In this document: positions 1-64,000 of the stretch, one piece after another | Position numbering within the stretch: the first letter of the stretch is position 1 | How the letters are laid out: each line of letters begins with the position of its first letter | Assembly (NCBI RefSeq): GCF_011388195.1 | Contig: NZ_CP049990.1 | Span: 930,001 to 994,000, forward strand | Length of the DNA stretch: 64,000 nucleotides | Direction: 5' to 3' | From: Pusillimonas sp. DMV24BSW_D | Lineage (GTDB): Bacteria > Pseudomonadota > Gammaproteobacteria > Burkholderiales > Burkholderiaceae_B | Program-made: the position numbers and the translations under genes | The notes under the pieces: generated by a model | Database searches by the model: none | Told to the model about the DNA's origin: nothing | The model's input: the letters and a program-made list of their open reading frames with translations, nothing else

Positions 1-450
1 GTGAGCTTGCTGACGGGCGAACCTGAGTACCTTGATCCGTTGCGTGCCGATGCGCCGGACGGCTGGATTGTCACCGGCTATCCCTATACCTCAATTGATA
101 CGCCGGAGCACGATGCGTTCATCAAGGCTTATGAAGAAAAGTACGATGACTATCCGCGCTTGAATTCGGTAATTGGTTATTCCACGGTTATGGCACTGGC
201 TGCGGGTATTGAAAAGGCCGGCTCAACCGACACCGAAGCGTTGATCAAGGCTTTCAAGGGACTGGAGTTCGTAACGCCGTTTGGCCCGGTTAAGTTCCGT
301 GAGCTTGATAATCAGTCGACCATGGGGATTCACGTAGGCAAGTTGGCTGTTGAAAATAACCGCGGCGTGATGCCTGAAGGTGAATACATGCCGGGTGAAG
401 CGTTGCAACCACCCGATGACGTTGTTAAGCAGTTGCGTAAAGACGGCTAA
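1..450 (+). CDS. Liv-type ABC transporter substrate-binding protein, C-terminal part (cut by window edge)
   Basis: This is the last 149 residues of a periplasmic type I binding protein of the branched-chain-amino-acid (Liv/HAAT) ABC family. The reading frame is open from base 1; the GTG there reads as an internal valine, because the protein starts in the middle of the second lobe and a full member has about 380-410 residues. Features typical of the family's C-terminal lobe are visible: a Y-D-x-Y-P-R helix, an IGYSTVMALAAGIEKAGS stretch, and a GPVKFRELDNQST strand. The permease and ATPase genes that follow on the same strand complete the importer. The ligand cannot be read from this fragment; amino acids, amides and aromatic acids are all known ligands of the family. 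Confidence 0.85.
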   Translation: MSLLTGEPEYLDPLRADAPDGWIVTGYPYTSIDTPEHDAFIKAYEEKYDDYPRLNSVIGYSTVMALAAGIEKAGSTDTEALIKAFKGLEFVTPFGPVKFRELDNQSTMGIHVGKLAVENNRGVMPEGEYMPGEALQPPDDVVKQLRKDG

Positions 451-480
451 AACCCGCCTACGATGCGGGGGGCGCGGTTT
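451..480 (+). other. Possible intercistronic stem-loop after the binding-protein gene
   Basis: Directly after the stop codon, AACCCGCC can pair with GGCGCGGTT (one bulge), and a smaller CCCGC/GCGGG stem lies inside (453-469). There is no run of T. Such hairpins after binding-protein genes often protect the upstream message and allow more binding protein than permease to be made. This role is inferred. Confidence 0.35.
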
Positions 481-526
481 AACCCGGCGTCTCCCGCCCA
501 TTTGATCTAACCAGCAGCAGGTTCCC

Positions 527-2443
527 ATGGATTTCTCAGGATTTTTGGTTCAGCTACTGAACGGCCTGGCAGGTGCGTCGTCGCTTTTTCTGGTCGCCGC
601 AGGGTTGTCATTGATTTTTGGTGTTACCCGCATCGTTAACTTCGCACACGGCTCATTTTATATGGTCGGTATATATGTTGCGTATTCGTTAGTGATGCAT
701 TTGGAAGATTCGCTGGGCTTTTGGCCGGCCATTGTTTTGGCGGCGATCCTGGTGGGCGTCTTTGGCGCACTGATCGAAATCTTTCTGTTACGTCGTATTT
801 ATCACGCGCCGGAATTGTTCCAGTTGCTGGCCACGTTTGCCGTTGCCTTAATGGTGCGCGATGCCGTTTTATGGTTCTGGGGGCCGGAAGAGCTGCTGGG
901 CCCTCGTGCGCCGGGCCTGGAAGGTGCCGTTGAAATTTTGGGCCGGCAGTTTCCCGAATATGACTTATTCCTTATTGCCGTGGGCCCCGTTTTCCTGGGT
1001 TTGTTGTGGTTATTGCTGACACGCACGAAATGGGGGACGCTGGTACGTGCTGCAACGCAAGATCGCTCTATGGTGAGTGCGTTAGGGGTGAACCAAGCCT
1101 GGTTGTTTACGGCGGTATTTGCCTTGGGCGCCGCTTTGGCTGCACTGGGCGGCGCTTTGCAATTGCCGCGTGAGCCGGCCAACCTTGAAATGGATATCCA
1201 TATTATTGGCGCTGCTTTCGTCATTGTGGTGGTGGGTGGCATGGGTTCCATCACCGGTGCTTACATTGCTGCGTTATTAATTGCCGAGCTTAAAGCTATC
1301 TGTATGTGGCTGGGTTTGGTCGAAATATTCGGCTTTGAGATTTCATTCTCGAAGCTAACGCTGGTGGTTGAATTCCTGGTGATGGCGGTCGTGTTGATCA
1401 TCCGACCATGGGGTTTGCTGGGCAGGGCGCCTTCCGCAGGTCATAATGCCAACGCGGGGGAGATGCCGTTGATTCCAGCCAGTAAAGCCTTCAAAATCGG
1501 CGCGGCTATTTTGGTGTTGTTCCTGGTTGCAACGCCTGAAGTTTTCTCGGATTTCCCTTACCTCACCGTACTGTTGAATGACATCCTCATTGCGAGTCTT
1601 TTCGCCACCAGTTTGTATTTCATTATGGGTCCTGGCGGCATGCACTCGTTCGGCCATGCGGCGTACTTTGGTTTGGGGGCTTACGGTGCCGCGTTACTGG
1701 TTAAAACGTTGGGCGTTCCCATGGAGCTTGCACTGGTTCTGGGGCCGGTTGTTGCCGGCATTGGTGCGCTTATTTTCGGCTGGTTCGCCGTTCGCCTAAG
1801 TGGTGTATACCTGGCCATGCTGACACTGGCCGTTGCCCAGATTGTGTGGGCGGTTGTGTTCCAGTGGGATGACTTTACCGGCGGCAGTAACGGCTTAACC
1901 GGCGTGTGGCCGTCGAAGTGGCTATCGGATAAAACCACTTATTACTACCTGACATTGGGGCTCACCCTGGTGGGAATATTGTGGTTGCGTCGTGTCCTGT
2001 TTTCCCCGTTTGGTTACGCCATGCGGGCCGGTCGAGACTCACCGCTGCGCGCCGATGCAATTGGTATCAATGTGAAGCGAATTCATTGGTACGGCTTTGT
2101 TTACGGCGGTATTGTGGCGGGTCTGGCAGGTTCGTTGTTTGCCTTTTCGAAGGGAAGTATTGCGCCCGAGACACTTTATGTAAACCGCTCGATCGATGGC
2201 TTGGTCATGGTTTTGCTGGGTGGTATGCAGAACCTGATGGGGCCGATTGTGGGCGCGGTTTCGTTCACTTGGCTGCACGATACAGTAGCGCGAAACACTG
2301 ATTTCTGGCGTGCCATGCTGGGCGGCATTATCCTGATTCTGGTGCTGCTGTTCCCGCTGGGTATTGCCGGAACCATTAAACAAGTGGTTGAGCATTTCAG
2401 TCGTAAGCCGGCTGGGTCAGCGCAAGCCGGGAGGGCATCATGA
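527..2443 (+). CDS. Fused LivH-LivM permease of a Liv-type ABC importer
   Basis: This 638-residue inner-membrane protein joins both permease subunits of a Liv importer in one chain. Residues 1 to about 295 match LivH (GLSLIFGVTRIVNFAHGSFYMVG near the start, and VVVVGGMGSITGAYIAALLIAE near the domain end). Residues about 325-620 match LivM (FIMGPGGMHSFGHAAYFGLGAYGA, then GVYLAMLTLAVAQIVWAVV and the GGSNGLTG loop). A roughly 30-residue polar linker separates them. The two halves are usually separate genes of about 290 and 330 codons, and fusions occur in some proteobacteria. The gene follows the binding protein by 76 bases and overlaps livG in an ATGA motif, so it is translationally coupled to the ATPases. 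Confidence 0.9.
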   Translation: MDFSGFLVQLLNGLAGASSLFLVAAGLSLIFGVTRIVNFAHGSFYMVGIYVAYSLVMHLEDSLGFWPAIVLAAILVGVFGALIEIFLLRRIYHAPELFQLLATFAVALMVRDAVLWFWGPEELLGPRAPGLEGAVEILGRQFPEYDLFLIAVGPVFLGLLWLLLTRTKWGTLVRAATQDRSMVSALGVNQAWLFTAVFALGAALAALGGALQLPREPANLEMDIHIIGAAFVIVVVGGMGSITGAYIAALLIAELKAICMWLGLVEIFGFEISFSKLTLVVEFLVMAVVLIIRPWGLLGRAPSAGHNANAGEMPLIPASKAFKIGAAILVLFLVATPEVFSDFPYLTVLLNDILIASLFATSLYFIMGPGGMHSFGHAAYFGLGAYGAALLVKTLGVPMELALVLGPVVAGIGALIFGWFAVRLSGVYLAMLTLAVAQIVWAVVFQWDDFTGGSNGLTGVWPSKWLSDKTTYYYLTLGLTLVGILWLRRVLFSPFGYAMRAGRDSPLRADAIGINVKRIHWYGFVYGGIVAGLAGSLFAFSKGSIAPETLYVNRSIDGLVMVLLGGMQNLMGPIVGAVSFTWLHDTVARNTDFWRAMLGGIILILVLLFPLGIAGTIKQVVEHFSRKPAGSAQAGRAS

Positions 2444-3222
2444 GTTTGTTATCAGTAACCGGTTTAGGTAAATCGTTCGGCGGGGTAAAAGCCGTTGATG
2501 GTATTAATTTCGAATTGCATTCAGGCGAGTTGCTGGCCTTAATTGGGCCCAACGGTGCAGGCAAGTCCACCACTTTCAATATGGTGAATGGGCAGTTGAA
2601 AGCAGATCGGGGTTCCATCAAGCTCAATGGCAAAGAGCTCATTGGTATGCCGCCGCGAGATATCTGGCGCATGGGTGTGGGCCGTACATTTCAGATCGCC
2701 GCTACCTTTTCTTCATTTACCGTGGTCGAGAACGTGCAGCTTGCTTTGTTGTCGTCAGATAACCTCTTGCTTGCCACCTGGCGGCGCGCGACCGGTCACA
2801 AGCGGCAGGAAGCCATGGATTTGCTGGCGCAGGTGGGTATGGCTGAGCAAGCCGATCGACCCTGCAGCGAACTGGCCTATGGTGACGTCAAGCGGGTGGA
2901 GTTGGCGATTGCCATTGCCAATGATCCTAAATTGCTGCTTATGGACGAGCCAACGGCGGGTATGGCTCCCAAAGAGCGTAACGACCTTATGGCCCTGACC
3001 AAACAGTTGGTTATCGACCGCGATATGGCTGTGCTTTTCACGGAGCACAGCATGGATGTGGTTTTTGCCTATGCAGATCGCATGATCGTGTTGGCGCGGG
3101 GAAGGCTCATTGCCGAAGGTAAGCCGGACGAAATTCGCGACCATCCCAAAGTACAGGAAGTCTACTTTGGTACCGGGAAAACGTTTGAAAAGAAAACATT
3201 GCAAAAGGAGTCGGCTGAATGA
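2440..3222 (+). CDS. livG: Liv ABC importer ATPase LivG-type
   Basis: This 260-residue cytoplasmic ATPase drives the fused permease. The Walker A motif is GPNGAGKST (residues about 32-40), the Walker B is LLLMDEPTAGM, and the switch histidine lies in FTEHSMDVVF. The signature region is ELAYGDVKRVE, a variant of LSGGQ (LAYGD/Q) usual for LivG proteins. The GRTFQIAATFSSFTVVENV region around the Q-loop is also LivG-like. The start codon overlaps the permease stop by four bases and its own stop overlaps the start of the next ATPase by four, so the three genes form a tight operon. Confidence 0.92.
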   Translation: MSLLSVTGLGKSFGGVKAVDGINFELHSGELLALIGPNGAGKSTTFNMVNGQLKADRGSIKLNGKELIGMPPRDIWRMGVGRTFQIAATFSSFTVVENVQLALLSSDNLLLATWRRATGHKRQEAMDLLAQVGMAEQADRPCSELAYGDVKRVELAIAIANDPKLLLMDEPTAGMAPKERNDLMALTKQLVIDRDMAVLFTEHSMDVVFAYADRMIVLARGRLIAEGKPDEIRDHPKVQEVYFGTGKTFEKKTLQKESAE

Positions 3223-3953
3223 GCGGCGCGCAAACATTGTTAGAGGCCAAGCGCCTGGAGGCCTGGTATGGCGCGGCTCAAATTCTGTTCGGGTTTGATT
3301 TGCATGTGAATCGCGGCGAGGTGGTTGCCCTGATGGGGCGCAATGGGGCCGGTAAATCCACCACGCTTAAAACCATTATGGGGATGCTTGATAAACGACG
3401 TGGCGACATCCGCTTTCTGGGGCACGATATCTCGAAAACCGAACCGTACCAGGCCGCGCGCCTGGGGTTGGCTTTCGTGCCCGAAGACCGCCGCATTTTC
3501 ACTGACCTGACGGTTATGGAGAATTTGTCGGTAGGACGTCAGCCCCCCAGAAGCTGGAGTGACGGGAGCGCCGCACCCGAGTGGACCCATGAGCAACTGT
3601 TCAAGCTGTTTCCCAATTTGGGCGAAATGCCGCATCGCCCCGGCGGGCGAATGAGCGGTGGCGAACAACAAATGCTAACGGTTGCCCGTGCCTTAATGGG
3701 GAATCCCTTTCTTGTTTTGCTCGATGAGCCCTCCGAAGGGGTTGCTCCGGTGATTGTTGAGCAGATGGTGCATATGATCATGGAGCTTAAGGAGCGCGGC
3801 GTTAGTATTTTGCTTTCTGAGCAGAACATGCATTTTGCCGAGTTGGTGTCCGATCGTGCCTATGTTCTTGAAAAAGGCCAGATGGTCTACCAGGCTTCCA
3901 TGCAGGAACTGGCCGACAACGAAGAAGTGCGTCGCGCATACCTAACCGTTTGA
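3219..3953 (+). CDS. livF: Liv ABC importer ATPase LivF-type
   Basis: This 244-residue second ATPase pairs with LivG in the transporter heterodimer. It has Walker A GRNGAGKST, a canonical signature MSGGEQQML, Walker B FLVLLDEPSEG and the LivF-typical phrase GLAFVPEDRRIF(TDLTVMENL). It overlaps livG by four bases. Its 3' end overlaps the 3' end of the convergent oxygenase gene by 12 bases, so no terminator fits between them; transcription of the two genes must run into each other or end inside coding sequence. Confidence 0.92.
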   Translation: MSGAQTLLEAKRLEAWYGAAQILFGFDLHVNRGEVVALMGRNGAGKSTTLKTIMGMLDKRRGDIRFLGHDISKTEPYQAARLGLAFVPEDRRIFTDLTVMENLSVGRQPPRSWSDGSAAPEWTHEQLFKLFPNLGEMPHRPGGRMSGGEQQMLTVARALMGNPFLVLLDEPSEGVAPVIVEQMVHMIMELKERGVSILLSEQNMHFAELVSDRAYVLEKGQMVYQASMQELADNEEVRRAYLTV

Positions 3954-4568
3954 TAGTAAAAAGTCGTCGCGCAGCCAGCCGGTCAGGCTCCAACGGGGTT
4001 TGTGCCCCGGCAAAACCTCATGCCAGACCAAATCACTGCGGAAGACAACAAGCCTGCCCGGCGCCGGAATAAGCCGGGCGGCATGTTCAATCGGAGTGTT
4101 TTCGGGTCCATACAGGCACAACTCTCCGCCGTCGTCGGCCGTCCAGTTTTCGTTCAGGTATAAAACGACTGAGATTTTTCGGTGTGGGTTGTTACGATGC
4201 TGATCCAGGTGTTTTTTATAGCCAAAGCCCGGTTCGTAATGGGCAAAGTGAAATTCCTGGCGACGTAAGCCCAGAAAGTAAGTGGCATTCAGTGTGTTTT
4301 GCAGGTGGGCGGCGAAAGCCAGAAAATCCTGTATGGCCGTCTGTGGCATGTGTGCGTCAAGCCAGCATATCTGGTCGCCCCGTATTACCGGGTCGGCCTT
4401 TTTTGTGGCCAGATGGCCGATATGTGCGGCGTGGAAAAGGCCGCGTTTCCAAAACAGGCGCGCAATGTCCAGTAACTGGGCACGCAATGAGTCGCAAATA
4501 AGGGCGTCGCAATAGGCCCAGCCCTGTGTTTCCAGGTCGTTTAGAAAGCCTTCGGGAAGTGTATCCAA
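3942..4568 (-). CDS. 2-oxoglutarate/Fe(II) dioxygenase, prolyl-4-hydroxylase-like fold
   Basis: This 208-residue protein carries the double-stranded beta-helix pattern of 2OG-Fe(II) oxygenases: HFAHYEPGFGYKKHLD (the HxD metal pair), VLYLNENWTADDGGELCLYG, a distal metal histidine in LVWHEVLP, and an RWSLTGWLR strand whose arginine would bind the 2OG carboxylate. This arrangement is that of the P4Hc/PKHD group, which hydroxylates proteins or small molecules. The start assigned is TTG with a weak AGGCG upstream; no ATG gives a better start. It is convergent with livF and divergent from panE-like, and nothing nearby names its substrate. Confidence 0.8.
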   Translation of the reverse strand: MDTLPEGFLNDLETQGWAYCDALICDSLRAQLLDIARLFWKRGLFHAAHIGHLATKKADPVIRGDQICWLDAHMPQTAIQDFLAFAAHLQNTLNATYFLGLRRQEFHFAHYEPGFGYKKHLDQHRNNPHRKISVVLYLNENWTADDGGELCLYGPENTPIEHAARLIPAPGRLVVFRSDLVWHEVLPGHKPRWSLTGWLRDDFLLSNG

Positions 4569-4676
4569 AGTGATGCGCCTAAAGTCAAAAGTTTAAGCGA
4601 TCTTGCTGGTCTGGCGGAATATTTCAAGAGTAAAATATTTTTAGAACAATAACGATTCGACGCCCAAGGAGGTTAA

Positions 4677-5681
4677 ATGGCAAATGCAGGAACGTTAAAG
4701 GTATGTGTTGCTGGTGCGGGCGCGATTGGTTGTACGGTTGCTGCGCGGCTGGCCATGGCCGGAGCCTCTGTGAATGTATTGGCGCGTGGCGCCGCCTTGA
4801 AGGCAATTACCGCAAATGGGATTACGCTTTCCGATATTGAAGGCGAACACCGCGTTCCGGTGCGGGCAAGCAGCCAGGCAGGCGAGTTTGGTGTGCAAGA
4901 TATTATTTTTGTTTGTACGAAAGCGCAGTCGTTGGCTCGAATTCTGCTCGATTTGCAGCCTATTATCGGGCCGGATACCGTGGTGGTTCCTATGGTGAAT
5001 GGCGTACCGTGGTGGTACTTTCACGGCGTTGGAGGGCGATTCGATGGCCGCACGGTGCAGGCGCTCGATTCAAGCGGCGAACTGGCGAAGATGGCTCCGC
5101 TCGAGCATGTGGTGGGATGTGTGGTGTTTATTACTTCGGAAGTGATCGCGCCTGGGGTGGTGAAGTCGTCTACGCCGCATCTGCTGATTTTTGGTGAACC
5201 GAACAATACGTATTCAGCACGACTTGAGCAAATCAAAACAGTGTTTGAGGCTAGTGGGATTGAAGCGCGGGTAACCGACCAAATCCGCGATCCGTTGTGG
5301 GCCAAAATGATTGCCAATTTAACGTCCAACCCATTGTCTGTGGTGGCGCGAGCCACATTGCAGGATATTTATACTGATACTGGGTTAAAGCGTATTGCGA
5401 TCAAGATCCTGCACGAGGGGTTAACGGTGGCTGCTGCGTATGGGGCCCGAATTCAGTATGACCCCCATACGTTCATGGAGCTGGCGGCGGGCATGGGTGC
5501 GGTGCGAACGTCCATGCTGCAGGATTACGACAAAGGCATCACACTTGAGCTGGCGGCGATTGGCGATGCGTTTATGGAGCTGGCAGATCTGATGGATATT
5601 GCCATGCCGGTTACGCGCGATATTGTGTCAATGGCGCGGTTTTTAGGGCAACAGCGTGAAATGGAGGTGGTAAACGCATGA
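4677..5681 (+). CDS. Ketopantoate reductase-like (PanE/ApbA family) oxidoreductase
   Basis: This 334-residue protein matches the PanE/ApbA family, which reduces 2-dehydropantoate with NADPH. The N-terminus has the nucleotide-binding GAGAIGCTVAARLA (residues about 12-25), followed by IIFVCTKAQ and VVPMVNGVPWW. The C-terminal helical domain has the family lysine segment DPLWAKMIANLTSNPLSVV and a final TSMLQDYDKG motif, in which the lysine and aspartate are active-site region residues. AAGGAGG seven bases before the ATG is the best ribosome site in the area. The gene overlaps the downstream aldolase by four bases. Many Burkholderiales carry several PanE paralogues in catabolic operons, so a substrate other than ketopantoate is quite possible. 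Confidence 0.82.
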   Translation: MANAGTLKVCVAGAGAIGCTVAARLAMAGASVNVLARGAALKAITANGITLSDIEGEHRVPVRASSQAGEFGVQDIIFVCTKAQSLARILLDLQPIIGPDTVVVPMVNGVPWWYFHGVGGRFDGRTVQALDSSGELAKMAPLEHVVGCVVFITSEVIAPGVVKSSTPHLLIFGEPNNTYSARLEQIKTVFEASGIEARVTDQIRDPLWAKMIANLTSNPLSVVARATLQDIYTDTGLKRIAIKILHEGLTVAAAYGARIQYDPHTFMELAAGMGAVRTSMLQDYDKGITLELAAIGDAFMELADLMDIAMPVTRDIVSMARFLGQQREMEVVNA

Positions 5682-6436
5682 CAAGCATGAAACAAACCAT
5701 TGATTGCTCCGACCAAGAGTGGGACCGGCGCGAAAAGCTGGCCTATTGTTATCGGTTGGTGGATTTTTTTGGATGGACGGAAACGATCTTCAATCATATT
5801 TCTTTACGTCTGCCGGGGCCGGATCATCATTATTTGGTGAATCCCTTCGGGCTAAATTACAGTGAAGTGACACCGGAAAATCTTTTGAAAGTCGATCTTG
5901 AAGGCAATAAGGCGGCGCCTTCGGAGTACGATGCAAATCCCGCCGGTTTTGCCCTTCACAGTGCTGTGCATGGTGCCCGCGAAGATATTCAGTGTCTGAT
6001 TCATACGCACACCACCCCTATTTCAGCTGTTGCGCAAAAGCAAGCCGGCTTTGATCACAATAACTTTTATGGCGCGCAGTTGTTCGGTCGTGTGGCCTAT
6101 CACGATTTTGAAGGGATTACGCTTTTCGACGATGAAAAGGCGCGTATGCTAAGCAGCCTTGGAAGCAAGCATGTGCTGGTTCTGCGCAATCACGGGGTTG
6201 CGGTGGGCGAACGTTCTGTTGAAACGGCATTCTTCTTGCTTTGGACAGTGCAACGCGCGGCCGAAATTCAGTGTCAGGCGGCGTCGATGCAGGGTGAGGA
6301 AACGGTGTTGGCGAATGAGGTGCGTCAACGGTGCGCCGACCTAACCGCTATGTTGATTCGCGAAGGTGCTTTCGCCGACCGCTTTTTTAACGCAATGGTG
6401 CGTAAAATGCATGAAGAAAAAGGCGCCTCGTGGTAG
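5678..6436 (+). CDS. Class II aldolase/adducin family protein
   Basis: This 252-residue protein belongs to the class II aldolase/adducin family, zinc-dependent enzymes acting on sugar phosphates or hydroxy-keto acids. Visible marks are the substrate-loop region FNHISLRLPG, the serine/glycine strand YLVNPFGLNYSEVTPENLLKVD, the HTHTT metal motif (IQCLIHTHTTPIS) and the third metal histidine in VLVLRNHGVAVG. It is shaped more like the adducin-type members often found beside dehydrogenases than like fuculose aldolase. Four-base overlap with the PanE-like gene suggests that the two act on one pathway, perhaps reduction and retro-aldol cleavage or decarboxylation of a keto acid. That pathway is not identified. 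Confidence 0.82.
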   Translation: MTSMKQTIDCSDQEWDRREKLAYCYRLVDFFGWTETIFNHISLRLPGPDHHYLVNPFGLNYSEVTPENLLKVDLEGNKAAPSEYDANPAGFALHSAVHGAREDIQCLIHTHTTPISAVAQKQAGFDHNNFYGAQLFGRVAYHDFEGITLFDDEKARMLSSLGSKHVLVLRNHGVAVGERSVETAFFLLWTVQRAAEIQCQAASMQGEETVLANEVRQRCADLTAMLIREGAFADRFFNAMVRKMHEEKGASW

Positions 6437-6468
6437 CGCCCTTAATAATGGGATGGCTGGGTACTTGA

Positions 6469-6582
6469 ATGACAACCGGTGAAGTAATTGTTCTTGCCCT
6501 GTTGGGCGCGGGTTTGATTTGTTCCATTACACTTTTTGTGTGGCTTGTGCGCATGTTGCGCAAAGACCGTTCGAACAAATAA
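6469..6582 (+). CDS. Small single-pass membrane protein (37 residues)
   Basis: An ATG opens a 37-codon frame ending in TAA. The peptide begins with a short polar stretch (MTTGEV), then one hydrophobic helix of about 20 residues (IVLALLGAGLICSITLFVWL), then a basic tail VRMLRKDRSNK. By the positive-inside rule the C-terminus would face the cytoplasm. It lies 32 bases after the aldolase stop in the same direction and 19 bases before the stop of the convergent antiporter. The ribosome site is weak (GGATGG). Membrane-like composition and clean placement in an otherwise unused gap argue that it is real, but no family is recognised. Confidence 0.5.
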   Translation: MTTGEVIVLALLGAGLICSITLFVWLVRMLRKDRSNK

Positions 6583-6601
6583 CCCGCGCGTCCTTCAACG
6601 A

Positions 6602-7897
6602 TTAGCTGAAAGAATTCGGCAGCAGGAACATGAAGGCGGCAATGAATGTCGGCACCAGTGCCGACAGCAAGAGCTTCAAGGGCGAAATGGCGCCATCGGG
6701 AAAGGTGCCTTTCAAAATGGCAAAGCCCGCCGGGTTGGGGGCGTTGGCAATCACCGTTAAGCCACCGCCGGTTACCGCGCCCGCCACCAGCATATAGCGC
6801 CATAGGTCGCTGGTGCCTTCCACCAAAGAACCCAGATACGTCAGCGCGGCGTTGTCGGTAAGGGCCGTTAAAGCCGTTGCACCCCAGAACAGCACGGTGG
6901 GCGACAGGCCGCCAAGAAGGTCTTGCAACCACCATTTTTGCATGCCACCCAGAACAACCAGGCCGGCCAGGAAGAAGCCAACCATTAAACCCTCTTTAAT
7001 GAGCAACTGGTTCTGGAAACGCTTGTACGCTTCGGCATAGCCGATAAACAGCATCAGCAGGCCCAGGAACATGGCCGGGTGGTGAGCCGTAAGAACAATG
7101 GCCACCAGGAAGATCAGGTGAATGGCCATGACGATAAGCGGCGCACGAGGGCGGCGGTTGGAGCCTTCGTCGTCTTCGTTAACGCCACGGCCTGTGCCGA
7201 TTTCCTTGCTAACCAGGTACTTGCGCACAATCAGGGTAAGCAGGGTGGCGTTGATAAAGACGGCAATAATGGCACGCCAGCCGAAGTGGGTGCTCATGTA
7301 GGCGGTATCCCAGCCGAATGTGGCCGCCACCATGAGTACCGGAGGGGCTGCATAAGCGGTGAGTACCCCACCAATGGAAATATTAACGAACAACACACCG
7401 AGCGTCATGTATTTGAAACCCGACTGGCCAGAGCGACGGAAGTAAGCGTCGCGCAACAACAGGGCGGCCAAGGTCATGGCGGCGGGCTCGGTAATGAATG
7501 AGCCGGCCAGTGGCACGATCGACATGGTGACGAAGAACATGGCCACTTCCATACGCATGGGCAGGAGTCGGGCAATGTAGCGAACGGACACACCGACTAA
7601 ATCAAGGATCGGTTTACTGGCCGCCACCACCATAATGGCAAAGACGAAAGCCGGCTCTGTGAAATTTCGCGAGTCGATATAGCTGACGGCATCGGATGCG
7701 CCGACACTGACGATCATGAAGACAACTAACGCGAATGCCCATACGCCGAATACGGCTTCGACCTCGGCCAACATATGCCAAAGGCCTGAATGGGGCCCGT
7801 TTTTGTTGGCCAGTCGGGCGAAAACCGGAACTGAAAAGGTATGGATAATGGCAACAGCAAAAAGAAAGGTTGCCAGTGCTTCGATAAAACTGGGCAT
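6602..7897 (-). CDS. Putative Na+/H+ antiporter (Na_H_antiport_3 type)
   Basis: This 431-residue polytopic inner-membrane protein shows about 11-12 hydrophobic segments. Conserved-looking polar membrane residues occur in SFITEPAAMTLAALLLRD, GVLFVNISIGGVLTAYAAPPVLMVA and ATALTALTDNAALTYLGSL; the last resembles the discontinuous helices of the ion transporter superfamily. The overall pattern fits the poorly studied putative Na+/H+ antiporter family (Pfam Na_H_antiport_3), so transport of sodium or another ion against protons is inferred. The gene is the last of a - strand run after the aminotransferase and ubiA, 67 bases from the ubiA stop, with AAAGG as ribosome site. Confidence 0.72.
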   Translation of the reverse strand: MPSFIEALATFLFAVAIIHTFSVPVFARLANKNGPHSGLWHMLAEVEAVFGVWAFALVVFMIVSVGASDAVSYIDSRNFTEPAFVFAIMVVAASKPILDLVGVSVRYIARLLPMRMEVAMFFVTMSIVPLAGSFITEPAAMTLAALLLRDAYFRRSGQSGFKYMTLGVLFVNISIGGVLTAYAAPPVLMVAATFGWDTAYMSTHFGWRAIIAVFINATLLTLIVRKYLVSKEIGTGRGVNEDDEGSNRRPRAPLIVMAIHLIFLVAIVLTAHHPAMFLGLLMLFIGYAEAYKRFQNQLLIKEGLMVGFFLAGLVVLGGMQKWWLQDLLGGLSPTVLFWGATALTALTDNAALTYLGSLVEGTSDLWRYMLVAGAVTGGGLTVIANAPNPAGFAILKGTFPDGAISPLKLLLSALVPTFIAAFMFLLPNSFS

Positions 7898-7919
7898 GAA
7901 TCGAACCTTTTTGTTAGGC

Positions 7920-7939
7920 GCCAGGCGTGTTAGCCTGGC
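7920..7939 (-). other. Hairpin between ubiA and the antiporter gene
   Basis: GCCAGGC and GCCTGGC form a perfect 7-bp stem with a 6-base loop, 22 bases before the antiporter start. On the transcribed (-) strand no T run follows, so it is not a classical terminator. It could attenuate read-through or set message stability. Confidence 0.4.
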
Positions 7940-7964
7940 CGCCGGTTTTATGATGAGTTAAATG

Positions 7965-8891
7965 CTAAAGCAGTGTGCCTGTGAGCGACGCTGCAATGAT
8001 TAACACGCCGACCACCATATTCGACCTGAACAACATGAAATTATGGTCGGGGCGTGAAATACTGAAAACATACATTTGCCAGGCAAAGTGTGCGCCAATA
8101 ACCGCCATGATCACAAAATAGGGCCAGGATAAGTTCAGCGCAAAACCGCTGTATATCCACAGCGCCAGCGTGACGGCATAAATGCCGCTGATCCATAGTT
8201 TACCGTGTTCTGCGAACCGCATGGCGGCCGACTTCACACCGAGTTTCAGGTCGTCATGGACGTCGACATAAGCGTAAATGGTGTCGTAACCCACTTGCCA
8301 TAGAACCGCACCCACCCAAAGAGCAATGCCTGCCGGGGGGATCGTGTTTTGGGTGTCGGACCACGCCATTAACATACCCCAGTTAAAGCCAATGCCCAGC
8401 ACAACCTGCGGCCAATAGGTGAATCGCTTGCACAGCGGGTAGATAATCACAATGGGGACGAGTGCCAGCGCCAGCCAGCGGCTGTACTCGTTAATAGCCA
8501 GCAATAAAACGGCGCATACTATCAATTGGGCGACTAGAAAAACAAGCGCTTGCTTAAGGGTGATCTGGCCGCTGGTTAGGGGGCGGAAACGGGTGCGCTC
8601 GACCATTTTGTCGATGTCGCGATCAAAAATATCGTTAATGGTGCAACCTACACCGCGCATGAGCAGCGCGCCCAGCGAGAAAATAAATAGCCGGAAGAGG
8701 GTGGGCCAGCCATCGGCGGCCTGTACCAAGGCGGCCAGGCAAGGCAGCAGGGTTAGCCAAGTTCCTACTGGCCGGTCAAGGCGGCACAGGCGCGCGTATG
8801 GCCCCCAGGAGGCAGGTAAATAGTGCGCGACCCAGTCGTCGTGACGCATGTCCGACAGGTCGGGCAGGCCCGGATCACGCCCGGTTTTCAC
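7965..8891 (-). CDS. ubiA: 4-hydroxybenzoate polyprenyltransferase UbiA
   Basis: This 308-residue integral membrane enzyme attaches the polyprenyl chain to 4-hydroxybenzoate, the second step of ubiquinone synthesis. Both aspartate-rich motifs are present: NDIFDRDID (residues 86-94) with VERTRFRPLTSG after it, and YDTIYAYVDVHDDLKLGVKS about 205-223, which bind magnesium diphosphate. The length and the N-terminal phrase RLDRPVGTWLTLLPCLAAL are standard for UbiA. Its ATG overlaps the aminotransferase stop by four bases, so it is co-translated with that gene. Confidence 0.95.
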   Translation of the reverse strand: MKTGRDPGLPDLSDMRHDDWVAHYLPASWGPYARLCRLDRPVGTWLTLLPCLAALVQAADGWPTLFRLFIFSLGALLMRGVGCTINDIFDRDIDKMVERTRFRPLTSGQITLKQALVFLVAQLIVCAVLLLAINEYSRWLALALVPIVIIYPLCKRFTYWPQVVLGIGFNWGMLMAWSDTQNTIPPAGIALWVGAVLWQVGYDTIYAYVDVHDDLKLGVKSAAMRFAEHGKLWISGIYAVTLALWIYSGFALNLSWPYFVIMAVIGAHFAWQMYVFSISRPDHNFMLFRSNMVVGVLIIAASLTGTLL

Positions 8892-10108
8892 GCTGCTTTG
8901 CTGACCGCGCTTTCAGCGATAAGGCGGCCCAGAATTTCGATGCCTTCCCGAATCCGTTCTTTTGAGACGGTGACGAAACTTAAGCGTAAGGTGTTGCGCA
9001 CGGGTTCGGCGCCGGCGTAGAACGGTTCTCCCGGCACAAATGCAACATGTTTCTTGATGGCGCGGCTAAGCAGTTCGTAGGCGTCGATGTGTTCGGGCAG
9101 CGTGACCCAAATGAACATCCCGCCTTCGGGGCGGGTCCACTTGGCCGATGCAGGGAAAAACTCCTGCATGGCTTCCAGCATATAGCCGCATTGTTCTTTG
9201 TAAATATCACGCACAGCCGGCAAATGAAAGTTCAGGAAACCTTCGTGGATTGTTTCGTAAACCGCCATTTGGGTTAGCGTGGCGGTATGCAGGTCGGTAG
9301 CCTGTTTAATTTGCACCAGTTTGGCAATAATGGCTTCCGGCGCCACGATATAGCCCAGACGCAGGCCCGGCGCCAGTACTTTCGAAAAGCTGCCCAGCCG
9401 GATCACGGTGGCCCCGACTTCCCGCCCCAGGCCTAATAAGCCGGGCAATGGTTCGCCGGCGTAACGCAGGTCGCCGTAGGGATCGTCTTCAATAATGGGC
9501 AGGTTTGCTTCGGCGCAACGCTTCACGAGCGCCTTGCGGCGCTCCAGATTCAAAGTGCGTCCTGTTGGATTCTGGAAGTTAGGCAGGGCGTAGATGAAGC
9601 GGGCGTGTGCCACGCGATCGTCTGTCAGGCCTTCCGGAATAAGGCCTTTGTCATCGGTTGGAACTGCGACGTAGTTTGGTTCGTAAAGTGAAAACGATTG
9701 CAGCGCGCCAAGGTAGCTGGGCGCCTCGACCAATACTTTGCTGCCGGGGTCGATAAAGAGCTTTCCAAGCAGGTCGAGGGCCTGTTGCGAGCCGGAAACG
9801 ATTAGAACCTGGTCGACATTGACATCGTGAGCCCCCACACGCTTCAAATCTTGCGCCACCCATTCGCGCAGCGGGCGATAGCCTTCCGTGGGCCCATATT
9901 GCAGCGCGGCTTTTCCGTTATGGTTCAACACCTTTTCATAAGCGGCGTAAATTGTGTCGATAGGAAAGCCTTTTGGGGCGGGCAGCCCGCCGGCAAAGGA
10001 AATAATTTCCGGCCGTTCAGTGACTTTAAGAATTTCACGAATCGTTGAGCTGGTAATTTTTTGCGCGCGTTGTGAAAACGTATAGGGTTGGGGGTTCAGG
10101 CTCGTCAT
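8888..10108 (-). CDS. PLP-dependent aminotransferase, class I/II (2-aminoadipate/multisubstrate type)
   Basis: This 406-residue fold-type I aminotransferase is like LysN/ARO8-type enzymes that transfer amino groups from aromatic, branched or 2-aminoadipate donors. Landmarks are ISFAGGLPAPKGFP at the N-terminus, QYGPTEGYRPLREWVA, the PLP-lysine segment IRLGSFSKVLAPGLRLGYI, and the carboxylate-binding arginine in RNTLRLSFV near the end. There is no N-terminal GntR DNA-binding domain, so it is an enzyme and not a MocR regulator. It is divergent from the fmdB-like gene across a 205-base gap and overlaps ubiA. Confidence 0.88.
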   Translation of the reverse strand: MTSLNPQPYTFSQRAQKITSSTIREILKVTERPEIISFAGGLPAPKGFPIDTIYAAYEKVLNHNGKAALQYGPTEGYRPLREWVAQDLKRVGAHDVNVDQVLIVSGSQQALDLLGKLFIDPGSKVLVEAPSYLGALQSFSLYEPNYVAVPTDDKGLIPEGLTDDRVAHARFIYALPNFQNPTGRTLNLERRKALVKRCAEANLPIIEDDPYGDLRYAGEPLPGLLGLGREVGATVIRLGSFSKVLAPGLRLGYIVAPEAIIAKLVQIKQATDLHTATLTQMAVYETIHEGFLNFHLPAVRDIYKEQCGYMLEAMQEFFPASAKWTRPEGGMFIWVTLPEHIDAYELLSRAIKKHVAFVPGEPFYAGAEPVRNTLRLSFVTVSKERIREGIEILGRLIAESAVSKAA

Positions 10109-10313
10109 CCCGCTGTTCCTAAAAAAAAGGATTTGAACCCCTTAGGATACTGCAACTTTTGTTTGATTGCTTGCAATTGGCGCTTTAAACCCCATCTAAG
10201 CCGAGACACGTTTTATTTGTAACGGGTCGAACAAGAGCAAATTGGCAAAAACCGCTAAAATCTGTCGGTTTGGCTGGCTCAGTCGTAAATTCTAGTTTCT
10301 TAGGGGTGTTCTC
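10109..10313. promoter_or_regulatory. Divergent intergenic region (aminotransferase / fmdB-like)
   Basis: A 205-base gap between divergent start codons, so it must carry promoters for both directions. It is richer in A and T than its surroundings (for example an eight-A run at 10121-10128). No operator or promoter pair could be chosen with confidence. Confidence 0.4.
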
Positions 10314-10589
10314 GTGCCTATTTATGCTTATCGGTGCACAGACTGCGGTCACGCGCAAGATGTGCTGCAGAAAATGTCTGACTCTCCGTTAACCGATTGC
10401 CCTGCCTGTGGCAAATCAACTTATGCCAAGCAGGTCACGGCTGCCGGTTTTCAATTGAAAGGGTCGGGCTGGTACGTAACAGATTTCCGTAATAACGGGA
10501 CCAAGCCCGCAAGTGCAGCGGCGCCGTCCGATAGCTCGGGTTCGGGCTCGTCGGCGTCTGGCACTTCAACCTCGACCCCGGCAGCTTGA
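10314..10589 (+). CDS. FmdB-family zinc ribbon protein
   Basis: This 91-residue protein starts with the FmdB/CxxC-SSSS domain: MPIYAYRCTDCGH, then TDCPACGKSTYAKQV. Cysteines 8, 11, 29 and 32 form two CxxC knuckles for one zinc. A low-complexity tail rich in serine, alanine and threonine follows (about residues 65-91). The family's function is unknown; the name comes from a gene near formamidase operons. The start is GTG, preceded by AGGGG. In Burkholderiales this gene commonly precedes the DUF502 gene and aspS, as here. Confidence 0.88.
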   Translation: MPIYAYRCTDCGHAQDVLQKMSDSPLTDCPACGKSTYAKQVTAAGFQLKGSGWYVTDFRNNGTKPASAAAPSDSSGSGSSASGTSTSTPAA

Positions 10590-10634
10590 TTTTTCTTACT
10601 TGCTTGCAATCAAGCGCTCCAGATAGGCAAGGTT

Positions 10635-11258
10635 ATGCGCGGCTTTAAACGTTATTTCGTCACCGGGTTGCTGATCTGGATCCCGCTTGTCATTACGATC
10701 TGGGTTTTGGCGCTGGTCTTTACAACGCTGGAAAGCGTGGTGCCCGCGTTTCTGACGTCTCAGTCGTTGTTCGGTTATGCCATCCCGGGCTTTCAACTGT
10801 TATTGGTTATTGTTGTTGTGTTTTTAACGGGGCTGGCCGGCGCCAATTTTATCGGCCAGGCACTGGTCGGACGCTGGGAATGGTTGCTGGGTCGGATCCC
10901 TTTGGTGCGTTCCATTTATAATTCGGTTAAACAGGTTAGTGATACTGTTTTATCGCCCAGCGGGCAAGCCTTCCGTGAAGCTGTCCTGGTCCAGTACCCC
11001 CGTCAGGGCGCCTGGACCATTGCTTTTTTAACCGGTGCGCCCGGTGGCGAGGTGGCCGATAAGCTTGGCCCGGGGTATGTGAGTGTTTATGTGCCAACCA
11101 CCCCTAATCCCACATCAGGTTTTTTTCTGATGCTGCCGCGTGACGATGTTCATGTGCTTAATATGAGCGTCGACACGGCGCTTAAGTATATTGTGTCCAT
11201 GGGTGTGGTTGCACCCGGGGGCAGCGTGCCGTCCGGCACCGAAAATAAGCAGTCTTGA
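10635..11258 (+). CDS. DUF502 family inner-membrane protein
   Basis: This 207-residue protein matches DUF502. Two hydrophobic helices lie at the N-terminus ([20 protein letters not shown], and [20 protein letters not shown]), and the family phrases [30 protein letters not shown] and [13 protein letters not shown] follow. The C-terminal half is a soluble domain. The role is unknown. It lies 45 bases after the fmdB-like gene and 35 bases before aspS, in an arrangement that is conserved in Alcaligenaceae and relatives as far as I recall. Confidence 0.9.
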
Positions 11259-11293
11259 TTAAACCAAAACGAATTAATACGGAGTATTCCCAC

Positions 11294-13087
11294 ATGCGTA
11301 CTTGCTACACCGGCGAGGTTGGTCGCGATCAACTGGACCAAACCGTCACCCTGTTTGGCTGGGTGCATCGTCGTCGCGATCATGGTGGCGTAATTTTTAT
11401 CGACTTGCGTGACCGCGCAGGGCTGGCCCAGGTTGTGGTGGATCCCGATAACGTAGAGGCGTTCGCGACTGCTGAGCGCATTCGTAATGAATATTGCCTG
11501 AAACTTACCGGTCTTGTACGTTTGCGCCCTGAAGGCACGACTAATGCCGATTTGGCCTCGGGCGACGTTGAGATTTTGTGTCGTGATATTGAAATCCTGA
11601 ATGCCTCGGTTACACCGCCGTTCCAGCTCGACGATGAAAATCTTTCAGAGACTACCCGACTCACACATCGTGTGCTCGATTTGCGTCGCCCGCAAATGCA
11701 GCGCAACCTGATGCTTCGCTATCGCGTTTCAATGGCAGTACGTCGCTATCTGGATGATCTGGGTTTTGTGGATATTGAAACCCCGATGCTCACCAAAAGC
11801 ACACCGGAGGGTGCGCGCGATTACCTGGTTCCTTCACGCGTGAATGCGGGCGAGTTTTTTGCTTTGCCGCAGTCGCCCCAGCTGTTCAAGCAGATGTTAA
11901 TGGTGTCCGGGTTTGACCGATATTACCAAATTACCAAATGCTTTCGCGACGAAGACTTGCGCGCAGACCGGCAGCCCGAGTTCACCCAGATCGACTGCGA
12001 AACCTCTTTCCTGAATGAAGAGCAAATTCGCGAGATATTCGAAGGTTTGATGCGTCATGTCTTCAAGACAGTCCAAGACGTTGATTTGCCTGAAGCCTTC
12101 CCCACTATGACCTGGGCTGAAGCGATGCGCCGTTTTGGCTCCGACAAGCCCGATCTGCGGGTTAAGCTTGAGTTCACCGATATCTCCGACATTATGAAAG
12201 AGGTTGAGTTCAAGGTGTTCTCCGCCCCTGCAAACGATGAGGCCTGCCGCGTGGTGGCCATGCGGGTGCCGGGTGGTGGCAGTCTGCCGCGCAGTGAGAT
12301 CGATGCTTACACACGATTCGTGGGCATCTATGGCGCCAAGGGTTTGGCTTACATCAAGGTTAACGATGCGGCTGCGATTCCCGAAGGCTTGCAGTCGCCT
12401 ATTGTGAAGAATATTCATCAGCAGGCGTTAACGGCACTGATTGAACGCACCGGCGCCCAATCGGGTGATCTGATCTTCTTCGGGGCGGATAAAACCAAAG
12501 TGGTGAACGATGCAATGGGTGCGCTGCGCGTGAAAATCGGTCACAGTGATTTCGGTAAAGAGAACGGCTTGTTCGAAAGTGGATGGAAGCCGCTTTGGGT
12601 GGTTGATTTCCCCATGTTCGAGTACGACCCCGAAGAGGGGCGCTATTTCGCCGCCCACCATCCGTTTACCAGTCCGAAAGACGGTCACGAAGAACTCTTG
12701 GAATCCGAGCCTGGCGCGGCACTGGCCAAAGCGTACGATATGGTGCTTAATGGTTGGGAAGTGGGTGGTGGTTCCGTGCGTATTCACCGTGCCGACGTGC
12801 AAAGCAAGGTGTTCCGTGCTTTGAATATCGGCCCGGAAGAAGCGCAGGAAAAATTTGGCTTCCTGCTCGACGCACTGCAATACGGCGCGCCCCCGCATGG
12901 TGGGGTGGCGTTTGGTCTGGATCGTCTGGTCACCATGATGACCGGTTCCGAATCCATTCGCGACGTTATTGCCTTCCCTAAAACCCAACGTGCGCAATGC
13001 CTCCTTACCCAGGCACCGTCGCCGGTTGATGAAAAGCAACTGCGCGAATTGCATATTCGTTTGCGCAAGGTGGAAAGCCCTTCATAA
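11294..13087 (+). CDS. aspS: Aspartate--tRNA ligase
   Basis: This class II aminoacyl-tRNA synthetase of about 597 residues charges tRNA-Asp in the cytoplasm. An OB-fold anticodon-binding domain comes first ([27 protein letters not shown]), then the catalytic core with [39 protein letters not shown] (motif 2), the bacterial GAD insertion around residues 285-420, and [26 protein letters not shown] (motif 3). The frame also opens 13 codons earlier at a TTG, but the ATG at 11294 has GGAG ten bases upstream and gives the normal N-terminus MRTCYTGEV. Confidence 0.97.
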
Positions 13088-13125
13088 GGGCGCACGTTAT
13101 GTCTTAGTTCATCAAGGGGTTGGCC

Positions 13126-13986
13126 GTGTCCGTGCTCAGGGTTGTCAGTTACAACATTCATAAAGGGCGTTCGGCCATAGGGGCTCGTGAGTCATTGTCG
13201 CAGTTGCGGCTAGGGCTTTACGGGCTGCGCCCCGATCTATTGTTTCTGCAGGAAGTTCAAGGCCGCAATCAGCGTCAATCCACACTTGATGCGCAACACG
13301 AGTCGTTGGCGGCCGCGTTAAACATGCAGGTCTGTTACGGCTGCAACGCGGTTCGTAAACATACCGATCATGGGAACGCGTTGCTGTCGCGTTTTCCGGT
13401 ATTGAATTATGAAAACGAGGATGTGTCGGATCACCGCTTGGAGCAACGCGGCTTGTTGCACGCAATTTTGTCTATTAACGATCAAGACGTGCATTGCTTC
13501 GTGGTTCATCTGGGTTTGTTCGCAGGAGGGCGCTCGCGTCAGACGCAAGCGTTGGTTGACCGGATTAAACGCCTTGTTCCTGCGCATGCCCCTTTGCTTA
13601 TCGCCGGCGACTTCAATGATTGGAACAATCGTCTGGCACCGATGTTCGTTAAACAATTAAACCTTTACGAAGTGTTTTCGGTGGCGCCTCATGCTGCTCA
13701 AACGGGGCCGCTCACTTTACCCGAGTCGTTTCGTAATCTGGGCCAGTCGTTTCGCATGTTCGGCAGCCATAATCCGTTACCGCGTAAATCGCGTGAGTTG
13801 GGTGTCAACGGGCTGGCCCGCATGACTCCGCCGCCGCGCACTTTTCCTGCTGTTTTTCCCTGGTTTCGTCTCGACCGTATTTATCAGCGAGGCTTTGCGG
13901 TGCGCCACGCCCGTGTTTTGCACGGCAAACCCTGGACGCAGCTGTCGGATCATGCCCCTATCCTGACGGAACTGGAATTACCCTAA
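13126..13986 (+). CDS. Endonuclease/exonuclease/phosphatase (EEP) family protein
   Basis: This roughly 286-residue protein has the four EEP motifs: VVSYNIHKG at the N-terminus, LQEVQGR (catalytic glutamate), IAGDFNDW in the middle and LSDHAPILTELEL at the end. The superfamily hydrolyses phosphodiester bonds in DNA, lipids or phosphoinositides. The next gene is a cardiolipin-synthase-like phospholipase D; in related genomes the two are neighbours, which suggests a role with phospholipids, though this is inference. Start choice: GTG at 13126 has AAGGGG six bases upstream, while the in-frame TTG at 13120 abuts that site. Confidence 0.85.
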   Translation: MSVLRVVSYNIHKGRSAIGARESLSQLRLGLYGLRPDLLFLQEVQGRNQRQSTLDAQHESLAAALNMQVCYGCNAVRKHTDHGNALLSRFPVLNYENEDVSDHRLEQRGLLHAILSINDQDVHCFVVHLGLFAGGRSRQTQALVDRIKRLVPAHAPLLIAGDFNDWNNRLAPMFVKQLNLYEVFSVAPHAAQTGPLTLPESFRNLGQSFRMFGSHNPLPRKSRELGVNGLARMTPPPRTFPAVFPWFRLDRIYQRGFAVRHARVLHGKPWTQLSDHAPILTELELP

Positions 13987-14002
13987 AGGGCAAGGAGGCG
14001 CT

Positions 14003-15247
14003 ATGCGATTGCGTTCCGGAGCCCGACATTACGCTGATTTCGCCCTTTGGCGTGAGGGCAATGAAATTACTTTATTGCAGAACGGTCAGGCCTATTTCCC
14101 GGCTTTGTGCGAAGAAATTGATCAAGCCCGCTATAGCGTTCATCTTGAAACCTATATCTTCAATCTTGATGAAACGGGCTATGGTATTTTACGCCATTTG
14201 TCTCAGGCCTGTGAGCGAGGCGTAAAAGTTCGCGTTGTGGTTGATGGTTTCGGCAGCTTTGAGCATATTCCCGAGTTACAGCGCCGCTTTTCGGCAATGG
14301 GCGCCCAATTTCGCGTTTACCGGCCCGAGCCGCGCGGAATAGGCTCTTATCGTTTCAGTTTGCGTCGCTTGCGGCGTTTGCATCGCAAAGTGGTGGTTAT
14401 TGACCAGGAACTTGCCTTTTTGGGCGGCATTAATGTGCACGATGATTTGGTTGATGTGCCTATCGATGGTTATGGCCCGAAACCGCGCTTTGATTTTGCG
14501 GTGCGGGTTCAAGGCCCTGTGGTGAATGATTTGCGCGATGCCCAAGTTGCACTATGGGCCAAAATGGCTTGGCGCCAACGCGAGAACTGGGCCTCTTTTT
14601 ACAAGCGTTTGCGTTCCTGGCGCCGTAGAAGGGGCGGCGTTTCAGATCGTGCCAAAAAGGGGGCGGGCTCATTGCGCGCGGCGGTACTCTTTCGGGACAA
14701 CGTGCGTTATCGCAAGTTAATTGAACATGCCTATATCAGCGCAATTAACCGTGCGACGCAGTATGTGTTGATTGCCAACTCCTATTTTTTACCGAGCCGG
14801 GCTCTAAAAAAGGCTTTGCAAGACGCCGCAGCTCGGGGCGTGTGCGTGCGTTTGCTTTTGCAGGGGCGTTCCGAGTACGCGTTGCAGTTTCGCGCCTGCC
14901 GAAGCATGTATGGCACTTTGCTGGAGCAAGGTATCGAAATCTATGAGTACTTGCCCAGCTATCTGCATGCCAAAGTTGCAGTGATCGACGACCGGGCGAT
15001 GGTCGGTTCGGCCAATATGGACCCATTCAGTTTGTTATTGGCCAGGGAGGCCAACGTCTATATTGATGACAAGGATTTTGCCCGCGATTTGCGGCTTCGT
15101 TTGGAAGCGGAGATTAAATCGAGCAGCCAACACGTTACACCCCTTGTGTGGGAAAAAGTATCATGGTGGACTCGCTGGCTTGACGCCGGGGCCCACGCTT
15201 TGTTACGAATGGGTGTGGCTTTAACCGGGCGTTCAGCCGAATATTAA
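14003..15247 (+). CDS. clsB: Cardiolipin synthase B-like phospholipase D enzyme
   Basis: This 414-residue phospholipase D-superfamily protein carries two HKD catalytic motifs: HRKVVVIDQ (His127, Lys129, Asp134) followed by FLGGINVHDD, and HAKVAVIDDRAMVGSANMD around residues 320-340. Length and lack of N-terminal membrane helices fit ClsB, which makes cardiolipin from phosphatidylglycerol (and in E. coli can use phosphatidylethanolamine with glycerol-type acceptors). AAGGAGG precedes the ATG. It follows the EEP gene by 16 bases, so the two are likely co-transcribed. Confidence 0.88.
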   Translation: MRLRSGARHYADFALWREGNEITLLQNGQAYFPALCEEIDQARYSVHLETYIFNLDETGYGILRHLSQACERGVKVRVVVDGFGSFEHIPELQRRFSAMGAQFRVYRPEPRGIGSYRFSLRRLRRLHRKVVVIDQELAFLGGINVHDDLVDVPIDGYGPKPRFDFAVRVQGPVVNDLRDAQVALWAKMAWRQRENWASFYKRLRSWRRRRGGVSDRAKKGAGSLRAAVLFRDNVRYRKLIEHAYISAINRATQYVLIANSYFLPSRALKKALQDAAARGVCVRLLLQGRSEYALQFRACRSMYGTLLEQGIEIYEYLPSYLHAKVAVIDDRAMVGSANMDPFSLLLAREANVYIDDKDFARDLRLRLEAEIKSSSQHVTPLVWEKVSWWTRWLDAGAHALLRMGVALTGRSAEY

Positions 15248-15293
15248 TGCTGTATCTTTGTTTCAATACATTCATTTCAAGGCTTCTAAATTC

Positions 15294-15998
15294 ATGTACG
15301 ACTTATCTGCTTTTCCTATTACCCAAAAGTGGCCGGCGCATCATCCCGACCTGATTCAGTTGTATTCTCTGCCCACACCGAATGGTGCCAAGGCGTCCAT
15401 TATGCTTGAAGAGCTGGGTTTGCCTTACGAACCGCATTTGGTTCGGTTTCAGGAGAATGACCAATTGTCGCCTGAGTTCTTGTCACTGAACCCCAATAAC
15501 AAAATTCCGGCCATGATCGATCCGGACGGCCCCGACGGAAAGCCGCTGGCTTTGTTTGAGTCGGGTGCGATTTTGCTGTATCTGGCCGATAAAACGGGTA
15601 AGTTGATTCCACAAGATCCGGCCGGGCGCTATCACGCCATTCAATGGTTGATGTTCCAAATGGGCGGTATCGGCCCTATGTTTGGTCAAGTGGGGTTCTT
15701 TCACAAGTTTGCCGGAAAAGAGTACGAAGACAAGCGGCCACGCGATCGCTATGTTAGCGAGTCGCGTCGTTTGCTGAATGTTTTGAATCAGCGTTTAACC
15801 GGGCGTCCGTGGGTAATGGGTGAAGATTATTCTTTAGTCGATATTGCCATCTTTCCGTGGGTTCGCAGCGCAGTTCATTTTTATGAGGCAAGTGAGCTGC
15901 TTGGTATGGCTGATTTTCCGGAGGTCTCCCGAGCATTGAAGGCATTCGAGGCGCGCCCTGCGGTGCAGGCAGGGTTGAACAGCCCGAAACGCGATTAG
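15294..15998 (+). CDS. Glutathione S-transferase family protein (YghU/Ure2-like)
   Basis: This roughly 234-residue GST has an N-terminal thioredoxin-like domain (IQLYSLPTPNGAKASIMLEELGLPYEPHLV, then SPEFLSLNPNNKIPAMIDPDG and LFESGAILLYLADKTGKL with the glutathione-binding ES pair) and an all-helical C-terminal domain (RPWVMGEDYSLVDIAIFPWV with the N-capping box aspartate). The wording is that of the YfcG/YghU/Ure2 group, which mainly shows disulfide-bond reductase activity. The ATG at 15294 is preferred over an upstream in-frame TTG at 15258. Its stop is one base from that of the convergent GTPase gene. Confidence 0.88.
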   Translation: MYDLSAFPITQKWPAHHPDLIQLYSLPTPNGAKASIMLEELGLPYEPHLVRFQENDQLSPEFLSLNPNNKIPAMIDPDGPDGKPLALFESGAILLYLADKTGKLIPQDPAGRYHAIQWLMFQMGGIGPMFGQVGFFHKFAGKEYEDKRPRDRYVSESRRLLNVLNQRLTGRPWVMGEDYSLVDIAIFPWVRSAVHFYEASELLGMADFPEVSRALKAFEARPAVQAGLNSPKRD

Positions 15999-15999
15999 A

Positions 16000-17385
16000 T
16001 TAGTTTTCCTGTGCGAGTTGCTGCGCGAGTTCAGTGACGCGTCGGCGGCGTCTGGGTGAGCTTTCGTGCGTTGCACTCATGCTTGACCAATCCGGGTTGG
16101 CGCGGGCTTCTTGCAGGGGATCAGGCAATTGTTTGTTTTGCACGATGGCGTGTTCATTCATCTTGATCTCTATCGGTTGAGTTGCCGCGTGCCCACGACG
16201 TTCCAGTGCGCTAAGCAATGTTAATTGCCGTGCCGCCAGCACGCGCAGGACCTGGTCGTTCAGGCTGATTTCGCGGTAACCGCGTAAACGCCCCAACAGG
16301 CGCCGGCCATATCGCTCGGCACCTTGCCATAAACCGCCTGCAGCGGCGCCGGCCAGCGTTCCGGCGCCCAAGCTTAATCCGCCCGTAACCAGGTCTACCG
16401 TAAAGCCGGCTGCAGCCCCTGTCGCGGCACCCAGGCCGACCTCGACGCCCGCATCTTTAAGGGCTTGGGGGCTGAATAAGTCCATGCCCCATTTTTCCCC
16501 TTCCAGTGGTAATGCCTGGTTAAGGTAGTCTTCGCCGCGAAAGTTGAACCGTTGAAGCAATAGCGCGACACATTGCTGTTCGCGTTGCCGGATGGTGTCC
16601 CGCAATTGTTTGGTGGCCACGTCGATTTCTTTTTTATCGGGGGACGCTGTTAGCCGGAAAGCGGCGGCGTCGATCAGCAGGTCGGCGATGAGCATTAATG
16701 CATCTTCATGGCGTTTTTTCTTTTGCTCCGCGACACTGACTTTTATTTTTTTCAACAGACTGGAAAATGAATCCAGTAACAGGGCAAGCTTGTCGTATAA
16801 CTGGTCTTCGCCGTTCAGTGCCGGTGCCACGGTGTCGAACTCAACCATTGCGTGCAGGTTTAAGCGTGACAAGGCCTGACGCCACTCATGGGTGCGTTGT
16901 CCGGGAGCGTGTATGAAATTAAGCACGGGCAGCAGTGGGCGGCCGCACTGTGCCAAAATAGCCAATTCTTCCTTGTGCTTGCTTAAAACGGGGTCGCGCG
17001 CATCAATAACGTATAAGCCTGCCTGGCAGGTTAGCAGCCCCTGCAATACGCGTGCCTCCTGTTCAAAGCGCTGCACTCCTTCAGTCGATTGAAGGAAGCG
17101 TTGAATCCTCTCCGGCCCGTCAAGACGCGTTGCCGGGGGGCTGATTTGGTCGATGAGTGCACCGAGTTCCATTGCTTCTTCAAGTCCCGGCGTATCCAGA
17201 AGCTGAATCGCAATATCCGGCGTAATCTGTAAGCTAACCGTTTCCACGTGCCGTGTTGTACCCGGTCGATTGTCAACCTGCCCAAAATTTGGGTCGCGTG
17301 TCAGCGTTCGCAGTAACGACGTTTTGCCTGTATTGGTGTGTCCGACAACGGCCAGCCTGAGCGGAATGGTTGAATTAGCTTGCAT
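16000..17385 (-). CDS. GTPase with DUF3482 domain
   Basis: This 461-residue protein starts with a small G domain: GHTNTGKTSLL (P-loop, residues about 14-24), a T-R-H switch I (NRPGTTRHVE) and the DTPGLEE G3 motif. The guanine-specificity NKxD motif is not obvious (LPVLNFIHAPG stands in its place). The C-terminal half contains a glycine-rich hydrophobic stretch (GAATGAAAGFTVDLVTGGLSLGAGTLAGAAAGGLWQG) of the DUF3482 type, likely to touch a membrane. It overlaps the DUF2868 gene upstream by 11 bases; the pair recurs in proteobacteria. The role is unknown. Confidence 0.82.
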   Translation of the reverse strand: MQANSTIPLRLAVVGHTNTGKTSLLRTLTRDPNFGQVDNRPGTTRHVETVSLQITPDIAIQLLDTPGLEEAMELGALIDQISPPATRLDGPERIQRFLQSTEGVQRFEQEARVLQGLLTCQAGLYVIDARDPVLSKHKEELAILAQCGRPLLPVLNFIHAPGQRTHEWRQALSRLNLHAMVEFDTVAPALNGEDQLYDKLALLLDSFSSLLKKIKVSVAEQKKKRHEDALMLIADLLIDAAAFRLTASPDKKEIDVATKQLRDTIRQREQQCVALLLQRFNFRGEDYLNQALPLEGEKWGMDLFSPQALKDAGVEVGLGAATGAAAGFTVDLVTGGLSLGAGTLAGAAAGGLWQGAERYGRRLLGRLRGYREISLNDQVLRVLAARQLTLLSALERRGHAATQPIEIKMNEHAIVQNKQLPDPLQEARANPDWSSMSATHESSPRRRRRVTELAQQLAQEN

Positions 17386-18778
17386 GATTGGGCTGCTTTG
17401 CTTGGGTGCCGAGCAATGTTTGCAGGTTGGAGCTTATGTGTATTGAATGGGCGGGAAGGTGTTCTATCTGTTCCTGCCAGACCCAGTCACGATTGTTTTC
17501 GGGTTGACTGGGTTGCACGACAACATACAGGTTTGAGCCGGCTGCGGCTAACTGCTGCAGGAAATGCAAAGTGCCACGATCGGGTGTTTGGCTGGCATCA
17601 CACACCGTAATGATCTGTTCAGGCCGGTGTGCTTCTAACGTTTGCAAAACCTGTTTGCGCTGCTCGCGCGAGTCAACACGCCCCAAATCGTTTCCCGTCT
17701 GCCCTAAAGCGATGGGCGGCCAGGGTGTGTCGGCGGTTAATTCCAGGCCTAATATGGCAAAGGGTTTGGTGTGGTCAAAAGAGGCGGCGGCGGTGGTCGG
17801 CTTCGCGGACGAAAGCGTTTGCGGGGCAGGACGATCGATGCCGATCACCTGGCTTTCGGGCATGAGATGTGGGTGCAGGTTTATATAACCGGGTAAGGTG
17901 GTGTCAATCGGCGTGACCCGAATGCTGCGCTGCGCCCACCGCATGCAGATCAACATGAGAGCGGCACGCGGAATAAAGCCATAAACCAAAACGCAACCAA
18001 TTAACCAGCTTGACCAGTCGACACCGGCACCGGCAAGCGTGGAGGGCGAGCCGATGCTGGTATCAATAATGCTTGAGTCGGGCGTTGCAAAGCCCAATAG
18101 CGAGGGAAACCACCCGAGTACTTGGGTGAATTGCAGAAACACGCCCGACCCCAGCAAGGTGGTTTCCCATTGGAATTGATATTGCCTGGCGGACAGAAGG
18201 ATAAGCAGCGTAAGGATGATCGCAACCATCAGACTTGCCCAAATAGCGTGACTCACCACGCTTAATGTGGGTTTGAGCGCGCCGGTGCGACTCAGTGTGC
18301 TGGTTAGGCCTTGCACTAACAGATGGTTGTCTGCCTGTTTATTCAGCTTGCGCGTCAGGGCCAGCCATACTTTTCCCAAGCCGGGTGGCCCGGCGGTATC
18401 CACTTGTAGTGAAATAACCCAAAGCACCAGGGTGACAAGGTGCAGGCCAAGTAACGTTAGTAAGGCCACCAAAAGGTTCACCGGTTGCTGCCCGCTGCCC
18501 AGTGCGCTGACGGCGGCTGAAACGCCGCCCAAAATGCCCAGCAACAGCAGCCCCGAAAGCACCCAGTGGGCTTGTGAGGTAATGACGTTGACCTTGGGTG
18601 TGAATGCGAGCTTTTCGGCCAACGCATTTGCGCGAATACTCAGGCGCGCTTCCAGTGTTTTGCCTTGGGTGAGTGCTTGTCGGGTTTCCTGTGCATCTTC
18701 GCAGCGGCCGTTTTTGATTTCATAAAGACGAACCGCTTCGGTTAGCCAGGCGGTTTGAAGTGATCGCGTAAAACCCAT
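17375..18778 (-). CDS. DUF2868 family membrane protein
   Basis: This 467-residue protein of the DUF2868 family has an N-terminal soluble region (TEAVRLYEIKNGRCEDAQETRQAL), four or more hydrophobic helices between about residues 65 and 300 (for example WVLSGLLLLGILGGVSAAVSAL and LVALLTLLGLHLVTLVLWV), and a C-terminal soluble domain that resembles a Rossmann-like fold (FAILGLELTADTPWPP ... EQIITVCDASQTPDRGT). It is the first gene of a two-gene unit with the GTPase. I infer that the membrane protein and the GTPase work as a pair, but no activity is established. Confidence 0.78.
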   Translation of the reverse strand: MGFTRSLQTAWLTEAVRLYEIKNGRCEDAQETRQALTQGKTLEARLSIRANALAEKLAFTPKVNVITSQAHWVLSGLLLLGILGGVSAAVSALGSGQQPVNLLVALLTLLGLHLVTLVLWVISLQVDTAGPPGLGKVWLALTRKLNKQADNHLLVQGLTSTLSRTGALKPTLSVVSHAIWASLMVAIILTLLILLSARQYQFQWETTLLGSGVFLQFTQVLGWFPSLLGFATPDSSIIDTSIGSPSTLAGAGVDWSSWLIGCVLVYGFIPRAALMLICMRWAQRSIRVTPIDTTLPGYINLHPHLMPESQVIGIDRPAPQTLSSAKPTTAAASFDHTKPFAILGLELTADTPWPPIALGQTGNDLGRVDSREQRKQVLQTLEAHRPEQIITVCDASQTPDRGTLHFLQQLAAAGSNLYVVVQPSQPENNRDWVWQEQIEHLPAHSIHISSNLQTLLGTQAKQPNHAS

Positions 18779-18866
18779 GTGTATTTAATTCGCGTGCAGG
18801 CAATGATAGGCATATTAGGCGGTGTACCTGATTGCGTCCAGTCGGGCTCGTATGCAGGGCTATTTG

Positions 18867-18934
18867 ATTGGTATACCAACTGGTTGTAATTACAACTCGT
18901 TGGTGATTCAACTAGTTGACATACCAACAAGTTG
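18867..18934. promoter_or_regulatory. Tandem operator array: four CAAC-NN-GTTG sites at 16-bp pitch
   Basis: CAACTGGTTG (18877), CAACTCGTTG (18893), CAACTAGTTG (18909) and CAACAAGTTG (18925) start exactly 16 bases apart. Read the other way, the gaps form GTTG-N6-CAAC units; GTTGTAATTACAAC (18883-18896) is a perfect 14-bp palindrome and TTGGTATACCAA (18868-18879) a perfect 12-bp palindrome. The array lies upstream of the binding-protein/P450 operon and covers its predicted promoter. TTG-N6-CAA spacing is common for MarR-family operators, and a MarR gene lies inside the operon. Binding by that protein is inferred. Confidence 0.8.
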
Positions 18935-18944
18935 AATTTAGACT
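18916..18944 (+). promoter_or_regulatory. Sigma-70-type promoter of the Liv-P450 operon
   Basis: TTGACA (18916-18921, perfect -35) is 17 bases from TAGACT (18939-18944, four of six -10 matches). The -35 overlaps the third operator and the spacer contains the fourth, so a bound regulator would block polymerase. Transcription would start near 18951, about 70 bases before the ATG. Confidence 0.65.
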
Positions 18945-19019
18945 GATCCCCAAGTGGCAGAAAAGTGGCGTTCTTATGCGCACTTCCTGTGCACGAAAAT
19001 TAATAAATCAGGAGACAAA

Positions 19020-20186
19020 ATGAAGAAAGCGCTTCGTTTGGGCGCCATCGCATTGATGGCCGCCTCTATTACCGGTTTTGCTCACGCCGATACGGTTAAA
19101 GTGGGTATTATTGGCCCTTTCTCGGGTCCGTTTGCGCACTATGGCAAGTTATTCAAAGATGGTGCCGAGTCTTATTTGAAACAGCAAGGGGGCAAGTTTG
19201 CCGGCCACGATATCGAAATCATTTATCGTGACAGCGGCGGGCCGAACCCCAGTGGTGTAAAAACCGCCGCCCAGGAATTGATCGTGAGTGATCGTGTCGA
19301 CTATCTCGGTGGTATCGTGTTTACGCCCAACGCCATGGCTGTTGCGCCTTTGGTGCAGGAATCAAAAACGCCCACGGTCATTTTTAACGCGGCTACGTCG
19401 TCTATTACCCCGAAATCCGATTATCTCGTCAGAACTTCCTACACCTTGTGGCAGGTGACTGTACCTATTGCCCGTTGGGCGCACGAGCAAGGTATTAAGA
19501 AAGTGGTCACAGCCGTAAGCGATTACGCGCCGGGTGTCGACGGGGAAACCGCATTCAAGGAAGAGTTCACCCGTTTGGGCGGCGAGGTTGTTGAAAGCAT
19601 CCGCATGCCGCTTAACACCAATGACTTCAGTCCGTTTGCGCAGCGTATCAAGGCATCGGGTGCCGAAGCGGTTTATGTCTTTCTTCCTGGTGGCCCACCC
19701 AGTTTGGGTTTCGTGAATGCCTACAACGAGAACGGTTTGCGTGAAGCGGGAATCGAGTTCCTTGGTACCGCGGAAATGGATGAGTTCGACTTGCAGAAGT
19801 TCGGCGATGCCGCACTGGGTTTGAAGACCGCGTTTCACTATTCGGCCGCGCATGACTCAGACGCCAATCGCGAATTCAAAAAGGCTATGAAAGCGCAGGC
19901 GGCCGATGCACTGGAAAACTATGCGTCCGTAGGCGCCTACGATGGCATGCACATCATTCACAAAATGGTTGAAGCGACTGACGGCAAGAAAGACGGTGAT
20001 AAGGCCATTGAAGCGATTAAAGGCTATGAGTGGGAAAGCCCTCGCGGCCCTGCCAAGATCGATCCCGAAACCCGCCATATCACTCAGAACGTCTATTTGC
20101 GGGAAGTTGAGCGTGATGGTGACATTCTTGTGAATACCGAAATCGAAAATTTCGGCATGCAACCCGACCACGGTCTGAAAAAGTAA
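19020..20186 (+). CDS. Liv-type ABC transporter substrate-binding protein
   Basis: This 388-residue periplasmic binding protein heads the operon that also encodes the P450 system. The signal peptide is MKKALRLGAIALMAASITGFAHA with cleavage before DTVKVG. The mature protein shows the type I fold: VGIIGPFSGPFAHYGKLFKDGAESYLKQ, VDYLGGIVFTPNAMAVAPL, and a second lobe with ENYASVGAYDGMHIIHKMVE. The frame opens 22 codons earlier, but the ATG at 19020 follows AGGAGACAAA and begins the signal peptide. Because the same operon carries a P450 of the benzoate-oxidising kind, the likely ligand is an aromatic carboxylate and not an amino acid; this is inference from context. Confidence 0.9.
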   Translation: MKKALRLGAIALMAASITGFAHADTVKVGIIGPFSGPFAHYGKLFKDGAESYLKQQGGKFAGHDIEIIYRDSGGPNPSGVKTAAQELIVSDRVDYLGGIVFTPNAMAVAPLVQESKTPTVIFNAATSSITPKSDYLVRTSYTLWQVTVPIARWAHEQGIKKVVTAVSDYAPGVDGETAFKEEFTRLGGEVVESIRMPLNTNDFSPFAQRIKASGAEAVYVFLPGGPPSLGFVNAYNENGLREAGIEFLGTAEMDEFDLQKFGDAALGLKTAFHYSAAHDSDANREFKKAMKAQAADALENYASVGAYDGMHIIHKMVEATDGKKDGDKAIEAIKGYEWESPRGPAKIDPETRHITQNVYLREVERDGDILVNTEIENFGMQPDHGLKK

Positions 20187-20214
20187 TCACAACGTAGAAG
20201 GAAGGGGTTCGGGC

Positions 20215-21075
20215 GTGCAGCTCTTCAGTAATATTCTGATAGACGGCATTGTCTACGGGATGGTGCTTTTCATCATCTCCGTAGGCCTGTCCGTCACGAT
20301 GGGCCTGATGCGGTTCATCAATCTTGCGCATGGGGCTTTTGCCATGGCCGGTGGTTACGTTGCCGCCTGGCTGGTGCGTGAGGAAGGTTATCCGTTTTTG
20401 GCTGCCTTGGTGCTGGCCGTTCTGGCTGCAGTCGTGTTGGCTGCACTGCTTGAAACCTTTGTTTTCCGGTTTCTGTACAAACGTACTGAGCTGGAGCAGG
20501 TGCTGTTTACGATCGGTTTTACGTTTGCGGCAATTGCCCTGGCCAACTTGTTGGCCGGGCCTTACATTCAGTTAATTCCATTGCCTGAGTGGCTCGATGG
20601 CTCCATGTCTTTGGGTGATCGGACCTTGCCCACGCAACGTGTGTTTGTCATCGTAATGGGGTTGGTCGTTGTTCTTTTGTTGTGGCTCATCATTGCCAAG
20701 ACTCGATTCGGTATCTGGCTCAGGGCTTCAGTTGATAACGCACCCATGTCTTCCTCGCTGGGCATCAATATTCGTTTGGTTCAATGCGCCACCTTTGCTT
20801 TCGGGGCCGGTCTGGCCGCGCTTGGGGGCGCGCTGGGGGCGGAGCTGATGCCGCTGGAGCCCTATTATCCCTTGAAGTATTTGGTGCTGATGTTGGTCGT
20901 GGTGTCGGTAGGGGGGCTTGGCAGCGTGTCTGGAACCCTGGTTGCAGCGCTTGTGCTGGGGGTTATTGATACCGCGGGAAGGTATCTGGCTTCCGACTTC
21001 GGTACGTTTTTCTTTTATGTCGCCATGATTCTGCTTTTAGCCTGGCGCCCTGAAGGTATTTTGCGGAGACACTGA
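20215..21075 (+). CDS. livH: Liv-type ABC importer permease, LivH subunit
   Basis: This 286-residue inner-membrane permease has about eight hydrophobic segments. LivH landmarks are GLSVTMGLMRFINLAHGAFAMAGGYVA near the N-terminus, RASVDNAPMSSSLGINIRLVQCATFAFGAGLAALGGAL, and VVVSVGGLGSVSGTLVAALVLGV. The start is GTG with GGAAGGGG upstream. Its TGA shares a base with the ATG of livM (TGATG), indicating translational coupling. Here LivH and LivM are separate, unlike the fused pair at 527-2443. Confidence 0.92.
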   Translation: MQLFSNILIDGIVYGMVLFIISVGLSVTMGLMRFINLAHGAFAMAGGYVAAWLVREEGYPFLAALVLAVLAAVVLAALLETFVFRFLYKRTELEQVLFTIGFTFAAIALANLLAGPYIQLIPLPEWLDGSMSLGDRTLPTQRVFVIVMGLVVVLLLWLIIAKTRFGIWLRASVDNAPMSSSLGINIRLVQCATFAFGAGLAALGGALGAELMPLEPYYPLKYLVLMLVVVSVGGLGSVSGTLVAALVLGVIDTAGRYLASDFGTFFFYVAMILLLAWRPEGILRRH

Positions 21076-22073
21076 TGCCTAATGCTTCATATTCCTTAGG
21101 TGCCGGTGCAAACATGGCACGCTTTGCCTGGCTGGGCTATGCCCTGGCACTGGCAGTGATGTTCGCGCTGTATTGGTTTTTCCCAGGCAGCCTTCTCATG
21201 CTGACCCATATCGCCATTATGGCCATTCTGGTCATGTCTCTGGACTTGGTAACGGGTTACGCCGGCTTGCCGACATTAGGCCATGCCGCCATGTTCGGCA
21301 TGGGGGCTTACAGTGCGGGTCTGTTCGCCAAACATTTTTCGCCCGATCCATTGCTTGGCTTGCTGGTGGGAGCCGGTTCGGGTGCGCTGGTTGCCTTTAT
21401 ATCCGGTCTTTTCCTGGTACGTTATCAAGGGCTGGCGTTTCTAATGTTAACGATTGCCGTCACGTTAATTCTGCAAAGCCTTGCAAATAGTTTCCAGGGG
21501 ATAACGGGCGGTGATAACGGCTTAACGGGTTACGACATTTCGCCGCTTCTTGGGCAGTTCAATTTCGATATGTTTGGTGTAACCGGTTACTGGTACAGCA
21601 TGATCGCAATGCTGGTTTGCTATGCCGTACTGCGCCGGGTTATGCGCTCGCCGTTTGGCTTGTGTTGCGTTGGTATTCGTGAGAACCGGGAGCGCATGGC
21701 GGCAAACGGCACCCGCATCTATCCACATTTGGTACGCCTGTATGTAATTGCCGGCTTTTTCGCCGGTGTGGCCGGTGCGCTGTCCGCCCAGGTGACACAA
21801 GTGGTGAGCCTTGACAGCCTTGGTTTTGAACTGTCAGCAGAGGCTTTGGTCATGCTGGTGCTGGGCGGATTGGGTACCTTGAACGGCGCCATTATTGGTA
21901 CGACTTTATATTCCGTTATTCACCATTACGCCGCCACGGCGAACCCGTTCCATTGGCTGTTTGTGATTGGTGGCTTGCTCATGTTGGTCGTGTTCCTGCC
22001 CAAAGGACTCTTGAACCGTTTTATGAGTCGCATTGGCCGTAACGTGCTTTCTTTGATCGGGAGGGGCGCATGA
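21075..22073 (+). CDS. livM: Liv-type ABC importer permease, LivM subunit
   Basis: This 332-residue partner permease has the LivM phrases MSLDLVTGYAGLPTLGHAAMFGMGAYSAGL, LVRYQGLAFLMLTIAVTLILQSLANSFQGITGGDNGLTG, and LVMLVLGGLGTLNGAIIGTTLYSVIHH. About nine hydrophobic segments are visible. It overlaps livH by one base and livG by four, so subunits are made in step. Confidence 0.92.
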   Translation: MPNASYSLGAGANMARFAWLGYALALAVMFALYWFFPGSLLMLTHIAIMAILVMSLDLVTGYAGLPTLGHAAMFGMGAYSAGLFAKHFSPDPLLGLLVGAGSGALVAFISGLFLVRYQGLAFLMLTIAVTLILQSLANSFQGITGGDNGLTGYDISPLLGQFNFDMFGVTGYWYSMIAMLVCYAVLRRVMRSPFGLCCVGIRENRERMAANGTRIYPHLVRLYVIAGFFAGVAGALSAQVTQVVSLDSLGFELSAEALVMLVLGGLGTLNGAIIGTTLYSVIHHYAATANPFHWLFVIGGLLMLVVFLPKGLLNRFMSRIGRNVLSLIGRGA

Positions 22074-22819
22074 CTGTGCTGCAGGTTGAGCATTTAAATA
22101 AAGCTTTTGGCGGGCTGACGGTTACTGATGACGTGACCTTTGCGCTGAGCGCCGGTGAACGCATGGCGATTATTGGCCCGAATGGCGCCGGTAAAACAAC
22201 GCTGGTGAATCAAATTGGCGGGGTATTGCGTTCCGATAGCGGTCGCATTCATTTAAACGGCGTAGACGTCACCGAATGGCCCAGCCATCGCAGGGTCGGT
22301 CACGGCTTGATTCGTACCTTTCAGATTTCGCGCCTGGCGCCGGACATCCCCGCGCTCGACCAGGTGGCGCTGGCCATTCATCAGCGCGATGGCTCAATTG
22401 GGCATATGTGGCGTAACAAGAATGCCTACACGGAAGTTATTGAGGAGGCCGAGCATATTTTGGCCGACCTGCAATTGTCGCGTGTTGCCCGGCACGCTCC
22501 TGCCGAGATGGCGTACGGCGATCAACGTCTGGTTGAGATTGCGTTGGCGCTGGCCTTGAAGCCAAAAGTATTGTTGCTCGATGAGCCGATGGCCGGTGTG
22601 CCGCGTTCCGAGGCACAACTGGTTCTGGATGCATTGGATAAATTGCCGGCGGATTTGGCGGTTGTCATTATTGAACATGATATGGATTTAGTCTTTCGCT
22701 TTGCCCAACGAATTTTGGTGCTTGCAAACGGCGCAGTGCTGGCCGACGGGACGCCTGATGAGATTCGACGGAACGAGGTGGTGCGGTCGGTGTATCTTGG
22801 AAGCGAGGCGCAAGTATGA
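22070..22819 (+). CDS. livG: Liv-type ABC importer ATPase, LivG subunit
   Basis: This 249-residue ATPase has Walker A GPNGAGKTT, the LivG-type signature MAYGDQRLVEIALALALKP, Walker B VLLLDEPMAGV and the switch histidine in VVIIEHDMDLVF. The phrase GHGLIRTFQISRLAPDIPALDQVALAI corresponds to the Q-loop region. It overlaps the neighbouring genes at both ends by four bases. Confidence 0.92.
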   Translation: MTVLQVEHLNKAFGGLTVTDDVTFALSAGERMAIIGPNGAGKTTLVNQIGGVLRSDSGRIHLNGVDVTEWPSHRRVGHGLIRTFQISRLAPDIPALDQVALAIHQRDGSIGHMWRNKNAYTEVIEEAEHILADLQLSRVARHAPAEMAYGDQRLVEIALALALKPKVLLLDEPMAGVPRSEAQLVLDALDKLPADLAVVIIEHDMDLVFRFAQRILVLANGAVLADGTPDEIRRNEVVRSVYLGSEAQV

Positions 22820-23523
22820 GTATGCTCCTGGAGGTTAAAGCACTGGAAGCCGGATACGGTCCGCTGACTGTTCTGCACGAAGTGTCGTTTTCCGTTGCAC
22901 CGGGCGAGCGAGTGTGTTTGTTGGGCCGCAATGGTGTGGGCAAATCCACCACGTTGAAAAGCGTGATGAATCTGACTCAATATCGCGCGGGTTCGGTGTA
23001 CTGGCAGGGGCATGATATTACGCGCCTTAGCACGGTTGAACGTGCCCGAAGGGGTATTGGTTACGTACCGCAAACACGCGACGTTTTTCCCTCTCTTACC
23101 GTAGAGGAAAACCTGATTGCAGGTTTACGTAACCGGCCGCGTTCCGAAGTGCAAAAAGCGTATGAGTTGTTTCCCCGTCTTTATGAGCGTCGCAACAATG
23201 GGGGTCAGGCCTTGTCGGGCGGCGAGCAACAAATGCTGTCGGTGGCGCGAACCTTACTGGGCGAGCCGCAATTGTTGTTGCTCGACGAGCCTTTGGAAGG
23301 GCTGGCGCCCATTATTTGTGAAGAATTGATGCATGCTTTCGACAAGCTCAGTCGCGAGCAGCATGTGGCGATTGTTTTAGTAGAGCAAAAAGTACAAGAG
23401 GCGCTGAAGTTTGCGCAGCGTGCCTTGGTGCTGGATCACGGGGCGGTTATTTATGAAAGCGGCACAGCCGAGCTCATAAATGACCCCACCATTCTCGACC
23501 GCTACATTGCGGTTGCGGAATAG
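22816..23523 (+). CDS. livF: Liv-type ABC importer ATPase, LivF subunit
   Basis: This 235-residue second ATPase has Walker A GRNGVGKST, signature LSGGEQQML, Walker B LLLLDEPLEGLAP and the LivF phrase GIGYVPQTRDVFPSLTVEENL. It ends 27 bases before the P450 gene, whose ribosome site AGGAGACAAA is the same sequence as that of the operon's first gene. This spacing and identity argue for one transcript through the P450 genes. Confidence 0.92.
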   Translation: MSMLLEVKALEAGYGPLTVLHEVSFSVAPGERVCLLGRNGVGKSTTLKSVMNLTQYRAGSVYWQGHDITRLSTVERARRGIGYVPQTRDVFPSLTVEENLIAGLRNRPRSEVQKAYELFPRLYERRNNGGQALSGGEQQMLSVARTLLGEPQLLLLDEPLEGLAPIICEELMHAFDKLSREQHVAIVLVEQKVQEALKFAQRALVLDHGAVIYESGTAELINDPTILDRYIAVAE

Positions 23524-23550
23524 ATACAGCCCATTCTGACAGGAGACAAA

Positions 23551-24768
23551 ATGACTACCTCAACTTCAACCACAACACCACCGGACTCCGTTCCGCGCCT
23601 GGATATTGACCCATTCGGCGACGATTTTCTCACCATGCCCTATCCATATCACGAGCAAATGCGTGAAGCGGGCGAGGCGGTGTGGCTGGACAGCTACGGC
23701 TTATGGGCGTTCACGCGATACGAGCAGGTGAAAGCCGGGCTCAGTGATTGGGAAAACTTTATTTCATCCGCCGGGGTGGGGTTGGCCAATTTCCGCGTGG
23801 AAAAACCGTTTCGCCCGCCCAGCCTGATTCTGGAAGCAGATCCCCCCGATCACACCAAGGCGCGGGCCATTCTCTCGCGTATTCTGTCGCCCAAGGTCGT
23901 GCAGCAGATTCGCGGCGACTTTCAAGAGAAGGCGGAAGTGCTGATTGACCGCTTGCTGGAGCAAGGGGAAATCGATGCGGTGAATGATTTGGCCAAAGTG
24001 TATCCCTTGCAGGTGTTCCCCGATGCGCTTGGCCTGGCCGAAGACGAGCGCGAAATTCTATTGTTGTACGGCGACATGGTATTCAACTCGTTCGGGCCGC
24101 GTAATCATATTTTCCAGCGTGCGGTTGAAAAGTATGAACCCGTGCGTGAATGGATTATGAACAAGTGCCGTCGCGAAGAATTGCGCCCCGGCGGGTTCGG
24201 AGATCAAATTTACCAAGCAGCCGACGCAGGTGAGATTACGTTGGAAGAAGCGCCGATGCTGGTACGTTCCTTCTTGTCGGCAGGCGTTGATACCACGGTG
24301 AACGGTATCGGTAATGCAATATATTGTTTTGCTCAGTTTCCGGAGCAATACGATAAACTGGCGGCCGAACCCAAACGTGCACGGCCTGCATTTGAAGAAA
24401 CGCTGCGCTTTGAATCTTCGGTTCAAACGTTTTTCCGCACCGTGAATCGCGATGTTGAGTTTGCCGGTGCGCCCATGAAGGAGAATGACAAGGTCTTGTT
24501 CTTTTTGGCGGCGGCAAATCGCGATCCACGCAAATGGGAAAATCCCGATGTGTTCGACATCGACCGCAAGGCAACCGGGCACATGGCGTTCGGAACCGGT
24601 ATTCATGGTTGTGTGGGGCAAGCCATTGCGCGCCTCGAGGGCGAGTTGATTCTCACTGCGCTGGCCAACAAGGTAAAGCGAATTGAACAAATCGGCGAGC
24701 CTACGCGTCGTTTGAACAATACATTGCGCGCGCTGGATTCTTTGCCGGTGCGCCTGGTTCCACGTTGA
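23551..24768 (+). CDS. Cytochrome P450, CYP199-like (para-substituted benzoate oxidation)
   Basis: This 405-residue soluble bacterial P450 has the haem-binding loop FGTGIHGCVG with axial Cys354, the I-helix segment SAGVDTT (acid-alcohol pair Asp247/Thr248) and the K-helix ETLR motif. From memory of CYP199A4, the residues that hold its benzoate carboxylate and line the pocket are Arg92, Ser95, Phe182, Phe185, Arg243, Ser244 and Ser247, with Cys358 at the haem. Here Arg88, Ser91, Phe178, Phe181, Arg239, Ser240, Ser243 and Cys354 occur, all offset by four. That agreement suggests a para-substituted benzoic acid as substrate, for example oxidative demethylation of 4-methoxybenzoate. Family assignment is from recognition, not from a search. 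Confidence 0.88.
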   Translation: MTTSTSTTTPPDSVPRLDIDPFGDDFLTMPYPYHEQMREAGEAVWLDSYGLWAFTRYEQVKAGLSDWENFISSAGVGLANFRVEKPFRPPSLILEADPPDHTKARAILSRILSPKVVQQIRGDFQEKAEVLIDRLLEQGEIDAVNDLAKVYPLQVFPDALGLAEDEREILLLYGDMVFNSFGPRNHIFQRAVEKYEPVREWIMNKCRREELRPGGFGDQIYQAADAGEITLEEAPMLVRSFLSAGVDTTVNGIGNAIYCFAQFPEQYDKLAAEPKRARPAFEETLRFESSVQTFFRTVNRDVEFAGAPMKENDKVLFFLAAANRDPRKWENPDVFDIDRKATGHMAFGTGIHGCVGQAIARLEGELILTALANKVKRIEQIGEPTRRLNNTLRALDSLPVRLVPR

Positions 24769-24786
24769 TTTTTGAAAGGTAGAAAA

Positions 24787-25110
24787 GTGGCTGTTGTTAA
24801 ATACATTAGTGCTGAAGGCACGGTAACGGAATTGGATGTGTCACCGGGCGTGAACCTGATGCAAGCCGCCGTAAACGGCGGTGTGGATGGCATTGTTGGG
24901 GAGTGCGGTGGGTCGGCCATGTGTGCAACCTGTCATGTTTATGTCGACGAAAAAGATGTCGGCAAGTTCGACCCCAAATCGGCGCCGGAAGAGGAAATGC
25001 TGGAGTGCACCACCAGCCCGGTTCAGGAAACCAGCCGTTTAAGCTGTCAATTGTTCGTAACAGATGACGGTGATGAAATCACGGTATATTTGCCTGAGTC
25101 GCAACAATAG
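24787..25110 (+). CDS. [2Fe-2S] ferredoxin of the P450 system
   Basis: This 107-residue ferredoxin of the putidaredoxin/adrenodoxin type has cluster ligands Cys40, Cys46, Cys49 and Cys87, spaced C-x5-C-x2-C-x37-C (GECGGSAMCATCH ... SRLSCQL). It would carry single electrons from the reductase at 25694-26914 to the P450. The chosen start is GTG at 24787, giving MAVVKYISAEG, with AAAGG upstream; an in-frame TTG five codons earlier lacks a ribosome site. It follows the P450 stop by 18 bases. Confidence 0.93.
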   Translation: MAVVKYISAEGTVTELDVSPGVNLMQAAVNGGVDGIVGECGGSAMCATCHVYVDEKDVGKFDPKSAPEEEMLECTTSPVQETSRLSCQLFVTDDGDEITVYLPESQQ

Positions 25111-25127
25111 ATTCAGCAAGGAAGGGA

Positions 25128-25697
25128 ATGGTCTTGGTCAAACAGAAGGAAGCGCGCCCGGCGGCCGACAACGCGGGCCCGCGAGCTCAAGGTATCGAGC
25201 TGGAAACCTACCACCCTGCTTACTTTACTTTCATTGCCACCAAGTTGGCGTCCGGCGCGGCGGCGGTTTACCGTCGCCATTTCGGTGTGGGGATCGAAAT
25301 ATGGCGTGTTCTGGTCATGCTCGCGCTTGAAGAAAAAGTGTCGGTTAACATGGTGTGCAAGCTGATCGGCATGGATAAGGGTTCCGTGAGCCGTTGCTTT
25401 AAAAGCATGCATGAGAAGGGGTTGATTACGTTTTCGCACGACCCAAAAGATGGGCGTGTGCGTTACGCGACCCTTACCGAACTGGGTTGGCAAAAGCATA
25501 ATCAAATCAAGGCCATTGCGTTAGAGCGTCAACGTGCTTTTATAGGGTGTCTTTCGCAGGAAGAGGCCGATGCCCTAACCCATATGCTTTTGCGTTTGCA
25601 TGCCAATTTGCCGGAAGTGGAAAAGGCGACCCAACGTTATTTGCGTGAGCATCATATAGGTGAACGTGAAGCCGAGAATGAAAGGAAAAAGTTGTGA
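25128..25697 (+). CDS. MarR family transcriptional regulator
   Basis: This 189-residue protein has the MarR winged-helix fold: VWRVLVMLALEEKVSVNMV-like first helices (IEIWRVLVMLALEEK), recognition helix region IGMDKGSVSRCFKSMHEKGLITFSHD, and the wing DPKDGRVRYATLTELGW. Basic N- and C-terminal extensions flank it. MarR repressors in aromatic catabolism often respond to the substrate or its CoA ester. It lies inside the P450 operon, 17 bases after ferredoxin and overlapping the reductase by four. The likely target is the operator array at 18867-18934, which gives autoregulation; this is inferred. Confidence 0.87.
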   Translation: MVLVKQKEARPAADNAGPRAQGIELETYHPAYFTFIATKLASGAAAVYRRHFGVGIEIWRVLVMLALEEKVSVNMVCKLIGMDKGSVSRCFKSMHEKGLITFSHDPKDGRVRYATLTELGWQKHNQIKAIALERQRAFIGCLSQEEADALTHMLLRLHANLPEVEKATQRYLREHHIGEREAENERKKL

Positions 25698-26914
25698 AGA
25701 AAATTGTTGTGGCCGGAGGTGGACACGCCGCCGCGCAGTTCTGCGCCTCGGTATTGGAAACCAAGCAAGCGGTTGAGATTACTCTGATCACGGAAGAGAC
25801 ACATTTGCCGTATCAGCGCCCGCCTTTGTCGAAAACCTATATCAAGGAAACCGAGCCACAACCCGCATGGTTGCGGCCTGCCAGTTTCTACGCCGATAAC
25901 CAGATCAATATTCACATGAATAGCTGCGTTACGGCGATTCATCGTGAGGAAAAGTCGATATCGGTGAATTCAGGAGATACGTTTTCCTACGATGTGCTGG
26001 TCTTGGCTATCGGTACGCGGGCGCGGGCGCACGACCTTTTCGACAAAAGCCGCTATTCAAATGTGTTTACCTTACGCAGTATCGACGATGCCGACGGTTT
26101 GCGTGCGCAAATAGGCGATGCACGCAATGTATTGGTGATCGGCGGTGGGTTCATTGGGCTGGAAATTGCCGCTACGTCGCGTGCAATGGGTAAGAATGTC
26201 AGTGTGCTGGAAGCGGCTCCCCGGCTATTGGGCCGCTCGGTGTCGGTTGAGGTCTCAGAGTACCTTTTGCACAAGCACCGTAGTGAAGGGGTTGAGATTT
26301 TGCTCGACGCCAAGGTCGATAAGGTCGATGAGAAAGACGGACGAATCACTGCGGCATGGGTGGGGGATACGCGCTATGACGCCGATGTGGTCGTGGTGGG
26401 TATCGGTGCCGTACCCAACGTTGAATTAGCCCAGGAAGCGGGTTTGGAGTGCGACAACGGTATTCTGGTCAATCGTTTCATGCAAACATCCGATGAGTCG
26501 ATTTATGCCATTGGCGATTGCACCAACTTCCCCTACCAGGCGCTGAATTGTCACCTGCGTCTGGAGTCGGTTCAGAATGCCAACGACCAGGCGCGTTGCG
26601 CTGCACGCGCTATTTTTGATGACCCAGTGCCTTATACCGCCTTGCCCTGGTTTTGGTCCGATCAGGGGGGGGTACGAATTCAAATTGCCGGGGTCCCCCA
26701 TGCTTCGCATGTGCGGTTGGTGCGTGGCAACCCTGCCGACGATAAGTTCTCTGTTCTGTATTTCGACGACAATAAACTGACTTGTGCCGAGTCGGTGAAT
26801 GTGCCGGCCGATCATATGGCGGCCCGGAAGCTGATTTCGTCGGCGATTGAGGTTGAACCTGAGCAAGCGGCCGACCCGCAGGTGGCGCTTAAGAGTCTGA
26901 GTCAGGCGAGCTAA
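25694..26914 (+). CDS. NAD(P)H:ferredoxin reductase (FAD) of the P450 system
   Basis: This 406-residue FAD enzyme resembles putidaredoxin reductase, rhodocoxin reductase and other members of this class. It has an FAD-binding N-terminus VVAGGGHAAAQFCASVLE, the proline-rich PYQRPPLSKTYI loop, an NAD(P)-binding VLVIGGGFIGLEIAATSRAMG, and the second FAD motif ESIYAIGDCTNFP. The first glycine motif has histidine and alanine (GGGHAA) where GxGxxG is more common, as in several members of the class. The start is GTG, overlapping the MarR stop. With the P450 and ferredoxin it completes a class I electron chain. Its 3' end overlaps the convergent MFS gene by 26 bases. Confidence 0.92.
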   Translation: MKKIVVAGGGHAAAQFCASVLETKQAVEITLITEETHLPYQRPPLSKTYIKETEPQPAWLRPASFYADNQINIHMNSCVTAIHREEKSISVNSGDTFSYDVLVLAIGTRARAHDLFDKSRYSNVFTLRSIDDADGLRAQIGDARNVLVIGGGFIGLEIAATSRAMGKNVSVLEAAPRLLGRSVSVEVSEYLLHKHRSEGVEILLDAKVDKVDEKDGRITAAWVGDTRYDADVVVVGIGAVPNVELAQEAGLECDNGILVNRFMQTSDESIYAIGDCTNFPYQALNCHLRLESVQNANDQARCAARAIFDDPVPYTALPWFWSDQGGVRIQIAGVPHASHVRLVRGNPADDKFSVLYFDDNKLTCAESVNVPADHMAARKLISSAIEVEPEQAADPQVALKSLSQAS

Positions 26915-28139
26915 CGTATTTGGCGCGCCCGGCCCCCATACCAAAAAAGCATGAGCCGCTCACAAGGATCAGGTAGAACACGGCAACGGCGTCCCACCCA
27001 CCTGTAAGCTCGTGCAAAAGCCCGACAATCACCGGCCCGATGGCGGCCACGATGTAGCCCACACCCTGTGCCATGCCGGAAAGTGACGCTGCCAACTGAG
27101 GGGTGGGCGCCCGCAACACCAATAGCGATAGGGCGATGCTGAACATGCCGCCCAGCCCCAGTCCCAAAACAGTGGCCCATAGCCACATTAGGCTCATCGA
27201 CCCGTAAATGGTGGTCATGAGCCCGAACACAGCCATTGATAGCATGACGGCAATCGTGGCGCGCTGGTCTTTACCACGTGTGGCAATCCAAGGTGCAGTA
27301 AGCGACGTAATAAGTTGCACGCCCAGCGTAATAGACAGGATGAAACCGGCAGTCAGGGCCGTCATGCCGCGTTCAATGAGCATCACCGGCAGCCAGCCGA
27401 ATACACAATAAGCGATTGAAGACTGAATGCCCATGAACAGTGAAACCTGCCAAGCCAGCCAGCATTTGCGCAGCCGGGGCGATGCTGAGCGGGCCCGCGA
27501 TGCATTCGGCTTTTGTCCTTTTGTGTAGGGTACCCACATGAAGATGGAGACGATCAGCGGTAGTGTCCAAAAGCCCAGCGCCCAACGCCAATCGCTTCCG
27601 GGCACATTTTCAAGCGGTACCGTGAATGCGGCGGCAATCGTAGCGCCCAAGCAGAGCGCGGTGGAATAAAACCCCATCATCATGCCGGCTTTATCGGGAA
27701 AGTTTTTCTTGATAATGGCGGGTAGCACCACCATGACCACGCTGGTGCCCGCGCCGGCGATCAGTGTGCCGGAGTAGAGACCGAAGGTGCCGAACAGGCT
27801 GCGTAGCACTAAACCGAACGCGAAAATGATGCAACCGACAAGAATGAGATGTTCGGCCGACGTATAGCGCAACATTTTGGGCGCAAGTGGTGCAAATGCG
27901 CCGTAGCAAAGAATGGGTAGGGTAAGAAGCAAACCCACCGCAGAGCCCGACAGCGACAGGTTGGCCTGAATGGATTCGATGACCGGCCCGACCGCGATAG
28001 AGGCCGTGCGCAGGTTGGCTGCGATAAAAACAATAACAAAAACCAGGAAAAGCTTTGATTTCAGGCTTCCGTTGCCGGCGGCAGGTGGGCTGGAAGCGGC
28101 GGTTTCCCGGCGGGTTGAAGCATTTGAAGAGTTCTGCAT
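26889..28139 (-). CDS. MFS transporter, CynX/NimT-like
   Basis: This 416-residue permease has about 12 hydrophobic helices after a 30-residue polar N-terminus. The phrases IAANLRTASIAVGPVIESIQANLSLSGSAVGLLLTLPILCYGAFAP and the matching half-repeat FGWLPVMLIERGMTALTAGFILSITLGVQLITSL are those of the CynX family (cyanate and 2-nitroimidazole transporters). The substrate is unknown; import or export of an aromatic compound linked to the neighbouring P450 operon is possible. It is divergent from a second MFS gene across a 158-base region with nested inverted repeats. Confidence 0.82.
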   Translation of the reverse strand: MQNSSNASTRRETAASSPPAAGNGSLKSKLFLVFVIVFIAANLRTASIAVGPVIESIQANLSLSGSAVGLLLTLPILCYGAFAPLAPKMLRYTSAEHLILVGCIIFAFGLVLRSLFGTFGLYSGTLIAGAGTSVVMVVLPAIIKKNFPDKAGMMMGFYSTALCLGATIAAAFTVPLENVPGSDWRWALGFWTLPLIVSIFMWVPYTKGQKPNASRARSASPRLRKCWLAWQVSLFMGIQSSIAYCVFGWLPVMLIERGMTALTAGFILSITLGVQLITSLTAPWIATRGKDQRATIAVMLSMAVFGLMTTIYGSMSLMWLWATVLGLGLGGMFSIALSLLVLRAPTPQLAASLSGMAQGVGYIVAAIGPVIVGLLHELTGGWDAVAVFYLILVSGSCFFGMGAGRAKYVSSPDSDS

Positions 28140-28148
28140 GACAACCAG

Positions 28149-28226
28149 CTACAAAAACTTTGTCTCAATTTATTCAATGTGCCACATTATGCGCCTTTGT
28201 GGCACGATTGCCAAAGTTTGTTGTAG
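28149..28226. promoter_or_regulatory. Nested inverted repeats in the divergent MFS-MFS region
   Basis: Outer arms CTACAAAAACTTTG (28149-28162) and CAAAGTTTGTTGTAG (28212-28226) pair with one extra base. Inner arms GTGCCACA (28179-28186) and TGTGGCAC (28198-28205) pair perfectly. TTTATTCAA also occurs twice, 60 bases apart (28169 and 28229). This is the control region for both transporter genes; the regulator is unknown. Confidence 0.55.
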
Positions 28227-28297
28227 CGTTTATTCAAAATGATGACATTGTGATTTAATGTGGCGTCTATTGATGCCCGTTCATTTATCTACTGTTT

Positions 28298-29545
28298 ATG
28301 ATGACTTCCACTGTCGCGTCCGCAAGCGGCGCTTCAAACCGATTGGCTTATCTGGTCGTAATTGCCGGTGTCGTAGCCGGTTTGCATGTTTGGAAGCTGC
28401 CCCCATCCTTGCCTGTGTTGCAGGCACAATTGGGTCTGACGCTGGTGGAGTCGGGCTTTTTGCTTTCCATGGTGCAAACAGCGGGGATGTTTTTGGGCCT
28501 GATTGTCGGTTTGTTTGCCGAAAAAATAGGTTTGCGCCGCTGTGTCCTTATTGGCTTAACACTGTTGTCGATTGGTTCGTTTTTGGCGCCTACCATTGAT
28601 ATGCGCATTGCCGTATTGGGTTTTCGCGTCATGGAAGGGGTGGGCTTTCTGATGGTAACCATGCCGGCCCCGGCATTGATTCGGCGCCTGGTAGACACGG
28701 CGTTTTTAAGCCGTATTCTGGGAGTTTGGGGCGGCTATGTGCCTATTGCAACAGTCATTGCCCTGTTGGGCGGCTCGCTGATTCTAAGCTTAAGCGGCTG
28801 GCGCGCCTTGTGGTGGATCTTGTCGATACTGACGGCGGTCGTCGCCTATATCGTGTGGCGTAAGACTCCACCCGACCCCGCCCCGGAGGCCCAGAAACAA
28901 AGTTCGAAACCGGGCACGCCGCTAGAAAAGAAGCCTTCGTTTCTCGCCCTGGCAATGGAAACCCTGAGCTCTTTGAATGTCTGGTTTTTGGGTTTATGTT
29001 TCGCGGTGTATTCCGGTCAATGGATGGCCATTGTTGCCTTCATGCCTACCATTTATGTGGAAGCTGGGTTTTCCGGCTTTATGGCGGGTGCCATGACAAC
29101 CGTCATTGCTGCGGGCAATGCCGTGGGCAGTTTCTCGGCAGGACGTTTGTTGCACCGTGGATGGAAGCCCCACTGGTTGAATAATTTTGCTTTCGTGGCC
29201 ATGGGTGTGTGTGCCTTCCTGGCTTTTGCTTTTCCGATTCCAACCGCATTGCAATTGGCGCTGATTGTTTTGTTTTCGGCGACGGGCGGCCTGATTCCCG
29301 CCACTTTGTATTACATGGTAATGGAGTTGGCTCCTTCGCGTCGTACGTTGGCGCCGACCATGGGCTGGATGCAGCAAGGAATGGCAATGGGACAGTTTTC
29401 CGGGCCTCCCTTGGTTGCGTGGGTGGCCACGCTGGCCGGCGGATGGTCGATGGCCTGGACCATTCCCGCTGTGTGTTCGCTTATTGGCCTGGCCATTTCC
29501 ACCCGCCTTGGACGCCAGTTTCTGGTGCGTGTACAGGGGCGCTAG
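28298..29545 (+). CDS. MFS transporter
   Basis: This 415-residue permease has 12 predicted helices and MFS-type loop residues (FAEKIGLRRCVLIGLTLLSIG after helix 2, GRLLHRGWKPHWLNNFAF at the equivalent site of the second half). The phrase LRRCVLIG matches the usual helix 2-3 motif only loosely. Substrate unknown. The ATG at 28298 has no clear ribosome site, and another ATG follows directly at 28301. The end overlaps the convergent TetR gene by four bases. Confidence 0.82.
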   Translation: MMTSTVASASGASNRLAYLVVIAGVVAGLHVWKLPPSLPVLQAQLGLTLVESGFLLSMVQTAGMFLGLIVGLFAEKIGLRRCVLIGLTLLSIGSFLAPTIDMRIAVLGFRVMEGVGFLMVTMPAPALIRRLVDTAFLSRILGVWGGYVPIATVIALLGGSLILSLSGWRALWWILSILTAVVAYIVWRKTPPDPAPEAQKQSSKPGTPLEKKPSFLALAMETLSSLNVWFLGLCFAVYSGQWMAIVAFMPTIYVEAGFSGFMAGAMTTVIAAGNAVGSFSAGRLLHRGWKPHWLNNFAFVAMGVCAFLAFAFPIPTALQLALIVLFSATGGLIPATLYYMVMELAPSRRTLAPTMGWMQQGMAMGQFSGPPLVAWVATLAGGWSMAWTIPAVCSLIGLAISTRLGRQFLVRVQGR

Positions 29546-30153
29546 TTCAACTGCTCAACCGGCAAATGCTGCACGCCATTCACAAACGTATCCACTATTA
29601 ATGCAGAAAGATCTGCCGGCTTAATGGAGCCTGAAGGTTTGTACCAAACGTGTATCCAGTTGGTCATGCCAAAGTACATCATGGCCAGCGCAGTGACCTT
29701 TTTACGGGTCATTTCCACATCGGGGCGCAAGGCTTGAATCAATATTACCGCCCGGTTGATAATGCGTTCCTGAATAACAATAACCGACCGCATTGCAGGG
29801 CGATTCAAATAGCGCATTTGCGTGAGCAGCACGGTTACCTCTTCCGGAACGCGAATGTATTCGCTGACCAGAGTTTGGGTGAACGCGCGCAGTTTTTTTT
29901 CGGCGCTCTGCTCTTGTTCAACCGCCGCTTCAACCTTCCAGGCCAGGTCTTCAATTTTCCAGCTGATCAGGCTATGCAGGATCGCGTGTTTTGAACGGTG
30001 ATAATGATAAAGCGACGATTTTTTCATGCCGCATTGTTCGGCAATGTCTTCCAGCAGGGTTTCGCTATAACCTTTGCGGGCAAATAGAACCGCCGCCGCT
30101 TTCAGAATATCTTTCTTGCGGTCTTCATAATCCAGTGCTCGGGTGCGCGCCAT
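29542..30153 (-). CDS. TetR family transcriptional regulator
   Basis: This 203-residue protein has the TetR DNA-binding head at residues about 10-60 (RKKDILKAAAVLFARKGYSETLLEDIAEQCGMKKSSLYHYHRSKHAI), including the usual LYYHF-like ending LYHYH. The C-terminal helical domain would bind a ligand. It is 18 bases downstream of the GST gene on the same strand, so it is probably the last gene of the - strand catabolic run and may control it in response to a CoA ester or aromatic acid. The operator is not known. Confidence 0.9.
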   Translation of the reverse strand: MARTRALDYEDRKKDILKAAAVLFARKGYSETLLEDIAEQCGMKKSSLYHYHRSKHAILHSLISWKIEDLAWKVEAAVEQEQSAEKKLRAFTQTLVSEYIRVPEEVTVLLTQMRYLNRPAMRSVIVIQERIINRAVILIQALRPDVEMTRKKVTALAMMYFGMTNWIHVWYKPSGSIKPADLSALIVDTFVNGVQHLPVEQLN

Positions 30154-30171
30154 AAAGTTGTGCCTGTTAGA

Positions 30172-30834
30172 TTAGGACGTCGTGTTCTGGTTGCGATTGT
30201 GCCATGCCTGGCGCAAGTCGTTGTCTGCGCGTTCGATACTTGGGCGGGTCAATGCGTGTTTAAGGTAATTGTGAATGTTGGGTAGTACTTCGCTTAGAAC
30301 ATCGGGCTGTTTAAGTGCGCGCAGCGCGTTGTTGACGGTTGTTAAGTGAGCCCACGCGACCGCGTCGGCGTGGGTAAAGTTGTTGCCGCCAATCCATGGG
30401 CTAAATAATGTGCGCCGGCCTAATATACGCAAGCCATGCGAAATTTCCTGGAGCGCATCATCGGCCAGGTTTTGCCGGCACGGGCGGCCCCAAAAAGCAG
30501 CGGGGTAAAGTCTGCGGGCGGGCAGTTCAATGTACAACTCAATCGTTTGAATCAGTTCCCGGCAACGTGCTTTTTCCATCGCGCGGGCGGGGTAGCATGA
30601 ATAGTTTGGTGTTGTGTCCTCAAGGTATTCTACGATAGCCTGCGACTCGTAAATAAAGCCGTCTGCGGTTTCCAGGAACGGAATTTTTCCACTTGGGCTG
30701 CCCTTGTCGGGCCATTGTTCGCCGGGCAAATGCAGCACTTCCGTGAAGGGGCGCTCCAATTCGATCAAAGCGATTTTCACCTTGTTGTAGTAGTTGCTTA
30801 GGGGGGTGCCGAAAAGGCGTACGGGTTGGCGCAT
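30172..30834 (-). CDS. Glutathione S-transferase family protein
   Basis: This roughly 220-residue GST has an N-terminal domain RLFGTPLSNYYNKVKIALIELERPF, with the cis-proline segment GKIPFLETADG and the glutathione contact ESQAIVEYLED. The helical domain contains IGGNNFTHADAVAWAHL. The ATG at 30834 follows GGGAGA and starts nine bases after the CoA-ligase stop; an in-frame upstream start at 30882 would lie inside that gene. Zeta-class relatives isomerise maleyl compounds; this protein lacks the clear SSCxWRVRIAL signature of that class, so its reaction stays open. Confidence 0.82.
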   Translation of the reverse strand: MRQPVRLFGTPLSNYYNKVKIALIELERPFTEVLHLPGEQWPDKGSPSGKIPFLETADGFIYESQAIVEYLEDTTPNYSCYPARAMEKARCRELIQTIELYIELPARRLYPAAFWGRPCRQNLADDALQEISHGLRILGRRTLFSPWIGGNNFTHADAVAWAHLTTVNNALRALKQPDVLSEVLPNIHNYLKHALTRPSIERADNDLRQAWHNRNQNTTS

Positions 30835-30842
30835 TCTCCCCC

Positions 30843-32744
30843 CTAGTTGCAAACCAGGCAGTCGCCGGCCGAGGCCTTGCATTCATACAACCGCTTTACC
30901 GCGTGGGCACGCTTTTTCAATACGCCTGATTGATTAATGTAGCCTTTGTCGGTGATTTCATTGTCATCAATGCTGGGCGGTGAATCCAACAACAAGGCGC
31001 GACAGATTCGGGTGCTGCTGCCTGGGTAGTTTTGGTTGTGTCGCTCTATGCCTTGTGCCAGTTGTTCAAGTAACGGCGGGTACGTAGTAAGCGCTTGGTC
31101 GGTGGCATCTTTCAGTTCCGGGAACCGTTTGCGGATTTGATGCGCATTCAGGAATAGAAGGGCGCCCAGTTGTTCGGCGTTGTGTCCGGTTAGAACCGCG
31201 TCGGAAACAAAGGGGTGAAGCTGGGGTAATAAATGCCCGCGAACGGTGGCCACCGACACCCAGGTCCCGCTGGTCAGCTTGAAGTTTTCCGACATGCGTC
31301 CGGCATACACCAGGCCTTGGGTAGGGTCGTTTGGGTTCACCCATTGCACTGCGTCGCCGGTTTTCAAGAACCCTTCTTCGTCGAAACTTTTTTCATTGGC
31401 CTGCAGGTCGTTAAAGTAACCCGGCGTGATGTTGGGCCCGCGAAAACGAATCTCGTATCGATCCTCGTTTGGAATCAGCTTGGCCTCAACCCCTGGTGCA
31501 GGCAAGCCCAGAGTCCCCAGTATTTGGGGTGGCCACCATATGAGTGTGGCGGGCATGGTTGTTTCGGTTGAGCCCAGCGAAGCGGAAATAGGGATGCGTT
31601 CACCGGTTGCCTGCGCGCTGAGTTGTTCGAGTTTCAGCAATGTTTGAGTGGAGAGCGCCGCTCCGCCGTAAACGATAATTTGCAGGTTGGTAAAAATATC
31701 TTTTGCGGCCTCGGGATTTTCTTCTATGGCCGCAACCAGCATATCAAGCCCCCGCGGTACGTTCACCATGACATTCGGTTTAATCTCGCGAAGGTGTCGA
31801 ATGGTCCGGTCGATGAGTTTGGGTACAGGCTTGCCATCGTCCAGGTACAGCGTGCCGCCATGACGCAATACCATGGCTAACGCGCCGTGTGCGCCGGCCG
31901 TGTGGTTCCATGGGAGCCAGTCGAGCATAATGGGCGGTTGTGTTTTCAGGAAAGGCCAGACTTGGTCCCACAGTACGCCCGAGGCAATGATATTGCGTTG
32001 CGTCATGATGACCGCTTTGGGGCTGCCTGTGGATCCAGATGTCAGCAACAGCCGTGCAATCGTATCGTGGTTAACCTTATTGAAGGCTTCATCAACCCTG
32101 TTTGTCGGCGTCGTTGCGAATGCATCATTTAATTGTGCGGCATGGGTAATTGGGCCGGGGCGATGGCACAATATTTTGGCGTGGGGCGCGTGCTTTTGCG
32201 CAACCTGAATAGCCGTTTGAAAACGCTCACCCTCTTCGGCATAAATAAGCGCGGGAACAAAGCGTTGTGTAAGGTCGGCAATTTTGCCGCAGGTTTTTGA
32301 CATTAAGCTGTAAGCGGCCGACAAGGGCATGACCGGAATGCCGACCTGCATGGCGGCAAACTGCAAGAGCGCCTGGTTAATACTGTTTTCGCTTAAGATA
32401 AAAACCGGCTGTTCGGCGGGCAGAGACTGATTTAACAACCATTGCGATAACGCATTCACTTTTGCCAGCGCTTGTGCGTAGCTTAATGTGTTCCAATTGC
32501 GCTCGTCGGCTGCCGGCTCCGCCAGAAAGATCTGGTCAGGTCGGTTCCGGGCGTGCAAGCGTAAATATTCTCCAATCTGCTGAACCGGTAGGGGAGCCAG
32601 GGGCTGCCGATTGGTCAGTAGCTGGGCGCCGTCTTCGCGGGCGGTCAGCGCGATGTTAACCGGGGCGAACTCAAGCTTTCGGAAGGGGGCATGAGGGCGT
32701 TGATTCTGAATTGCATTCAGCGTGTCTAACTCTTCACTGCTCAT
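30843..32744 (-). CDS. Feruloyl-CoA synthetase-like acyl-CoA ligase
   Basis: This roughly 633-residue member of the adenylate-forming family has the AMP-binding loop LLLTSGSTGSPKAVIMTQRN, the second motif SLGSTETT and the GFLKTGDAV aspartate region. The whole C-terminal half (MSENFKLTSGTWVSV, LLPQLHPFVSDAVLTGHN) reads like Fcs proteins, which activate ferulate and other hydroxycinnamates with CoA and ATP. No enoyl-CoA hydratase/aldolase or vanillin dehydrogenase is nearby, so the substrate may be a different aryl acid. The start is the ATG at 32744, overlapping the upstream gene by 11 bases; the frame's earlier start at 32852 would lie well inside that gene. Confidence 0.85.
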   Translation of the reverse strand: MSSEELDTLNAIQNQRPHAPFRKLEFAPVNIALTAREDGAQLLTNRQPLAPLPVQQIGEYLRLHARNRPDQIFLAEPAADERNWNTLSYAQALAKVNALSQWLLNQSLPAEQPVFILSENSINQALLQFAAMQVGIPVMPLSAAYSLMSKTCGKIADLTQRFVPALIYAEEGERFQTAIQVAQKHAPHAKILCHRPGPITHAAQLNDAFATTPTNRVDEAFNKVNHDTIARLLLTSGSTGSPKAVIMTQRNIIASGVLWDQVWPFLKTQPPIMLDWLPWNHTAGAHGALAMVLRHGGTLYLDDGKPVPKLIDRTIRHLREIKPNVMVNVPRGLDMLVAAIEENPEAAKDIFTNLQIIVYGGAALSTQTLLKLEQLSAQATGERIPISASLGSTETTMPATLIWWPPQILGTLGLPAPGVEAKLIPNEDRYEIRFRGPNITPGYFNDLQANEKSFDEEGFLKTGDAVQWVNPNDPTQGLVYAGRMSENFKLTSGTWVSVATVRGHLLPQLHPFVSDAVLTGHNAEQLGALLFLNAHQIRKRFPELKDATDQALTTYPPLLEQLAQGIERHNQNYPGSSTRICRALLLDSPPSIDDNEITDKGYINQSGVLKKRAHAVKRLYECKASAGDCLVCN

Positions 32745-33762
32745 TTGTATTGCCCGTTTCGGTTTGAAAGTTAAGGAGTATTTTGCTGCCCTTTTCGGCG
32801 CAGGAAAAGCGGGACCATATCGGTGTGAAGTCGTGTGCGGGCATGCTTTCATAGGGCAATGGCGTTAACACGCCGTTTGCCATTAACTGAAACATGTCGG
32901 CCATTTGGCGGGTGAACGATGATGTCTCTTGAAAGAGCAGGCCGCCGCAATAAACGCCTGCCAAAGATGCACCTTTAAGCAGCAATAAGTTGGTTGAAAT
33001 TTTTGGTATGTCGCCGGCGGCAAAGCCCACAACCAATAGTCGGCCGCGCCAGGCCAGGTTGCGCACCGCCGCTTCGGTATAGAAATCACCAAGGGGGTCG
33101 ACGACGATGTCGGCACCGTGGCGACCCAGCACCGTTCGGATTCCCGCTTTCAACTCCGCTTTATCGATTATTGTGGTCGCAGCAGGGAGGGTGTTGTCTT
33201 TGATTATCAATTGGTTTGTGTCGTGGCGTTCAACGGTCGCGACGCGGGCGCCGAAATGTTCTGCGATTTGAATACAGGCTTTGCCTACCGCTCCGTTCGC
33301 TCCCAACACTAATACGCGCTCGCCCGCTTTCAATTGGGCACGATCGATCAGGCCGTGATACGCAGTTAAATGTGAATTGATTGAGGCCACGGCATGTGCC
33401 TGGCTTAAACCAGGCGGTATGTGAACCAATCGATTGGCTGGAGCGGTCAGCTGCGATGCCCAGGCCCCAACCACGCCGCTTGAAACGACTTGATCGCCGG
33501 GTTTGAATTGCGTTACGTTTGTACCGGCTTCCAACACCACTCCTGCGGCATCAAGTCCCGGGATAAAGGGGAGGTTGGGTTTGTCTTGGTAGCGACCCTG
33601 AATCAAAAGATGGTCGGTGAAATTGAACGCTGCATAATGCACTTGCATGCGCACATCATTTTCACCCAGCGGCGCCGCTGCGGGCAGGGCCACTGTTTGG
33701 ATGTGTGGAGGCGCGCCGTATGCATTGCATAGAAGCGCAAATAGCTTGGATGCGTAAGTCAT
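32734..33762 (-). CDS. Zinc-independent MDR-family quinone oxidoreductase-like protein
   Basis: This 342-residue medium-chain dehydrogenase/reductase has an N-terminal GroES-like domain (HYAAFNFTDHLLIQGRYQDKPNLPFIPGLDAAGVV) and a Rossmann domain with VLVLGANGAVGKACIQIAEHFGA. The cysteine and histidine ligands for catalytic zinc are absent, as in NADPH:quinone oxidoreductases and enoyl reductases of this superfamily. It may reduce an enone or enoyl-type intermediate of the pathway, or a quinone. It follows the binding-protein gene after a 77-base gap holding a strong hairpin. Confidence 0.85.
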   Translation of the reverse strand: MTYASKLFALLCNAYGAPPHIQTVALPAAAPLGENDVRMQVHYAAFNFTDHLLIQGRYQDKPNLPFIPGLDAAGVVLEAGTNVTQFKPGDQVVSSGVVGAWASQLTAPANRLVHIPPGLSQAHAVASINSHLTAYHGLIDRAQLKAGERVLVLGANGAVGKACIQIAEHFGARVATVERHDTNQLIIKDNTLPAATTIIDKAELKAGIRTVLGRHGADIVVDPLGDFYTEAAVRNLAWRGRLLVVGFAAGDIPKISTNLLLLKGASLAGVYCGGLLFQETSSFTRQMADMFQLMANGVLTPLPYESMPAHDFTPIWSRFSCAEKGSKILLNFQTETGNTNEQ

Positions 33763-33781
33763 GGTGTTGGCTTGGGAGGGG

Positions 33782-33807
33782 GGATCCGGCCTGGCGCAGC
33801 CGGATCC
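33782..33807 (-). other. Intercistronic hairpin (9-bp perfect stem)
   Basis: GGATCCGGC and GCCGGATCC form a perfect stem around an 8-base loop between the binding-protein gene and the quinone-oxidoreductase gene. No T run follows on the transcribed strand. A role in protecting the binding-protein message or reducing expression of the enzymes downstream is inferred. Confidence 0.6.
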
Positions 33808-33839
33808 GAAACTGCAGAAAACGGATGGAGGGTTGGTGC

Positions 33840-34985
33840 TTACTTAACCAGTTTGAACTCGCCGTTCTCAATAGTAAGAAGCTCAACGCCACGCTCGTCA
33901 AAGCCGCTGTGGTCTTCCGGTGTCATGTTGTAAACACCTTGAGTGCCGGCCAGATCTTTGACTTTTTCCAGCTCGTCGCGCAAGGCAACGCGGAATGCCT
34001 CAGTGCCTGGTTCGCCTTTCTTCAATGCAGCGGGAACGGCTTGTTCGAGCAGCAAGCCGGCATCGTACATGTTGCCACCGAAGGTTGCGGGGACTTCACC
34101 GTATTTGTCTTTGTATGCGTTGATGTACTCAAGCGCGACCTTCTTGGCGGGGTTGCTGTCGGGAGCGTCTTCAGGTGCCAGCATCAGACTGCCACCCAGA
34201 ATCGTACCCTCAACTTTTTTACCCCCAAGCTTAATGAACTCTTTCAAGGCCGCGCCGTGAGTTTGATAGAAAGTGCCCTTGTAGCCCATGTCGGTGAGTG
34301 TGGCCTGCGGTAATACGGCCGGGCCGCCGGGCGCCGCAATAAGCACGGCATCGGGTTTGGCCGATAGCACTTTCAGAGCCTGGCCGGTTACCGATGTATC
34401 GGGGCGCTTGAAGCGCTCGTTGGCGACGATTTCAATACCGTATTTTTTGGCGTAATCTTGTGCAACTTTGTACCAGGTCTCCCCGAAAGTATCGCCGGTG
34501 CCAATGAAGCCAACGGTTTTCTTGCCCGTTTCCTTCATGTGCTTGAAGAGTTTGTCGGCAACCAGGCCGTCATTCTGGGTTGTTTTGAAAACCCAGCGTC
34601 GTTTGTCATCCATAGGAAGCACAATTGCAATGGTGCCTACCGGCGCCAGGGTGGGGACTTTTGCTTCGGCGATGAAGTCGAGAACCGCCATTGCGTTGGG
34701 TGAGCTTGAAGGGCCTACCAAAGCGTCAATGTTTTCTTCCGAAATCAGTTTTTTGATGAGTGTGACGGTATTGCTGGGGTCACTGGCGTCGTCGAAAGTG
34801 ATGTACTCCACTTTTTCGCCCGCAATTTCGGTTGGCATTAAAGCGACAGTGTTCTTTTGCGGAATACCAATTAATGAAACCGGCCCGGTTGCCGACGAAA
34901 TAACACCGATTTTGATGTCGGCCTGGGCAGAGGCGGCAAAAGCAAGCCCGGCTGCCAAAGCCAGAAGTTTGGAACGCAGTTGCAT
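33840..34985 (-). CDS. Orphan Liv-type ABC substrate-binding protein
   Basis: This 381-residue periplasmic protein has the signal peptide MQLRSKLLALAAGLAFAASAQA and mature start DIKIGVISSATGPVSLIG. The two lobes contain IDALVGPSSSPNAMAVLDFIAEAKVPTL and VPATFGGNMYDAGLLLEQAVP. No permease or ATPase gene is adjacent, so it must use another Liv transporter, perhaps one of the two in this window. Similar binding proteins near aromatic catabolic genes bind benzoates or phenylpropanoids; here the CoA ligase downstream makes that attractive. The ATG has AAGGAGACACTCC upstream. Confidence 0.9.
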   Translation of the reverse strand: MQLRSKLLALAAGLAFAASAQADIKIGVISSATGPVSLIGIPQKNTVALMPTEIAGEKVEYITFDDASDPSNTVTLIKKLISEENIDALVGPSSSPNAMAVLDFIAEAKVPTLAPVGTIAIVLPMDDKRRWVFKTTQNDGLVADKLFKHMKETGKKTVGFIGTGDTFGETWYKVAQDYAKKYGIEIVANERFKRPDTSVTGQALKVLSAKPDAVLIAAPGGPAVLPQATLTDMGYKGTFYQTHGAALKEFIKLGGKKVEGTILGGSLMLAPEDAPDSNPAKKVALEYINAYKDKYGEVPATFGGNMYDAGLLLEQAVPAALKKGEPGTEAFRVALRDELEKVKDLAGTQGVYNMTPEDHSGFDERGVELLTIENGEFKLVK

Positions 34986-35004
34986 GGAGTGTCTCCTTGT
35001 TTTG

Positions 35005-35016
35005 GATAACGTTATC
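35005..35016. promoter_or_regulatory. Palindrome GATAACGTTATC upstream of the binding-protein gene
   Basis: A perfect 12-bp palindrome with a central CG, the layout typical of LacI/GalR-family operators, about 20 bases before the ATG of the orphan binding protein. AT-rich DNA with a second inverted repeat, ACTTTA-N4-TAAAGT (35030-35045), lies just upstream. No LacI-type gene is in the window. Confidence 0.45.
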
Positions 35017-35047
35017 AGGTTTTAAACAACACTTTAAATATAAAGTT

Positions 35048-35533
35048 TTATACAGAATCGTGCATGGCGCTAGCATACTCCCCTTTCCAGTACACGAGGG
35101 GGGCGCCGTCGCGATGGGAAAAGTCGTTCACAATACCTAGCACAATGTCGTGATCACCCGCTTCTACCAAGGCGTGAGTGGAGCAGACGAATGTGGCCAG
35201 GGCACCGGGGATAACCGGCAGGCCGCTGTCGGACCATTCACAAGCCAAGCAATGAAAACGGCGCTCGATGGGGCCGGTCATTTGCTGGGCAATATGGCGT
35301 TGCTCTTTAGCCAGAATGTTGATAACGAAACGCTTCGCCTGGCAAATGGTGTTATGTGCCGTGGACCCGCGAATGACATTCCAGCTAATCAACGGAGGAG
35401 CCATCGATACACTGGCGAACGAGTTGATGGTGAGCCCGTAGGGTTCGTTCTCTTCGTTCAGTGTGGTGACAACGGCGATGCCGGTAGCGAATCGCCCGAA
35501 TGCGTGACGCAATTCCGGTTTGGTTTCAATCAT
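35048..35533 (-). CDS. Flavin reductase (HpaC-like), partner of the monooxygenase
   Basis: This roughly 161-residue protein belongs to the flavin reductase-like family: LRHAFGRFATGIAVVTTLNEENEPYGLTINSFASVSMAPPLISWNV, then FVINILAKEQRHIAQQM and a GDHDIVLGIV histidine-aspartate motif. Such proteins reduce FMN or FAD with NAD(P)H and pass the free flavin to a monooxygenase. The start is ATG at 35533 (a GTG at 35536 is also possible), with AGGAGG upstream and an 8-base overlap with the monooxygenase gene. The coupling supports a two-component oxygenase. Confidence 0.9.
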   Translation of the reverse strand: MIETKPELRHAFGRFATGIAVVTTLNEENEPYGLTINSFASVSMAPPLISWNVIRGSTAHNTICQAKRFVINILAKEQRHIAQQMTGPIERRFHCLACEWSDSGLPVIPGALATFVCSTHALVEAGDHDIVLGIVNDFSHRDGAPLVYWKGEYASAMHDSV

Positions 35534-36785
35534 CACGTTCGCCCTCCTTGTAGAGCAGGCCACGGCCCAGGCGGTCGATGCAGATTTCAGATGTCCAGGG
35601 CAGCATGAGCGCGCCGCAGCGGCTGTCGCGATACATGCGTTCCAGCGGGAAGGTTTTAAGCATGGCTTGACCGCCGCATACGCGCACTGCCGCCGAGCAA
35701 ATTTCGGCACAATATTCCATAACAGTATACTGACACGCGTAGGCGCGCATGCGTTCTTCACGCGAGGGGCTGCGCTTGAATTCCGAGGTGGCCCGGTGGA
35801 ACAAAGCCCACGCCTGTTGCAGCTTAATGTACATTTCGGCGATGCTGTATTGTTTGGTGGGGTACATGCGTCGTTTAACGTTAACGCCGGCGACTTCACC
35901 ACGCAAATAGGCAACGGCGAAATCGTACGCTGCCTGAGCGAGCCCCATGTACGTGGGGGTGAGCGTCATGAACATATGCGGATATTTTGAGGCCGCTTTT
36001 ATGTATACGCCGCGCGGCATCAGTTGTGCGGTGTCGGGCACAAATACATCTTTGAAAATCAAGGTACGGGACACGGTTCCACGCATGCCCATTGGGTCCC
36101 AGTCGCCCACCACCGATACGCCGGGCGCATTGGCCGGAATGGCCATGAACATCGTGTCGGCTAACGTGGCGCCCGGAATGTCTTCAGTACAGAGCACGCC
36201 GTAGTAGTCTGCAGAGCCGGATAACGAAGCAAAAATTTTCTTGCCGTTAATGACCCAACCGTCGCCTGAACGTGTGGTGATGGTGCCGAAGGGGTGTTTG
36301 CCTGCCGCGGCCCCACTGCCTTCTGAAAAAGGTTGTGAATAGATTTTGCCTTCGAGCATGTTCTTGTAGTGAATTGCGCGATTGTGCTCGTGGCTTTCAC
36401 GTTGTTCGGGTGTGAGCTCAAGCGCATCCACCATGTCGGCTGTCCAAAGCGAATTGGCGTTATGCATGTTGAACGTGTTGGCCGTGCTGGCGCAATAGTA
36501 TGAGATGCGCGTCGCCACCAAAGCATATGTTCGGTAGTCGGCACCCAGTCCCCCCAGGCGTTTGGGCACGCACAGGGCCAGGAACCCCATGCTTTTCAGG
36601 TCGTTGTAATTCTCGGTAGGGAAGCTGGCTTCAAGGTCGTGTTTGAATGCGCGTTCCGCCCATTTCACGCCGCACTCATCTACTTTGGCGATCAGGTCTC
36701 TTTGCTGCTCGGTAAGGGGGGCGCCGTTGAACAGGGCATTGCTGTCGGCGGAGTGGGCGTATTCATTCAGGTAGCTGCTGTCCAT
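35526..36785 (-). CDS. Flavin-dependent monooxygenase of acyl-CoA dehydrogenase fold
   Basis: This 419-residue protein has the acyl-CoA dehydrogenase fold (GFLALCVPKRLGGLGADYRTYALV, GDGWVINGKKIFASLSGSADYYGVL, DPMGMRGTVSRTLIFKDVFVP). At the place of the dehydrogenase YEGT motif the sequence is LPWT (residues 395-398), so the catalytic glutamate of many dehydrogenases is missing. That, and the overlapping flavin reductase gene, fits the group D monooxygenases (HsaA, DszC, HpaB-like) that hydroxylate aromatic or heterocyclic rings with reduced flavin. In this operon it would act before the NicX-like ring-cleavage enzyme. An ordinary dehydrogenase with a glutamate elsewhere remains possible. Confidence 0.75.
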   Translation of the reverse strand: MDSSYLNEYAHSADSNALFNGAPLTEQQRDLIAKVDECGVKWAERAFKHDLEASFPTENYNDLKSMGFLALCVPKRLGGLGADYRTYALVATRISYYCASTANTFNMHNANSLWTADMVDALELTPEQRESHEHNRAIHYKNMLEGKIYSQPFSEGSGAAAGKHPFGTITTRSGDGWVINGKKIFASLSGSADYYGVLCTEDIPGATLADTMFMAIPANAPGVSVVGDWDPMGMRGTVSRTLIFKDVFVPDTAQLMPRGVYIKAASKYPHMFMTLTPTYMGLAQAAYDFAVAYLRGEVAGVNVKRRMYPTKQYSIAEMYIKLQQAWALFHRATSEFKRSPSREERMRAYACQYTVMEYCAEICSAAVRVCGGQAMLKTFPLERMYRDSRCGALMLPWTSEICIDRLGRGLLYKEGERDD

Positions 36786-36810
36786 TAGAGGGTCCTGTTG
36801 CGTGTTTTGC

Positions 36811-37626
36811 TTATGCCGCGCTGCGACATGTTGAGGTACATATAGAGGCCAGAAAATCGGTCACGACACGGTTGAATGTGTCGGGCGACTCGAGATTGGC
36901 CATGTGTTTGGTTTGTTGGAATTGGTGCAGGCGAGCGTTGGGCAGTCGGTTTGCCATGCGCTGCATGCCTTTTGGGGGTGCCTGGTCGTCCAGTTCACCG
37001 GCCAGCAGCAATGTGGGAACCGTGATGTTGCCCAGTTCTGTTTTGCGGTCGAACGTGACCAGTAGCCGCATGTAATCTATATAACGTTCACGTTCGATAG
37101 CACGTGCCGATAATGTTGCAAGGTTGCGCATCGCGGGTGATGTTCTTGGCCCCAGAAATTGGTCGAGCAGTACCGGCGCGGCTTGGGAAAAGCTGTCGAA
37201 TTGCGACAAAGGCTCGGTGCGTTGACGAAGAAATGTCTCTTTCCATTCCGGGTCGGTGCTGCCAAAGCCTGCGCTTGTTGATGAGAGTATCAGGCTGGCC
37301 ACGCGGCAGGGGAAATGATGGTAGAACTCTTGTGCCACCATGCCGCCGATTGAGTGGCCCAGAATGTGTGCCTTGTTGATGCTTAAAGTGTCCAGCATGT
37401 TGGCCAGCGCAGCCGCCAGGTTGCTCCAGCTTAAAGCCGGCAACAAGGGCGACTGGCCATAGCCGGGCATTGTCCAGGCAATAACCTGACGCGATGGGCC
37501 AAATGCATCTAATTGCGGCAGCCAAACACTGGCAGTAGAGCCCATGCCGTGAAGCAGGATTAATGGCGTTCGGTTATGGCCCGACGCCAGCCAGGTAGGT
37601 ACGGTATTCACTGGAAGACGTCGCAT
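36811..37626 (-). CDS. Alpha/beta hydrolase, candidate amide/ester hydrolase of ring-cleavage product
   Basis: This 271-residue alpha/beta-hydrolase has an oxyanion segment LILLHGMGSTASVW, nucleophile elbow GHSIGG (Ser92), acid LLAGELDDQAPP (about residue 220) and a histidine in TKHMANLESPDTF (about 247). It overlaps the NicX-like gene by 19 bases. In nicotinate and picolinate degradation the product of 2,5-dihydroxypyridine cleavage, N-formylmaleamate, is deformylated by an alpha/beta hydrolase (NicD/PicE). The position here suggests an analogous C-N hydrolysis, but the sequence alone does not separate it from meta-cleavage C-C hydrolases or lactonases. AAGG precedes the ATG. Confidence 0.82.
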   Translation of the reverse strand: MRRLPVNTVPTWLASGHNRTPLILLHGMGSTASVWLPQLDAFGPSRQVIAWTMPGYGQSPLLPALSWSNLAAALANMLDTLSINKAHILGHSIGGMVAQEFYHHFPCRVASLILSSTSAGFGSTDPEWKETFLRQRTEPLSQFDSFSQAAPVLLDQFLGPRTSPAMRNLATLSARAIERERYIDYMRLLVTFDRKTELGNITVPTLLLAGELDDQAPPKGMQRMANRLPNARLHQFQQTKHMANLESPDTFNRVVTDFLASICTSTCRSAA

Positions 37627-38645
37627 AGCTTGCCTTCATCAACGATCGCCACGCCATCCAGTTCAACGGTGCAATTGCGCATGGGCAGGTCGAAATGACC
37701 CAGTGTGTGTCGCCCCGCCACATCATTTGCACCGGTTGAGTATAGGAAGTTGCCCGCGAACGCGCGCAGTTCGGTGCCATTCGTATCGTTTTTGTCGAAC
37801 ATCTGCAAGGCGTCCCAGCGTGCCTGTGGGTTCATGCCCCAACCTACATGGCTTACTGCGTAGGCATCGCGGTCTTGCCAGGCCTCCATGTAACTGCGCA
37901 TGAGTTCTGCATCGAGCCCGTTGCCTTCAATGCGGGTGATGTAATCGTTTTCGATGTGCAGGGTAACCGGCGTCTCCAGGTAACGTTTGAAAGTAAGGTT
38001 GACGTCGCCAATGTTCAGTACCAGCGCCCCATTTACCGACCCGCTGGACGGAAATGCAAGGCAAAGGCCGCCCGGCCAATGCTGGACAAGACCAGGACGG
38101 TCGGCGCCGCCCCACACGCCGCCGACTTTGGCGCCCTCCAGGTTGATGTCAAGTGACGTTCCGGCGGCCGAAGACACGCGCATGTGCTTGCTTTTTGCCA
38201 GCATGCGTACGCCGTTTTTAACGGGTTTGGTCAGGTCCAGCGTGGTGGTGAGGCGTTCGAGTATTTCCGGATGCTCGTTGCTGACCATTAATACACGTGC
38301 GCCGGATTCAAGAATATGGGGTAACTCAGGTGAATGCAGTAAGCCCTCGACCGTTAGATCGACGACCAGCCCTTGCCCCGATAGCGCGTTGATTACCGGG
38401 GGCATGTTTTGAACAACATGCGAGGCGCCTGTGGAGCGAACGGGCACGGGTGTGGTAACGGGCAGAGAGGGTACCGTGATTTGTATGGGAACCGCACCCA
38501 TGCGGGCTAGCGCAAGCTCAGCCAGTTGTACGTTAATGCTTCGGCTTTCCGTTTCACACAGCAAACGAACGATTTCGCCTGGCTCGACTTTGCATTTGCG
38601 GAAAACGGTTTCGAATGCCTGAATCCACTTCTCTTGGACTTTCAT
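37608..38645 (-). CDS. NicX-like (2,5-dihydroxypyridine 5,6-dioxygenase family) ring-cleavage enzyme
   Basis: This 345-residue protein has the aminopeptidase-T-like fold and strongly resembles NicX, the Fe(II) extradiol-type dioxygenase that opens 2,5-dihydroxypyridine. Shared phrases are SHVGWGMNPQARWDAL, DARAF-like ELRAFAGNFLYSTG, and GHFDLPMRNCTVELDG. NicX of Pseudomonas putida binds iron with His265, His318 and Asp320 as I recall; here His266, His317 and Asp319 stand in the same contexts, and the QHWPGG histidine is also kept. The N-terminal 90 residues differ more, so substrate may differ. The ATG at 38645 follows AGGAT; an in-frame upstream start at 38675 lacks a site. It is the first gene of the - strand run. 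Confidence 0.83.
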   Translation of the reverse strand: MKVQEKWIQAFETVFRKCKVEPGEIVRLLCETESRSINVQLAELALARMGAVPIQITVPSLPVTTPVPVRSTGASHVVQNMPPVINALSGQGLVVDLTVEGLLHSPELPHILESGARVLMVSNEHPEILERLTTTLDLTKPVKNGVRMLAKSKHMRVSSAAGTSLDINLEGAKVGGVWGGADRPGLVQHWPGGLCLAFPSSGSVNGALVLNIGDVNLTFKRYLETPVTLHIENDYITRIEGNGLDAELMRSYMEAWQDRDAYAVSHVGWGMNPQARWDALQMFDKNDTNGTELRAFAGNFLYSTGANDVAGRHTLGHFDLPMRNCTVELDGVAIVDEGKLCDVFQ

Positions 38646-38663
38646 ATCAAATCCTGTTGAATA

Positions 38664-38695
38664 CGATTTAAACAATAAATCGACTAATGAGTCGA
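38664..38695. promoter_or_regulatory. Two overlapping operator-like inverted repeats upstream of the NicX-like gene
   Basis: TCGACT-AATG-AGTCGA (38680-38695) and CGATTT-N7-AAATCG (38664-38682) are both perfect in the arms. They lie between the predicted -10 and the start codon, where a bound repressor would stop transcription. Confidence 0.55.
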
Positions 38696-38724
38696 ATATT
38701 AAATATGAATTATCCTTGCGTCAA
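38696..38724 (-). promoter_or_regulatory. Sigma-70-type promoter of the NicX-like operon
   Basis: On the - strand TTGACG (38724-38719) is followed after exactly 17 bases by TAATAT (38701-38696). The start site would fall in the palindrome at 38680-38695, about 45 bases before the ATG. Confidence 0.55.
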
Positions 38725-38735
38725 GCTGTTCCGAC

Positions 38736-38765
38736 GAAAAAAAACAGGCGCATAAGCACCTGTTT
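38736..38765 (-). terminator. Intrinsic terminator after the TRAP transporter operon
   Basis: On the - strand AAACAGGTGC, loop TTAT, GCGCCTGTTT forms a 10-bp stem (one G-T pair) followed by a run of T (complement of the A tract at 38737-38744). It starts 25 bases after the DctM stop and separates the TRAP operon from the NicX-like promoter. Confidence 0.88.
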
Positions 38766-38789
38766 CAGGGTTGGTTGACGACTATTGCA

Positions 38790-40073
38790 TTATTTCAACG
38801 CATTTGGAATCCACAGGGAAATGTCGGGTACGTAGGAAATGACAAGTAACGAAACCAGGTAAACCAAAATAAAGGGAATAACGCCACGTACTACTTTTCC
38901 TACTGAAACATTGAATATGCTGGTACTGACAAACAGGTTCAACCCAAACGGCGGGGTAAACATGCCAATGGCCAGGTTAACCGTCATGATTATGCCGAAA
39001 TGAATCATGTCTATTCCGGCGGCAACGGCAATGGGCAGCAGCAAAGGAACCAGCACCACGATGGCCGAGTTGGGGTCCATGAACATACCGGCGATCAACA
39101 GAATCAAGTTGAGCATGAGCAAAATCATGAATGGGCTCATGTTCCAGCCGGTGAGGGCTTCAACCATGGTGTCGGGGATGTTCTCGATAACCAGCACTAC
39201 AGAGAATACTGAGGCGGCGGCGACAATGGTGAAGATTTTTCCGGTAAGCAGTGCAGCTTCAACCGCCACTTCCCAGACACCTTTGAACGACAGGTCGCGG
39301 TAAATGCAGGTGGTGACGACTAATGCGTAGATACTGAGTACCATTGAGGCTTCAGTCGGCGTGAAAAATCCGGAATAGATGCCGCCAAAAATGATAACCG
39401 GCGCGCCCAGCGTCCAGGCTGCACTTTTGGTTTCCCGCCACACGGCTGCGGTGTCCCATTTGCCGGCTTCCGCTGTGATGGAGTGGTGAAGGGCATACCA
39501 GATGCAGTACAACGTAATCAGGATGCCGATCAATATGGCTGGGCCGATACCCGCAAGAAACAAGTCGCCCACCGAAACGGAGGCGACCGCTCCGTAAAGA
39601 ATCATGGTGATGCTGGGCGGCACAATGACTGCAATCGCGCCCATCGAGGTAATTAATCCGAGCGAAAAACGCTCGCCGTAACCGCTTTGCCTTAAGCCTG
39701 GATAAAGTACCTTACCGATCCCCGCCACCGTGGCGGTGCTTGAGCCTGATATTGCCCCGAAAACCTCGCTGGCTACAATCGTCGTGACGGGCACGCCTCC
39801 GGGAACGCGGCCGAGTAAAACGGTTACCCAGTTAATGAGCCGGTTCGACATGCCGCCTCGTACCATCAGTTCTGCAGCAAAAATAAAACCCGGCACGGCC
39901 AGCAATGCATAGACATTCAAGCTACTGAACATGCGTGAGGCCAACATGTCGGGTGGAATGCCTGCACCCGTTAATGTTAACAGGGCAAAGCCTGCAGATA
40001 GAAAAACCAGCCACAAAGGAAAGCCCAATATCAGCAGCAGAATAACAATAAGGGTGGCGCCGACGGAGATCAT
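38790..40073 (-). CDS. dctM: TRAP transporter large permease DctM
   Basis: This roughly 427-residue integral membrane protein of the TRAP DctM family has about 12-13 helices and the phrases GFPLWLVFLSAGFALLTLTGAGIP, PLFVF-like LLAVPGFIFAAELMVRGGMSNRLINWVTVLLGRVPGGVPVTTIVASEVFGAISGSS, and FTPPFGLNLFVSTSIFNV near the end. It uses the sodium gradient to import the acid delivered by DctP. The ATG at 40073 gives the standard N-terminus MISVGATLIVILLLILGFP and overlaps dctQ by four bases; the longer frame upstream runs through dctQ. A terminator follows. Confidence 0.93.
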   Translation of the reverse strand: MISVGATLIVILLLILGFPLWLVFLSAGFALLTLTGAGIPPDMLASRMFSSLNVYALLAVPGFIFAAELMVRGGMSNRLINWVTVLLGRVPGGVPVTTIVASEVFGAISGSSTATVAGIGKVLYPGLRQSGYGERFSLGLITSMGAIAVIVPPSITMILYGAVASVSVGDLFLAGIGPAILIGILITLYCIWYALHHSITAEAGKWDTAAVWRETKSAAWTLGAPVIIFGGIYSGFFTPTEASMVLSIYALVVTTCIYRDLSFKGVWEVAVEAALLTGKIFTIVAAASVFSVVLVIENIPDTMVEALTGWNMSPFMILLMLNLILLIAGMFMDPNSAIVVLVPLLLPIAVAAGIDMIHFGIIMTVNLAIGMFTPPFGLNLFVSTSIFNVSVGKVVRGVIPFILVYLVSLLVISYVPDISLWIPNALK

Positions 40074-40642
40074 TTTTGAATGCCTTGTTGTATGTTGATA
40101 ATGTCGGTGGCGGAATCGGGTTCGTTGGTACGATTGCCGAGAATATCGACCCCCCACAACAGATAGGCAAGCGCGGTTAACCCCAAGCCCACGGGAATGG
40201 CTGCGTAGGCCAGCCACACGGGTATGTAGCCGCTCAGGCTCATATCGTTAAAGCGATATGCGGTATATGAGAAGCCCCAGCCCATATAGGCGAAGTAACC
40301 GATAAGAACAACGCCCAATAGTGCGGAAGCGATGTTGATGAGTTTGCGGATCGGGCGGGATACATGCGCGTAGAAGACGTCGATGCTGATATGTTCGTTG
40401 CGACGGGCCAGAACCGCGGCGCTTAGAAAAACCGACCATACGACCAGGTAGCGCGAAACTTCTTCAACCCACGGATAGGGCATGAGCCCAACCTCACGCA
40501 ACGCAACTGAGATAAAGACGGAAAAAATCATCAGCAAGAAGCTTAGGCCGGCCAGAAACTTAAGCAGGGCAAAGCATGCGCGGTCGATGCGCGAGAATAG
40601 GCCTGGTGATGACGGCGGTGCTGAGTTGTCGGGTGGGGTCAC
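40070..40642 (-). CDS. dctQ: TRAP transporter small permease DctQ
   Basis: This 190-residue protein has four hydrophobic helices. Helix 2 carries the DctQ mark PYPWVEEVSRYLVVWSVFLSAAVLARRNEHISIDVF. The N-terminal 20 residues are proline- and serine-rich. It binds DctM to form the translocating unit. It follows dctP by 110 bases containing a strong hairpin. Confidence 0.92.
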   Translation of the reverse strand: MTPPDNSAPPSSPGLFSRIDRACFALLKFLAGLSFLLMIFSVFISVALREVGLMPYPWVEEVSRYLVVWSVFLSAAVLARRNEHISIDVFYAHVSRPIRKLINIASALLGVVLIGYFAYMGWGFSYTAYRFNDMSLSGYIPVWLAYAAIPVGLGLTALAYLLWGVDILGNRTNEPDSATDIINIQQGIQK

Positions 40643-40706
40643 GATAATGTCCGAAATGAAGACGTGGGTTCAATAATGTCGCTCGCCGGTGCGCGCGAGT
40701 CAAGAA

Positions 40707-40736
40707 CGCCCCCAAACCTGATCAGGAGAGGGGGCG
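40707..40736 (-). other. Intercistronic hairpin between dctP and dctQ
   Basis: CGCCCCC pairs with GGGGGCG, with CCT/AGG above an AAA/AGA internal loop and a GATC tip. It begins 16 bases after the dctP stop on the - strand and has no T run. It probably keeps binding-protein mRNA above permease mRNA; this role is inferred. Confidence 0.6.
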
Positions 40737-40752
40737 CTATCATGCCAAAATA

Positions 40753-41793
40753 TTACTTGGCCAGTTTCTTGATATCTTCTTCAAGCAGTTTGAGCATTTC
40801 TGCTTTGGCGGGGTTCTTTGCCACTTCGGCCCACACGCCTTCTTTGTTCAGTTTTTGAAGGGCGGCGCGGTCGGCGTCAGTTAACTCGATAACGGTGAAC
40901 TTATCATTTGAAGCCAACAGGTTAAGCGCTTCATTTTGCTCGTCAACGTACTCCTGAGTTCCCAGTGCCTCTGTTTCTTTACCGGCTTCATCAACCGCTT
41001 TCTTCAGGTCGTCGGGTAAAGAGTCGTACCAGGCTTTACTAACCGCAATGTATTGCGTAAGCACGATGTGGTTGGTTAGCAGGACGTTAGGTGCTTGCTC
41101 ATGATATTTCAATCGCACTGTTACGGCGGCGGGTAAGTCGAATCCGTCCAGCACACCTTGCTGAATTGAGGTGTAGACCTCGGGCAAGGACATATGAATG
41201 GCGCGTGCACCCCAATCATTGACGGTCTGGGTGTGCTCTTGGCCGCCAATGGTACGAATCCGCTTATCCTGCAGATTCTCCATTACGCTTTTGCTCTTGT
41301 CGTAATCGCGCAGATAGATCTGGTTTGGTCCCAAGCCAAACAAAGACACCACGTGGAAGCCGCGTTCGTCGGCAAGTTCCTTAATCTTGTCGCCGGCCTG
41401 ACCTTCCATGATATTGGTGATGTTTTCGATTTGCTCTTCTGCATTCTTGCCTGGGAAAAGCCATGGCAGTGTCAGTACGCCGGCCTGGGCCACAAACTGG
41501 CTCAGGTAACCGCTGGGGTTGATGTTGCCTTGAATGGAACCCAGTCGCAGACCGCGCATCACTTCGTCGTTACTGCCTAGCGAACCACCTGAATAAAGCT
41601 TGCCTTTGATTTTGCCGCCCGATTTTTTCTCGACCAGGTCGATAAAAATCTGGCCGCTGCGCTCTTGTGCGTCATTTGAGGTAATATTGCCAACCCGCAT
41701 TTCGTAGGTTTCTTCCGCTGCGTGTGCGGTCATGGCCATGGGCGCTGCCAGGCAGGCGCTTAACAGCAATTTAGATAAAAGCTTTGTCTTCAT
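40753..41793 (-). CDS. dctP: TRAP transporter substrate-binding protein DctP
   Basis: This 346-residue periplasmic protein has the signal peptide MKTKLLSKLLLSACLAAPMAMTAHA and mature start AEETYEMRVG. The DctP marks are SGGKIKGKLYSGGSLGSNDEVMRGLRLGSIQG, and the ligand-arginine segment LQDKRIRTIGG, in which the arginine binds the substrate carboxylate in known members. The STxLPEVYTSIQQGVLDGFD-like phrase follows. The ligand would be an organic acid; its identity cannot be read. The ribosome site AGGATGAGACA precedes the ATG. The BVMO gene ends 66 bases upstream on the same strand, so read-through is possible. Confidence 0.93.
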   Translation of the reverse strand: MKTKLLSKLLLSACLAAPMAMTAHAAEETYEMRVGNITSNDAQERSGQIFIDLVEKKSGGKIKGKLYSGGSLGSNDEVMRGLRLGSIQGNINPSGYLSQFVAQAGVLTLPWLFPGKNAEEQIENITNIMEGQAGDKIKELADERGFHVVSLFGLGPNQIYLRDYDKSKSVMENLQDKRIRTIGGQEHTQTVNDWGARAIHMSLPEVYTSIQQGVLDGFDLPAAVTVRLKYHEQAPNVLLTNHIVLTQYIAVSKAWYDSLPDDLKKAVDEAGKETEALGTQEYVDEQNEALNLLASNDKFTVIELTDADRAALQKLNKEGVWAEVAKNPAKAEMLKLLEEDIKKLAK

Positions 41794-41859
41794 TGTCTCA
41801 TCCTGATTTGGTTATAAAAGGGTTGCCGCCATTGTTGCGATAACCCGATGGCACGATGC

Positions 41860-43515
41860 CTAAGCTACTTTGTTGGAAGATTGTGTTGCCGCATTGAGTG
41901 TGTAACCTTCATAGCCGTCTTCCGCGACCTTCAAAATACGTTGGTAGTAATTGCCGACTCCACCAACATACGGCATAAATACAACCGGTTTGCCGGGTGT
42001 GTTCGAGCCATAAAACCACGTGTCTTTTGAGTGGGCGTAAAGCGTTCGGTTGGCTGCTTCGGTTACATGCTCCGTCCAGGTGTCCTGAGCCTCGACAGAG
42101 GCTTCAATGGTGGCGATATTATGGGCCTCCATGTACTTTGCGCAATCGGTTACCCATTCCACGTGTTGTTCAATGGATGTCACCATATTGCTGAATACCG
42201 ACGGGCTGCCGGGGCCGGCGATGATGAACATATTGGGAAAGCCGTTCACAGTCATGCCCAGGTAAGTGCGCGGGCCCGCCGCCCACTCGTCTTTAAGCCG
42301 GCGACCGTTACGTCCCACCGGGTTAATACGGTTCATCGCGCCGGTCATGGCGTCGAAACCGGTGGCGAAAATAATCATATCCAGTTCGTACTCGGTGCCG
42401 TCTTGCAGCAATACGCCTTTCGGGGTGATGCGGTCGATGGCGTTTTTACGCACATTCACCAGCGATACGTTGTCACGGTTAAACGTTTCGTAGTACTGCG
42501 TTCCTGAACATAAACGTTTAGTGCCGATGTAAAGCTCTCCAGGGGGGCACAGTGCTTCCGCGGTTTCCGGATCTTTCACAATGCTGCGGATTTTGTCGCG
42601 CACAAACTCGGCCGCCTCATGATTCACTTCGGGGTCGGTGAGAATATCCTTGAAGGCGCGCATCATGTAAAGGCCACCCAGGTCCCAGCGCCGTTCCAGT
42701 TCGGCCCGGCGTTCTTCGTCGCTAACCTCTTTACCCGATTGATGGTTGCTGACCTGGTTGTGGCCGAACCCCGACTGGCGGGCAAACTTGCGGCGTTCAG
42801 GGTAGGTGGCTTTCCATTCTTTTTCCACATCCGGTTTCATGGGGTGGTTTTGCGCCGGCATGGTGTAATTGGGTGTGCGCTGGAATACATATAAATGTTT
42901 CGCGTCTTGCGCAACAATGGGAATAAGCTGAGTCGCAGACGAGCCAGTCCCAATGACGCCTACCCGTTTTCCACTGACATCCACACCTTCTTTTGGCCAA
43001 TCGCCTGTATGGAACCACTGCTTTTCAAAGGTTTCCAGGCCTTTCATACTGGGAACCTGGTGCACCGACAAAACACCGGTTGCCATCACTGCATACTTGG
43101 CTGAGAACGTTTCGCCTTGTTCGGTTGTAATAAGCCAACGGTTCGACTCTTCGTTGAATGTGGCTCCGGTAACGCGGGTATTCAACTGTATATCTTTTGC
43201 CAGGTCGAAGCGGTCCACGACATGGTTGATATACGCCAGGATTTCAGGTTGGCTTGCGTAGCGCTCCGACCACTTCCATTCCTGTTGCAGCTCGTTTGAG
43301 AACGAAAAAGAGTAATCAAGTGATTCGATATCGCATCGGGCGCCTGGATAGCGATTGTGATACCAGGTACCACCCACGCCGCCGCCCGCTTCCAGTACGC
43401 GTACCGTCATCCCCATTTTGCGGAATCTATAAACGGCGTATACGCCTGCAAACCCAGCACCTACAACGATAGCGTCGTAATTCTGGACAACGGGATCCTG
43501 CTGTTTGTCCTGCAT
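41860..43515 (-). CDS. Flavoprotein monooxygenase of the Baeyer-Villiger (cyclohexanone monooxygenase) group
   Basis: This 551-residue protein has two Rossmann motifs (GAGFAG, residues 19-24; GTGSSA, 189-194), the GGVGGTWYHNRYPGARCDIES motif and FATGFDAMTGAM, all typical of type I BVMOs that turn ketones into esters or lactones with NADPH and oxygen. The fingerprint FxGxxxHxxxWP appears as FEKQWFHTGDWP (163-174), so the conserved glycine is a lysine (Lys165). The gene lies directly upstream of dctP on the same strand. A cyclic or aryl ketone is the expected substrate type, but the altered fingerprint may mean different coenzyme behaviour. Confidence 0.88.
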   Translation of the reverse strand: MQDKQQDPVVQNYDAIVVGAGFAGVYAVYRFRKMGMTVRVLEAGGGVGGTWYHNRYPGARCDIESLDYSFSFSNELQQEWKWSERYASQPEILAYINHVVDRFDLAKDIQLNTRVTGATFNEESNRWLITTEQGETFSAKYAVMATGVLSVHQVPSMKGLETFEKQWFHTGDWPKEGVDVSGKRVGVIGTGSSATQLIPIVAQDAKHLYVFQRTPNYTMPAQNHPMKPDVEKEWKATYPERRKFARQSGFGHNQVSNHQSGKEVSDEERRAELERRWDLGGLYMMRAFKDILTDPEVNHEAAEFVRDKIRSIVKDPETAEALCPPGELYIGTKRLCSGTQYYETFNRDNVSLVNVRKNAIDRITPKGVLLQDGTEYELDMIIFATGFDAMTGAMNRINPVGRNGRRLKDEWAAGPRTYLGMTVNGFPNMFIIAGPGSPSVFSNMVTSIEQHVEWVTDCAKYMEAHNIATIEASVEAQDTWTEHVTEAANRTLYAHSKDTWFYGSNTPGKPVVFMPYVGGVGNYYQRILKVAEDGYEGYTLNAATQSSNKVA

Positions 43516-43571
43516 CTAAATGTCTCCTCTGCCTGCCACGCCGTGCAGACAGTCACTTCTATAATTTGCTT

Positions 43572-43602
43572 AAATAGTACCGATAATCAGAGCAAATAGT
43601 AC
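43572..43602. promoter_or_regulatory. Direct repeat upstream of the BVMO gene
   Basis: AAATAGTAC occurs at 43572-43580 and again at 43594-43602, a pitch of 22 bases or about two helix turns. On the transcribed strand both read GTACTATTT. Placement about 60-90 bases before the start codon suits an activator or repressor site. Confidence 0.4.
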
Positions 43603-43684
43603 GGTTAACTGACGATTTAGATTAACGCAGGTATGAGAGGGCGTCAACTACGTGTTTTCCTTGATAACGCCCTTGGTTTTAAGG

Positions 43685-44173
43685 TTACGACTTGGGCGTA
43701 TTCCAGGAGTCTTGTGCTTCGATACCGTTCGGTGTGAAGGTTTCGATGATGGTTTCATACGTAAAGGAGACGTCTTCCATATGCCCCATGCTTTTGTTGA
43801 CTGGGTCCAAGCAGTTGGGCACATACTTATGCATCGACGTGATGACCGCGTTTTTGATTTCAACGGTGTAATAAAGCTCTTCTTTGCCTTGCGGTGAAAT
43901 GCGGTAGTACTCAAGCTTGGCATCGGTAAGTTGCTCGCCCGACGTTAAAGCCTGAAACAGTTTAGGAGAGGCTTTGTCAATTTCTTTGGTAATGGTTAAC
44001 GGCCCATGAATACGTCGCCCCGTGGGCAGGCCGGTTTGAATGGATTTGGGGATTTCAATGGTGTGGTCTACCCCCTGAACCAGAATGGTTCCTTCGTGGC
44101 CTTTAATCGTACAACCCCCTTCAATTTTTCCTTGAGTCTGACCACTGAGCGTCAGGTAGCCTGGCATCGGCAT
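43685..44173 (-). CDS. hcp: T6SS tube protein Hcp (copy 1)
   Basis: This 162-residue Hcp family protein forms the hexameric rings of the type VI inner tube and is secreted. The usual opening MPMPGYLTLSGQTQGKIEG, PTGRRIHGPLTITKEID, and SMGHMEDVSFTYETI are present. It differs from the copy at 49435-49923 at about 16 positions. AGGAGT precedes the ATG. It is the last gene of the - strand cluster, 75 bases after tssA; no clear terminator was found before the BVMO gene. Confidence 0.95.
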   Translation of the reverse strand: MPMPGYLTLSGQTQGKIEGGCTIKGHEGTILVQGVDHTIEIPKSIQTGLPTGRRIHGPLTITKEIDKASPKLFQALTSGEQLTDAKLEYYRISPQGKEELYYTVEIKNAVITSMHKYVPNCLDPVNKSMGHMEDVSFTYETIIETFTPNGIEAQDSWNTPKS

Positions 44174-44248
44174 GTTGCGTGTACTCCTAATGTCTATAAA
44201 AAAGATTAATGAAAAGGTAAGGTGAAAAAAGTAATTGGTTGTTCAACG

Positions 44249-45865
44249 CTATCGCGAAAAACGGCTCGCTGCGGGAAAGTCGATGCGGGCAAGTTGCTGC
44301 AAAGTCTCTTGTTGCAGTCGCTGATAGGCTTCCCGCCGCGGCGTGTCATCGAAAACAGCCGGGTTTGACAGCGCTTGTTTGCAGGCTTTTAAAACGGTTT
44401 GCAAAGCATGGCCGGCAAGTATTGGCTCCCACTGAAATAAATTCATTGTTTTGCAGTCTTCGAAAATGGGTTGGGCTAACGGCATCGGGTCGGCGCTACC
44501 GTTTGCATTCATGAACAAATCCAAAAGGGCAATACGGGCGCGGAACTGGTCGCGTCCGTTAAAGGTTGACTGAAGCAGATCTTGATAAAACTGCATTGCC
44601 TGGTCGTGTTGTCCGTTGCTTGCGGCTGCACGCGCCGCTTGCTGTGTTTTTTCGAATGGGTCGGTTGCCGCCGCGCCGCTATTAAGCGCACGACAGTCGC
44701 GGAGCCACTGCTGCGTTTCATCGCTTGCGAAAGGTGTACCGTCGGAAAATGTCAGGTGCTCCAGTTCAGGCAGCCGTTCGGTGAAGGTGAGTGTGTTCTT
44801 AATGACAGTCTGCCGCATTCGGGCGCCTTGTTCGCCCATCATTTCATAGCCGCGTGCCGATTGGTAATCCAGGTCGAGCCAGAATGGGAAGGTTAGGATA
44901 CGTGACTCACAAAATTCGATTATGCCATCGGCATTGCCGGCGCCGCATATGGTTTGAAAAGCATCCATGATGGGGGCGGGCGGTGGATTTAAAGAGGTGG
45001 TACCGCTAACCGCAGGCGGTGTCGACAATAAAGCGGCACGTGCGGCAAAGCGATTGATTTCGATAATGAGAGGTTGGAAACGATCGATGTTGATCAGCGC
45101 GGCACTGATATGGCCCAAAGCGTCTGCAATGGGGTGCAACGCATGCACGATATCATCGAGCGTTGACAACTGGTCGGGCAGCGCGGGGGTGGAAACAGGC
45201 GGCGTGAGGGTGGGATGTTGAGAGGCCGTTGCCGGGGACGCGCCTGCATTGCCTGGCGATGTATTGTCTGCTGGGTTCGTTTCAACGGTTGCCGTGCCGT
45301 TCGCCTTATCATTTTCGCCCGCTTCGGGGATGACGTCGAGCCTCTTGATTTGCTGAACGAAAGTGAGCAACGGAGGGGCATCCGGATCGCGCTCTGCTAG
45401 AGCGCCGTCCATACGGGTCGCAGCATCCACCATTTTTGCGTGAAGAGCGGAATCAATAGCCGGTAGTTCGTTGTTTTCCAACCAGTTGGATGCACGCTCG
45501 GTCCACCACGACAAGGCATTGCGTCGCCCTCGTAGACGCTTAACCGGGGGAAAGGCGGTTTCCCAAAATGTCTCGATAAGGCCTGCCTGCAGTTCGAGTC
45601 CAGCCTGAAGACCTTGCAGGCCATGGCGCTCCATCCAGGCGGCACTCACCCAGGCAGCCAGCATGAAGTCTTTTGTTTGGCTGCTTAGCAGGTTTGTGCC
45701 TTGCTGTTCAACCAGCGCCCAGTCGATCGGAGAAGCTCCGGACAGACTGGTCATCTTCTCTATTTCAGCGGCAATGGCTTCATAGCTTTCGGTAGCGCGC
45801 GCTTCTTCGCCCGCCGGAGCGCTTTCTGAGATCGGTGTCAGCAGCGGCGTAACATCAATACTCAT
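44249..45865 (-). CDS. tssA: T6SS protein TssA (ImpA N-terminal domain)
   Basis: This 538-residue protein has the ImpA_N domain at residues about 5-130 (PLLTPISESAPAGEEARATESYEAIAAEIEKMT, WVSAAWMERHGLQGLQAGLELQAGLIETFWETAFPPVKRLRGRRNALSWWTERA). A proline/threonine-rich linker (about 195-240) separates it from an all-helical C-terminal region. TssA caps the growing sheath and links it to the baseplate. Its ATG overlaps the stop of the unknown gene upstream by four bases. Confidence 0.9.
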   Translation of the reverse strand: MSIDVTPLLTPISESAPAGEEARATESYEAIAAEIEKMTSLSGASPIDWALVEQQGTNLLSSQTKDFMLAAWVSAAWMERHGLQGLQAGLELQAGLIETFWETAFPPVKRLRGRRNALSWWTERASNWLENNELPAIDSALHAKMVDAATRMDGALAERDPDAPPLLTFVQQIKRLDVIPEAGENDKANGTATVETNPADNTSPGNAGASPATASQHPTLTPPVSTPALPDQLSTLDDIVHALHPIADALGHISAALINIDRFQPLIIEINRFAARAALLSTPPAVSGTTSLNPPPAPIMDAFQTICGAGNADGIIEFCESRILTFPFWLDLDYQSARGYEMMGEQGARMRQTVIKNTLTFTERLPELEHLTFSDGTPFASDETQQWLRDCRALNSGAAATDPFEKTQQAARAAASNGQHDQAMQFYQDLLQSTFNGRDQFRARIALLDLFMNANGSADPMPLAQPIFEDCKTMNLFQWEPILAGHALQTVLKACKQALSNPAVFDDTPRREAYQRLQQETLQQLARIDFPAASRFSR

Positions 45866-46647
45866 GACAGCAGTGAAATGACATGAACTTCTTCCAGCTG
45901 CCCTTCAGGCAAGGCGCCGACAGCCAGGTAGTTGGGTTTGCCTTCAATGCGCACGTAGTAACTTTGTTCCGGCGTCAGGGTATTCTGCAGCCCCCACGCA
46001 TCAAACGCAAGATTGCCGATATCGAACTTGAGGCCTTGTAATTCGTACTCGTTAACACTGCGCTCGGGTAGTGAACCGGCCGGACCTGTGGCATGGAAAC
46101 TAATGCTTGCGTCGTTGCCGGAAACACCCACTAATGCGCCGGATGAAGTTTCATTTGGCGCGGGGTGGACCTCCAGCCACACGCCCAAGCGCTCTTGCGC
46201 ATAAAGCCCAAGGCGGGCAGGCCATTTGGGTGCAACGGGTGCGTGAGCACGAGCTACCGCTTTGGCAGGCCAGCGGGCATCGGCCGGCGTAAGCCAGTCG
46301 GTTAATAGTCCGGCCCGCTCCGGCGCATTGCCGGGAAGGGGCTCGCCCGAGACCAGTGCCAGACCGTTGACCGCCTTGCGTTGCAGTGTTTGCAATGACA
46401 GCCGGAACAGGGCGAGATCACGCCGGTTTTTTTCGCTACTCAACTCTTGCGCGGAGCCAATCAAAATGACAATCGCCGCATTCGCCTCGGCCGCTTCCTG
46501 AGCGCTGGTCATCCAGGCGTTTTCGTTGTCTGTTGGCCAGCGTTGCCCTTTGGGCGTAAGCCCATACTGGGCCAACTGCATGGCCGCCGCCTGGGCCGGC
46601 GCATCGTTCGACCCCAGGTTAATAATCCAGGCGCATTTATCAGTCAT
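45862..46647 (-). CDS. Unrecognised T6SS-linked protein (261 residues)
   Basis: I do not recognise this family. The N-terminal half (MTDKCAWIINLGSNDAPAQAAAMQLAQYGLTP, ANAAIVILIGSAQELSSEKNRRDLALFRLSLQTLQR) looks like an alpha/beta domain; the C-terminal half is rich in short strands (FHATGPAGSLPERSVNEYELQGLKFDIGNLAFDAWGL) and ends with a beta pattern VRIEGKPNYLAVGALPEG. No signal peptide or membrane helix is seen, so it should be cytoplasmic. The ATG at 46647 follows GAGGAAATC; the in-frame start at 46689 would lie inside clpV. Sitting between clpV and tssA and overlapping tssA, it is likely an accessory component. Confidence 0.7.
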   Translation of the reverse strand: MTDKCAWIINLGSNDAPAQAAAMQLAQYGLTPKGQRWPTDNENAWMTSAQEAAEANAAIVILIGSAQELSSEKNRRDLALFRLSLQTLQRKAVNGLALVSGEPLPGNAPERAGLLTDWLTPADARWPAKAVARAHAPVAPKWPARLGLYAQERLGVWLEVHPAPNETSSGALVGVSGNDASISFHATGPAGSLPERSVNEYELQGLKFDIGNLAFDAWGLQNTLTPEQSYYVRIEGKPNYLAVGALPEGQLEEVHVISLLS

Positions 46648-46654
46648 GATTTCC

Positions 46655-49276
46655 TCAAGCGAACGTGGCGGTAAATTCGCCCTGTTCATTTACTTCCAGT
46701 CGTGCGGTCGAGAGCGTGTTGGCTTCAGACATGTGTTTAAGCAATGTGTTGGACAGCATGGGCATGATGTTACCCCGCAAAATGAAGTCGATATTGCGTG
46801 CGCCGGTTTCAACTTCGGTACAACGGGCGGTAATGGTGTCAACCACGGCATCAGGAATTTCGAGTTTGATTTTATTGTTGCGTTGCATGCGGTCCGCCAA
46901 TTTGCCTAGTTTCAGGCTCACAATGCCGCGAAGCGCGTCGTCTTTCAGTGTCACAAACGGAACGACTGTCATGCGTGCCAGTAGCGCGGGTTTGAAATGG
47001 TTCGAAAGAATTGGCCGAATAGCCGCCTGAACCGCAGACATCGGCGGCGGTTCATCGCCTGCGCAGAGTTCAGTGATGACATCAAGCGCCAGGTTTGAAG
47101 TTAAGAATACAACCGTGTTGCGGAAGTTAATCTCGCGCCCCTCGCCGTCTGAAAGCACGCCTTTATCGAATACCTGATAAAAGAGGTTCACCACATCGAG
47201 GTGGGCTTTTTCCACTTCGTCGAGCAAGACAACAGAGTAGGGCCGCTGGCGCACAGCTTCAGTAAGAATGCCGCCTTCGCCGAACCCTACGTAACCGGGG
47301 GGTGACCCGATAAGCCGACTGACGGTGTGCTTTTCCTGAAACTCCGACATGTTGATGTTGACCAGCGAGTGCTCGCCTCCAAACATTGTGTCGGCCACGG
47401 AAAGCGCAGTTTCTGTTTTGCCGGTACCCGAAGGGCCGACCAACAGGAAAATTCCCATGGGTTGATTGGGATCTTGTAGCCCGGAGCGCGCTGATTTAAG
47501 CACTTCAGAAATCGTTTCGAGCGCATAACCCTGACCTTTGATGCGTTCGCCCAGAGTACTTTCCAGTGTAAGTGCTGCCGTGGCTTGGTCGCGCATCATT
47601 TTGCCCAGTGGTACGCCGGTGCGGTCGGAGACAACCTTGGCGATGGTGTCGGGAGAGACGTCGACAAAGATCAGTTTTTCATTGGCTTGGAGTTGGGCGA
47701 ACTGTTGCTCGGCTTTAATGAGCTGTTGCTCAAGATCGTCGTTGACGTCGGTTGTGTCGGCTCGCTGCAATCGCAGATCAAGCACTTTGCGGGCGGCCTC
47801 AAACTGTTCATTGAAGCGGGCTTGTAAAGTATCGAGTTCACTTTGAACCGCTGTCATTTCATCGTCGATTTCTTTTAGCCGATCTGGATTGATTTCAACG
47901 TGGTTCTCAACGTCGCGCAGCAACCCGTTTTTCTCGCGTTCCAGCATTTGCAACTGACGTTCGCGATCTTCAATGAAGTCCGGCTTTGAAGAAAGGTTAA
48001 CTTTGATTCTCGCGCACGCGGTATCGAGCAAGTCAATTGCCTTGTCGGGAAGCTGGCGCCCGGTGATGTATCGGTTCGACAGCTCAGCGGCTGCAACCAG
48101 TGCGTCGTCTCGGATCAGTACTTTATGAACTTGTTCGTAGCGGTCTTTCAGCCCGCGCAGAATTTGTACCGCCATGTTGACGGTTGGTTCGTCTAGTTTG
48201 ACCAGTTCGAAACGGCGTGCAAGGGCGGCGTCTTTTTCAAAATATTTTTTGTACTCGCTCCAGGTGGTTGCGGCAATGGTGCGCAACTCGCCCCGGGCCA
48301 GAGCCGGTTTCAACAGGTTGGCTGCGTCGCTGGTGCCGGCCGACCCGCCCGCACCAATAAGGGTGTGGGCTTCGTCGATAAACAGAATGATGGGTTTGGT
48401 TGAGGCCTTGATTTCGTTGATGACACCGCGCAAACGGTTTTCAAACTCCCCTTTAACGCCGGCGCCGGCTTCCAGTGCGCCCATATCCAGGCCCAGAATG
48501 GTGACCCCTTGCAGGATTTCCGGGACGTCGCCTTCAGTAACGCGTAACGCCAGCCCTTCAATGACGGCGGTTTTCCCCACGCCGGGGTCGCCGACACAAA
48601 TGGGGTTGTTTTTGCGCCGGCGGGCAAGGATGTCGACCATTTGGCGAATTTCGGCATCGCGACCGAAAACCGGGTCTATTTTGCCGTTTGCGGCCTTTGT
48701 CGTGAAGTCTTCGCAAAAGCGTTCAATGGCCGATCCCGACCGGCCTGCATCAGTGCTTCCTGCCGCGCTTTGACCGCCCCCCATTCCTACGGCCTCTGCA
48801 TTCTCTTTCGACGCGCTTGTAACCTGGGCTAACAATTCGATAATTTTGTTTTTATCGAGATCGGCCAGCAGCGAAGCATAGGTTCCGCTGGCGTAAAACG
48901 AGGACCGGGCAACGAAGGCGGCGAATAAGGCGCCTGAACGGATCGTGCCTTCATACAAGTCGACAGAGGCAATAAGCCATGCATCAGAGAATAGATCAGG
49001 TAATAAAGCAGAGAACTGCGGGCGACCACTGTTACCGCTTTTGAAGCTTTCAATCACTTGCTCCAGCGCGCGTTGTGCGCGGCCTGGATCAATGCCGGCT
49101 TGTTTGAGTATTAAGTGAACGTCGGTTCGTGGATCTTCGATAAGACGAACCAGCATGTGCTCGATCGTGATTTCGTAATGGGTGCGATTCAGACAAATTC
49201 CTGCGGCATTTTCAAGCGCGTCGCGGCACGTCGGGTTAAGACGGTCGACCAGTGATTTGAACTCGACAATTTGCAT
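46655..49276 (-). CDS. clpV: T6SS sheath-recycling ATPase ClpV (TssH)
   Basis: This 873-residue AAA+ disaggregase has two nucleotide-binding domains. The first has GDPGVGKTAVIEG and LFIDEAHTLIGAGG, the second GPSGTGKTETALS and VVLLDEVEKAH. A Clp N-terminal repeat domain spans about residues 1-150, and a coiled-coil middle region about 410-520 separates the ATPase modules. It disassembles contracted TssBC sheath. It is separated from hcp copy 2 by a 158-base gap with a strong terminator, so it likely has its own promoter or depends on read-through. Confidence 0.96.
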   Translation of the reverse strand: MQIVEFKSLVDRLNPTCRDALENAAGICLNRTHYEITIEHMLVRLIEDPRTDVHLILKQAGIDPGRAQRALEQVIESFKSGNSGRPQFSALLPDLFSDAWLIASVDLYEGTIRSGALFAAFVARSSFYASGTYASLLADLDKNKIIELLAQVTSASKENAEAVGMGGGQSAAGSTDAGRSGSAIERFCEDFTTKAANGKIDPVFGRDAEIRQMVDILARRRKNNPICVGDPGVGKTAVIEGLALRVTEGDVPEILQGVTILGLDMGALEAGAGVKGEFENRLRGVINEIKASTKPIILFIDEAHTLIGAGGSAGTSDAANLLKPALARGELRTIAATTWSEYKKYFEKDAALARRFELVKLDEPTVNMAVQILRGLKDRYEQVHKVLIRDDALVAAAELSNRYITGRQLPDKAIDLLDTACARIKVNLSSKPDFIEDRERQLQMLEREKNGLLRDVENHVEINPDRLKEIDDEMTAVQSELDTLQARFNEQFEAARKVLDLRLQRADTTDVNDDLEQQLIKAEQQFAQLQANEKLIFVDVSPDTIAKVVSDRTGVPLGKMMRDQATAALTLESTLGERIKGQGYALETISEVLKSARSGLQDPNQPMGIFLLVGPSGTGKTETALSVADTMFGGEHSLVNINMSEFQEKHTVSRLIGSPPGYVGFGEGGILTEAVRQRPYSVVLLDEVEKAHLDVVNLFYQVFDKGVLSDGEGREINFRNTVVFLTSNLALDVITELCAGDEPPPMSAVQAAIRPILSNHFKPALLARMTVVPFVTLKDDALRGIVSLKLGKLADRMQRNNKIKLEIPDAVVDTITARCTEVETGARNIDFILRGNIMPMLSNTLLKHMSEANTLSTARLEVNEQGEFTATFA

Positions 49277-49388
49277 GGGGTGTTCCGGATAAGTAACTGC
49301 GTGTTGACGGAAGAAAGACCGCCTCGTAACGCCTATGCTCCGGTGGCGGCTGTTTTATTCTGAGAGTTGGTATAGCCGGCCTAAAAAT

Positions 49389-49427
49389 AAAAAGCCGTTC
49401 GAACAGAGGGTGTTCGAACGGCTTTTT
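49389..49427 (-). terminator. Strong intrinsic terminator after hcp copy 2 (bidirectional shape)
   Basis: AAAAAGCCGTTCGAACA and TGTTCGAACGGCTTTTT form a perfect 17-bp stem with a 5-base loop, starting 7 bases after the hcp stop. On the - strand it ends in TTTTT then ATTTTT, a classic terminator. The symmetric A/T ends would also work on the + strand. Confidence 0.92.
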
Positions 49428-49434
49428 GAAGGCC

Positions 49435-49923
49435 TTAGGATTTAGGTTGGTTCCAGGAATCCTCGGCTTCGATACCATCGGGCGTGAATGTTTCAATGAT
49501 GGTTTCGTAAGTGAAGGAAACGGCCTCCATATGCCCCATAGACTTGTTCGCCGGGTCGAGGCACATGGGAACAAATTTGTGCATCGACGTGATAATGGCG
49601 TTCTTGATTTCAACCGTGTAGTAAAGCTCTTCTTTACCCTGCGGTGAAATACGGTAGTACTCAAGTTTGGCGTCGTTAAGCTGTTCGCCCGATGTGAGGG
49701 CTTGAAAGAGTTTTGGCGACGACTTATCGATTTCCTTGGTAATGGTAAGCGGACCATGAATGCGCTTGCCGGTGGGTAAGCCGGTTTGGATCGACTTGGG
49801 AATTTCAATCGTGTGATCGACAGCCTGTACAAGAATGGTGTTCTCGTGGCCTTGAATGGTGCAACTACCTTCAATCTTTCCTTGTGTCTGACCAGTAAGT
49901 GTCAGATAACCTGGCATGGGCAT
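49435..49923 (-). CDS. hcp: T6SS tube protein Hcp (copy 2)
   Basis: This 162-residue Hcp protein is close to the copy at 43685-44173. Differences include S10T, G20S, K24Q, G28N, N119M and D133A; all core strands and the C-terminal PKS ending are the same. It lies 55 bases after tssC and ends at a strong terminator, so it is the last gene of the tssB-tssC-hcp transcript. That layout would give sheath and tube proteins together in high amounts. GGAGAC precedes the ATG. Confidence 0.95.
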   Translation of the reverse strand: MPMPGYLTLTGQTQGKIEGSCTIQGHENTILVQAVDHTIEIPKSIQTGLPTGKRIHGPLTITKEIDKSSPKLFQALTSGEQLNDAKLEYYRISPQGKEELYYTVEIKNAIITSMHKFVPMCLDPANKSMGHMEAVSFTYETIIETFTPDGIEAEDSWNQPKS

Positions 49924-49978
49924 TTTCGGTCTCCTTTATGCCTGTTGAACGAGCGATTGATACAAGTTTGCTTCAACT

Positions 49979-51460
49979 TTATTTTTTGTCCAGTTTGCCA
50001 ACCAACGACAGCGTGAACGATGCCCCCATATATTTGAAATGAGGGCGAACCAGCATTGATACGCGATACCAGCCTGGGTCACCTTCAACGTCTTCAACGC
50101 TGATTTGCGCTGTGCGTAAAGGACGACGACTGCGTACTTCAGGCCCAGGGGCATCCATGTCTGCCACGTATTGCCGGATCCAGTTATTGAGTTCACCTTC
50201 AAGGTCGGCGCGCTCTTTCCAGGTCCCGATGTTTTCACGTTGCAAAACCTTGATGTAATGGGCAAGGCGGCTAACCACAAAAATATAAGGTAGCTGCGTG
50301 CCCAGTTTGTAATTCGTTTCGGCTTCTTTCCCTTCTTTTGTATTTCCGAAGAATTTGGGTTTCTGGCACGAGTTGGCAGAGAAAAATGCTGCGTTGTCGC
50401 TGTTCTTGCGCATGGCCAGACCAATAAAGCCTTGTTCAGCCAATTCAAATTCCCGGCGTTCCGATATGAGCACTTCGGTAGGGATCTTGGTTTGAATTTC
50501 GCCCATGGCTTCGTAGTTGTAAATGGGCAAGTCGCCTACGGTGCCGCCGCCTTGCGGGCCAATAATGTTGGCGCACCAGCGGTAGTCGGCAAAGCTGGCG
50601 GTAAGGCGTGAAGCAAAGGCAAAGGCCGCATTGCCCCATAAGAAAGCATCACTGCCGGCCGACACATCTTCTTCGTAGTTGAATTTCTTTGAAGGGGTGG
50701 TGTCGTTACCGTAAGGCGTACGGAGCAGGAAGTGTGGCAGTACCAACCCCACGTTGCGTGCGTCTTCACTTTCGCGAAAGCCGTTCCATTTGGTGTATTG
50801 CGGCATTTCAAAGATGGACGACAGGTCTTTCAGGTCGGGCAGTTTTGAGAAATCTTCCAGGCCGAAGAACTGCGCGCCGGCGGCAGCGATGAAAGGGGCA
50901 TGGCTCATGGAGGCAACGCTGGCGCAGTATTGCAGTAGCTTCACGTCGGATGATCCGGGGCCGAATTCATAATTGGCAATAATGGCGCCGAAAGGCTGGC
51001 CGCCAAACTGGCCGAATTCTGCGGTATAGCAATTTTTGTACAGGCCCGACTTGGTTACTTCCGGCGAGTCTTCGAAATCGCTGAGCAGATCGTCTTTGTT
51101 GACGTTCATGATCTGAATCTTGATGTTCTCGCGGAAGTTGGTGCGATCGATCAGAAACTTCAGTGAGCGCCATGAGGACTCGAGACGCTGGAAGTCGGCG
51201 TGGTGGAGAATTTCATCGACCTGGGCGCAGAGCTTTTTGTCGAGCTCGGCAATCATGTCGTCGGCCAGTGAGGCCGTGATTCGGTCGGTTGTGCGGGAAG
51301 GATCCAGCAGGGACGAAATAAAGGTTTGAATGCCCTGCTTGGTGATGGCGTAGGATTCGTCGCCGGGCCTTACCTTGGTGGTTTCCAGTAGTTGATCGAT
51401 AAGGGAGCCGCCTTCCGAGGGGGCGGCAGCATTGTCTTGTTTCGCTTGTTCTTCACTCAT
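49979..51460 (-). CDS. tssC: T6SS sheath large subunit TssC
   Basis: This 493-residue EvpB/VipB-family protein forms the contractile sheath with TssB. Recognised phrases are RLESSWRSLKFLIDRTNFRENIKIQIMNV, FGAIIANYEFGPGSSDVKLLQYCASVASMSHAPFIAAA, and the C-terminal PRHFKYMGASF-like segment VRPHFKYMGASFTLSLVGKLDKK. The N-terminal 25 residues are acidic and alanine-rich. It follows tssB by 23 bases. Confidence 0.96.
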   Translation of the reverse strand: MSEEQAKQDNAAAPSEGGSLIDQLLETTKVRPGDESYAITKQGIQTFISSLLDPSRTTDRITASLADDMIAELDKKLCAQVDEILHHADFQRLESSWRSLKFLIDRTNFRENIKIQIMNVNKDDLLSDFEDSPEVTKSGLYKNCYTAEFGQFGGQPFGAIIANYEFGPGSSDVKLLQYCASVASMSHAPFIAAAGAQFFGLEDFSKLPDLKDLSSIFEMPQYTKWNGFRESEDARNVGLVLPHFLLRTPYGNDTTPSKKFNYEEDVSAGSDAFLWGNAAFAFASRLTASFADYRWCANIIGPQGGGTVGDLPIYNYEAMGEIQTKIPTEVLISERREFELAEQGFIGLAMRKNSDNAAFFSANSCQKPKFFGNTKEGKEAETNYKLGTQLPYIFVVSRLAHYIKVLQRENIGTWKERADLEGELNNWIRQYVADMDAPGPEVRSRRPLRTAQISVEDVEGDPGWYRVSMLVRPHFKYMGASFTLSLVGKLDKK

Positions 51461-51483
51461 GTTGTGTATCCCCTGCCTTACGT

Positions 51484-51972
51484 TTATTTGTCTTCAATGC
51501 CGAGCTCTTTCAGCAAGCGGGCGCGGGTTTCGTCATCTTGAACCAGCGCTTGCAACTTCTTGCGAAAGTCGGGAATGTTGCCCAATGGCCCTTTCAGTGC
51601 TTTGAGCGCGCCTCGTAGCTCGACGATATTGCGTAGTTCAGGGACTTTTTCCACGATGCTGTCGGGCTGGAAGTCGGCCAGCGACTCGAACTTCAGGTTA
51701 ACCGGCAGGTTGTCTTCCGAGCCTGGTTCAAGCCGGTTCGGTACCGAAAGATCCAGCGACAGATTTTGTGCTTTCAGTACGTCGTTGTAGTTGTCTTTAT
51801 CAACATTGATCGGTGCCCGGTCTTCAACGCTGCGATCGTCTTCGCGTTGCGTGAAGTCGCCTAGAATCAAGAGTTTGAGGGGCAGCTCGACTTCGACTTG
51901 AGCGTCTCCGGTAGCCGGTTTATAAGTAATATTTACACGCTCTTTAGGAGCGACGGATCCCTCGCCTGCCAT
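51484..51972 (-). CDS. tssB: T6SS sheath small subunit TssB
   Basis: This 162-residue VipA/ImpB-family protein has KERVNITYKPATGDAQVEVELPLKLLILGDFTQREDDRSVEDRAPINVDKDNFNDV-type opening (here ending NYNDVLKAQNLSLDLSVPNRL) and the C-terminal helices that pack on TssC. AGGAGAC precedes the ATG. A candidate promoter lies 77-106 bases upstream, so it is the first gene of the tssB-tssC-hcp unit. Confidence 0.96.
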   Translation of the reverse strand: MAGEGSVAPKERVNITYKPATGDAQVEVELPLKLLILGDFTQREDDRSVEDRAPINVDKDNYNDVLKAQNLSLDLSVPNRLEPGSEDNLPVNLKFESLADFQPDSIVEKVPELRNIVELRGALKALKGPLGNIPDFRKKLQALVQDDETRARLLKELGIEDK

Positions 51973-52048
51973 AATTTAGTCTCCTGACTGATTCCGTTTT
52001 TGATTAAGACGGGATAAAGTTGTAAGAAGTTCCGAGAAAAGCTAAAAG

Positions 52049-52078
52049 ATTTTGTCCGACTGTGACAGACCTTGTCAA
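52049..52078 (-). promoter_or_regulatory. Candidate tssB promoter with overlapping palindrome
   Basis: On the - strand TTGACA (52078-52073, perfect -35) is 18 bases from CAAAAT (52054-52049, four of six). The palindrome TGACA-N5-TGTCA (52063-52077) covers the -35 and part of the spacer, a good place for a regulator. Confidence 0.5.
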
Positions 52079-52125
52079 TCATTGTTTCCCATAAAAGCCT
52101 GATAAATAAAGGCACTCCAACATGA

Positions 52126-52162
52126 ACCTTATGACTGCACCGGCATGGTGCAGTCATAAGGT
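52126..52162. terminator. 16-bp perfect inverted repeat between tssM and tssB
   Basis: ACCTTATGACTGCACC and its exact complement GGTGCAGTCATAAGGT flank the loop GGCAT, 44 bases after the tssM stop. There is no T run on the - strand and only GTGTATTTTC on the + strand, so it is not a textbook terminator. It probably blocks or reduces read-through from tssM or protects a 3' end before the tssB promoter. Confidence 0.6.
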
Positions 52163-52205
52163 GTATTTTCACCGCAGTTATGTAAGGCTTGCGCGACGTT
52201 GGTGT

Positions 52206-55200
52206 TTATTGTGCCGTTTGTTTATGACCGGCGTTTTGCGATGATGAAGCCGGCTGAGTATTGCTGTTCGCGGGAAGCTTGAGCAATGTCCCGGTAATAA
52301 TCAGGTTGGTGTCGGAGATGTTGTTCAGGTCTTTCAACGCCTCAACAGTTGTACCGAACTCTTTTGCCAATGAATATAGGGTTTCACCTTCTTTTACGCG
52401 GTGCTCACGTGTTACTTGCGGCGCGGCAGGTTTTGTTTCAGGCCGGCTTTTGGCTTTAGCGGCCTCTTCGGCTTCAGCCAGCGCTTGAATATGCGCGGGT
52501 TCAGGTGGCGGTGGCGGCTGGTTGATAATTTGTTGGGCGCGCTCTTTGATGAACAACGGCAGTGGGGTGGTGGGCTTTTCAACGACATCACCCATCCAGC
52601 ATTGGCCAACCCGTTGGGGTACTTTCACGCTGAGTTTGGACGGCGTCGCGCTAAGCGACGGTGTGCCTGTTTCGGCCAGGTAGTCCAGGTGCGCGGCCAT
52701 TTCCAATAAGGCCTCCTGGCCCACCAGGTCGTATCGAACGTTAATGGTTTTGACGTCCAGTGCATCCAGTTGTTCTTTTGCCTGGGGGAAGTCTTCCGGC
52801 GTAAAGATGCGTTCGCCGTCAACGAACTCTTCCACAAAGCGGGCCATGCCCATGGGGCCGGGGTAGCGGCGATTCAAAGACAGATTGTCGATACGTATTT
52901 GAAGCGTGACGTCTCCACAATGATCGGGTGACCAGTCGAAGCTGTTGGTCACCGCCATGTTGAAGTTATCCAGCGTAATTTGTTCCTGTGAGCATTGAAT
53001 CGATAGATTCACTGCGTAGGGCTTGGCTTTGGCGCTGGGGTTCACGCCCACGGGGCGGGATGTAATAAGCAAGTTTGCGGTTTTGCCAATAGAAGCTTCT
53101 GCCAACTGCTTTTTGACGACTGACTCTACCTGCGTGCTGACTGACTGATTCAGGAACGGTATAAAGCCGGGGTCGAACGGAAAGGTGTAGCCATTTTTAG
53201 TTGCCGTGGTGAAGCCGTTTGCTTGTTGCTGCAAGAACGGTTTGGCGGATTTGTCGGCGAAAGTCCAGACTGATCCTTTATCACCAAAAAGCTGTTCAGT
53301 GGTCTCTTGCGTGCTGACTGCCATTTGGGTTTTCCACAGCACTTCTTTTTCCCAGTCGCTTTGTACGCTGCAGGAACCTTGTTCCAGAATGTAGCGGGTG
53401 AGTAATTGCAGAGGGCCGCCAACCAGATGCCAGATTACTTGATCATCGGGTTTGTCAAAGCCCGATGTTTTTCGGAAGGCATCAAGATTGTCGCGTACAT
53501 TCTGCAAGGCTGACGCTTTCACGTCGGGTTGAACGCCGAAGGCGAAATAGTTGGCCGCCAGTTGATACGCCGCGCCTTCACCGCCCAGCGCATCCGATAC
53601 CACTTGATCGAAGGCGTGTGCATATGCAGAGAAGTTCTGCACGCCCTGAATCGATTGCGGAAATGCCGACATGGGCGCCAAAGTTTGATTGGATACGGAT
53701 TCTTTAATGACACGTTCGCCGACACTATTCAATGTGTTGAGCATGCCTTGCGCTTTACCCAAAGTGCCGGGTGCGGTCGCAGCGCGCCGCATGTCGTTGA
53801 ATTCACGTGCGAACAGTAACCAGCCAGGCAAGTTGTCGGCAGGTACATCGGCAAATTCACTTTTTAATCGGTCGAACAGCATGTAATAGGGGCTGGCGTT
53901 GGTATCAACGCGCCCTAGCATTTCGCGCCATGCCGGCTCATTGCCAAGCAATTGCTCACCGTTGTTAAAGGCCCATGCGAAGCTTTGCCACGTGTTGAAG
54001 CGTTCGGCCAAATACCAGGTTTCAAACGCGCCGCGCCGAACTTTGAACCCGGATGGGTCGTCTACCGCCTGGCCCAGTTCATCCAGGAAGGTTTGCAAGC
54101 GTTGCTCACCTTGTTTGGTCAGGGCGGGCTCGATCATGCCCCGGTTCGGTCCTTGCGTGCCTGGCAGCCAGAACTCTCGCAACGTAACAGGCTGCAGGTT
54201 AGGAAGCGCATTTGCCCAGGGCAGTAACCATTCCAGTTGCGGAGATTGCACCAGAATTTTGTTGAGAACCTGTCGGTTGTTTGCCAGACGCTGACGCAGA
54301 AATGGATCGTCGATTGGGGTCCAGGCGGTGTATGCCACCTGCATCTGGTTGGTTGCATCGACGACTTTGGGTGGGAGGTCGGGAAGGAATGCCTGGATGA
54401 CATTGGTGGGCACCTGGGGCATGGCCAGCAATTGCTGGTAGTCGGCACCTTGAATACGGGCTTGCGACAAATTCATGGTGCGAACCAGCGCCAGAACGGC
54501 ATTGGCATATTGCGGGTTGTTCTGGTCGGCCAATGCCTCATTCGACAGGAAGTTGTTAGGGTCGAATGTACCCAGAAAACTTTGGTAGCCCTTGACGTAA
54601 GTATTCTTGATGTCTTCTTCAAGTTGCGTGATGTCGGGGCTGAATGCCAGCCAGCGTGTTTGCCATTCCTCTTCACGATCTTGAATTAAATCGATTACTG
54701 ACAAAATGCGGTGCAGATCCTCAAGTCGACTGGCGTCGCTGCCTGCTTGAGAGAGAACGTTTTTGGGATAAACGTTTTTGATGTCGATCAGGCTGGCGCG
54801 TGTTTGGTAGTAAGAAAGCAAAATGAAGGCAAGGATAGCCGTGCAGATGGAAATCCAGAACACAATGGCCAGATTGCGGGTGACCAGGCGCCAGCGATCT
54901 ACGATAACGGTAGGCAGGAACGACCAACGATCAGCCGGCAAGACGCGCTCAAAGAAATCATGCAGGAACAACCCTTTGTCGCTGGGTGTTTTTTCTGTGT
55001 TCGATGTGTTTACGATGTGCGCAAGGGAACTGGGTATATGCGTGCCGGTTTGGCGTGCACTACTGAAAAATAGCCCGCGAATGAGCGGCTGTTCCAGGTA
55101 GGGGTTGTTGCCGGCGCACGCCTGCATGAAGTGCTGAAGTCCGGAGCGCAGACGTTCAATTTCACTGGGAAACAAAAGCAGGTTGGGGCTAAGGTCGACC

Positions 55201-56126
55201 CCTTTCACCGCCATGTCGAGTCTAAGCAGTTTCAGGCGTTCCGAAATATGCTCGAACGCTTGATTCAAGAACTTCTGTTCGGCCTGGTCCCCCTCTTCCA
55301 TTGGGCCGGTATAGCCCATGGCCTGGTTCAGTGCGTCTGCCGGCAGTACCTGGGCCCAGTCTTCAAAACCACAAATTTGATCGCATTTGGTGACCAAAAC
55401 AAAAATGGGGAAACGTTTGTCGAATAAGCGAATCAGTTGATCGATACGTTCGCGAATGGCGTGGCCTCTTCGCTCAAGCGCATCTTCGCTGGCCATGAGT
55501 TGTTCTGCATCAATGGCCAGCACCAAGCCGTTCAGGCCTTCTTTCATGCGGTACTTGGCCAGAAGCTCCAGCATGCGTTCCCATTCGGCCTGATCTTCTT
55601 GCGTACCATCGGGAGATACATAGCGTCCGGCGGTGTCGATGACGACGGCGCGGTTGAAGAACCACCAATCGCAGTTCAGTGTCTGGGTAATGGGCTCGAA
55701 TTGGTTAATGCTTTTGTTCAGCGAGCTAAGGCGTGAGCGTGTGATGGCCGATGTTTTTCCAACACCCGATTCCCCCACAACCATAAACCAGGGCAGAGCA
55801 TAGATAGGATTGCCAAAGCGTCGTAGCGACGAGCTTTTCAGGGTGGCGATACCCTGTTTCCATTTATTGGTAAGTTCGCTAAGTGCGCTGGGTTTATCGG
55901 AAGCTTTGCGGCCCGCGTTTTCCGAGGCGGCCAGCTTGACGCGTGATCGTGACAAATACCACAGCCGCCGCAAAAGCCGGATACCGAAATAAATGCCCAG
56001 CACACCAAAGAAAATGGCCAGACCACCCCAGTACGGCCACGATAAATAAAGCATGACGGCCCAACTGACGATGGCCAGCACAATAAGAACGATGAGCCAC
56101 AGAATGATGGAAAGCAGCGTTCTCAT
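52206..56126 (-). CDS. tssM: T6SS membrane complex protein TssM with C-terminal LysM domain
   Basis: This 1306-residue IcmF-family protein has two hydrophobic helices at residues about 4-28 and 32-52, a Walker A GESGVGKT (118-125) in the cytoplasmic NTPase domain, a third helix near LAIVFWISICTAILAFILLSYY, then a long periplasmic part. The last 65 residues hold a LysM domain (residues about 1242-1285, bases 52272-52403: HRVKEGETLYSLAKEFG ... TNLIITGTLLKLP), which binds peptidoglycan. A proline-rich linker precedes it. LysM is not a usual part of TssM; peptidoglycan binding in T6SS more often comes from an OmpA-like TssL extension or a TagL protein. The ATG overlaps the tssL stop by four bases. 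Confidence 0.95.
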   Translation of the reverse strand: MRTLLSIILWLIVLIVLAIVSWAVMLYLSWPYWGGLAIFFGVLGIYFGIRLLRRLWYLSRSRVKLAASENAGRKASDKPSALSELTNKWKQGIATLKSSSLRRFGNPIYALPWFMVVGESGVGKTSAITRSRLSSLNKSINQFEPITQTLNCDWWFFNRAVVIDTAGRYVSPDGTQEDQAEWERMLELLAKYRMKEGLNGLVLAIDAEQLMASEDALERRGHAIRERIDQLIRLFDKRFPIFVLVTKCDQICGFEDWAQVLPADALNQAMGYTGPMEEGDQAEQKFLNQAFEHISERLKLLRLDMAVKGVDLSPNLLLFPSEIERLRSGLQHFMQACAGNNPYLEQPLIRGLFFSSARQTGTHIPSSLAHIVNTSNTEKTPSDKGLFLHDFFERVLPADRWSFLPTVIVDRWRLVTRNLAIVFWISICTAILAFILLSYYQTRASLIDIKNVYPKNVLSQAGSDASRLEDLHRILSVIDLIQDREEEWQTRWLAFSPDITQLEEDIKNTYVKGYQSFLGTFDPNNFLSNEALADQNNPQYANAVLALVRTMNLSQARIQGADYQQLLAMPQVPTNVIQAFLPDLPPKVVDATNQMQVAYTAWTPIDDPFLRQRLANNRQVLNKILVQSPQLEWLLPWANALPNLQPVTLREFWLPGTQGPNRGMIEPALTKQGEQRLQTFLDELGQAVDDPSGFKVRRGAFETWYLAERFNTWQSFAWAFNNGEQLLGNEPAWREMLGRVDTNASPYYMLFDRLKSEFADVPADNLPGWLLFAREFNDMRRAATAPGTLGKAQGMLNTLNSVGERVIKESVSNQTLAPMSAFPQSIQGVQNFSAYAHAFDQVVSDALGGEGAAYQLAANYFAFGVQPDVKASALQNVRDNLDAFRKTSGFDKPDDQVIWHLVGGPLQLLTRYILEQGSCSVQSDWEKEVLWKTQMAVSTQETTEQLFGDKGSVWTFADKSAKPFLQQQANGFTTATKNGYTFPFDPGFIPFLNQSVSTQVESVVKKQLAEASIGKTANLLITSRPVGVNPSAKAKPYAVNLSIQCSQEQITLDNFNMAVTNSFDWSPDHCGDVTLQIRIDNLSLNRRYPGPMGMARFVEEFVDGERIFTPEDFPQAKEQLDALDVKTINVRYDLVGQEALLEMAAHLDYLAETGTPSLSATPSKLSVKVPQRVGQCWMGDVVEKPTTPLPLFIKERAQQIINQPPPPPEPAHIQALAEAEEAAKAKSRPETKPAAPQVTREHRVKEGETLYSLAKEFGTTVEALKDLNNISDTNLIITGTLLKLPANSNTQPASSSQNAGHKQTAQ

Positions 56127-56809
56127 AAGTTGGCCGCCTCACGGAAGTTTTGAACGGCGTAGGTCAGTTCAGTATGCAAAATAAAGGCAACGACCAACAC
56201 GATAACGGGGGGCAGGATAAATATGAGGGCGCGACGCAATGAGATTTTCCTGCTAAATGCGGGTTTTCTTTGTTTTGTCGGCTGCGCGTTGCCGGCCATT
56301 GTGTAGGCTTTGGGAAACAATGCGGTTTTCTCGGCCGCTTTATAACGGTCGTCGGCTCTTTGCAGCAGTTTGTATTGCTCCACCCGAATATTGGCGAGCT
56401 CAGCGGAATTGGGCGAAATGCTGTAACGCCCCATGAAGCCCAGGCAAAGACAAAGCAGGTATACCTCGCGTACAGCGGCTTCTCCGGGGGGAAGTTTTTC
56501 GAGTCGTTCAAAAAACTCTCGGCCCGCCAACCCGGTTTTGAAATAGCGTCTTTGTAAAAGATGGCGTTGCCATGCGTGTTCCGAGCCCCATTGGTGCCGA
56601 CGGGAAATATGTTCGTCGGCCCAGGCCAGTACAGGGAACAGGGCCTCCTGAAAGGCGTTCAGTTCGACCCCCTCTTGCAGGGCCTGGCTTTGTGCCTGTT
56701 GAATCAGGTTGTCAATTTGCCCGGCCAGTGCTTCGGGCGTATCGGTCGCGGCTATATCGAAACTTTTTACCAGCGCGGTGAGTGGAATGAAGTAGTCGCA
56801 CAGTTTCAT
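56123..56809 (-). CDS. tssL: T6SS membrane complex protein TssL (DotU family)
   Basis: This roughly 228-residue DotU-type protein has the cytoplasmic helical domain (MKLCDYFIPLTALVKSF, AFQEALFPVLAWADEHI, WQRHLLQRRYFKTGLAGREFFERLEKLP, YLLCLCLGFMGRYS) and one C-terminal membrane helix (ALIFILPPVIVLVVAFILH). There is no OmpA-like peptidoglycan-binding extension, which may be why TssM carries a LysM domain. The ATG at 56809 follows CCGAGGC and lies directly after the tssK stop; an in-frame start at 56911 would lie inside tssK. Confidence 0.93.
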   Translation of the reverse strand: MKLCDYFIPLTALVKSFDIAATDTPEALAGQIDNLIQQAQSQALQEGVELNAFQEALFPVLAWADEHISRRHQWGSEHAWQRHLLQRRYFKTGLAGREFFERLEKLPPGEAAVREVYLLCLCLGFMGRYSISPNSAELANIRVEQYKLLQRADDRYKAAEKTALFPKAYTMAGNAQPTKQRKPAFSRKISLRRALIFILPPVIVLVVAFILHTELTYAVQNFREAANL

Positions 56810-56810
56810 C

Positions 56811-58202
56811 TTAGCCTCGGAGCACGATAAGCTGGACATGCAGATCGGTGGGCGCATCGGGCCAGAAAAGTCCAAGCTCCGCAGTTTGTTCAACCGTTTC
56901 CCATTCCGCACTCATTTGTTCGATACGGTAGTAACGCGCATTGGCCCGTTTGGGCAGGCCTTGCGGAGGCGTAGCCACTTCTATGAGATCAATGCCTGGT
57001 AGCGCGTGATCAATCATGGTTGGTAAGGATTGCGGGGCGGCAAGACGTGCAAGCCGCAGGAAGTCTTCGCTGGAGTAATCGTTTTTTGAGGCGGTTTGGG
57101 TCACCAGGTAGAAACGGTTACGGGCGGCGAAATAGTCGCGCGGAACGCTGGCGATCAAATAATCCTCATGAGGTTCCAACGTGACACGGAATTCCGGCCC
57201 TACCGAGATCTCGGCAAGCAACTGGTTAATTACGCGGCGCGCCGTGCTGAAGCAAGAAAACAACTTAAGATGGTCGTATGGGGGTAGCCCTTCGTCCTGG
57301 CTGTCGCGCCGCCGGCCGGCCGCGTCGAACGAGTCGGTGAAGGTGCTCATTTCACCAACGCACGTGCGCAAGAAACCATAAACTTCCCATGGGTGTACCT
57401 GGGCGGTTTCGGTGTAGTGTGCAATTTGCGGTACCGCCCGGTTCAATGACTGCAACGATTGCATCAGCATAAAATATTCCGGATCAAGCTCTTCGCGCTG
57501 AATGTCGCGTGGCGCTTTATATTCTGCAAGCTGGCGCATTCTGCCTGACATGTCGTCGCGAATATCACGCAGTAAATCCTGCAATACATAAGAGCCCGTT
57601 AGCGCATAACAGGGGGGGACGCTGTCGGCGGTGAGTTTCACCACATCGTTATCCCTTGCAAGGCTACCGATCGGGATCAGATCGTAATCGTCGAGTGATG
57701 CGACTTCCGGGCCAAAGAAAATACGGACAACATGCATCATGACAGGCACGGTGGCGACCGGGCCATCGGTATACAGATCGCGCATGGCCTCGCCGTCTGT
57801 TTGCGAAGCATAGCGCGTTGGTGCCGACGCGGCCTGATCGAATGAGTCGACCTGCGTGACGTTCGGTGCACTCTGAGACAGCTTTCGCAATCCCAGAAAA
57901 ACATCCAGTGGCTGGTCACTGTCTGTCCAGACTTTATCGAAAGAACGTGGCCCGATAATGGCGTTGCCCGGATATTCTACATAGGTGTTGTCACGAAAAA
58001 CCAGGCGAGCGCTGCGAATTTCAACCGAGCGGGCGGAAAGTGACTCAGGGGCGAATTCAATTTTCCCGGCACCCCAGAAGTGCGGCGTGACCATTTCATA
58101 AAGTGGTTTTTTCAGGAAGTGTTGATTCAGTTCTTGCCGTTGAAAATGCTGAGGTTGAAGAAACAATCCCTGATGCCAGTAGGTGCCGGTCCTGAAGTCC
58201 AT
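56811..58202 (-). CDS. tssK: T6SS baseplate protein TssK
   Basis: This 463-residue protein links the baseplate to the membrane complex. The opening YWHQGLFLQPQHFQRQELNQHFLKKPLYE, the LLQDLLRDI-type helices and the C-terminal FPANARYYRIE-like phrase (LPKRANARYYRIEQMSAEWETVEQTAELGLFWPDAPTDLHVQLIVLRG) are standard for TssK. It lies 11 bases after tssJ and one base before tssL. Confidence 0.95.
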   Translation of the reverse strand: MDFRTGTYWHQGLFLQPQHFQRQELNQHFLKKPLYEMVTPHFWGAGKIEFAPESLSARSVEIRSARLVFRDNTYVEYPGNAIIGPRSFDKVWTDSDQPLDVFLGLRKLSQSAPNVTQVDSFDQAASAPTRYASQTDGEAMRDLYTDGPVATVPVMMHVVRIFFGPEVASLDDYDLIPIGSLARDNDVVKLTADSVPPCYALTGSYVLQDLLRDIRDDMSGRMRQLAEYKAPRDIQREELDPEYFMLMQSLQSLNRAVPQIAHYTETAQVHPWEVYGFLRTCVGEMSTFTDSFDAAGRRRDSQDEGLPPYDHLKLFSCFSTARRVINQLLAEISVGPEFRVTLEPHEDYLIASVPRDYFAARNRFYLVTQTASKNDYSSEDFLRLARLAAPQSLPTMIDHALPGIDLIEVATPPQGLPKRANARYYRIEQMSAEWETVEQTAELGLFWPDAPTDLHVQLIVLRG

Positions 58203-58213
58203 GAAGCGTTCCT

Positions 58214-58918
58214 TTATTGCCTGAGTTTGCGCGCAGCGCCGGCTGCATCGTCTGCTTGTTGGAGTGTTTTTTCGTCAAGCTTGATCTCTGGATCGCCCTG
58301 TTCCAGAGGAATGGTTTCAACATCGGGTTTTTTGTCGGGGTCGAACGTAAGGCTTTGCGCGTTTGTTATTTGCTGACGCCCCAGATAAAGCCGCAGTGCC
58401 AAATTAGCCGGTTCTGCTTTGTAGGTCGTGGAAACAAGCCCTTCGGTTTGAATGTTCAACGGTATGCGAAAGAGGCGTGCGGCTCTGGTGGGATCGAAGT
58501 CGTAATAGCCGGCCACGATGCCGATAAATTTTGCGTTTTGAACGCGGTCTATATTCAAGACAGTGCGTTTGTCCGGGCTGACGACATAGCGATCCATATG
58601 CAAAATCTCTTTTCCTGGGTCTCCACTGGCCAGCATGTCGACAAGTGTTTTTTTATCGCTTAGTAATTTCAGAAACGGTTTGGCGTCTTCCAATTGCATA
58701 ATGCCCAGCACCAGCGTGTGAGACTGATTGAAATAAGCATTGATATCGGCGCTTGCCATAAGTTCAATTTGGACGCCGTCGCGTTTGTAGTCCCAGCTTA
58801 CTTCAGCTTTGGCTTCTTTTTGTGTGTTTCCCCCCATGGCCGAATTCACGCTGGAGCACCCCTGAGTCATGATCAGAAGGCTGGCAAGCATAAGTGTCAG
58901 TAATTGACGTCTTGGCAT
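58214..58918 (-). CDS. tssJ: T6SS outer-membrane lipoprotein TssJ
   Basis: This 234-residue lipoprotein has the signal MPRRQLLTLMLASLLIMTQGC with the lipid-bearing Cys21, followed by SSVNSAMGG. The core VQIELMASADINAYFNQSHTLVLGIMQLEDAKPFLKLLSDKKTL and a beta-sandwich region ending in FRIPLNIQ match the TssJ/VasD family. The C-terminal 60 residues are longer than usual and charged. TssJ anchors TssM to the outer membrane. It is the first gene of the - strand structural run, divergent from 59009-59854. Confidence 0.92.
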   Translation of the reverse strand: MPRRQLLTLMLASLLIMTQGCSSVNSAMGGNTQKEAKAEVSWDYKRDGVQIELMASADINAYFNQSHTLVLGIMQLEDAKPFLKLLSDKKTLVDMLASGDPGKEILHMDRYVVSPDKRTVLNIDRVQNAKFIGIVAGYYDFDPTRAARLFRIPLNIQTEGLVSTTYKAEPANLALRLYLGRQQITNAQSLTFDPDKKPDVETIPLEQGDPEIKLDEKTLQQADDAAGAARKLRQ

Positions 58919-59008
58919 GAGGACCTAAGAGTTGCAAATTGAAGAAATAAAAAAATACACTATGTAAATTGAACCAACACCTTACCCTAACCGGCAGGAT
59001 TATAGCCC

Positions 59009-59854
59009 ATGGACCCATCGCAGCTGTCTTTTTCCTTGCCAGGTTTTCCAAAAAAATCATTGCACTGGCGCATTTTTCCAACGCTATTTCTAGGTATCGG
59101 CATGGCGTTTTTTCAACCGCAGGCCCATGCGTCAAATGCAAGTTTGTTTCGCAATATGCCGACACCACCTGAAGACACCGTAGCGGTACTGACGGTGACC
59201 CAGGAAGTGATAGAGAAAGCAGAAAAGACGGACGTGTGCTGGCAAACTATTGTCAGCGACCGCGAACGCGCCCAGAGACAATACGAAAGCCAATCCTGGC
59301 TTGTCAAGTATTGGCAGCCGATATTGGGCGGTTTGTTGGGGGGCGCGGTAGGGTATAAGTTCACGCGAAACTATGGGCCCAAAAGTGAAAAACTTTGGTT
59401 TTACCCAACTATCTTGGCCGGCGTGGCGGTGGGGGCGGTCGCGGGCCCGGGTATGGTTGCGGGCGCCTATGGGGGCGGTATCCTGGCGCAGCACTTCTGG
59501 CCGACCAAGCTGCCGTTAACCATTATGTTGTCGATGATTGGCGGCATTCTGGGCGACGGTCTAATGAAATTATTGTTTCCCGACAGCCCGCCGAAAGAGT
59601 TGCTGCAAAAGCCACAGCCGGGGCAGTATTTAACGAATCAGCAGTTCTATCTTGAAACCACCTGCGTGCCGACAACGCGCGTGACCTATACCGAGAAACC
59701 TTATCGGGTCACCTATCAGTTCAAAGGTGAAACACGAAGCGCGTTATTCGACTATTACCCTGGCGATCGCATTAAATTGAGTAGCGACGGGCGGCCCGTA
59801 AATGAAAAGCAGAAGGCGGGGCCACCGGCCGTGCGTGTGTCTGAAAAGAAATAG
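59009..59854 (+). CDS. Unrecognised glycine-rich membrane protein in the T6SS cluster
   Basis: This 281-residue protein is the only + strand gene of the secretion cluster. A signal-type segment (residues about 20-40, ending AHASN) comes first. Two glycine-zipper-like hydrophobic stretches follow (WQPILGGLLGGAVGYKF, then AGVAVGAVAGPGMVAGAYGGGILAQHFW) with a third helix TIMLSMIGGILGDGLMKLL. The C-terminal part is soluble (TTCVPTTRVTYTEKPYRVTYQFKGETRSALFDYYPGDRI). It resembles glycine-zipper envelope proteins in general, but I cannot name a family. AGGA precedes the ATG. It could be an envelope accessory factor or a protection protein for an effector; neither is shown. Confidence 0.75.
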   Translation: MDPSQLSFSLPGFPKKSLHWRIFPTLFLGIGMAFFQPQAHASNASLFRNMPTPPEDTVAVLTVTQEVIEKAEKTDVCWQTIVSDRERAQRQYESQSWLVKYWQPILGGLLGGAVGYKFTRNYGPKSEKLWFYPTILAGVAVGAVAGPGMVAGAYGGGILAQHFWPTKLPLTIMLSMIGGILGDGLMKLLFPDSPPKELLQKPQPGQYLTNQQFYLETTCVPTTRVTYTEKPYRVTYQFKGETRSALFDYYPGDRIKLSSDGRPVNEKQKAGPPAVRVSEKK

Positions 59855-59855
59855 C

Positions 59856-60248
59856 TTAGTTGGCGTTGACCTTCACCTGGCTGGGCTCAAGCAGTGAGCC
59901 AAACGTATTGCCTTTGTTTGATTTGGCCGAGTCCAATTGTCGTACAACCGGGTTCCCTTCGAACTTCACTTTAAAGCTGGCCATGACGAACTCACATTCC
60001 CCCATCATCGAGCCCGATACAACGCCACCAGACACACCAGCGTTATCCCCCATACTCATCGATATTTTTGAAGCCTTGGTAAGCGCAGGGCACCCGCCAA
60101 CCAGAACTTTCAGGCTGGTCGGGTTAGCCAGCGTTGTCATGGCTGTGTTCACATAGGGGATAGGAACGGGTGGCCCTGGAGGGGCGGGGGTATTGCATAC
60201 ATCGGGCATGCACATGGCTTGCCCGGCTTGAATTGTTGCAACAAACAT
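59856..60248 (-). CDS. DUF4150 (PAAR-like) protein, T6SS spike tip
   Basis: This 130-residue protein matches DUF4150, a PAAR-like fold that sharpens the VgrG spike and carries cargo. The phrases MCMPDVCNTPAPPGPPVPIPYVNTA, KVLVGGCPALTKASKISMSMGDNAG and KVKFEGNPVVRQLDSAKSNKGN are typical. There is no attached toxin domain, so the cargo must be a separate protein. It lies 9 bases downstream of the DUF3540 gene and one base from the end of the convergent membrane-protein gene. Confidence 0.92.
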   Translation of the reverse strand: MFVATIQAGQAMCMPDVCNTPAPPGPPVPIPYVNTAMTTLANPTSLKVLVGGCPALTKASKISMSMGDNAGVSGGVVSGSMMGECEFVMASFKVKFEGNPVVRQLDSAKSNKGNTFGSLLEPSQVKVNAN

Positions 60249-60257
60249 AATGTGCTC

Positions 60258-60917
60258 CTAGCCTAGGTCGATTTTTTTGCCGTCAATTTTTACAAAGCCT
60301 TTGGCCGTGTGGGTTATGTGGCCCGCTTCGATGTGGTGGTGGTCGTCAACCGAAACACGAACACGACCGGCGCGGGTTTCTTCCAGTCCGTCGATTCTAC
60401 GGAAGCTTTCTTTAAGGCGCTGGATCAGTCGCCCGACCTGCGATGAAAAGGTTTTTGCGGTAAATGAGGCATTGACCGCACATGACTCAACGGTGTCAAA
60501 CCAACCCTGCCAGTGTTTAACCTTAATGGTTGAACTCAACGCATTGATATCGAGCGTGCCGCTGTTTAATTGGAGCTGGAACGCACTGTTCAGGTGCAGG
60601 TTTTGGGTTTGCAGCTCGACCCCGGCCTGATTTGTGTGAAGTTGTGCACCGCCCGGCAAGTTCAAACTGCCACTGTCCGGATCGTTGCGCTGCAGAATGG
60701 CCAGGATAAAGCCGGTGTTATGACCGGTCGCATGCGACACCAGCACAGTGTCGCCCGCTTCCGGCGTTAAAAGGCAACTGGCTGCAAGCCTTGCCTTTAA
60801 GATCTCTGGATGACTCAGCAAAAAATGTTCGCCCGATATTCCGGTAACGGTTGCGGTACCCAGGCTGTGCGCCGAGGATTCCGGCGTGGGCTGAAGGCGG
60901 TGGACGGTTGCAGACAT
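60258..60917 (-). CDS. DUF3540 domain protein of the T6SS cargo module
   Basis: This 219-residue DUF3540 protein has VTGISGEHFLLSHPEILKARLAASCLLTPEAGDTVLV at the N-terminus, and a C-terminal half with KHWQGWFDTVESCAVNASFTAKTFSSQVGRLIQRLKESFRRIDGLEETRAGRVRVSVDDHHHIEAGHITHTAKGFVKIDGKKIDLG in character (beta-helical, spike-like). Such proteins travel with DUF2169 and DUF4150 genes in many proteobacteria and are thought to help load cargo onto the spike. It lies 24 bases after the pentapeptide gene. Confidence 0.88.
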   Translation of the reverse strand: MSATVHRLQPTPESSAHSLGTATVTGISGEHFLLSHPEILKARLAASCLLTPEAGDTVLVSHATGHNTGFILAILQRNDPDSGSLNLPGGAQLHTNQAGVELQTQNLHLNSAFQLQLNSGTLDINALSSTIKVKHWQGWFDTVESCAVNASFTAKTFSSQVGRLIQRLKESFRRIDGLEETRAGRVRVSVDDHHHIEAGHITHTAKGFVKIDGKKIDLG

Positions 60918-60941
60918 AAATGATTTCCGGTTGGCTAAGGA

Positions 60942-61991
60942 TTACGCAGGAGGTTGCCAGTTTTCTGCTTTTTCGCGGATTGGGTCGGTACGGAAGGTGT
61001 CATTGAAGTTGGCGCCGTCCCATATGGTTTTTTCTTCGGAAAGTTTATGCAGGTTGCATAATTTGATGGTGGCATTTCTAAAGCTGGCTTCGTCTATCGA
61101 CGCATGTGAAAAATCGCATAGTTCAAGTTGCGCGCCATCCCAGATAGATTGTTGGGCTTGCACCCCCACCATGGGCGTGACATGCCAGGAACTGTTGCCT
61201 GCTCGGGTCTGTATTAATTTGGCGTGTGAGAAGTCGCAGATTTCAAATGAACTGCCGGAGAGATCCGCCGCGGTGAGATCGGCGGCGGCAAAGCTCGTGT
61301 TTTCCGCTTTGATATTGCTGAGATTCGCGCCCTTAAGCACCGACATGGAAAACTGTGTTTGCGACATTGAGGCGCCCGAGAAGTTGGCGCCTTGCAGGTT
61401 AGCCTCAATAAAGAGTGTCAGCGTCAGGTCGCACTCAGAAAACTGCTGGCCCGACAAATTCGCGTTCATGAGCATGGCCTGGCTCAAGTTGTTTTGTCCG
61501 AACACAACGGCACTTAAGTCCGATTCCATCACCATCCAGCGGCTTAAGTCGCTTTCTTTGAAGCTCGTTCCGCTCAGGGAGCACGCATTCATTCGGGCTG
61601 TACTTAAATCGGCCTTTTCAAAGACGGCGTTGTCCAGAATGCAGTTATCGAACAGGCTGGCCGAACAATCGGATTCGGCCAGGTTGGCCTGGCTTAAATC
61701 GGATTTAATCACCGATGTCGTGGTTAGATTTGCTTTGCTGAAGTTTGCGCCGGCTGCGTTCGTATTGTTAATTGTGGCGCCGATAAATTGCGCCTCATCC
61801 AGGTTGGCGCCGCTCAGGTCGCAATCGTCGAATTGTGCCTGTGAGAAGTCGGCACCGGAAAGGTCGGCTCCCCGAAAATTTACTTTGCGAAACTTAATGG
61901 TTTGAAAGCCGGTTCCGACCAACGATGCACCGGACAGATCGGCGTCTTCCAAAACGCCGTTAACAATAAGAGACTGAGGAGATGAAGCCAT
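60942..61991 (-). CDS. Pentapeptide-repeat protein of the T6SS cargo module
   Basis: This roughly 349-residue protein is built almost wholly of A(D/N)LXX pentapeptide repeats (for example LSGADFSQAQFDDCDLSGAN), which stack as a right-handed square beta helix. About 60 repeats can be read in loose form. The tail (HKLSEEKTIWDGANFNDTFRTDPIREKAENWQPPA) is less regular. The start at 61991 follows AAGG by eight bases; a TTG at 62006 is a weaker choice. Some T6SS loci link such proteins with DUF2169; an effector, spike or adaptor role is possible. Confidence 0.85.
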   Translation of the reverse strand: MASSPQSLIVNGVLEDADLSGASLVGTGFQTIKFRKVNFRGADLSGADFSQAQFDDCDLSGANLDEAQFIGATINNTNAAGANFSKANLTTTSVIKSDLSQANLAESDCSASLFDNCILDNAVFEKADLSTARMNACSLSGTSFKESDLSRWMVMESDLSAVVFGQNNLSQAMLMNANLSGQQFSECDLTLTLFIEANLQGANFSGASMSQTQFSMSVLKGANLSNIKAENTSFAAADLTAADLSGSSFEICDFSHAKLIQTRAGNSSWHVTPMVGVQAQQSIWDGAQLELCDFSHASIDEASFRNATIKLCNLHKLSEEKTIWDGANFNDTFRTDPIREKAENWQPPA

Positions 61992-62010
61992 ATAGGATAC
62001 CTTCAAGCGG

Positions 62011-64000
62011 TTATGGGGTCGCTAACACGGTGTTGTCGAGATTGGCGTTATTGAAGCGGGCGCCGGCGATTTTTGTGTCGACAAAGGTGGCGTTGTACAG
62101 ATTGCTATTGTCCAGATTCACTGCTTGCAGGTTTGCGTGAATAAACGAGGCCTGCATCAGGTTCGATGCGCTGAGGTCGGCCTGCTCAAGGTCGGAACGA
62201 TCGAAGCACGCGGAACGCAGGTCTGATTGTGCAAGCCTGGCATGGGTGACGATGCAGTCGGATAAATCCATTTTGCTCGCTTTGATATTCAGCATAGATG
62301 CTTCATTCAGGTTGGCGCCTGCCCATGCAGCCGCTTCAAGAATGGCCTGATCGAGTACCGCTTTTTGAAATGAGGTTCCCGGGCCTGCCTGACTGCCACT
62401 GAGGTCAGCTTGAGCCAAATTGGCGCCCGCCAGGTTGGCTTGAGAAAAATTGGCTTTGCGTGCAATCGCACCCTGCAGATTAATGCGTTGAACCGATGCG
62501 CCGGAAAGATTTGTACCCTCAAGCAGCGCAGCAGGCAACTGGGCGTTGTCGAGGTTGGCTTGGTCCAGTTGAGCTCCCGACGCAATGAGCCGTTCGGCCC
62601 GAATGCCTTGCAACCAGGCATGGGAAAGTGTGGCGGCTTGCAGGCTGGTGCTGGAAAGATCAGCGCCCGAAAAATTCGCTTCAGTGCAGTCGCTGCCATC
62701 AAGATTTGCGCCGCGTAAAGTACTGCCGACAAAACTGCTTTTCCCCAGGCTGGCTTTAACAAGTTGGCATCCAGACAAATCGGCTGCATCGAAGCGGGTG
62801 CTGGTTGCAAACACGCCGTTTAAACACGCGCCTTGCAGTTTGGCGCCCGCCAGGTTGGCTCCCGCCAGCACCGAACCGGAGAAATCCATACCGCTTAAAT
62901 CCAAGCCGGCCAGGTTGGCGTGTGTCAGGTCTAGATTGACACAAGGGTATCCATTGGCCTGTGCGCTCATGACAAGTTGCCGGTTACGGGCGGCAGCTGC
63001 AGCGTCGTGTAATGTTGCGGCTTCATTGCCTTGCGGCGGAGCTGTGGGGGCGTGGGGTGCAGGCTTGGGATAGGGTGTTAAGGCTGCCTTCAAGGCAGGC
63101 TGGGGGTCGGCTTTTTCGGTCGCGGTTTCGGGCTCCGCACCTTCCTCTTCCTGGATGACTTTTATCAACCCTTCGATTTCGTTAAAAAAGCCTGTAAGCG
63201 ATTTACTGCGCTGTGTCATGGCCTGAGCGAACTGGCGGGTTTGCGGATTCGCTTCCAGCATCTCCAGTAATTGATCTTCGCGAATACCCGCCTTCTTCAA
63301 AGAACTTTGAAAGTAGTCGCGTTGCTCTCGAACTTTTTGCAGCAAATCCTCGCTGGAGGTTGACTCAAGCGAAGCCTTGAACTCCGGGGAAGTGACGTCG
63401 GGGACGTCTTTGAATACCTCGGGTGCCATACCTTTCAGGCAGTTGTTCAAATACAGGTCGACCGGCAAAGGGAGTTCGCCGGGATCTTCAAACTCTGCAT
63501 AAAACGCGTTGATATCGCGCCCATCGGGGTCAGACACAGCGATACTGGCGCGAAAGGTTAAAACACCCAGCCGCTCTTCAGGTAATAGCCAAACCGTGTC
63601 GACATGCACTTTCAGTTCGCGGAACTGTGCACTGCTATCTGGGTCGGACTGGTGCACGAAGAATCGTGGCCGGCTGCGGGGTAATCGACCTTGCAATATG
63701 GCATGCTCCGGATGCATATTGTGTATTTCGATTGTTTCACCCCCCGCCCAAAAACCGTCGAGGTGCTGGTCTTGTGATGCGGCCATAAAATAGCGCGCGT
63801 CGGTGTCGATAGGAAGATGGGGCCAGCGCGTGTTACGCCAATGCTCGTCTTGTTTGCCAAGGTGGCGCGCACGTTGGGGGTAAGCACTGGGCAGCGGGCC
63901 GAATCCCGCGGGCGGTGGTTTGTCGTTCGCCGACAGTATGAGGTGGTCGGGTAATTCAATATTCGGCAACTCGGTAATGCCGCCCTTGTTGCTATAACCT
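62011..64000 (-). CDS. DUF2169 domain fused to pentapeptide repeats (5' end beyond the window)
   Basis: The frame stays open to the right edge, so the true start lies outside; the TTG at 63969 is only an internal codon. The visible part begins with the C-terminal portion of DUF2169 (LPNIELPDHLILSANDKPPPAGFGPLPSAYPQRARHL, then DARYFMAASQDQHLDGFWAGGETIEIHNMHPEHAILQGRLP). A charged helical region (about 200-290 of the visible part) and a proline/alanine-rich linker follow. The last 310 residues are pentapeptide repeats of the A(N/D)LXX type. DUF2169 proteins act as adaptors for T6SS cargo in other bacteria; fusion to a long repeat helix is notable. It ends 19 bases before the next gene's start. 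Confidence 0.87.
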   Translation of the reverse strand, partial: GYSNKGGITELPNIELPDHLILSANDKPPPAGFGPLPSAYPQRARHLGKQDEHWRNTRWPHLPIDTDARYFMAASQDQHLDGFWAGGETIEIHNMHPEHAILQGRLPRSRPRFFVHQSDPDSSAQFRELKVHVDTVWLLPEERLGVLTFRASIAVSDPDGRDINAFYAEFEDPGELPLPVDLYLNNCLKGMAPEVFKDVPDVTSPEFKASLESTSSEDLLQKVREQRDYFQSSLKKAGIREDQLLEMLEANPQTRQFAQAMTQRSKSLTGFFNEIEGLIKVIQEEEGAEPETATEKADPQPALKAALTPYPKPAPHAPTAPPQGNEAATLHDAAAAARNRQLVMSAQANGYPCVNLDLTHANLAGLDLSGMDFSGSVLAGANLAGAKLQGACLNGVFATSTRFDAADLSGCQLVKASLGKSSFVGSTLRGANLDGSDCTEANFSGADLSSTSLQAATLSHAWLQGIRAERLIASGAQLDQANLDNAQLPAALLEGTNLSGASVQRINLQGAIARKANFSQANLAGANLAQADLSGSQAGPGTSFQKAVLDQAILEAAAWAGANLNEASMLNIKASKMDLSDCIVTHARLAQSDLRSACFDRSDLEQADLSASNLMQASFIHANLQAVNLDNSNLYNATFVDTKIAGARFNNANLDNTVLATP

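Follow-up and report, generated by a model that had tools for sequence, protein, structure and literature searches.

In steroid catabolism, a two-component flavin monooxygenase and reductase (HsaA/HsaB), a dioxygenase (HsaC) and a hydrolase (HsaD) serve one pathway, and the hydroxylases of the nicotinate and picolinate (nic/pic) pathways are of other types, with no CoA ligase known to take part. The kynB-kynU-kynA genes lead from tryptophan to anthranilate, which is the product of kynureninase. Anthraniloyl-CoA is presumably a substrate of the aryl-CoA hydroxylase PRK08255, whose NCBIfam name is salicylyl-CoA hydroxylase. In P. putida KT2440, the Fe(II) dioxygenase NicX binds its iron through His265, Ser302, His318 and Asp320, and the structure paper, in the excerpt used here, reports no obvious full-length structural homologue (PMC7910607). 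For indoles, the excerpts used here describe IifA as a cofactor-independent oxygenase (PMC6221969) and the iad pathway as ending in anthranilate; a route reported in 1961, which leads from indole-3-acetate to anthranilate by way of 2-formaminobenzoylacetate, is counted as one of the pathways “not well classified so far” (PMC11630574).

Gene order and distribution of the module

Coordinates are positions in the window, the whole stretch of 64,000 nt of Pusillimonas sp. DMV24BSW_D (NZ_CP049990.1) that was analysed. On its minus strand lie, in gene order, a predicted NicX-like non-heme Fe(II) ring-cleavage dioxygenase of 345 aa from a clade apart from NicX (37608..38645; phmmer, alignment, tree, model), an alpha/beta hydrolase with a GHSIGG motif, Ser-Asp-His kept and PcaD-type nearest named families (36811..37626, alternative GTG start at 37611; NCBIfam, Pfam), a predicted acyl-CoA-dehydrogenase-fold flavin monooxygenase (FMO) with LPWT at the position of the dehydrogenases' catalytic Glu (35526..36785; Pfam, alignment) and a FerA/HsaB-like flavin reductase of PF01613 (35048..35533; Pfam, NCBIfam). 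Their spacings are -19, +25 and -8, the last being the 8 bases shared by the monooxygenase and reductase genes. The four genes thus overlap or are at most 25 bases apart. An earlier note had placed them at 35048-38645; all are present there on the minus strand, but the range is too short, as the cassette kept in near relatives continues through five more minus-strand genes (29542-34985). These encode a periplasmic binding protein of the CouP-like aromatic-acid family (33840..34985; Pfam, alignment), a quinone-oxidoreductase-like MDR protein (32734..33762; NCBIfam, Pfam), an AMP-forming acyl/aryl-CoA ligase of PRK12582 type (30843..32852, real start probably downstream of 32852; 682 bits against a cut-off of 777; NCBIfam, Pfam), a GST-fold protein (30172..30882; Pfam) and a TetR regulator (TetR_C_24; 29542..30153; Pfam).

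A scan found at least 583 encoded relatives of the NicX-like protein, and the 80 loci examined are the best 80 of these, so that close relatives are favoured among them. In 44 of the 65 loci with enough flank among these 80, the NicX-like gene is followed downstream by hydrolase, FMO and CoA ligase. Since the same order, or its first three genes with the CoA ligase, recurs in many relatives, the four-gene arrangement is not due to chance, and the earlier proposal of a single operon holding flavin hydroxylase, NicX-type non-heme iron enzyme and hydrolase is borne out. In a sister group the hydroxylase is an FAD enzyme of the PRK06126 family, whose MhpA-type matches are below cut-off. No paper in the open-licence literature, in titles and abstract openings, was recognised as describing such an operon.

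Upstream on the same minus strand lie a TRAP transporter (DctM, DctQ, DctP; 38790..41793) and, outside the conserved cassette, a Baeyer-Villiger-type flavin monooxygenase (41860..43515; NCBIfam, Pfam). Neither was retained as part of the module: among 11 orthologue-bearing loci, close copies occur only in one (G002), and the transporter is therefore regarded as accessory. One further locus (L032) has a TRAP permease match of 29%, and a relative of each of the two occurs in 2 of 80 loci, a count made on incomplete gene calls in high-GC contigs.

Iron site, pocket and partner enzymes

The NicX-like protein matches NicX (PDB 7cn3) over residues 8-338 with an E of 6.8e-58 (phmmer). Apart from NicX, the PDB gave just two short matches up to E 1, both at E 0.8 and due to chance, and neither Pfam (E up to 10) nor NCBIfam (E up to 0.001) has a family that matches. 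It is 35-38% identical to NicX and to the NicX paralogues of its own genome, and its model (pLDDT 92.6) has the NicX fold over its full length, with TM scores of 0.92/0.91 to 7cn3. His266, His317 and Asp319, named earlier as iron residues, do align with the NicX ligands His265, His318 and Asp320. The protein also keeps Ser302, the remaining ligand, as Ser303 and Arg293 as Arg294. The four ligands and Arg293 are retained in 116/116 clade rows (genomes fetched twice included), and the NicX substrate contacts His105 and His189 are kept in the window protein. To judge from sequence and model, the protein is a true relative of NicX.

The pocket itself has changed. Glu177, a 2,5-dihydroxypyridine contact in NicX, is Val in the window protein and lost in all 116 clade rows, with Gly, Val, Ser, Thr, Asn or Ala in its place; in the clade, furthermore, Cys76 has become Gly, Val175 mostly Gly, and Glu308 is absent. 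Such a pocket would suit a larger, less polar ring. A midpoint-rooted tree splits 12 canonical rows, including 7cn3, from 43 clade rows with support of 100/99 on both sides, and by descent the window protein would not be a 2,5-dihydroxypyridine enzyme. Elsewhere in the genome (G000:C1:861.5-864.4 kb) another NicX, with Glu177, stands with a hydrolase of its own and a protein that looks by eye like an amidohydrolase and has no NCBIfam match.

The partner enzymes also depart from the canonical set. As a substitute for a NicD reference, the hydrolases beside canonical NicX genes were used (16 loci searched, matches in 12); the window hydrolase is 20-24% identical to them over at least 250 aligned residues and falls outside their group in a tree with long branches, so that kinship lends a deformylase role no support. 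Its nearest NCBIfam models are PcaD-type, followed by HsaD and BphD, all below cut-offs. Neither maleamate amidase nor maleate isomerase was recognised among the locus proteins in general NCBIfam and Pfam scans. The FMO has an acyl-CoA dehydrogenase fold (Pfam), and its best NCBIfam matches are acyl-CoA dehydrogenases, below cut-off; in an alignment to SCAD the region of the catalytic Glu is replaced. The Glu that gives way to the LPWT motif is catalytic in acyl-CoA dehydrogenases, and among FMO relatives an LPWT-type motif occurs in the 12 patterns listed (63 of 67 rows). With a flavin reductase whose FerA/HsaB-like NCBIfam matches are below cut-offs, the FMO fits the pattern expected of a two-component flavin monooxygenase, an acyl-CoA dehydrogenase fold lacking the catalytic Glu. 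Its similarity to XiaF, an indole oxygenase, is low (38 bits).

In CouP, according to the excerpt used, Arg197, Thr102 and Ser222 bind the carboxylate, and His309 and Gln305 the 4-OH group (PMC3610893). When the window binding protein is aligned to 3tx6 by eye, with chain numbers shifted by 23, Arg197 is kept, Thr102 is Ser, Ser222 is Pro, and the 4-OH ligands are changed (His309 to Asn, Gln305 to Thr). Module relatives contain two non-orthologous ligases, one of PRK12582 type, a feruloyl-CoA synthetase (FCS) family, and one termed LIG506, whose best PDB match is the feruloyl-CoA synthetase 8wev (359 bits), against 153 bits for the anthranilate-CoA ligase 4wv3.

Proposed pathway and competing explanations

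Neighbours in some relatives point to the tryptophan/anthranilate branch. In the order sample, 6 of the 16 main-group genomes, from 4 of 10 genera, have PRK08255 within 20 kb of the module (three of the six, G088, G171 and G208, belong to one genus), as against 0 of 16 for the BoxB control; links across contig ends go unseen in these counts because many genomes are fragmented. PRK08255 is present in all 16 main-group genomes. As BoxB is present in 21/21 NicX-clade genomes, genome-level co-occurrence is confounded; it was discarded as proof, and only physical linkage was retained as evidence. In L076, NicX, hydrolase, FMO, ligase and PRK08255 are consecutive on one strand, the last two matches some 40 bases apart, and are followed by homologues (62% and 50%) of the acyl-CoA dehydrogenase and CoA ligase of the window genome's own PRK08255 cluster. 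Furthermore, kynB-kynU-kynA flank the module in three loci (L112, L119, L192). The window's own genome has PRK08255 in a separate cluster about 255 kb from the module and lacks tryptophan dioxygenase. No PRK08255 or kyn gene occurs in the stretches examined of groups with the FAD hydroxylase or a glutamine-synthetase-like gene, and none of the 5 Tyr189-group genomes in the order sample has PRK08255.

By its sequence, the gene set is probably a route by which an aromatic ring other than that of nicotinic acid is imported, tagged, hydroxylated and cleaved. Our tentative preference, held at somewhat less than an even chance, is a module for an aromatic acid in which a benzo-fused N-heteroaromatic (indole-type) ring is opened towards anthranilate or its CoA ester. 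The observations behind it are gene order, protein families, iron site, pocket change, separate clade and relatives' neighbours; from these we infer the substrate, every reaction, and anthranilate as product rather than substrate. The CouP-like protein would import the aromatic acid, the two-component FMO would hydroxylate its ring, and the NicX-like Fe(II) enzyme, with O2, would cleave the ring beside the new hydroxyl. The hydrolase would then split the ring-cleavage product, and the CoA ligase would activate either the starting acid or the acidic product. If an indole-type ring were opened as 2,5-dihydroxypyridine is (HO-C=CH-NH to COOH and N-CHO), the end product would be anthranilate or its CoA ester, which could enter the 2-aminobenzoyl-CoA route (PRK08255). 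A further proposal, rather unlikely, is a so far unassigned aerobic route: the non-heme Fe(II) enzyme of this new NicX branch would cleave a hydroxylated indole acid in its pyrrole ring, and the resulting N-formyl or 2-aminobenzoyl compound would yield anthranilate; indole-3-acetate and indole-3-carboxylate are example sources of such an acid. Hydrolase kinship, hydratase neighbours, the distance of the FMO from XiaF, its dehydrogenase matches, the distance of PRK08255 from the module and the lack of tryptophan dioxygenase in the own genome, and the groups in which no PRK08255 was seen run counter to the indole reading.

In the main rival, a phenylpropanoid or a similar carbocyclic aromatic acid would be degraded by a meta-cleavage-like pathway on HsaABCD/MhpABC logic, with the FMO yielding a diphenol, the NicX-like enzyme replacing the extradiol dioxygenase and the hydrolase splitting a C-C bond. 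It is consistent with the sub-cut-off affinities of hydrolase and reductase, the CouP-family binding protein, the two ligases with feruloyl-CoA-synthetase affinity and the hydroxylase of the sister group. An MhpD/HpaH-like hydratase adjoining the module in five loci also agrees with it, although four of these come from one genus and the two proteins tested score 108-124 bits, far below family cut-offs of 351-409. No lower-meta-pathway aldolase or dehydrogenase was recognised in the general family scans, and the PRK08255 and kynurenine-operon neighbours are left unexplained; on balance the rival is somewhat unlikely.

The same neighbours, together with anthranilate being the kynureninase product, would also accord with degradation of anthranilate or hydroxyanthranilate, or a CoA ester: after the ligase, the FMO would add a hydroxyl group para or ortho to the amine, and the NicX-like enzyme would cleave the ring. 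A 5-hydroxylated anthranilate or salicylate would reproduce the para pattern of 2,5-dihydroxypyridine, and an indole-anthranilate-gentisate pathway with one enzyme unreported is cited for an Alcaligenes strain (PMC6221969, in excerpt). Such a module would, however, duplicate PRK08255, and LIG506 is much nearer to a feruloyl-CoA synthetase than to the anthranilate-CoA ligase, making this explanation quite unlikely. LIG506 or the PRK12582 ligase is itself an unlikely anthranilate-CoA ligase, because the PRK08255 cluster has a separate ligase in both L076 and the own genome.

A hydroxypyridine-like ring, hydroxylated by another kind of hydroxylase and cleaved in nicotinate/picolinate style, had been the earlier note's suggestion. 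Identity to NicX and the kept iron ligands, His105 and His189 speak for it; the clade-wide pocket changes, with Glu at position 177 in 0/116 rows, the separate clade, the different hydrolase type and the presence in the same genome of a Glu177 NicX with its own hydrolase make it very unlikely, and pocket, tree and hydrolase also lower the likelihood of a plain NicX/NicD maleamate pathway. Only in a wide sense that includes fused rings such as indole does “N-heterocycle” stand, as the preferred, unproven reading. An M29-type aminopeptidase, the name “peptidase M29” that obscures relatives in annotation (4 of 40 plasmid relatives among the matches listed), can be rejected, since AmpT and PepS/AmpS, the next structural matches, reach TM scores of only 0.53-0.60 (by query) against 0.92 for NicX, the NicX iron ligands are kept, the operon context is catabolic, and PF02073, which matches in 5 of 14 control genomes, finds neither the protein (E up to 10) nor anything in its genome (E up to 1).

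Significance and comparison with known systems

The clade constitutes a second, widespread branch of the NicX fold, with the same iron site and a different pocket. Knowledge of its substrate would put a name to a pathway of ring opening used by bacteria of soil, freshwater and the sea, and would show whether fused rings, too, are open to cleavage of the pyridine type. Were the indole proposal true, it would provide a pyrrole-opening route in Proteobacteria, Acidimicrobiia and SAR324, as well as genes for the 1961 2-formaminobenzoylacetate route.

The iif pathway likewise achieves aerobic indole oxidation towards anthranilate by a two-component oxygenase (PMC6221969, in excerpt), and no NicX-like enzyme is mentioned for iif/ind or iac/iad in the excerpts of PMC6221969 and PMC11630574 used here. 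The 2-aminobenzoyl-CoA pathway and the kynurenine operon lie beside the module, or in one strand run with it, in several relatives, whereas in the window's own genome they are not adjacent to it. With HsaA/HsaB/HsaC/HsaD the locus shares an acyl-CoA-dehydrogenase-fold FMO, a reductase, a ring-cleavage dioxygenase and an alpha/beta hydrolase; however, its HsaA, HsaB and HsaD family matches are below NCBIfam cut-offs, and its dioxygenase is NicX-type instead of HsaC. The nic/pic pathways have a NicX-family enzyme and a hydrolase in common with it. NicX itself (7cn3/7cnt/7cup) is alike in fold, iron ligands, Arg293, His105, His189 and an adjoining alpha/beta hydrolase, while the window protein differs by clade and by changes at Glu177, Cys76, Val175 and Glu308, and its operon by the hydrolase group, the acyl-CoA-dehydrogenase-fold FMO, the CoA ligase and the aromatic-acid-type binding protein.

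Conservation of the operon

The earlier note had placed a flavin monooxygenase, a NicX-like dioxygenase and a hydrolase in one operon, and this operon is real and conserved. In the 3.19 Mb genome of the strain (window at G000:C1:930001-994000), the minus strand carries the gene for the NicX-like protein (37608-38645) together with genes for an alpha/beta hydrolase (36811-37626), a flavin protein of acyl-CoA-dehydrogenase fold (35526-36785) and a flavin reductase (35048-35533), which either overlap or stand 25 bases apart. Five genes follow downstream on the same strand, encoding a periplasmic binding protein, a quinone-oxidoreductase-like protein, an AMP-forming ligase, a GST and a TetR regulator. 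The ligase ORF (window 30843-32852) shares 119 bases with the gene before it; since homologues of the ligase have 633-635 residues, the true start is suggested to lie downstream of 32852. Upstream of the module, type VI secretion genes (minus strand, 43685-45865) encode the Hcp/TssD tube protein (43685-44173) and TssA (44249-45865), both scoring over the NCBIfam cut-offs.

Among the matches listed, the locus has its nearest named relative in Neopusillimonas maritima 17-4A (98%). All nine genes occur in intact order in four genomes (G002, G020, G003 and G001) and on one G021 contig, where the contig start truncates the NicX-like gene; the oxidoreductase is the sole gene missing from G008, and the G004 cassette ends at a contig edge. 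NicX, hydrolase and monooxygenase are retained in G038, and three loci at 57-59% retain fewer cassette genes. In the same locus comparison, close copies of the upstream TRAP transporter and Baeyer-Villiger enzyme were present in G002 only.

A scan of genome contigs yielded at least 583 encoded relatives, of which the best 80 were retained, and downstream partners were counted in the 65 of these loci having at least 4 kb downstream. Among these 65 (from the best 80 of at least 583), the hydrolase lies within 1.5 kb of the NicX-like gene in 56, the monooxygenase within 3.5 kb in 55, a ligase of about 506 residues (LIG506) is found in 43 and a PRK12582-type ligase in eight; hydrolase, monooxygenase and a ligase occur jointly in 44. 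In some of the remaining 21 a partner is absent or different, and L075 and L110 lack all three. At L075, L108 and L110, an acyl-CoA dehydrogenase-type gene follows the NicX-like gene, replacing the hydrolase and monooxygenase, amid ABC-ATPase-like genes (judged by eye).

The NicX-like protein and its variants

The AlphaFold2 model of the NicX-like protein (pLDDT 92.6) retrieved NicX as the top Foldseek match (TM 0.92), followed by M29 aminopeptidases (TM 0.53-0.60). Using the iron ligands and substrate contacts defined in PMC7910607, all four iron ligands align in the window protein, bearing out the retention of iron residues noted earlier; Arg293, His105 and His189 are likewise retained, and Glu177 is replaced by Val. 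The alignment comprised 133 rows (some genomes twice), 116 grouping with the window protein and 17 on the other side. The iron ligands and Arg293 are present in 116/116 clade rows, Glu177 and Glu308 in none, and Cys76 is Gly in all 115 rows having that position; on the other side, residue 177 is either Glu or Gln. The clade has mostly Gly at 175 and mostly Val or Thr at 308; Arg at 175 (eight rows) and an aromatic residue or His at 308 (some rows) indicate that change to a small residue is not universal. In NicX, Glu177 sits beside the ring nitrogen and 2-oxygen, and bulky substitutions of Cys76 abolish activity (PMC7910607). From these roles and the replacement of both residues, the substrate of the main group (clade genomes without the Tyr189 group) would be larger and less polar than that of NicX.

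In a midpoint-rooted tree of 55 rows, 12 canonical rows (including 7cn3) and 43 clade rows separate with support of 100/99; G000c_L022, a long row on the canonical side, was flagged as unsure. Given this separate grouping and the absence of Glu177 from the clade (0/116), the operon is not a standard dihydroxypyridine pathway. The hydrolase, monooxygenase, reductase and ligase had no match in nine canonical-paralogue loci (L021, L022, L034-L040; E 1e-10, 40% coverage). The enzyme kind is known; its branch and the combination of genes in the operon are new.

His189 is Tyr in nine of the 116 clade rows. The sister group carrying Tyr189 (copies in G010, G021 and G004; G143, G307, G364 and G414) has, where flanks are visible, a single-component FAD hydroxylase in place of the monooxygenase; at L194-L197, L031 and L032 it is PRK06126-type, replacing the two-component enzyme. 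Ensifer and Aminobacter plasmids combine NicX-like, monooxygenase and hydrolase genes with genes for a TetR and a glutamine-synthetase-like protein; an APC permease and a flavin reductase are encoded nearby. Between groups the hydroxylase and activating enzyme vary, and the NicX-like protein and its hydrolase form the most constant pair. On these plasmids (L142, Ensifer adhaerens; L143, Aminobacter aminovorans) the NicX-like genes are annotated 'peptidase M29'; the Aminobacter plasmid additionally has genes for cupin, FAH and carbon-nitrogen hydrolase proteins, and its opposite strand encodes tyramine oxidase subunit B.

Another NicX in the genome (L021, G000:C1:861.5-864.4 kb) has Glu177, His189 and Phe at 105, and adjoins a hydrolase and an amidohydrolase-looking protein (by eye, no NCBIfam match), perhaps forming a picolinate cluster. 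A further paralogue with Gln177 (L022, G000:C1:680727-681719) lies about 6 kb from a gentisate 1,2-dioxygenase-type cupin gene scoring over the cut-off; at L188:14551-16688 such a gene, under the cut-off, is adjacent to a NicX-family paralogue.

Metabolic setting of the module

Judged by the genes neighbouring the module in relatives, the best lead for its ring and setting is anthranilate metabolism. PRK08255 is a fused FAD hydroxylase/old-yellow-enzyme, named salicylyl-CoA 5-hydroxylase by NCBIfam, whose architecture we take to be that of 2-aminobenzoyl-CoA monooxygenase/reductase. In the order sample of 399 genomes, the clade occurs in 21 and PRK08255 in 57, including 16/16 main-group genomes (10 genera) and 0/5 Tyr189-group genomes. 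The control gene BoxB is present in 75 of the 399 and in all 21 clade genomes, so the co-occurrence of PRK08255 mostly marks aerobic aryl-CoA degraders; among BoxB-positive genomes, PRK08255 was found in 16/16 of the main group vs 25/59 (p 2e-5, kinship ignored). For the link of the module to ANTHRANILATE, physical linkage is more specific than genome co-occurrence: PRK08255 lies within 20 kb of the module in six of the 16 main-group genomes (G038, G088, G171, G208, G212 and G265; 4/10 genera), and BoxB in none of the 16. Among the best 80 of at least 583 loci, five have a PRK08255 match above 250 bits, L094 and L105 being G208 and G171 again. At L076 a single strand reads NicX-hydrolase-monooxygenase-ligase-PRK08255, the ligase and PRK08255 matches lying about 40 bases apart, and next come homologues of the ACAD and ligase from the PRK08255 cluster of the strain's own genome; at L069, the monooxygenase is followed by a PRK08255 part. 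Apart from PRK08255, the module has kynB, kynU and kynA at its flanks on the Pandoraea contigs L112 and L119 and at L192 of G345, where the three genes all exceed the NCBIfam cut-offs. Tryptophan dioxygenase is found in 11/16 main-group genomes and 73/399 overall, and was not found in the strain's own genome.

A carbocyclic meta-cleavage pathway is kept as a close rival to anthranilate metabolism, on account of the hydrolase and reductase being akin to PcaD, FerA and steroid Hsa proteins, the leaning of both ligase kinds towards feruloyl-CoA synthetases (which we presume PRK12582 to denote), and an MhpD/HpaH-like hydratase adjoining the module at L199, L200, L202 and L203 (a single genus) and L114; this hydratase, however, scores under curated cut-offs where tested.

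Partner proteins and known systems

Aligned with a short-chain acyl-CoA dehydrogenase, the monooxygenase has LPWT at the site of YEGT, whose Glu is presumably the dehydrogenase catalytic base; this Glu is missing from all 12 printed motif patterns, covering 63/67 monooxygenase homologues. The hydrolase, whose Ser, Asp and His are retained across the clade rows listed, is 26% identical to the genome's own PcaD and 20-24% (over at least 250 residues) to those encoded next to canonical NicX genes. The latter form a group of their own, found in 12/16 canonical loci searched and labelled 'NicD-type' by gene position only.

The best matches of the binding protein were 3sg0 (381 bits) and 4dqd (370), then CouP (284). 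According to PMC3610893, the ligands of CouP are coumarate, ferulate and caffeate, which it contacts by way of Arg197/Thr102/Ser222 and His309/Gln305. The residue pattern at the CouP site predicts that the window protein would bind an aromatic carboxylic acid, without coumarate-type 4-OH recognition: read off the alignment, the Arg is shared with CouP, whereas the four other contact residues are not identical, Thr being replaced by Ser and the positions of Ser222, His309 and Gln305 differing.
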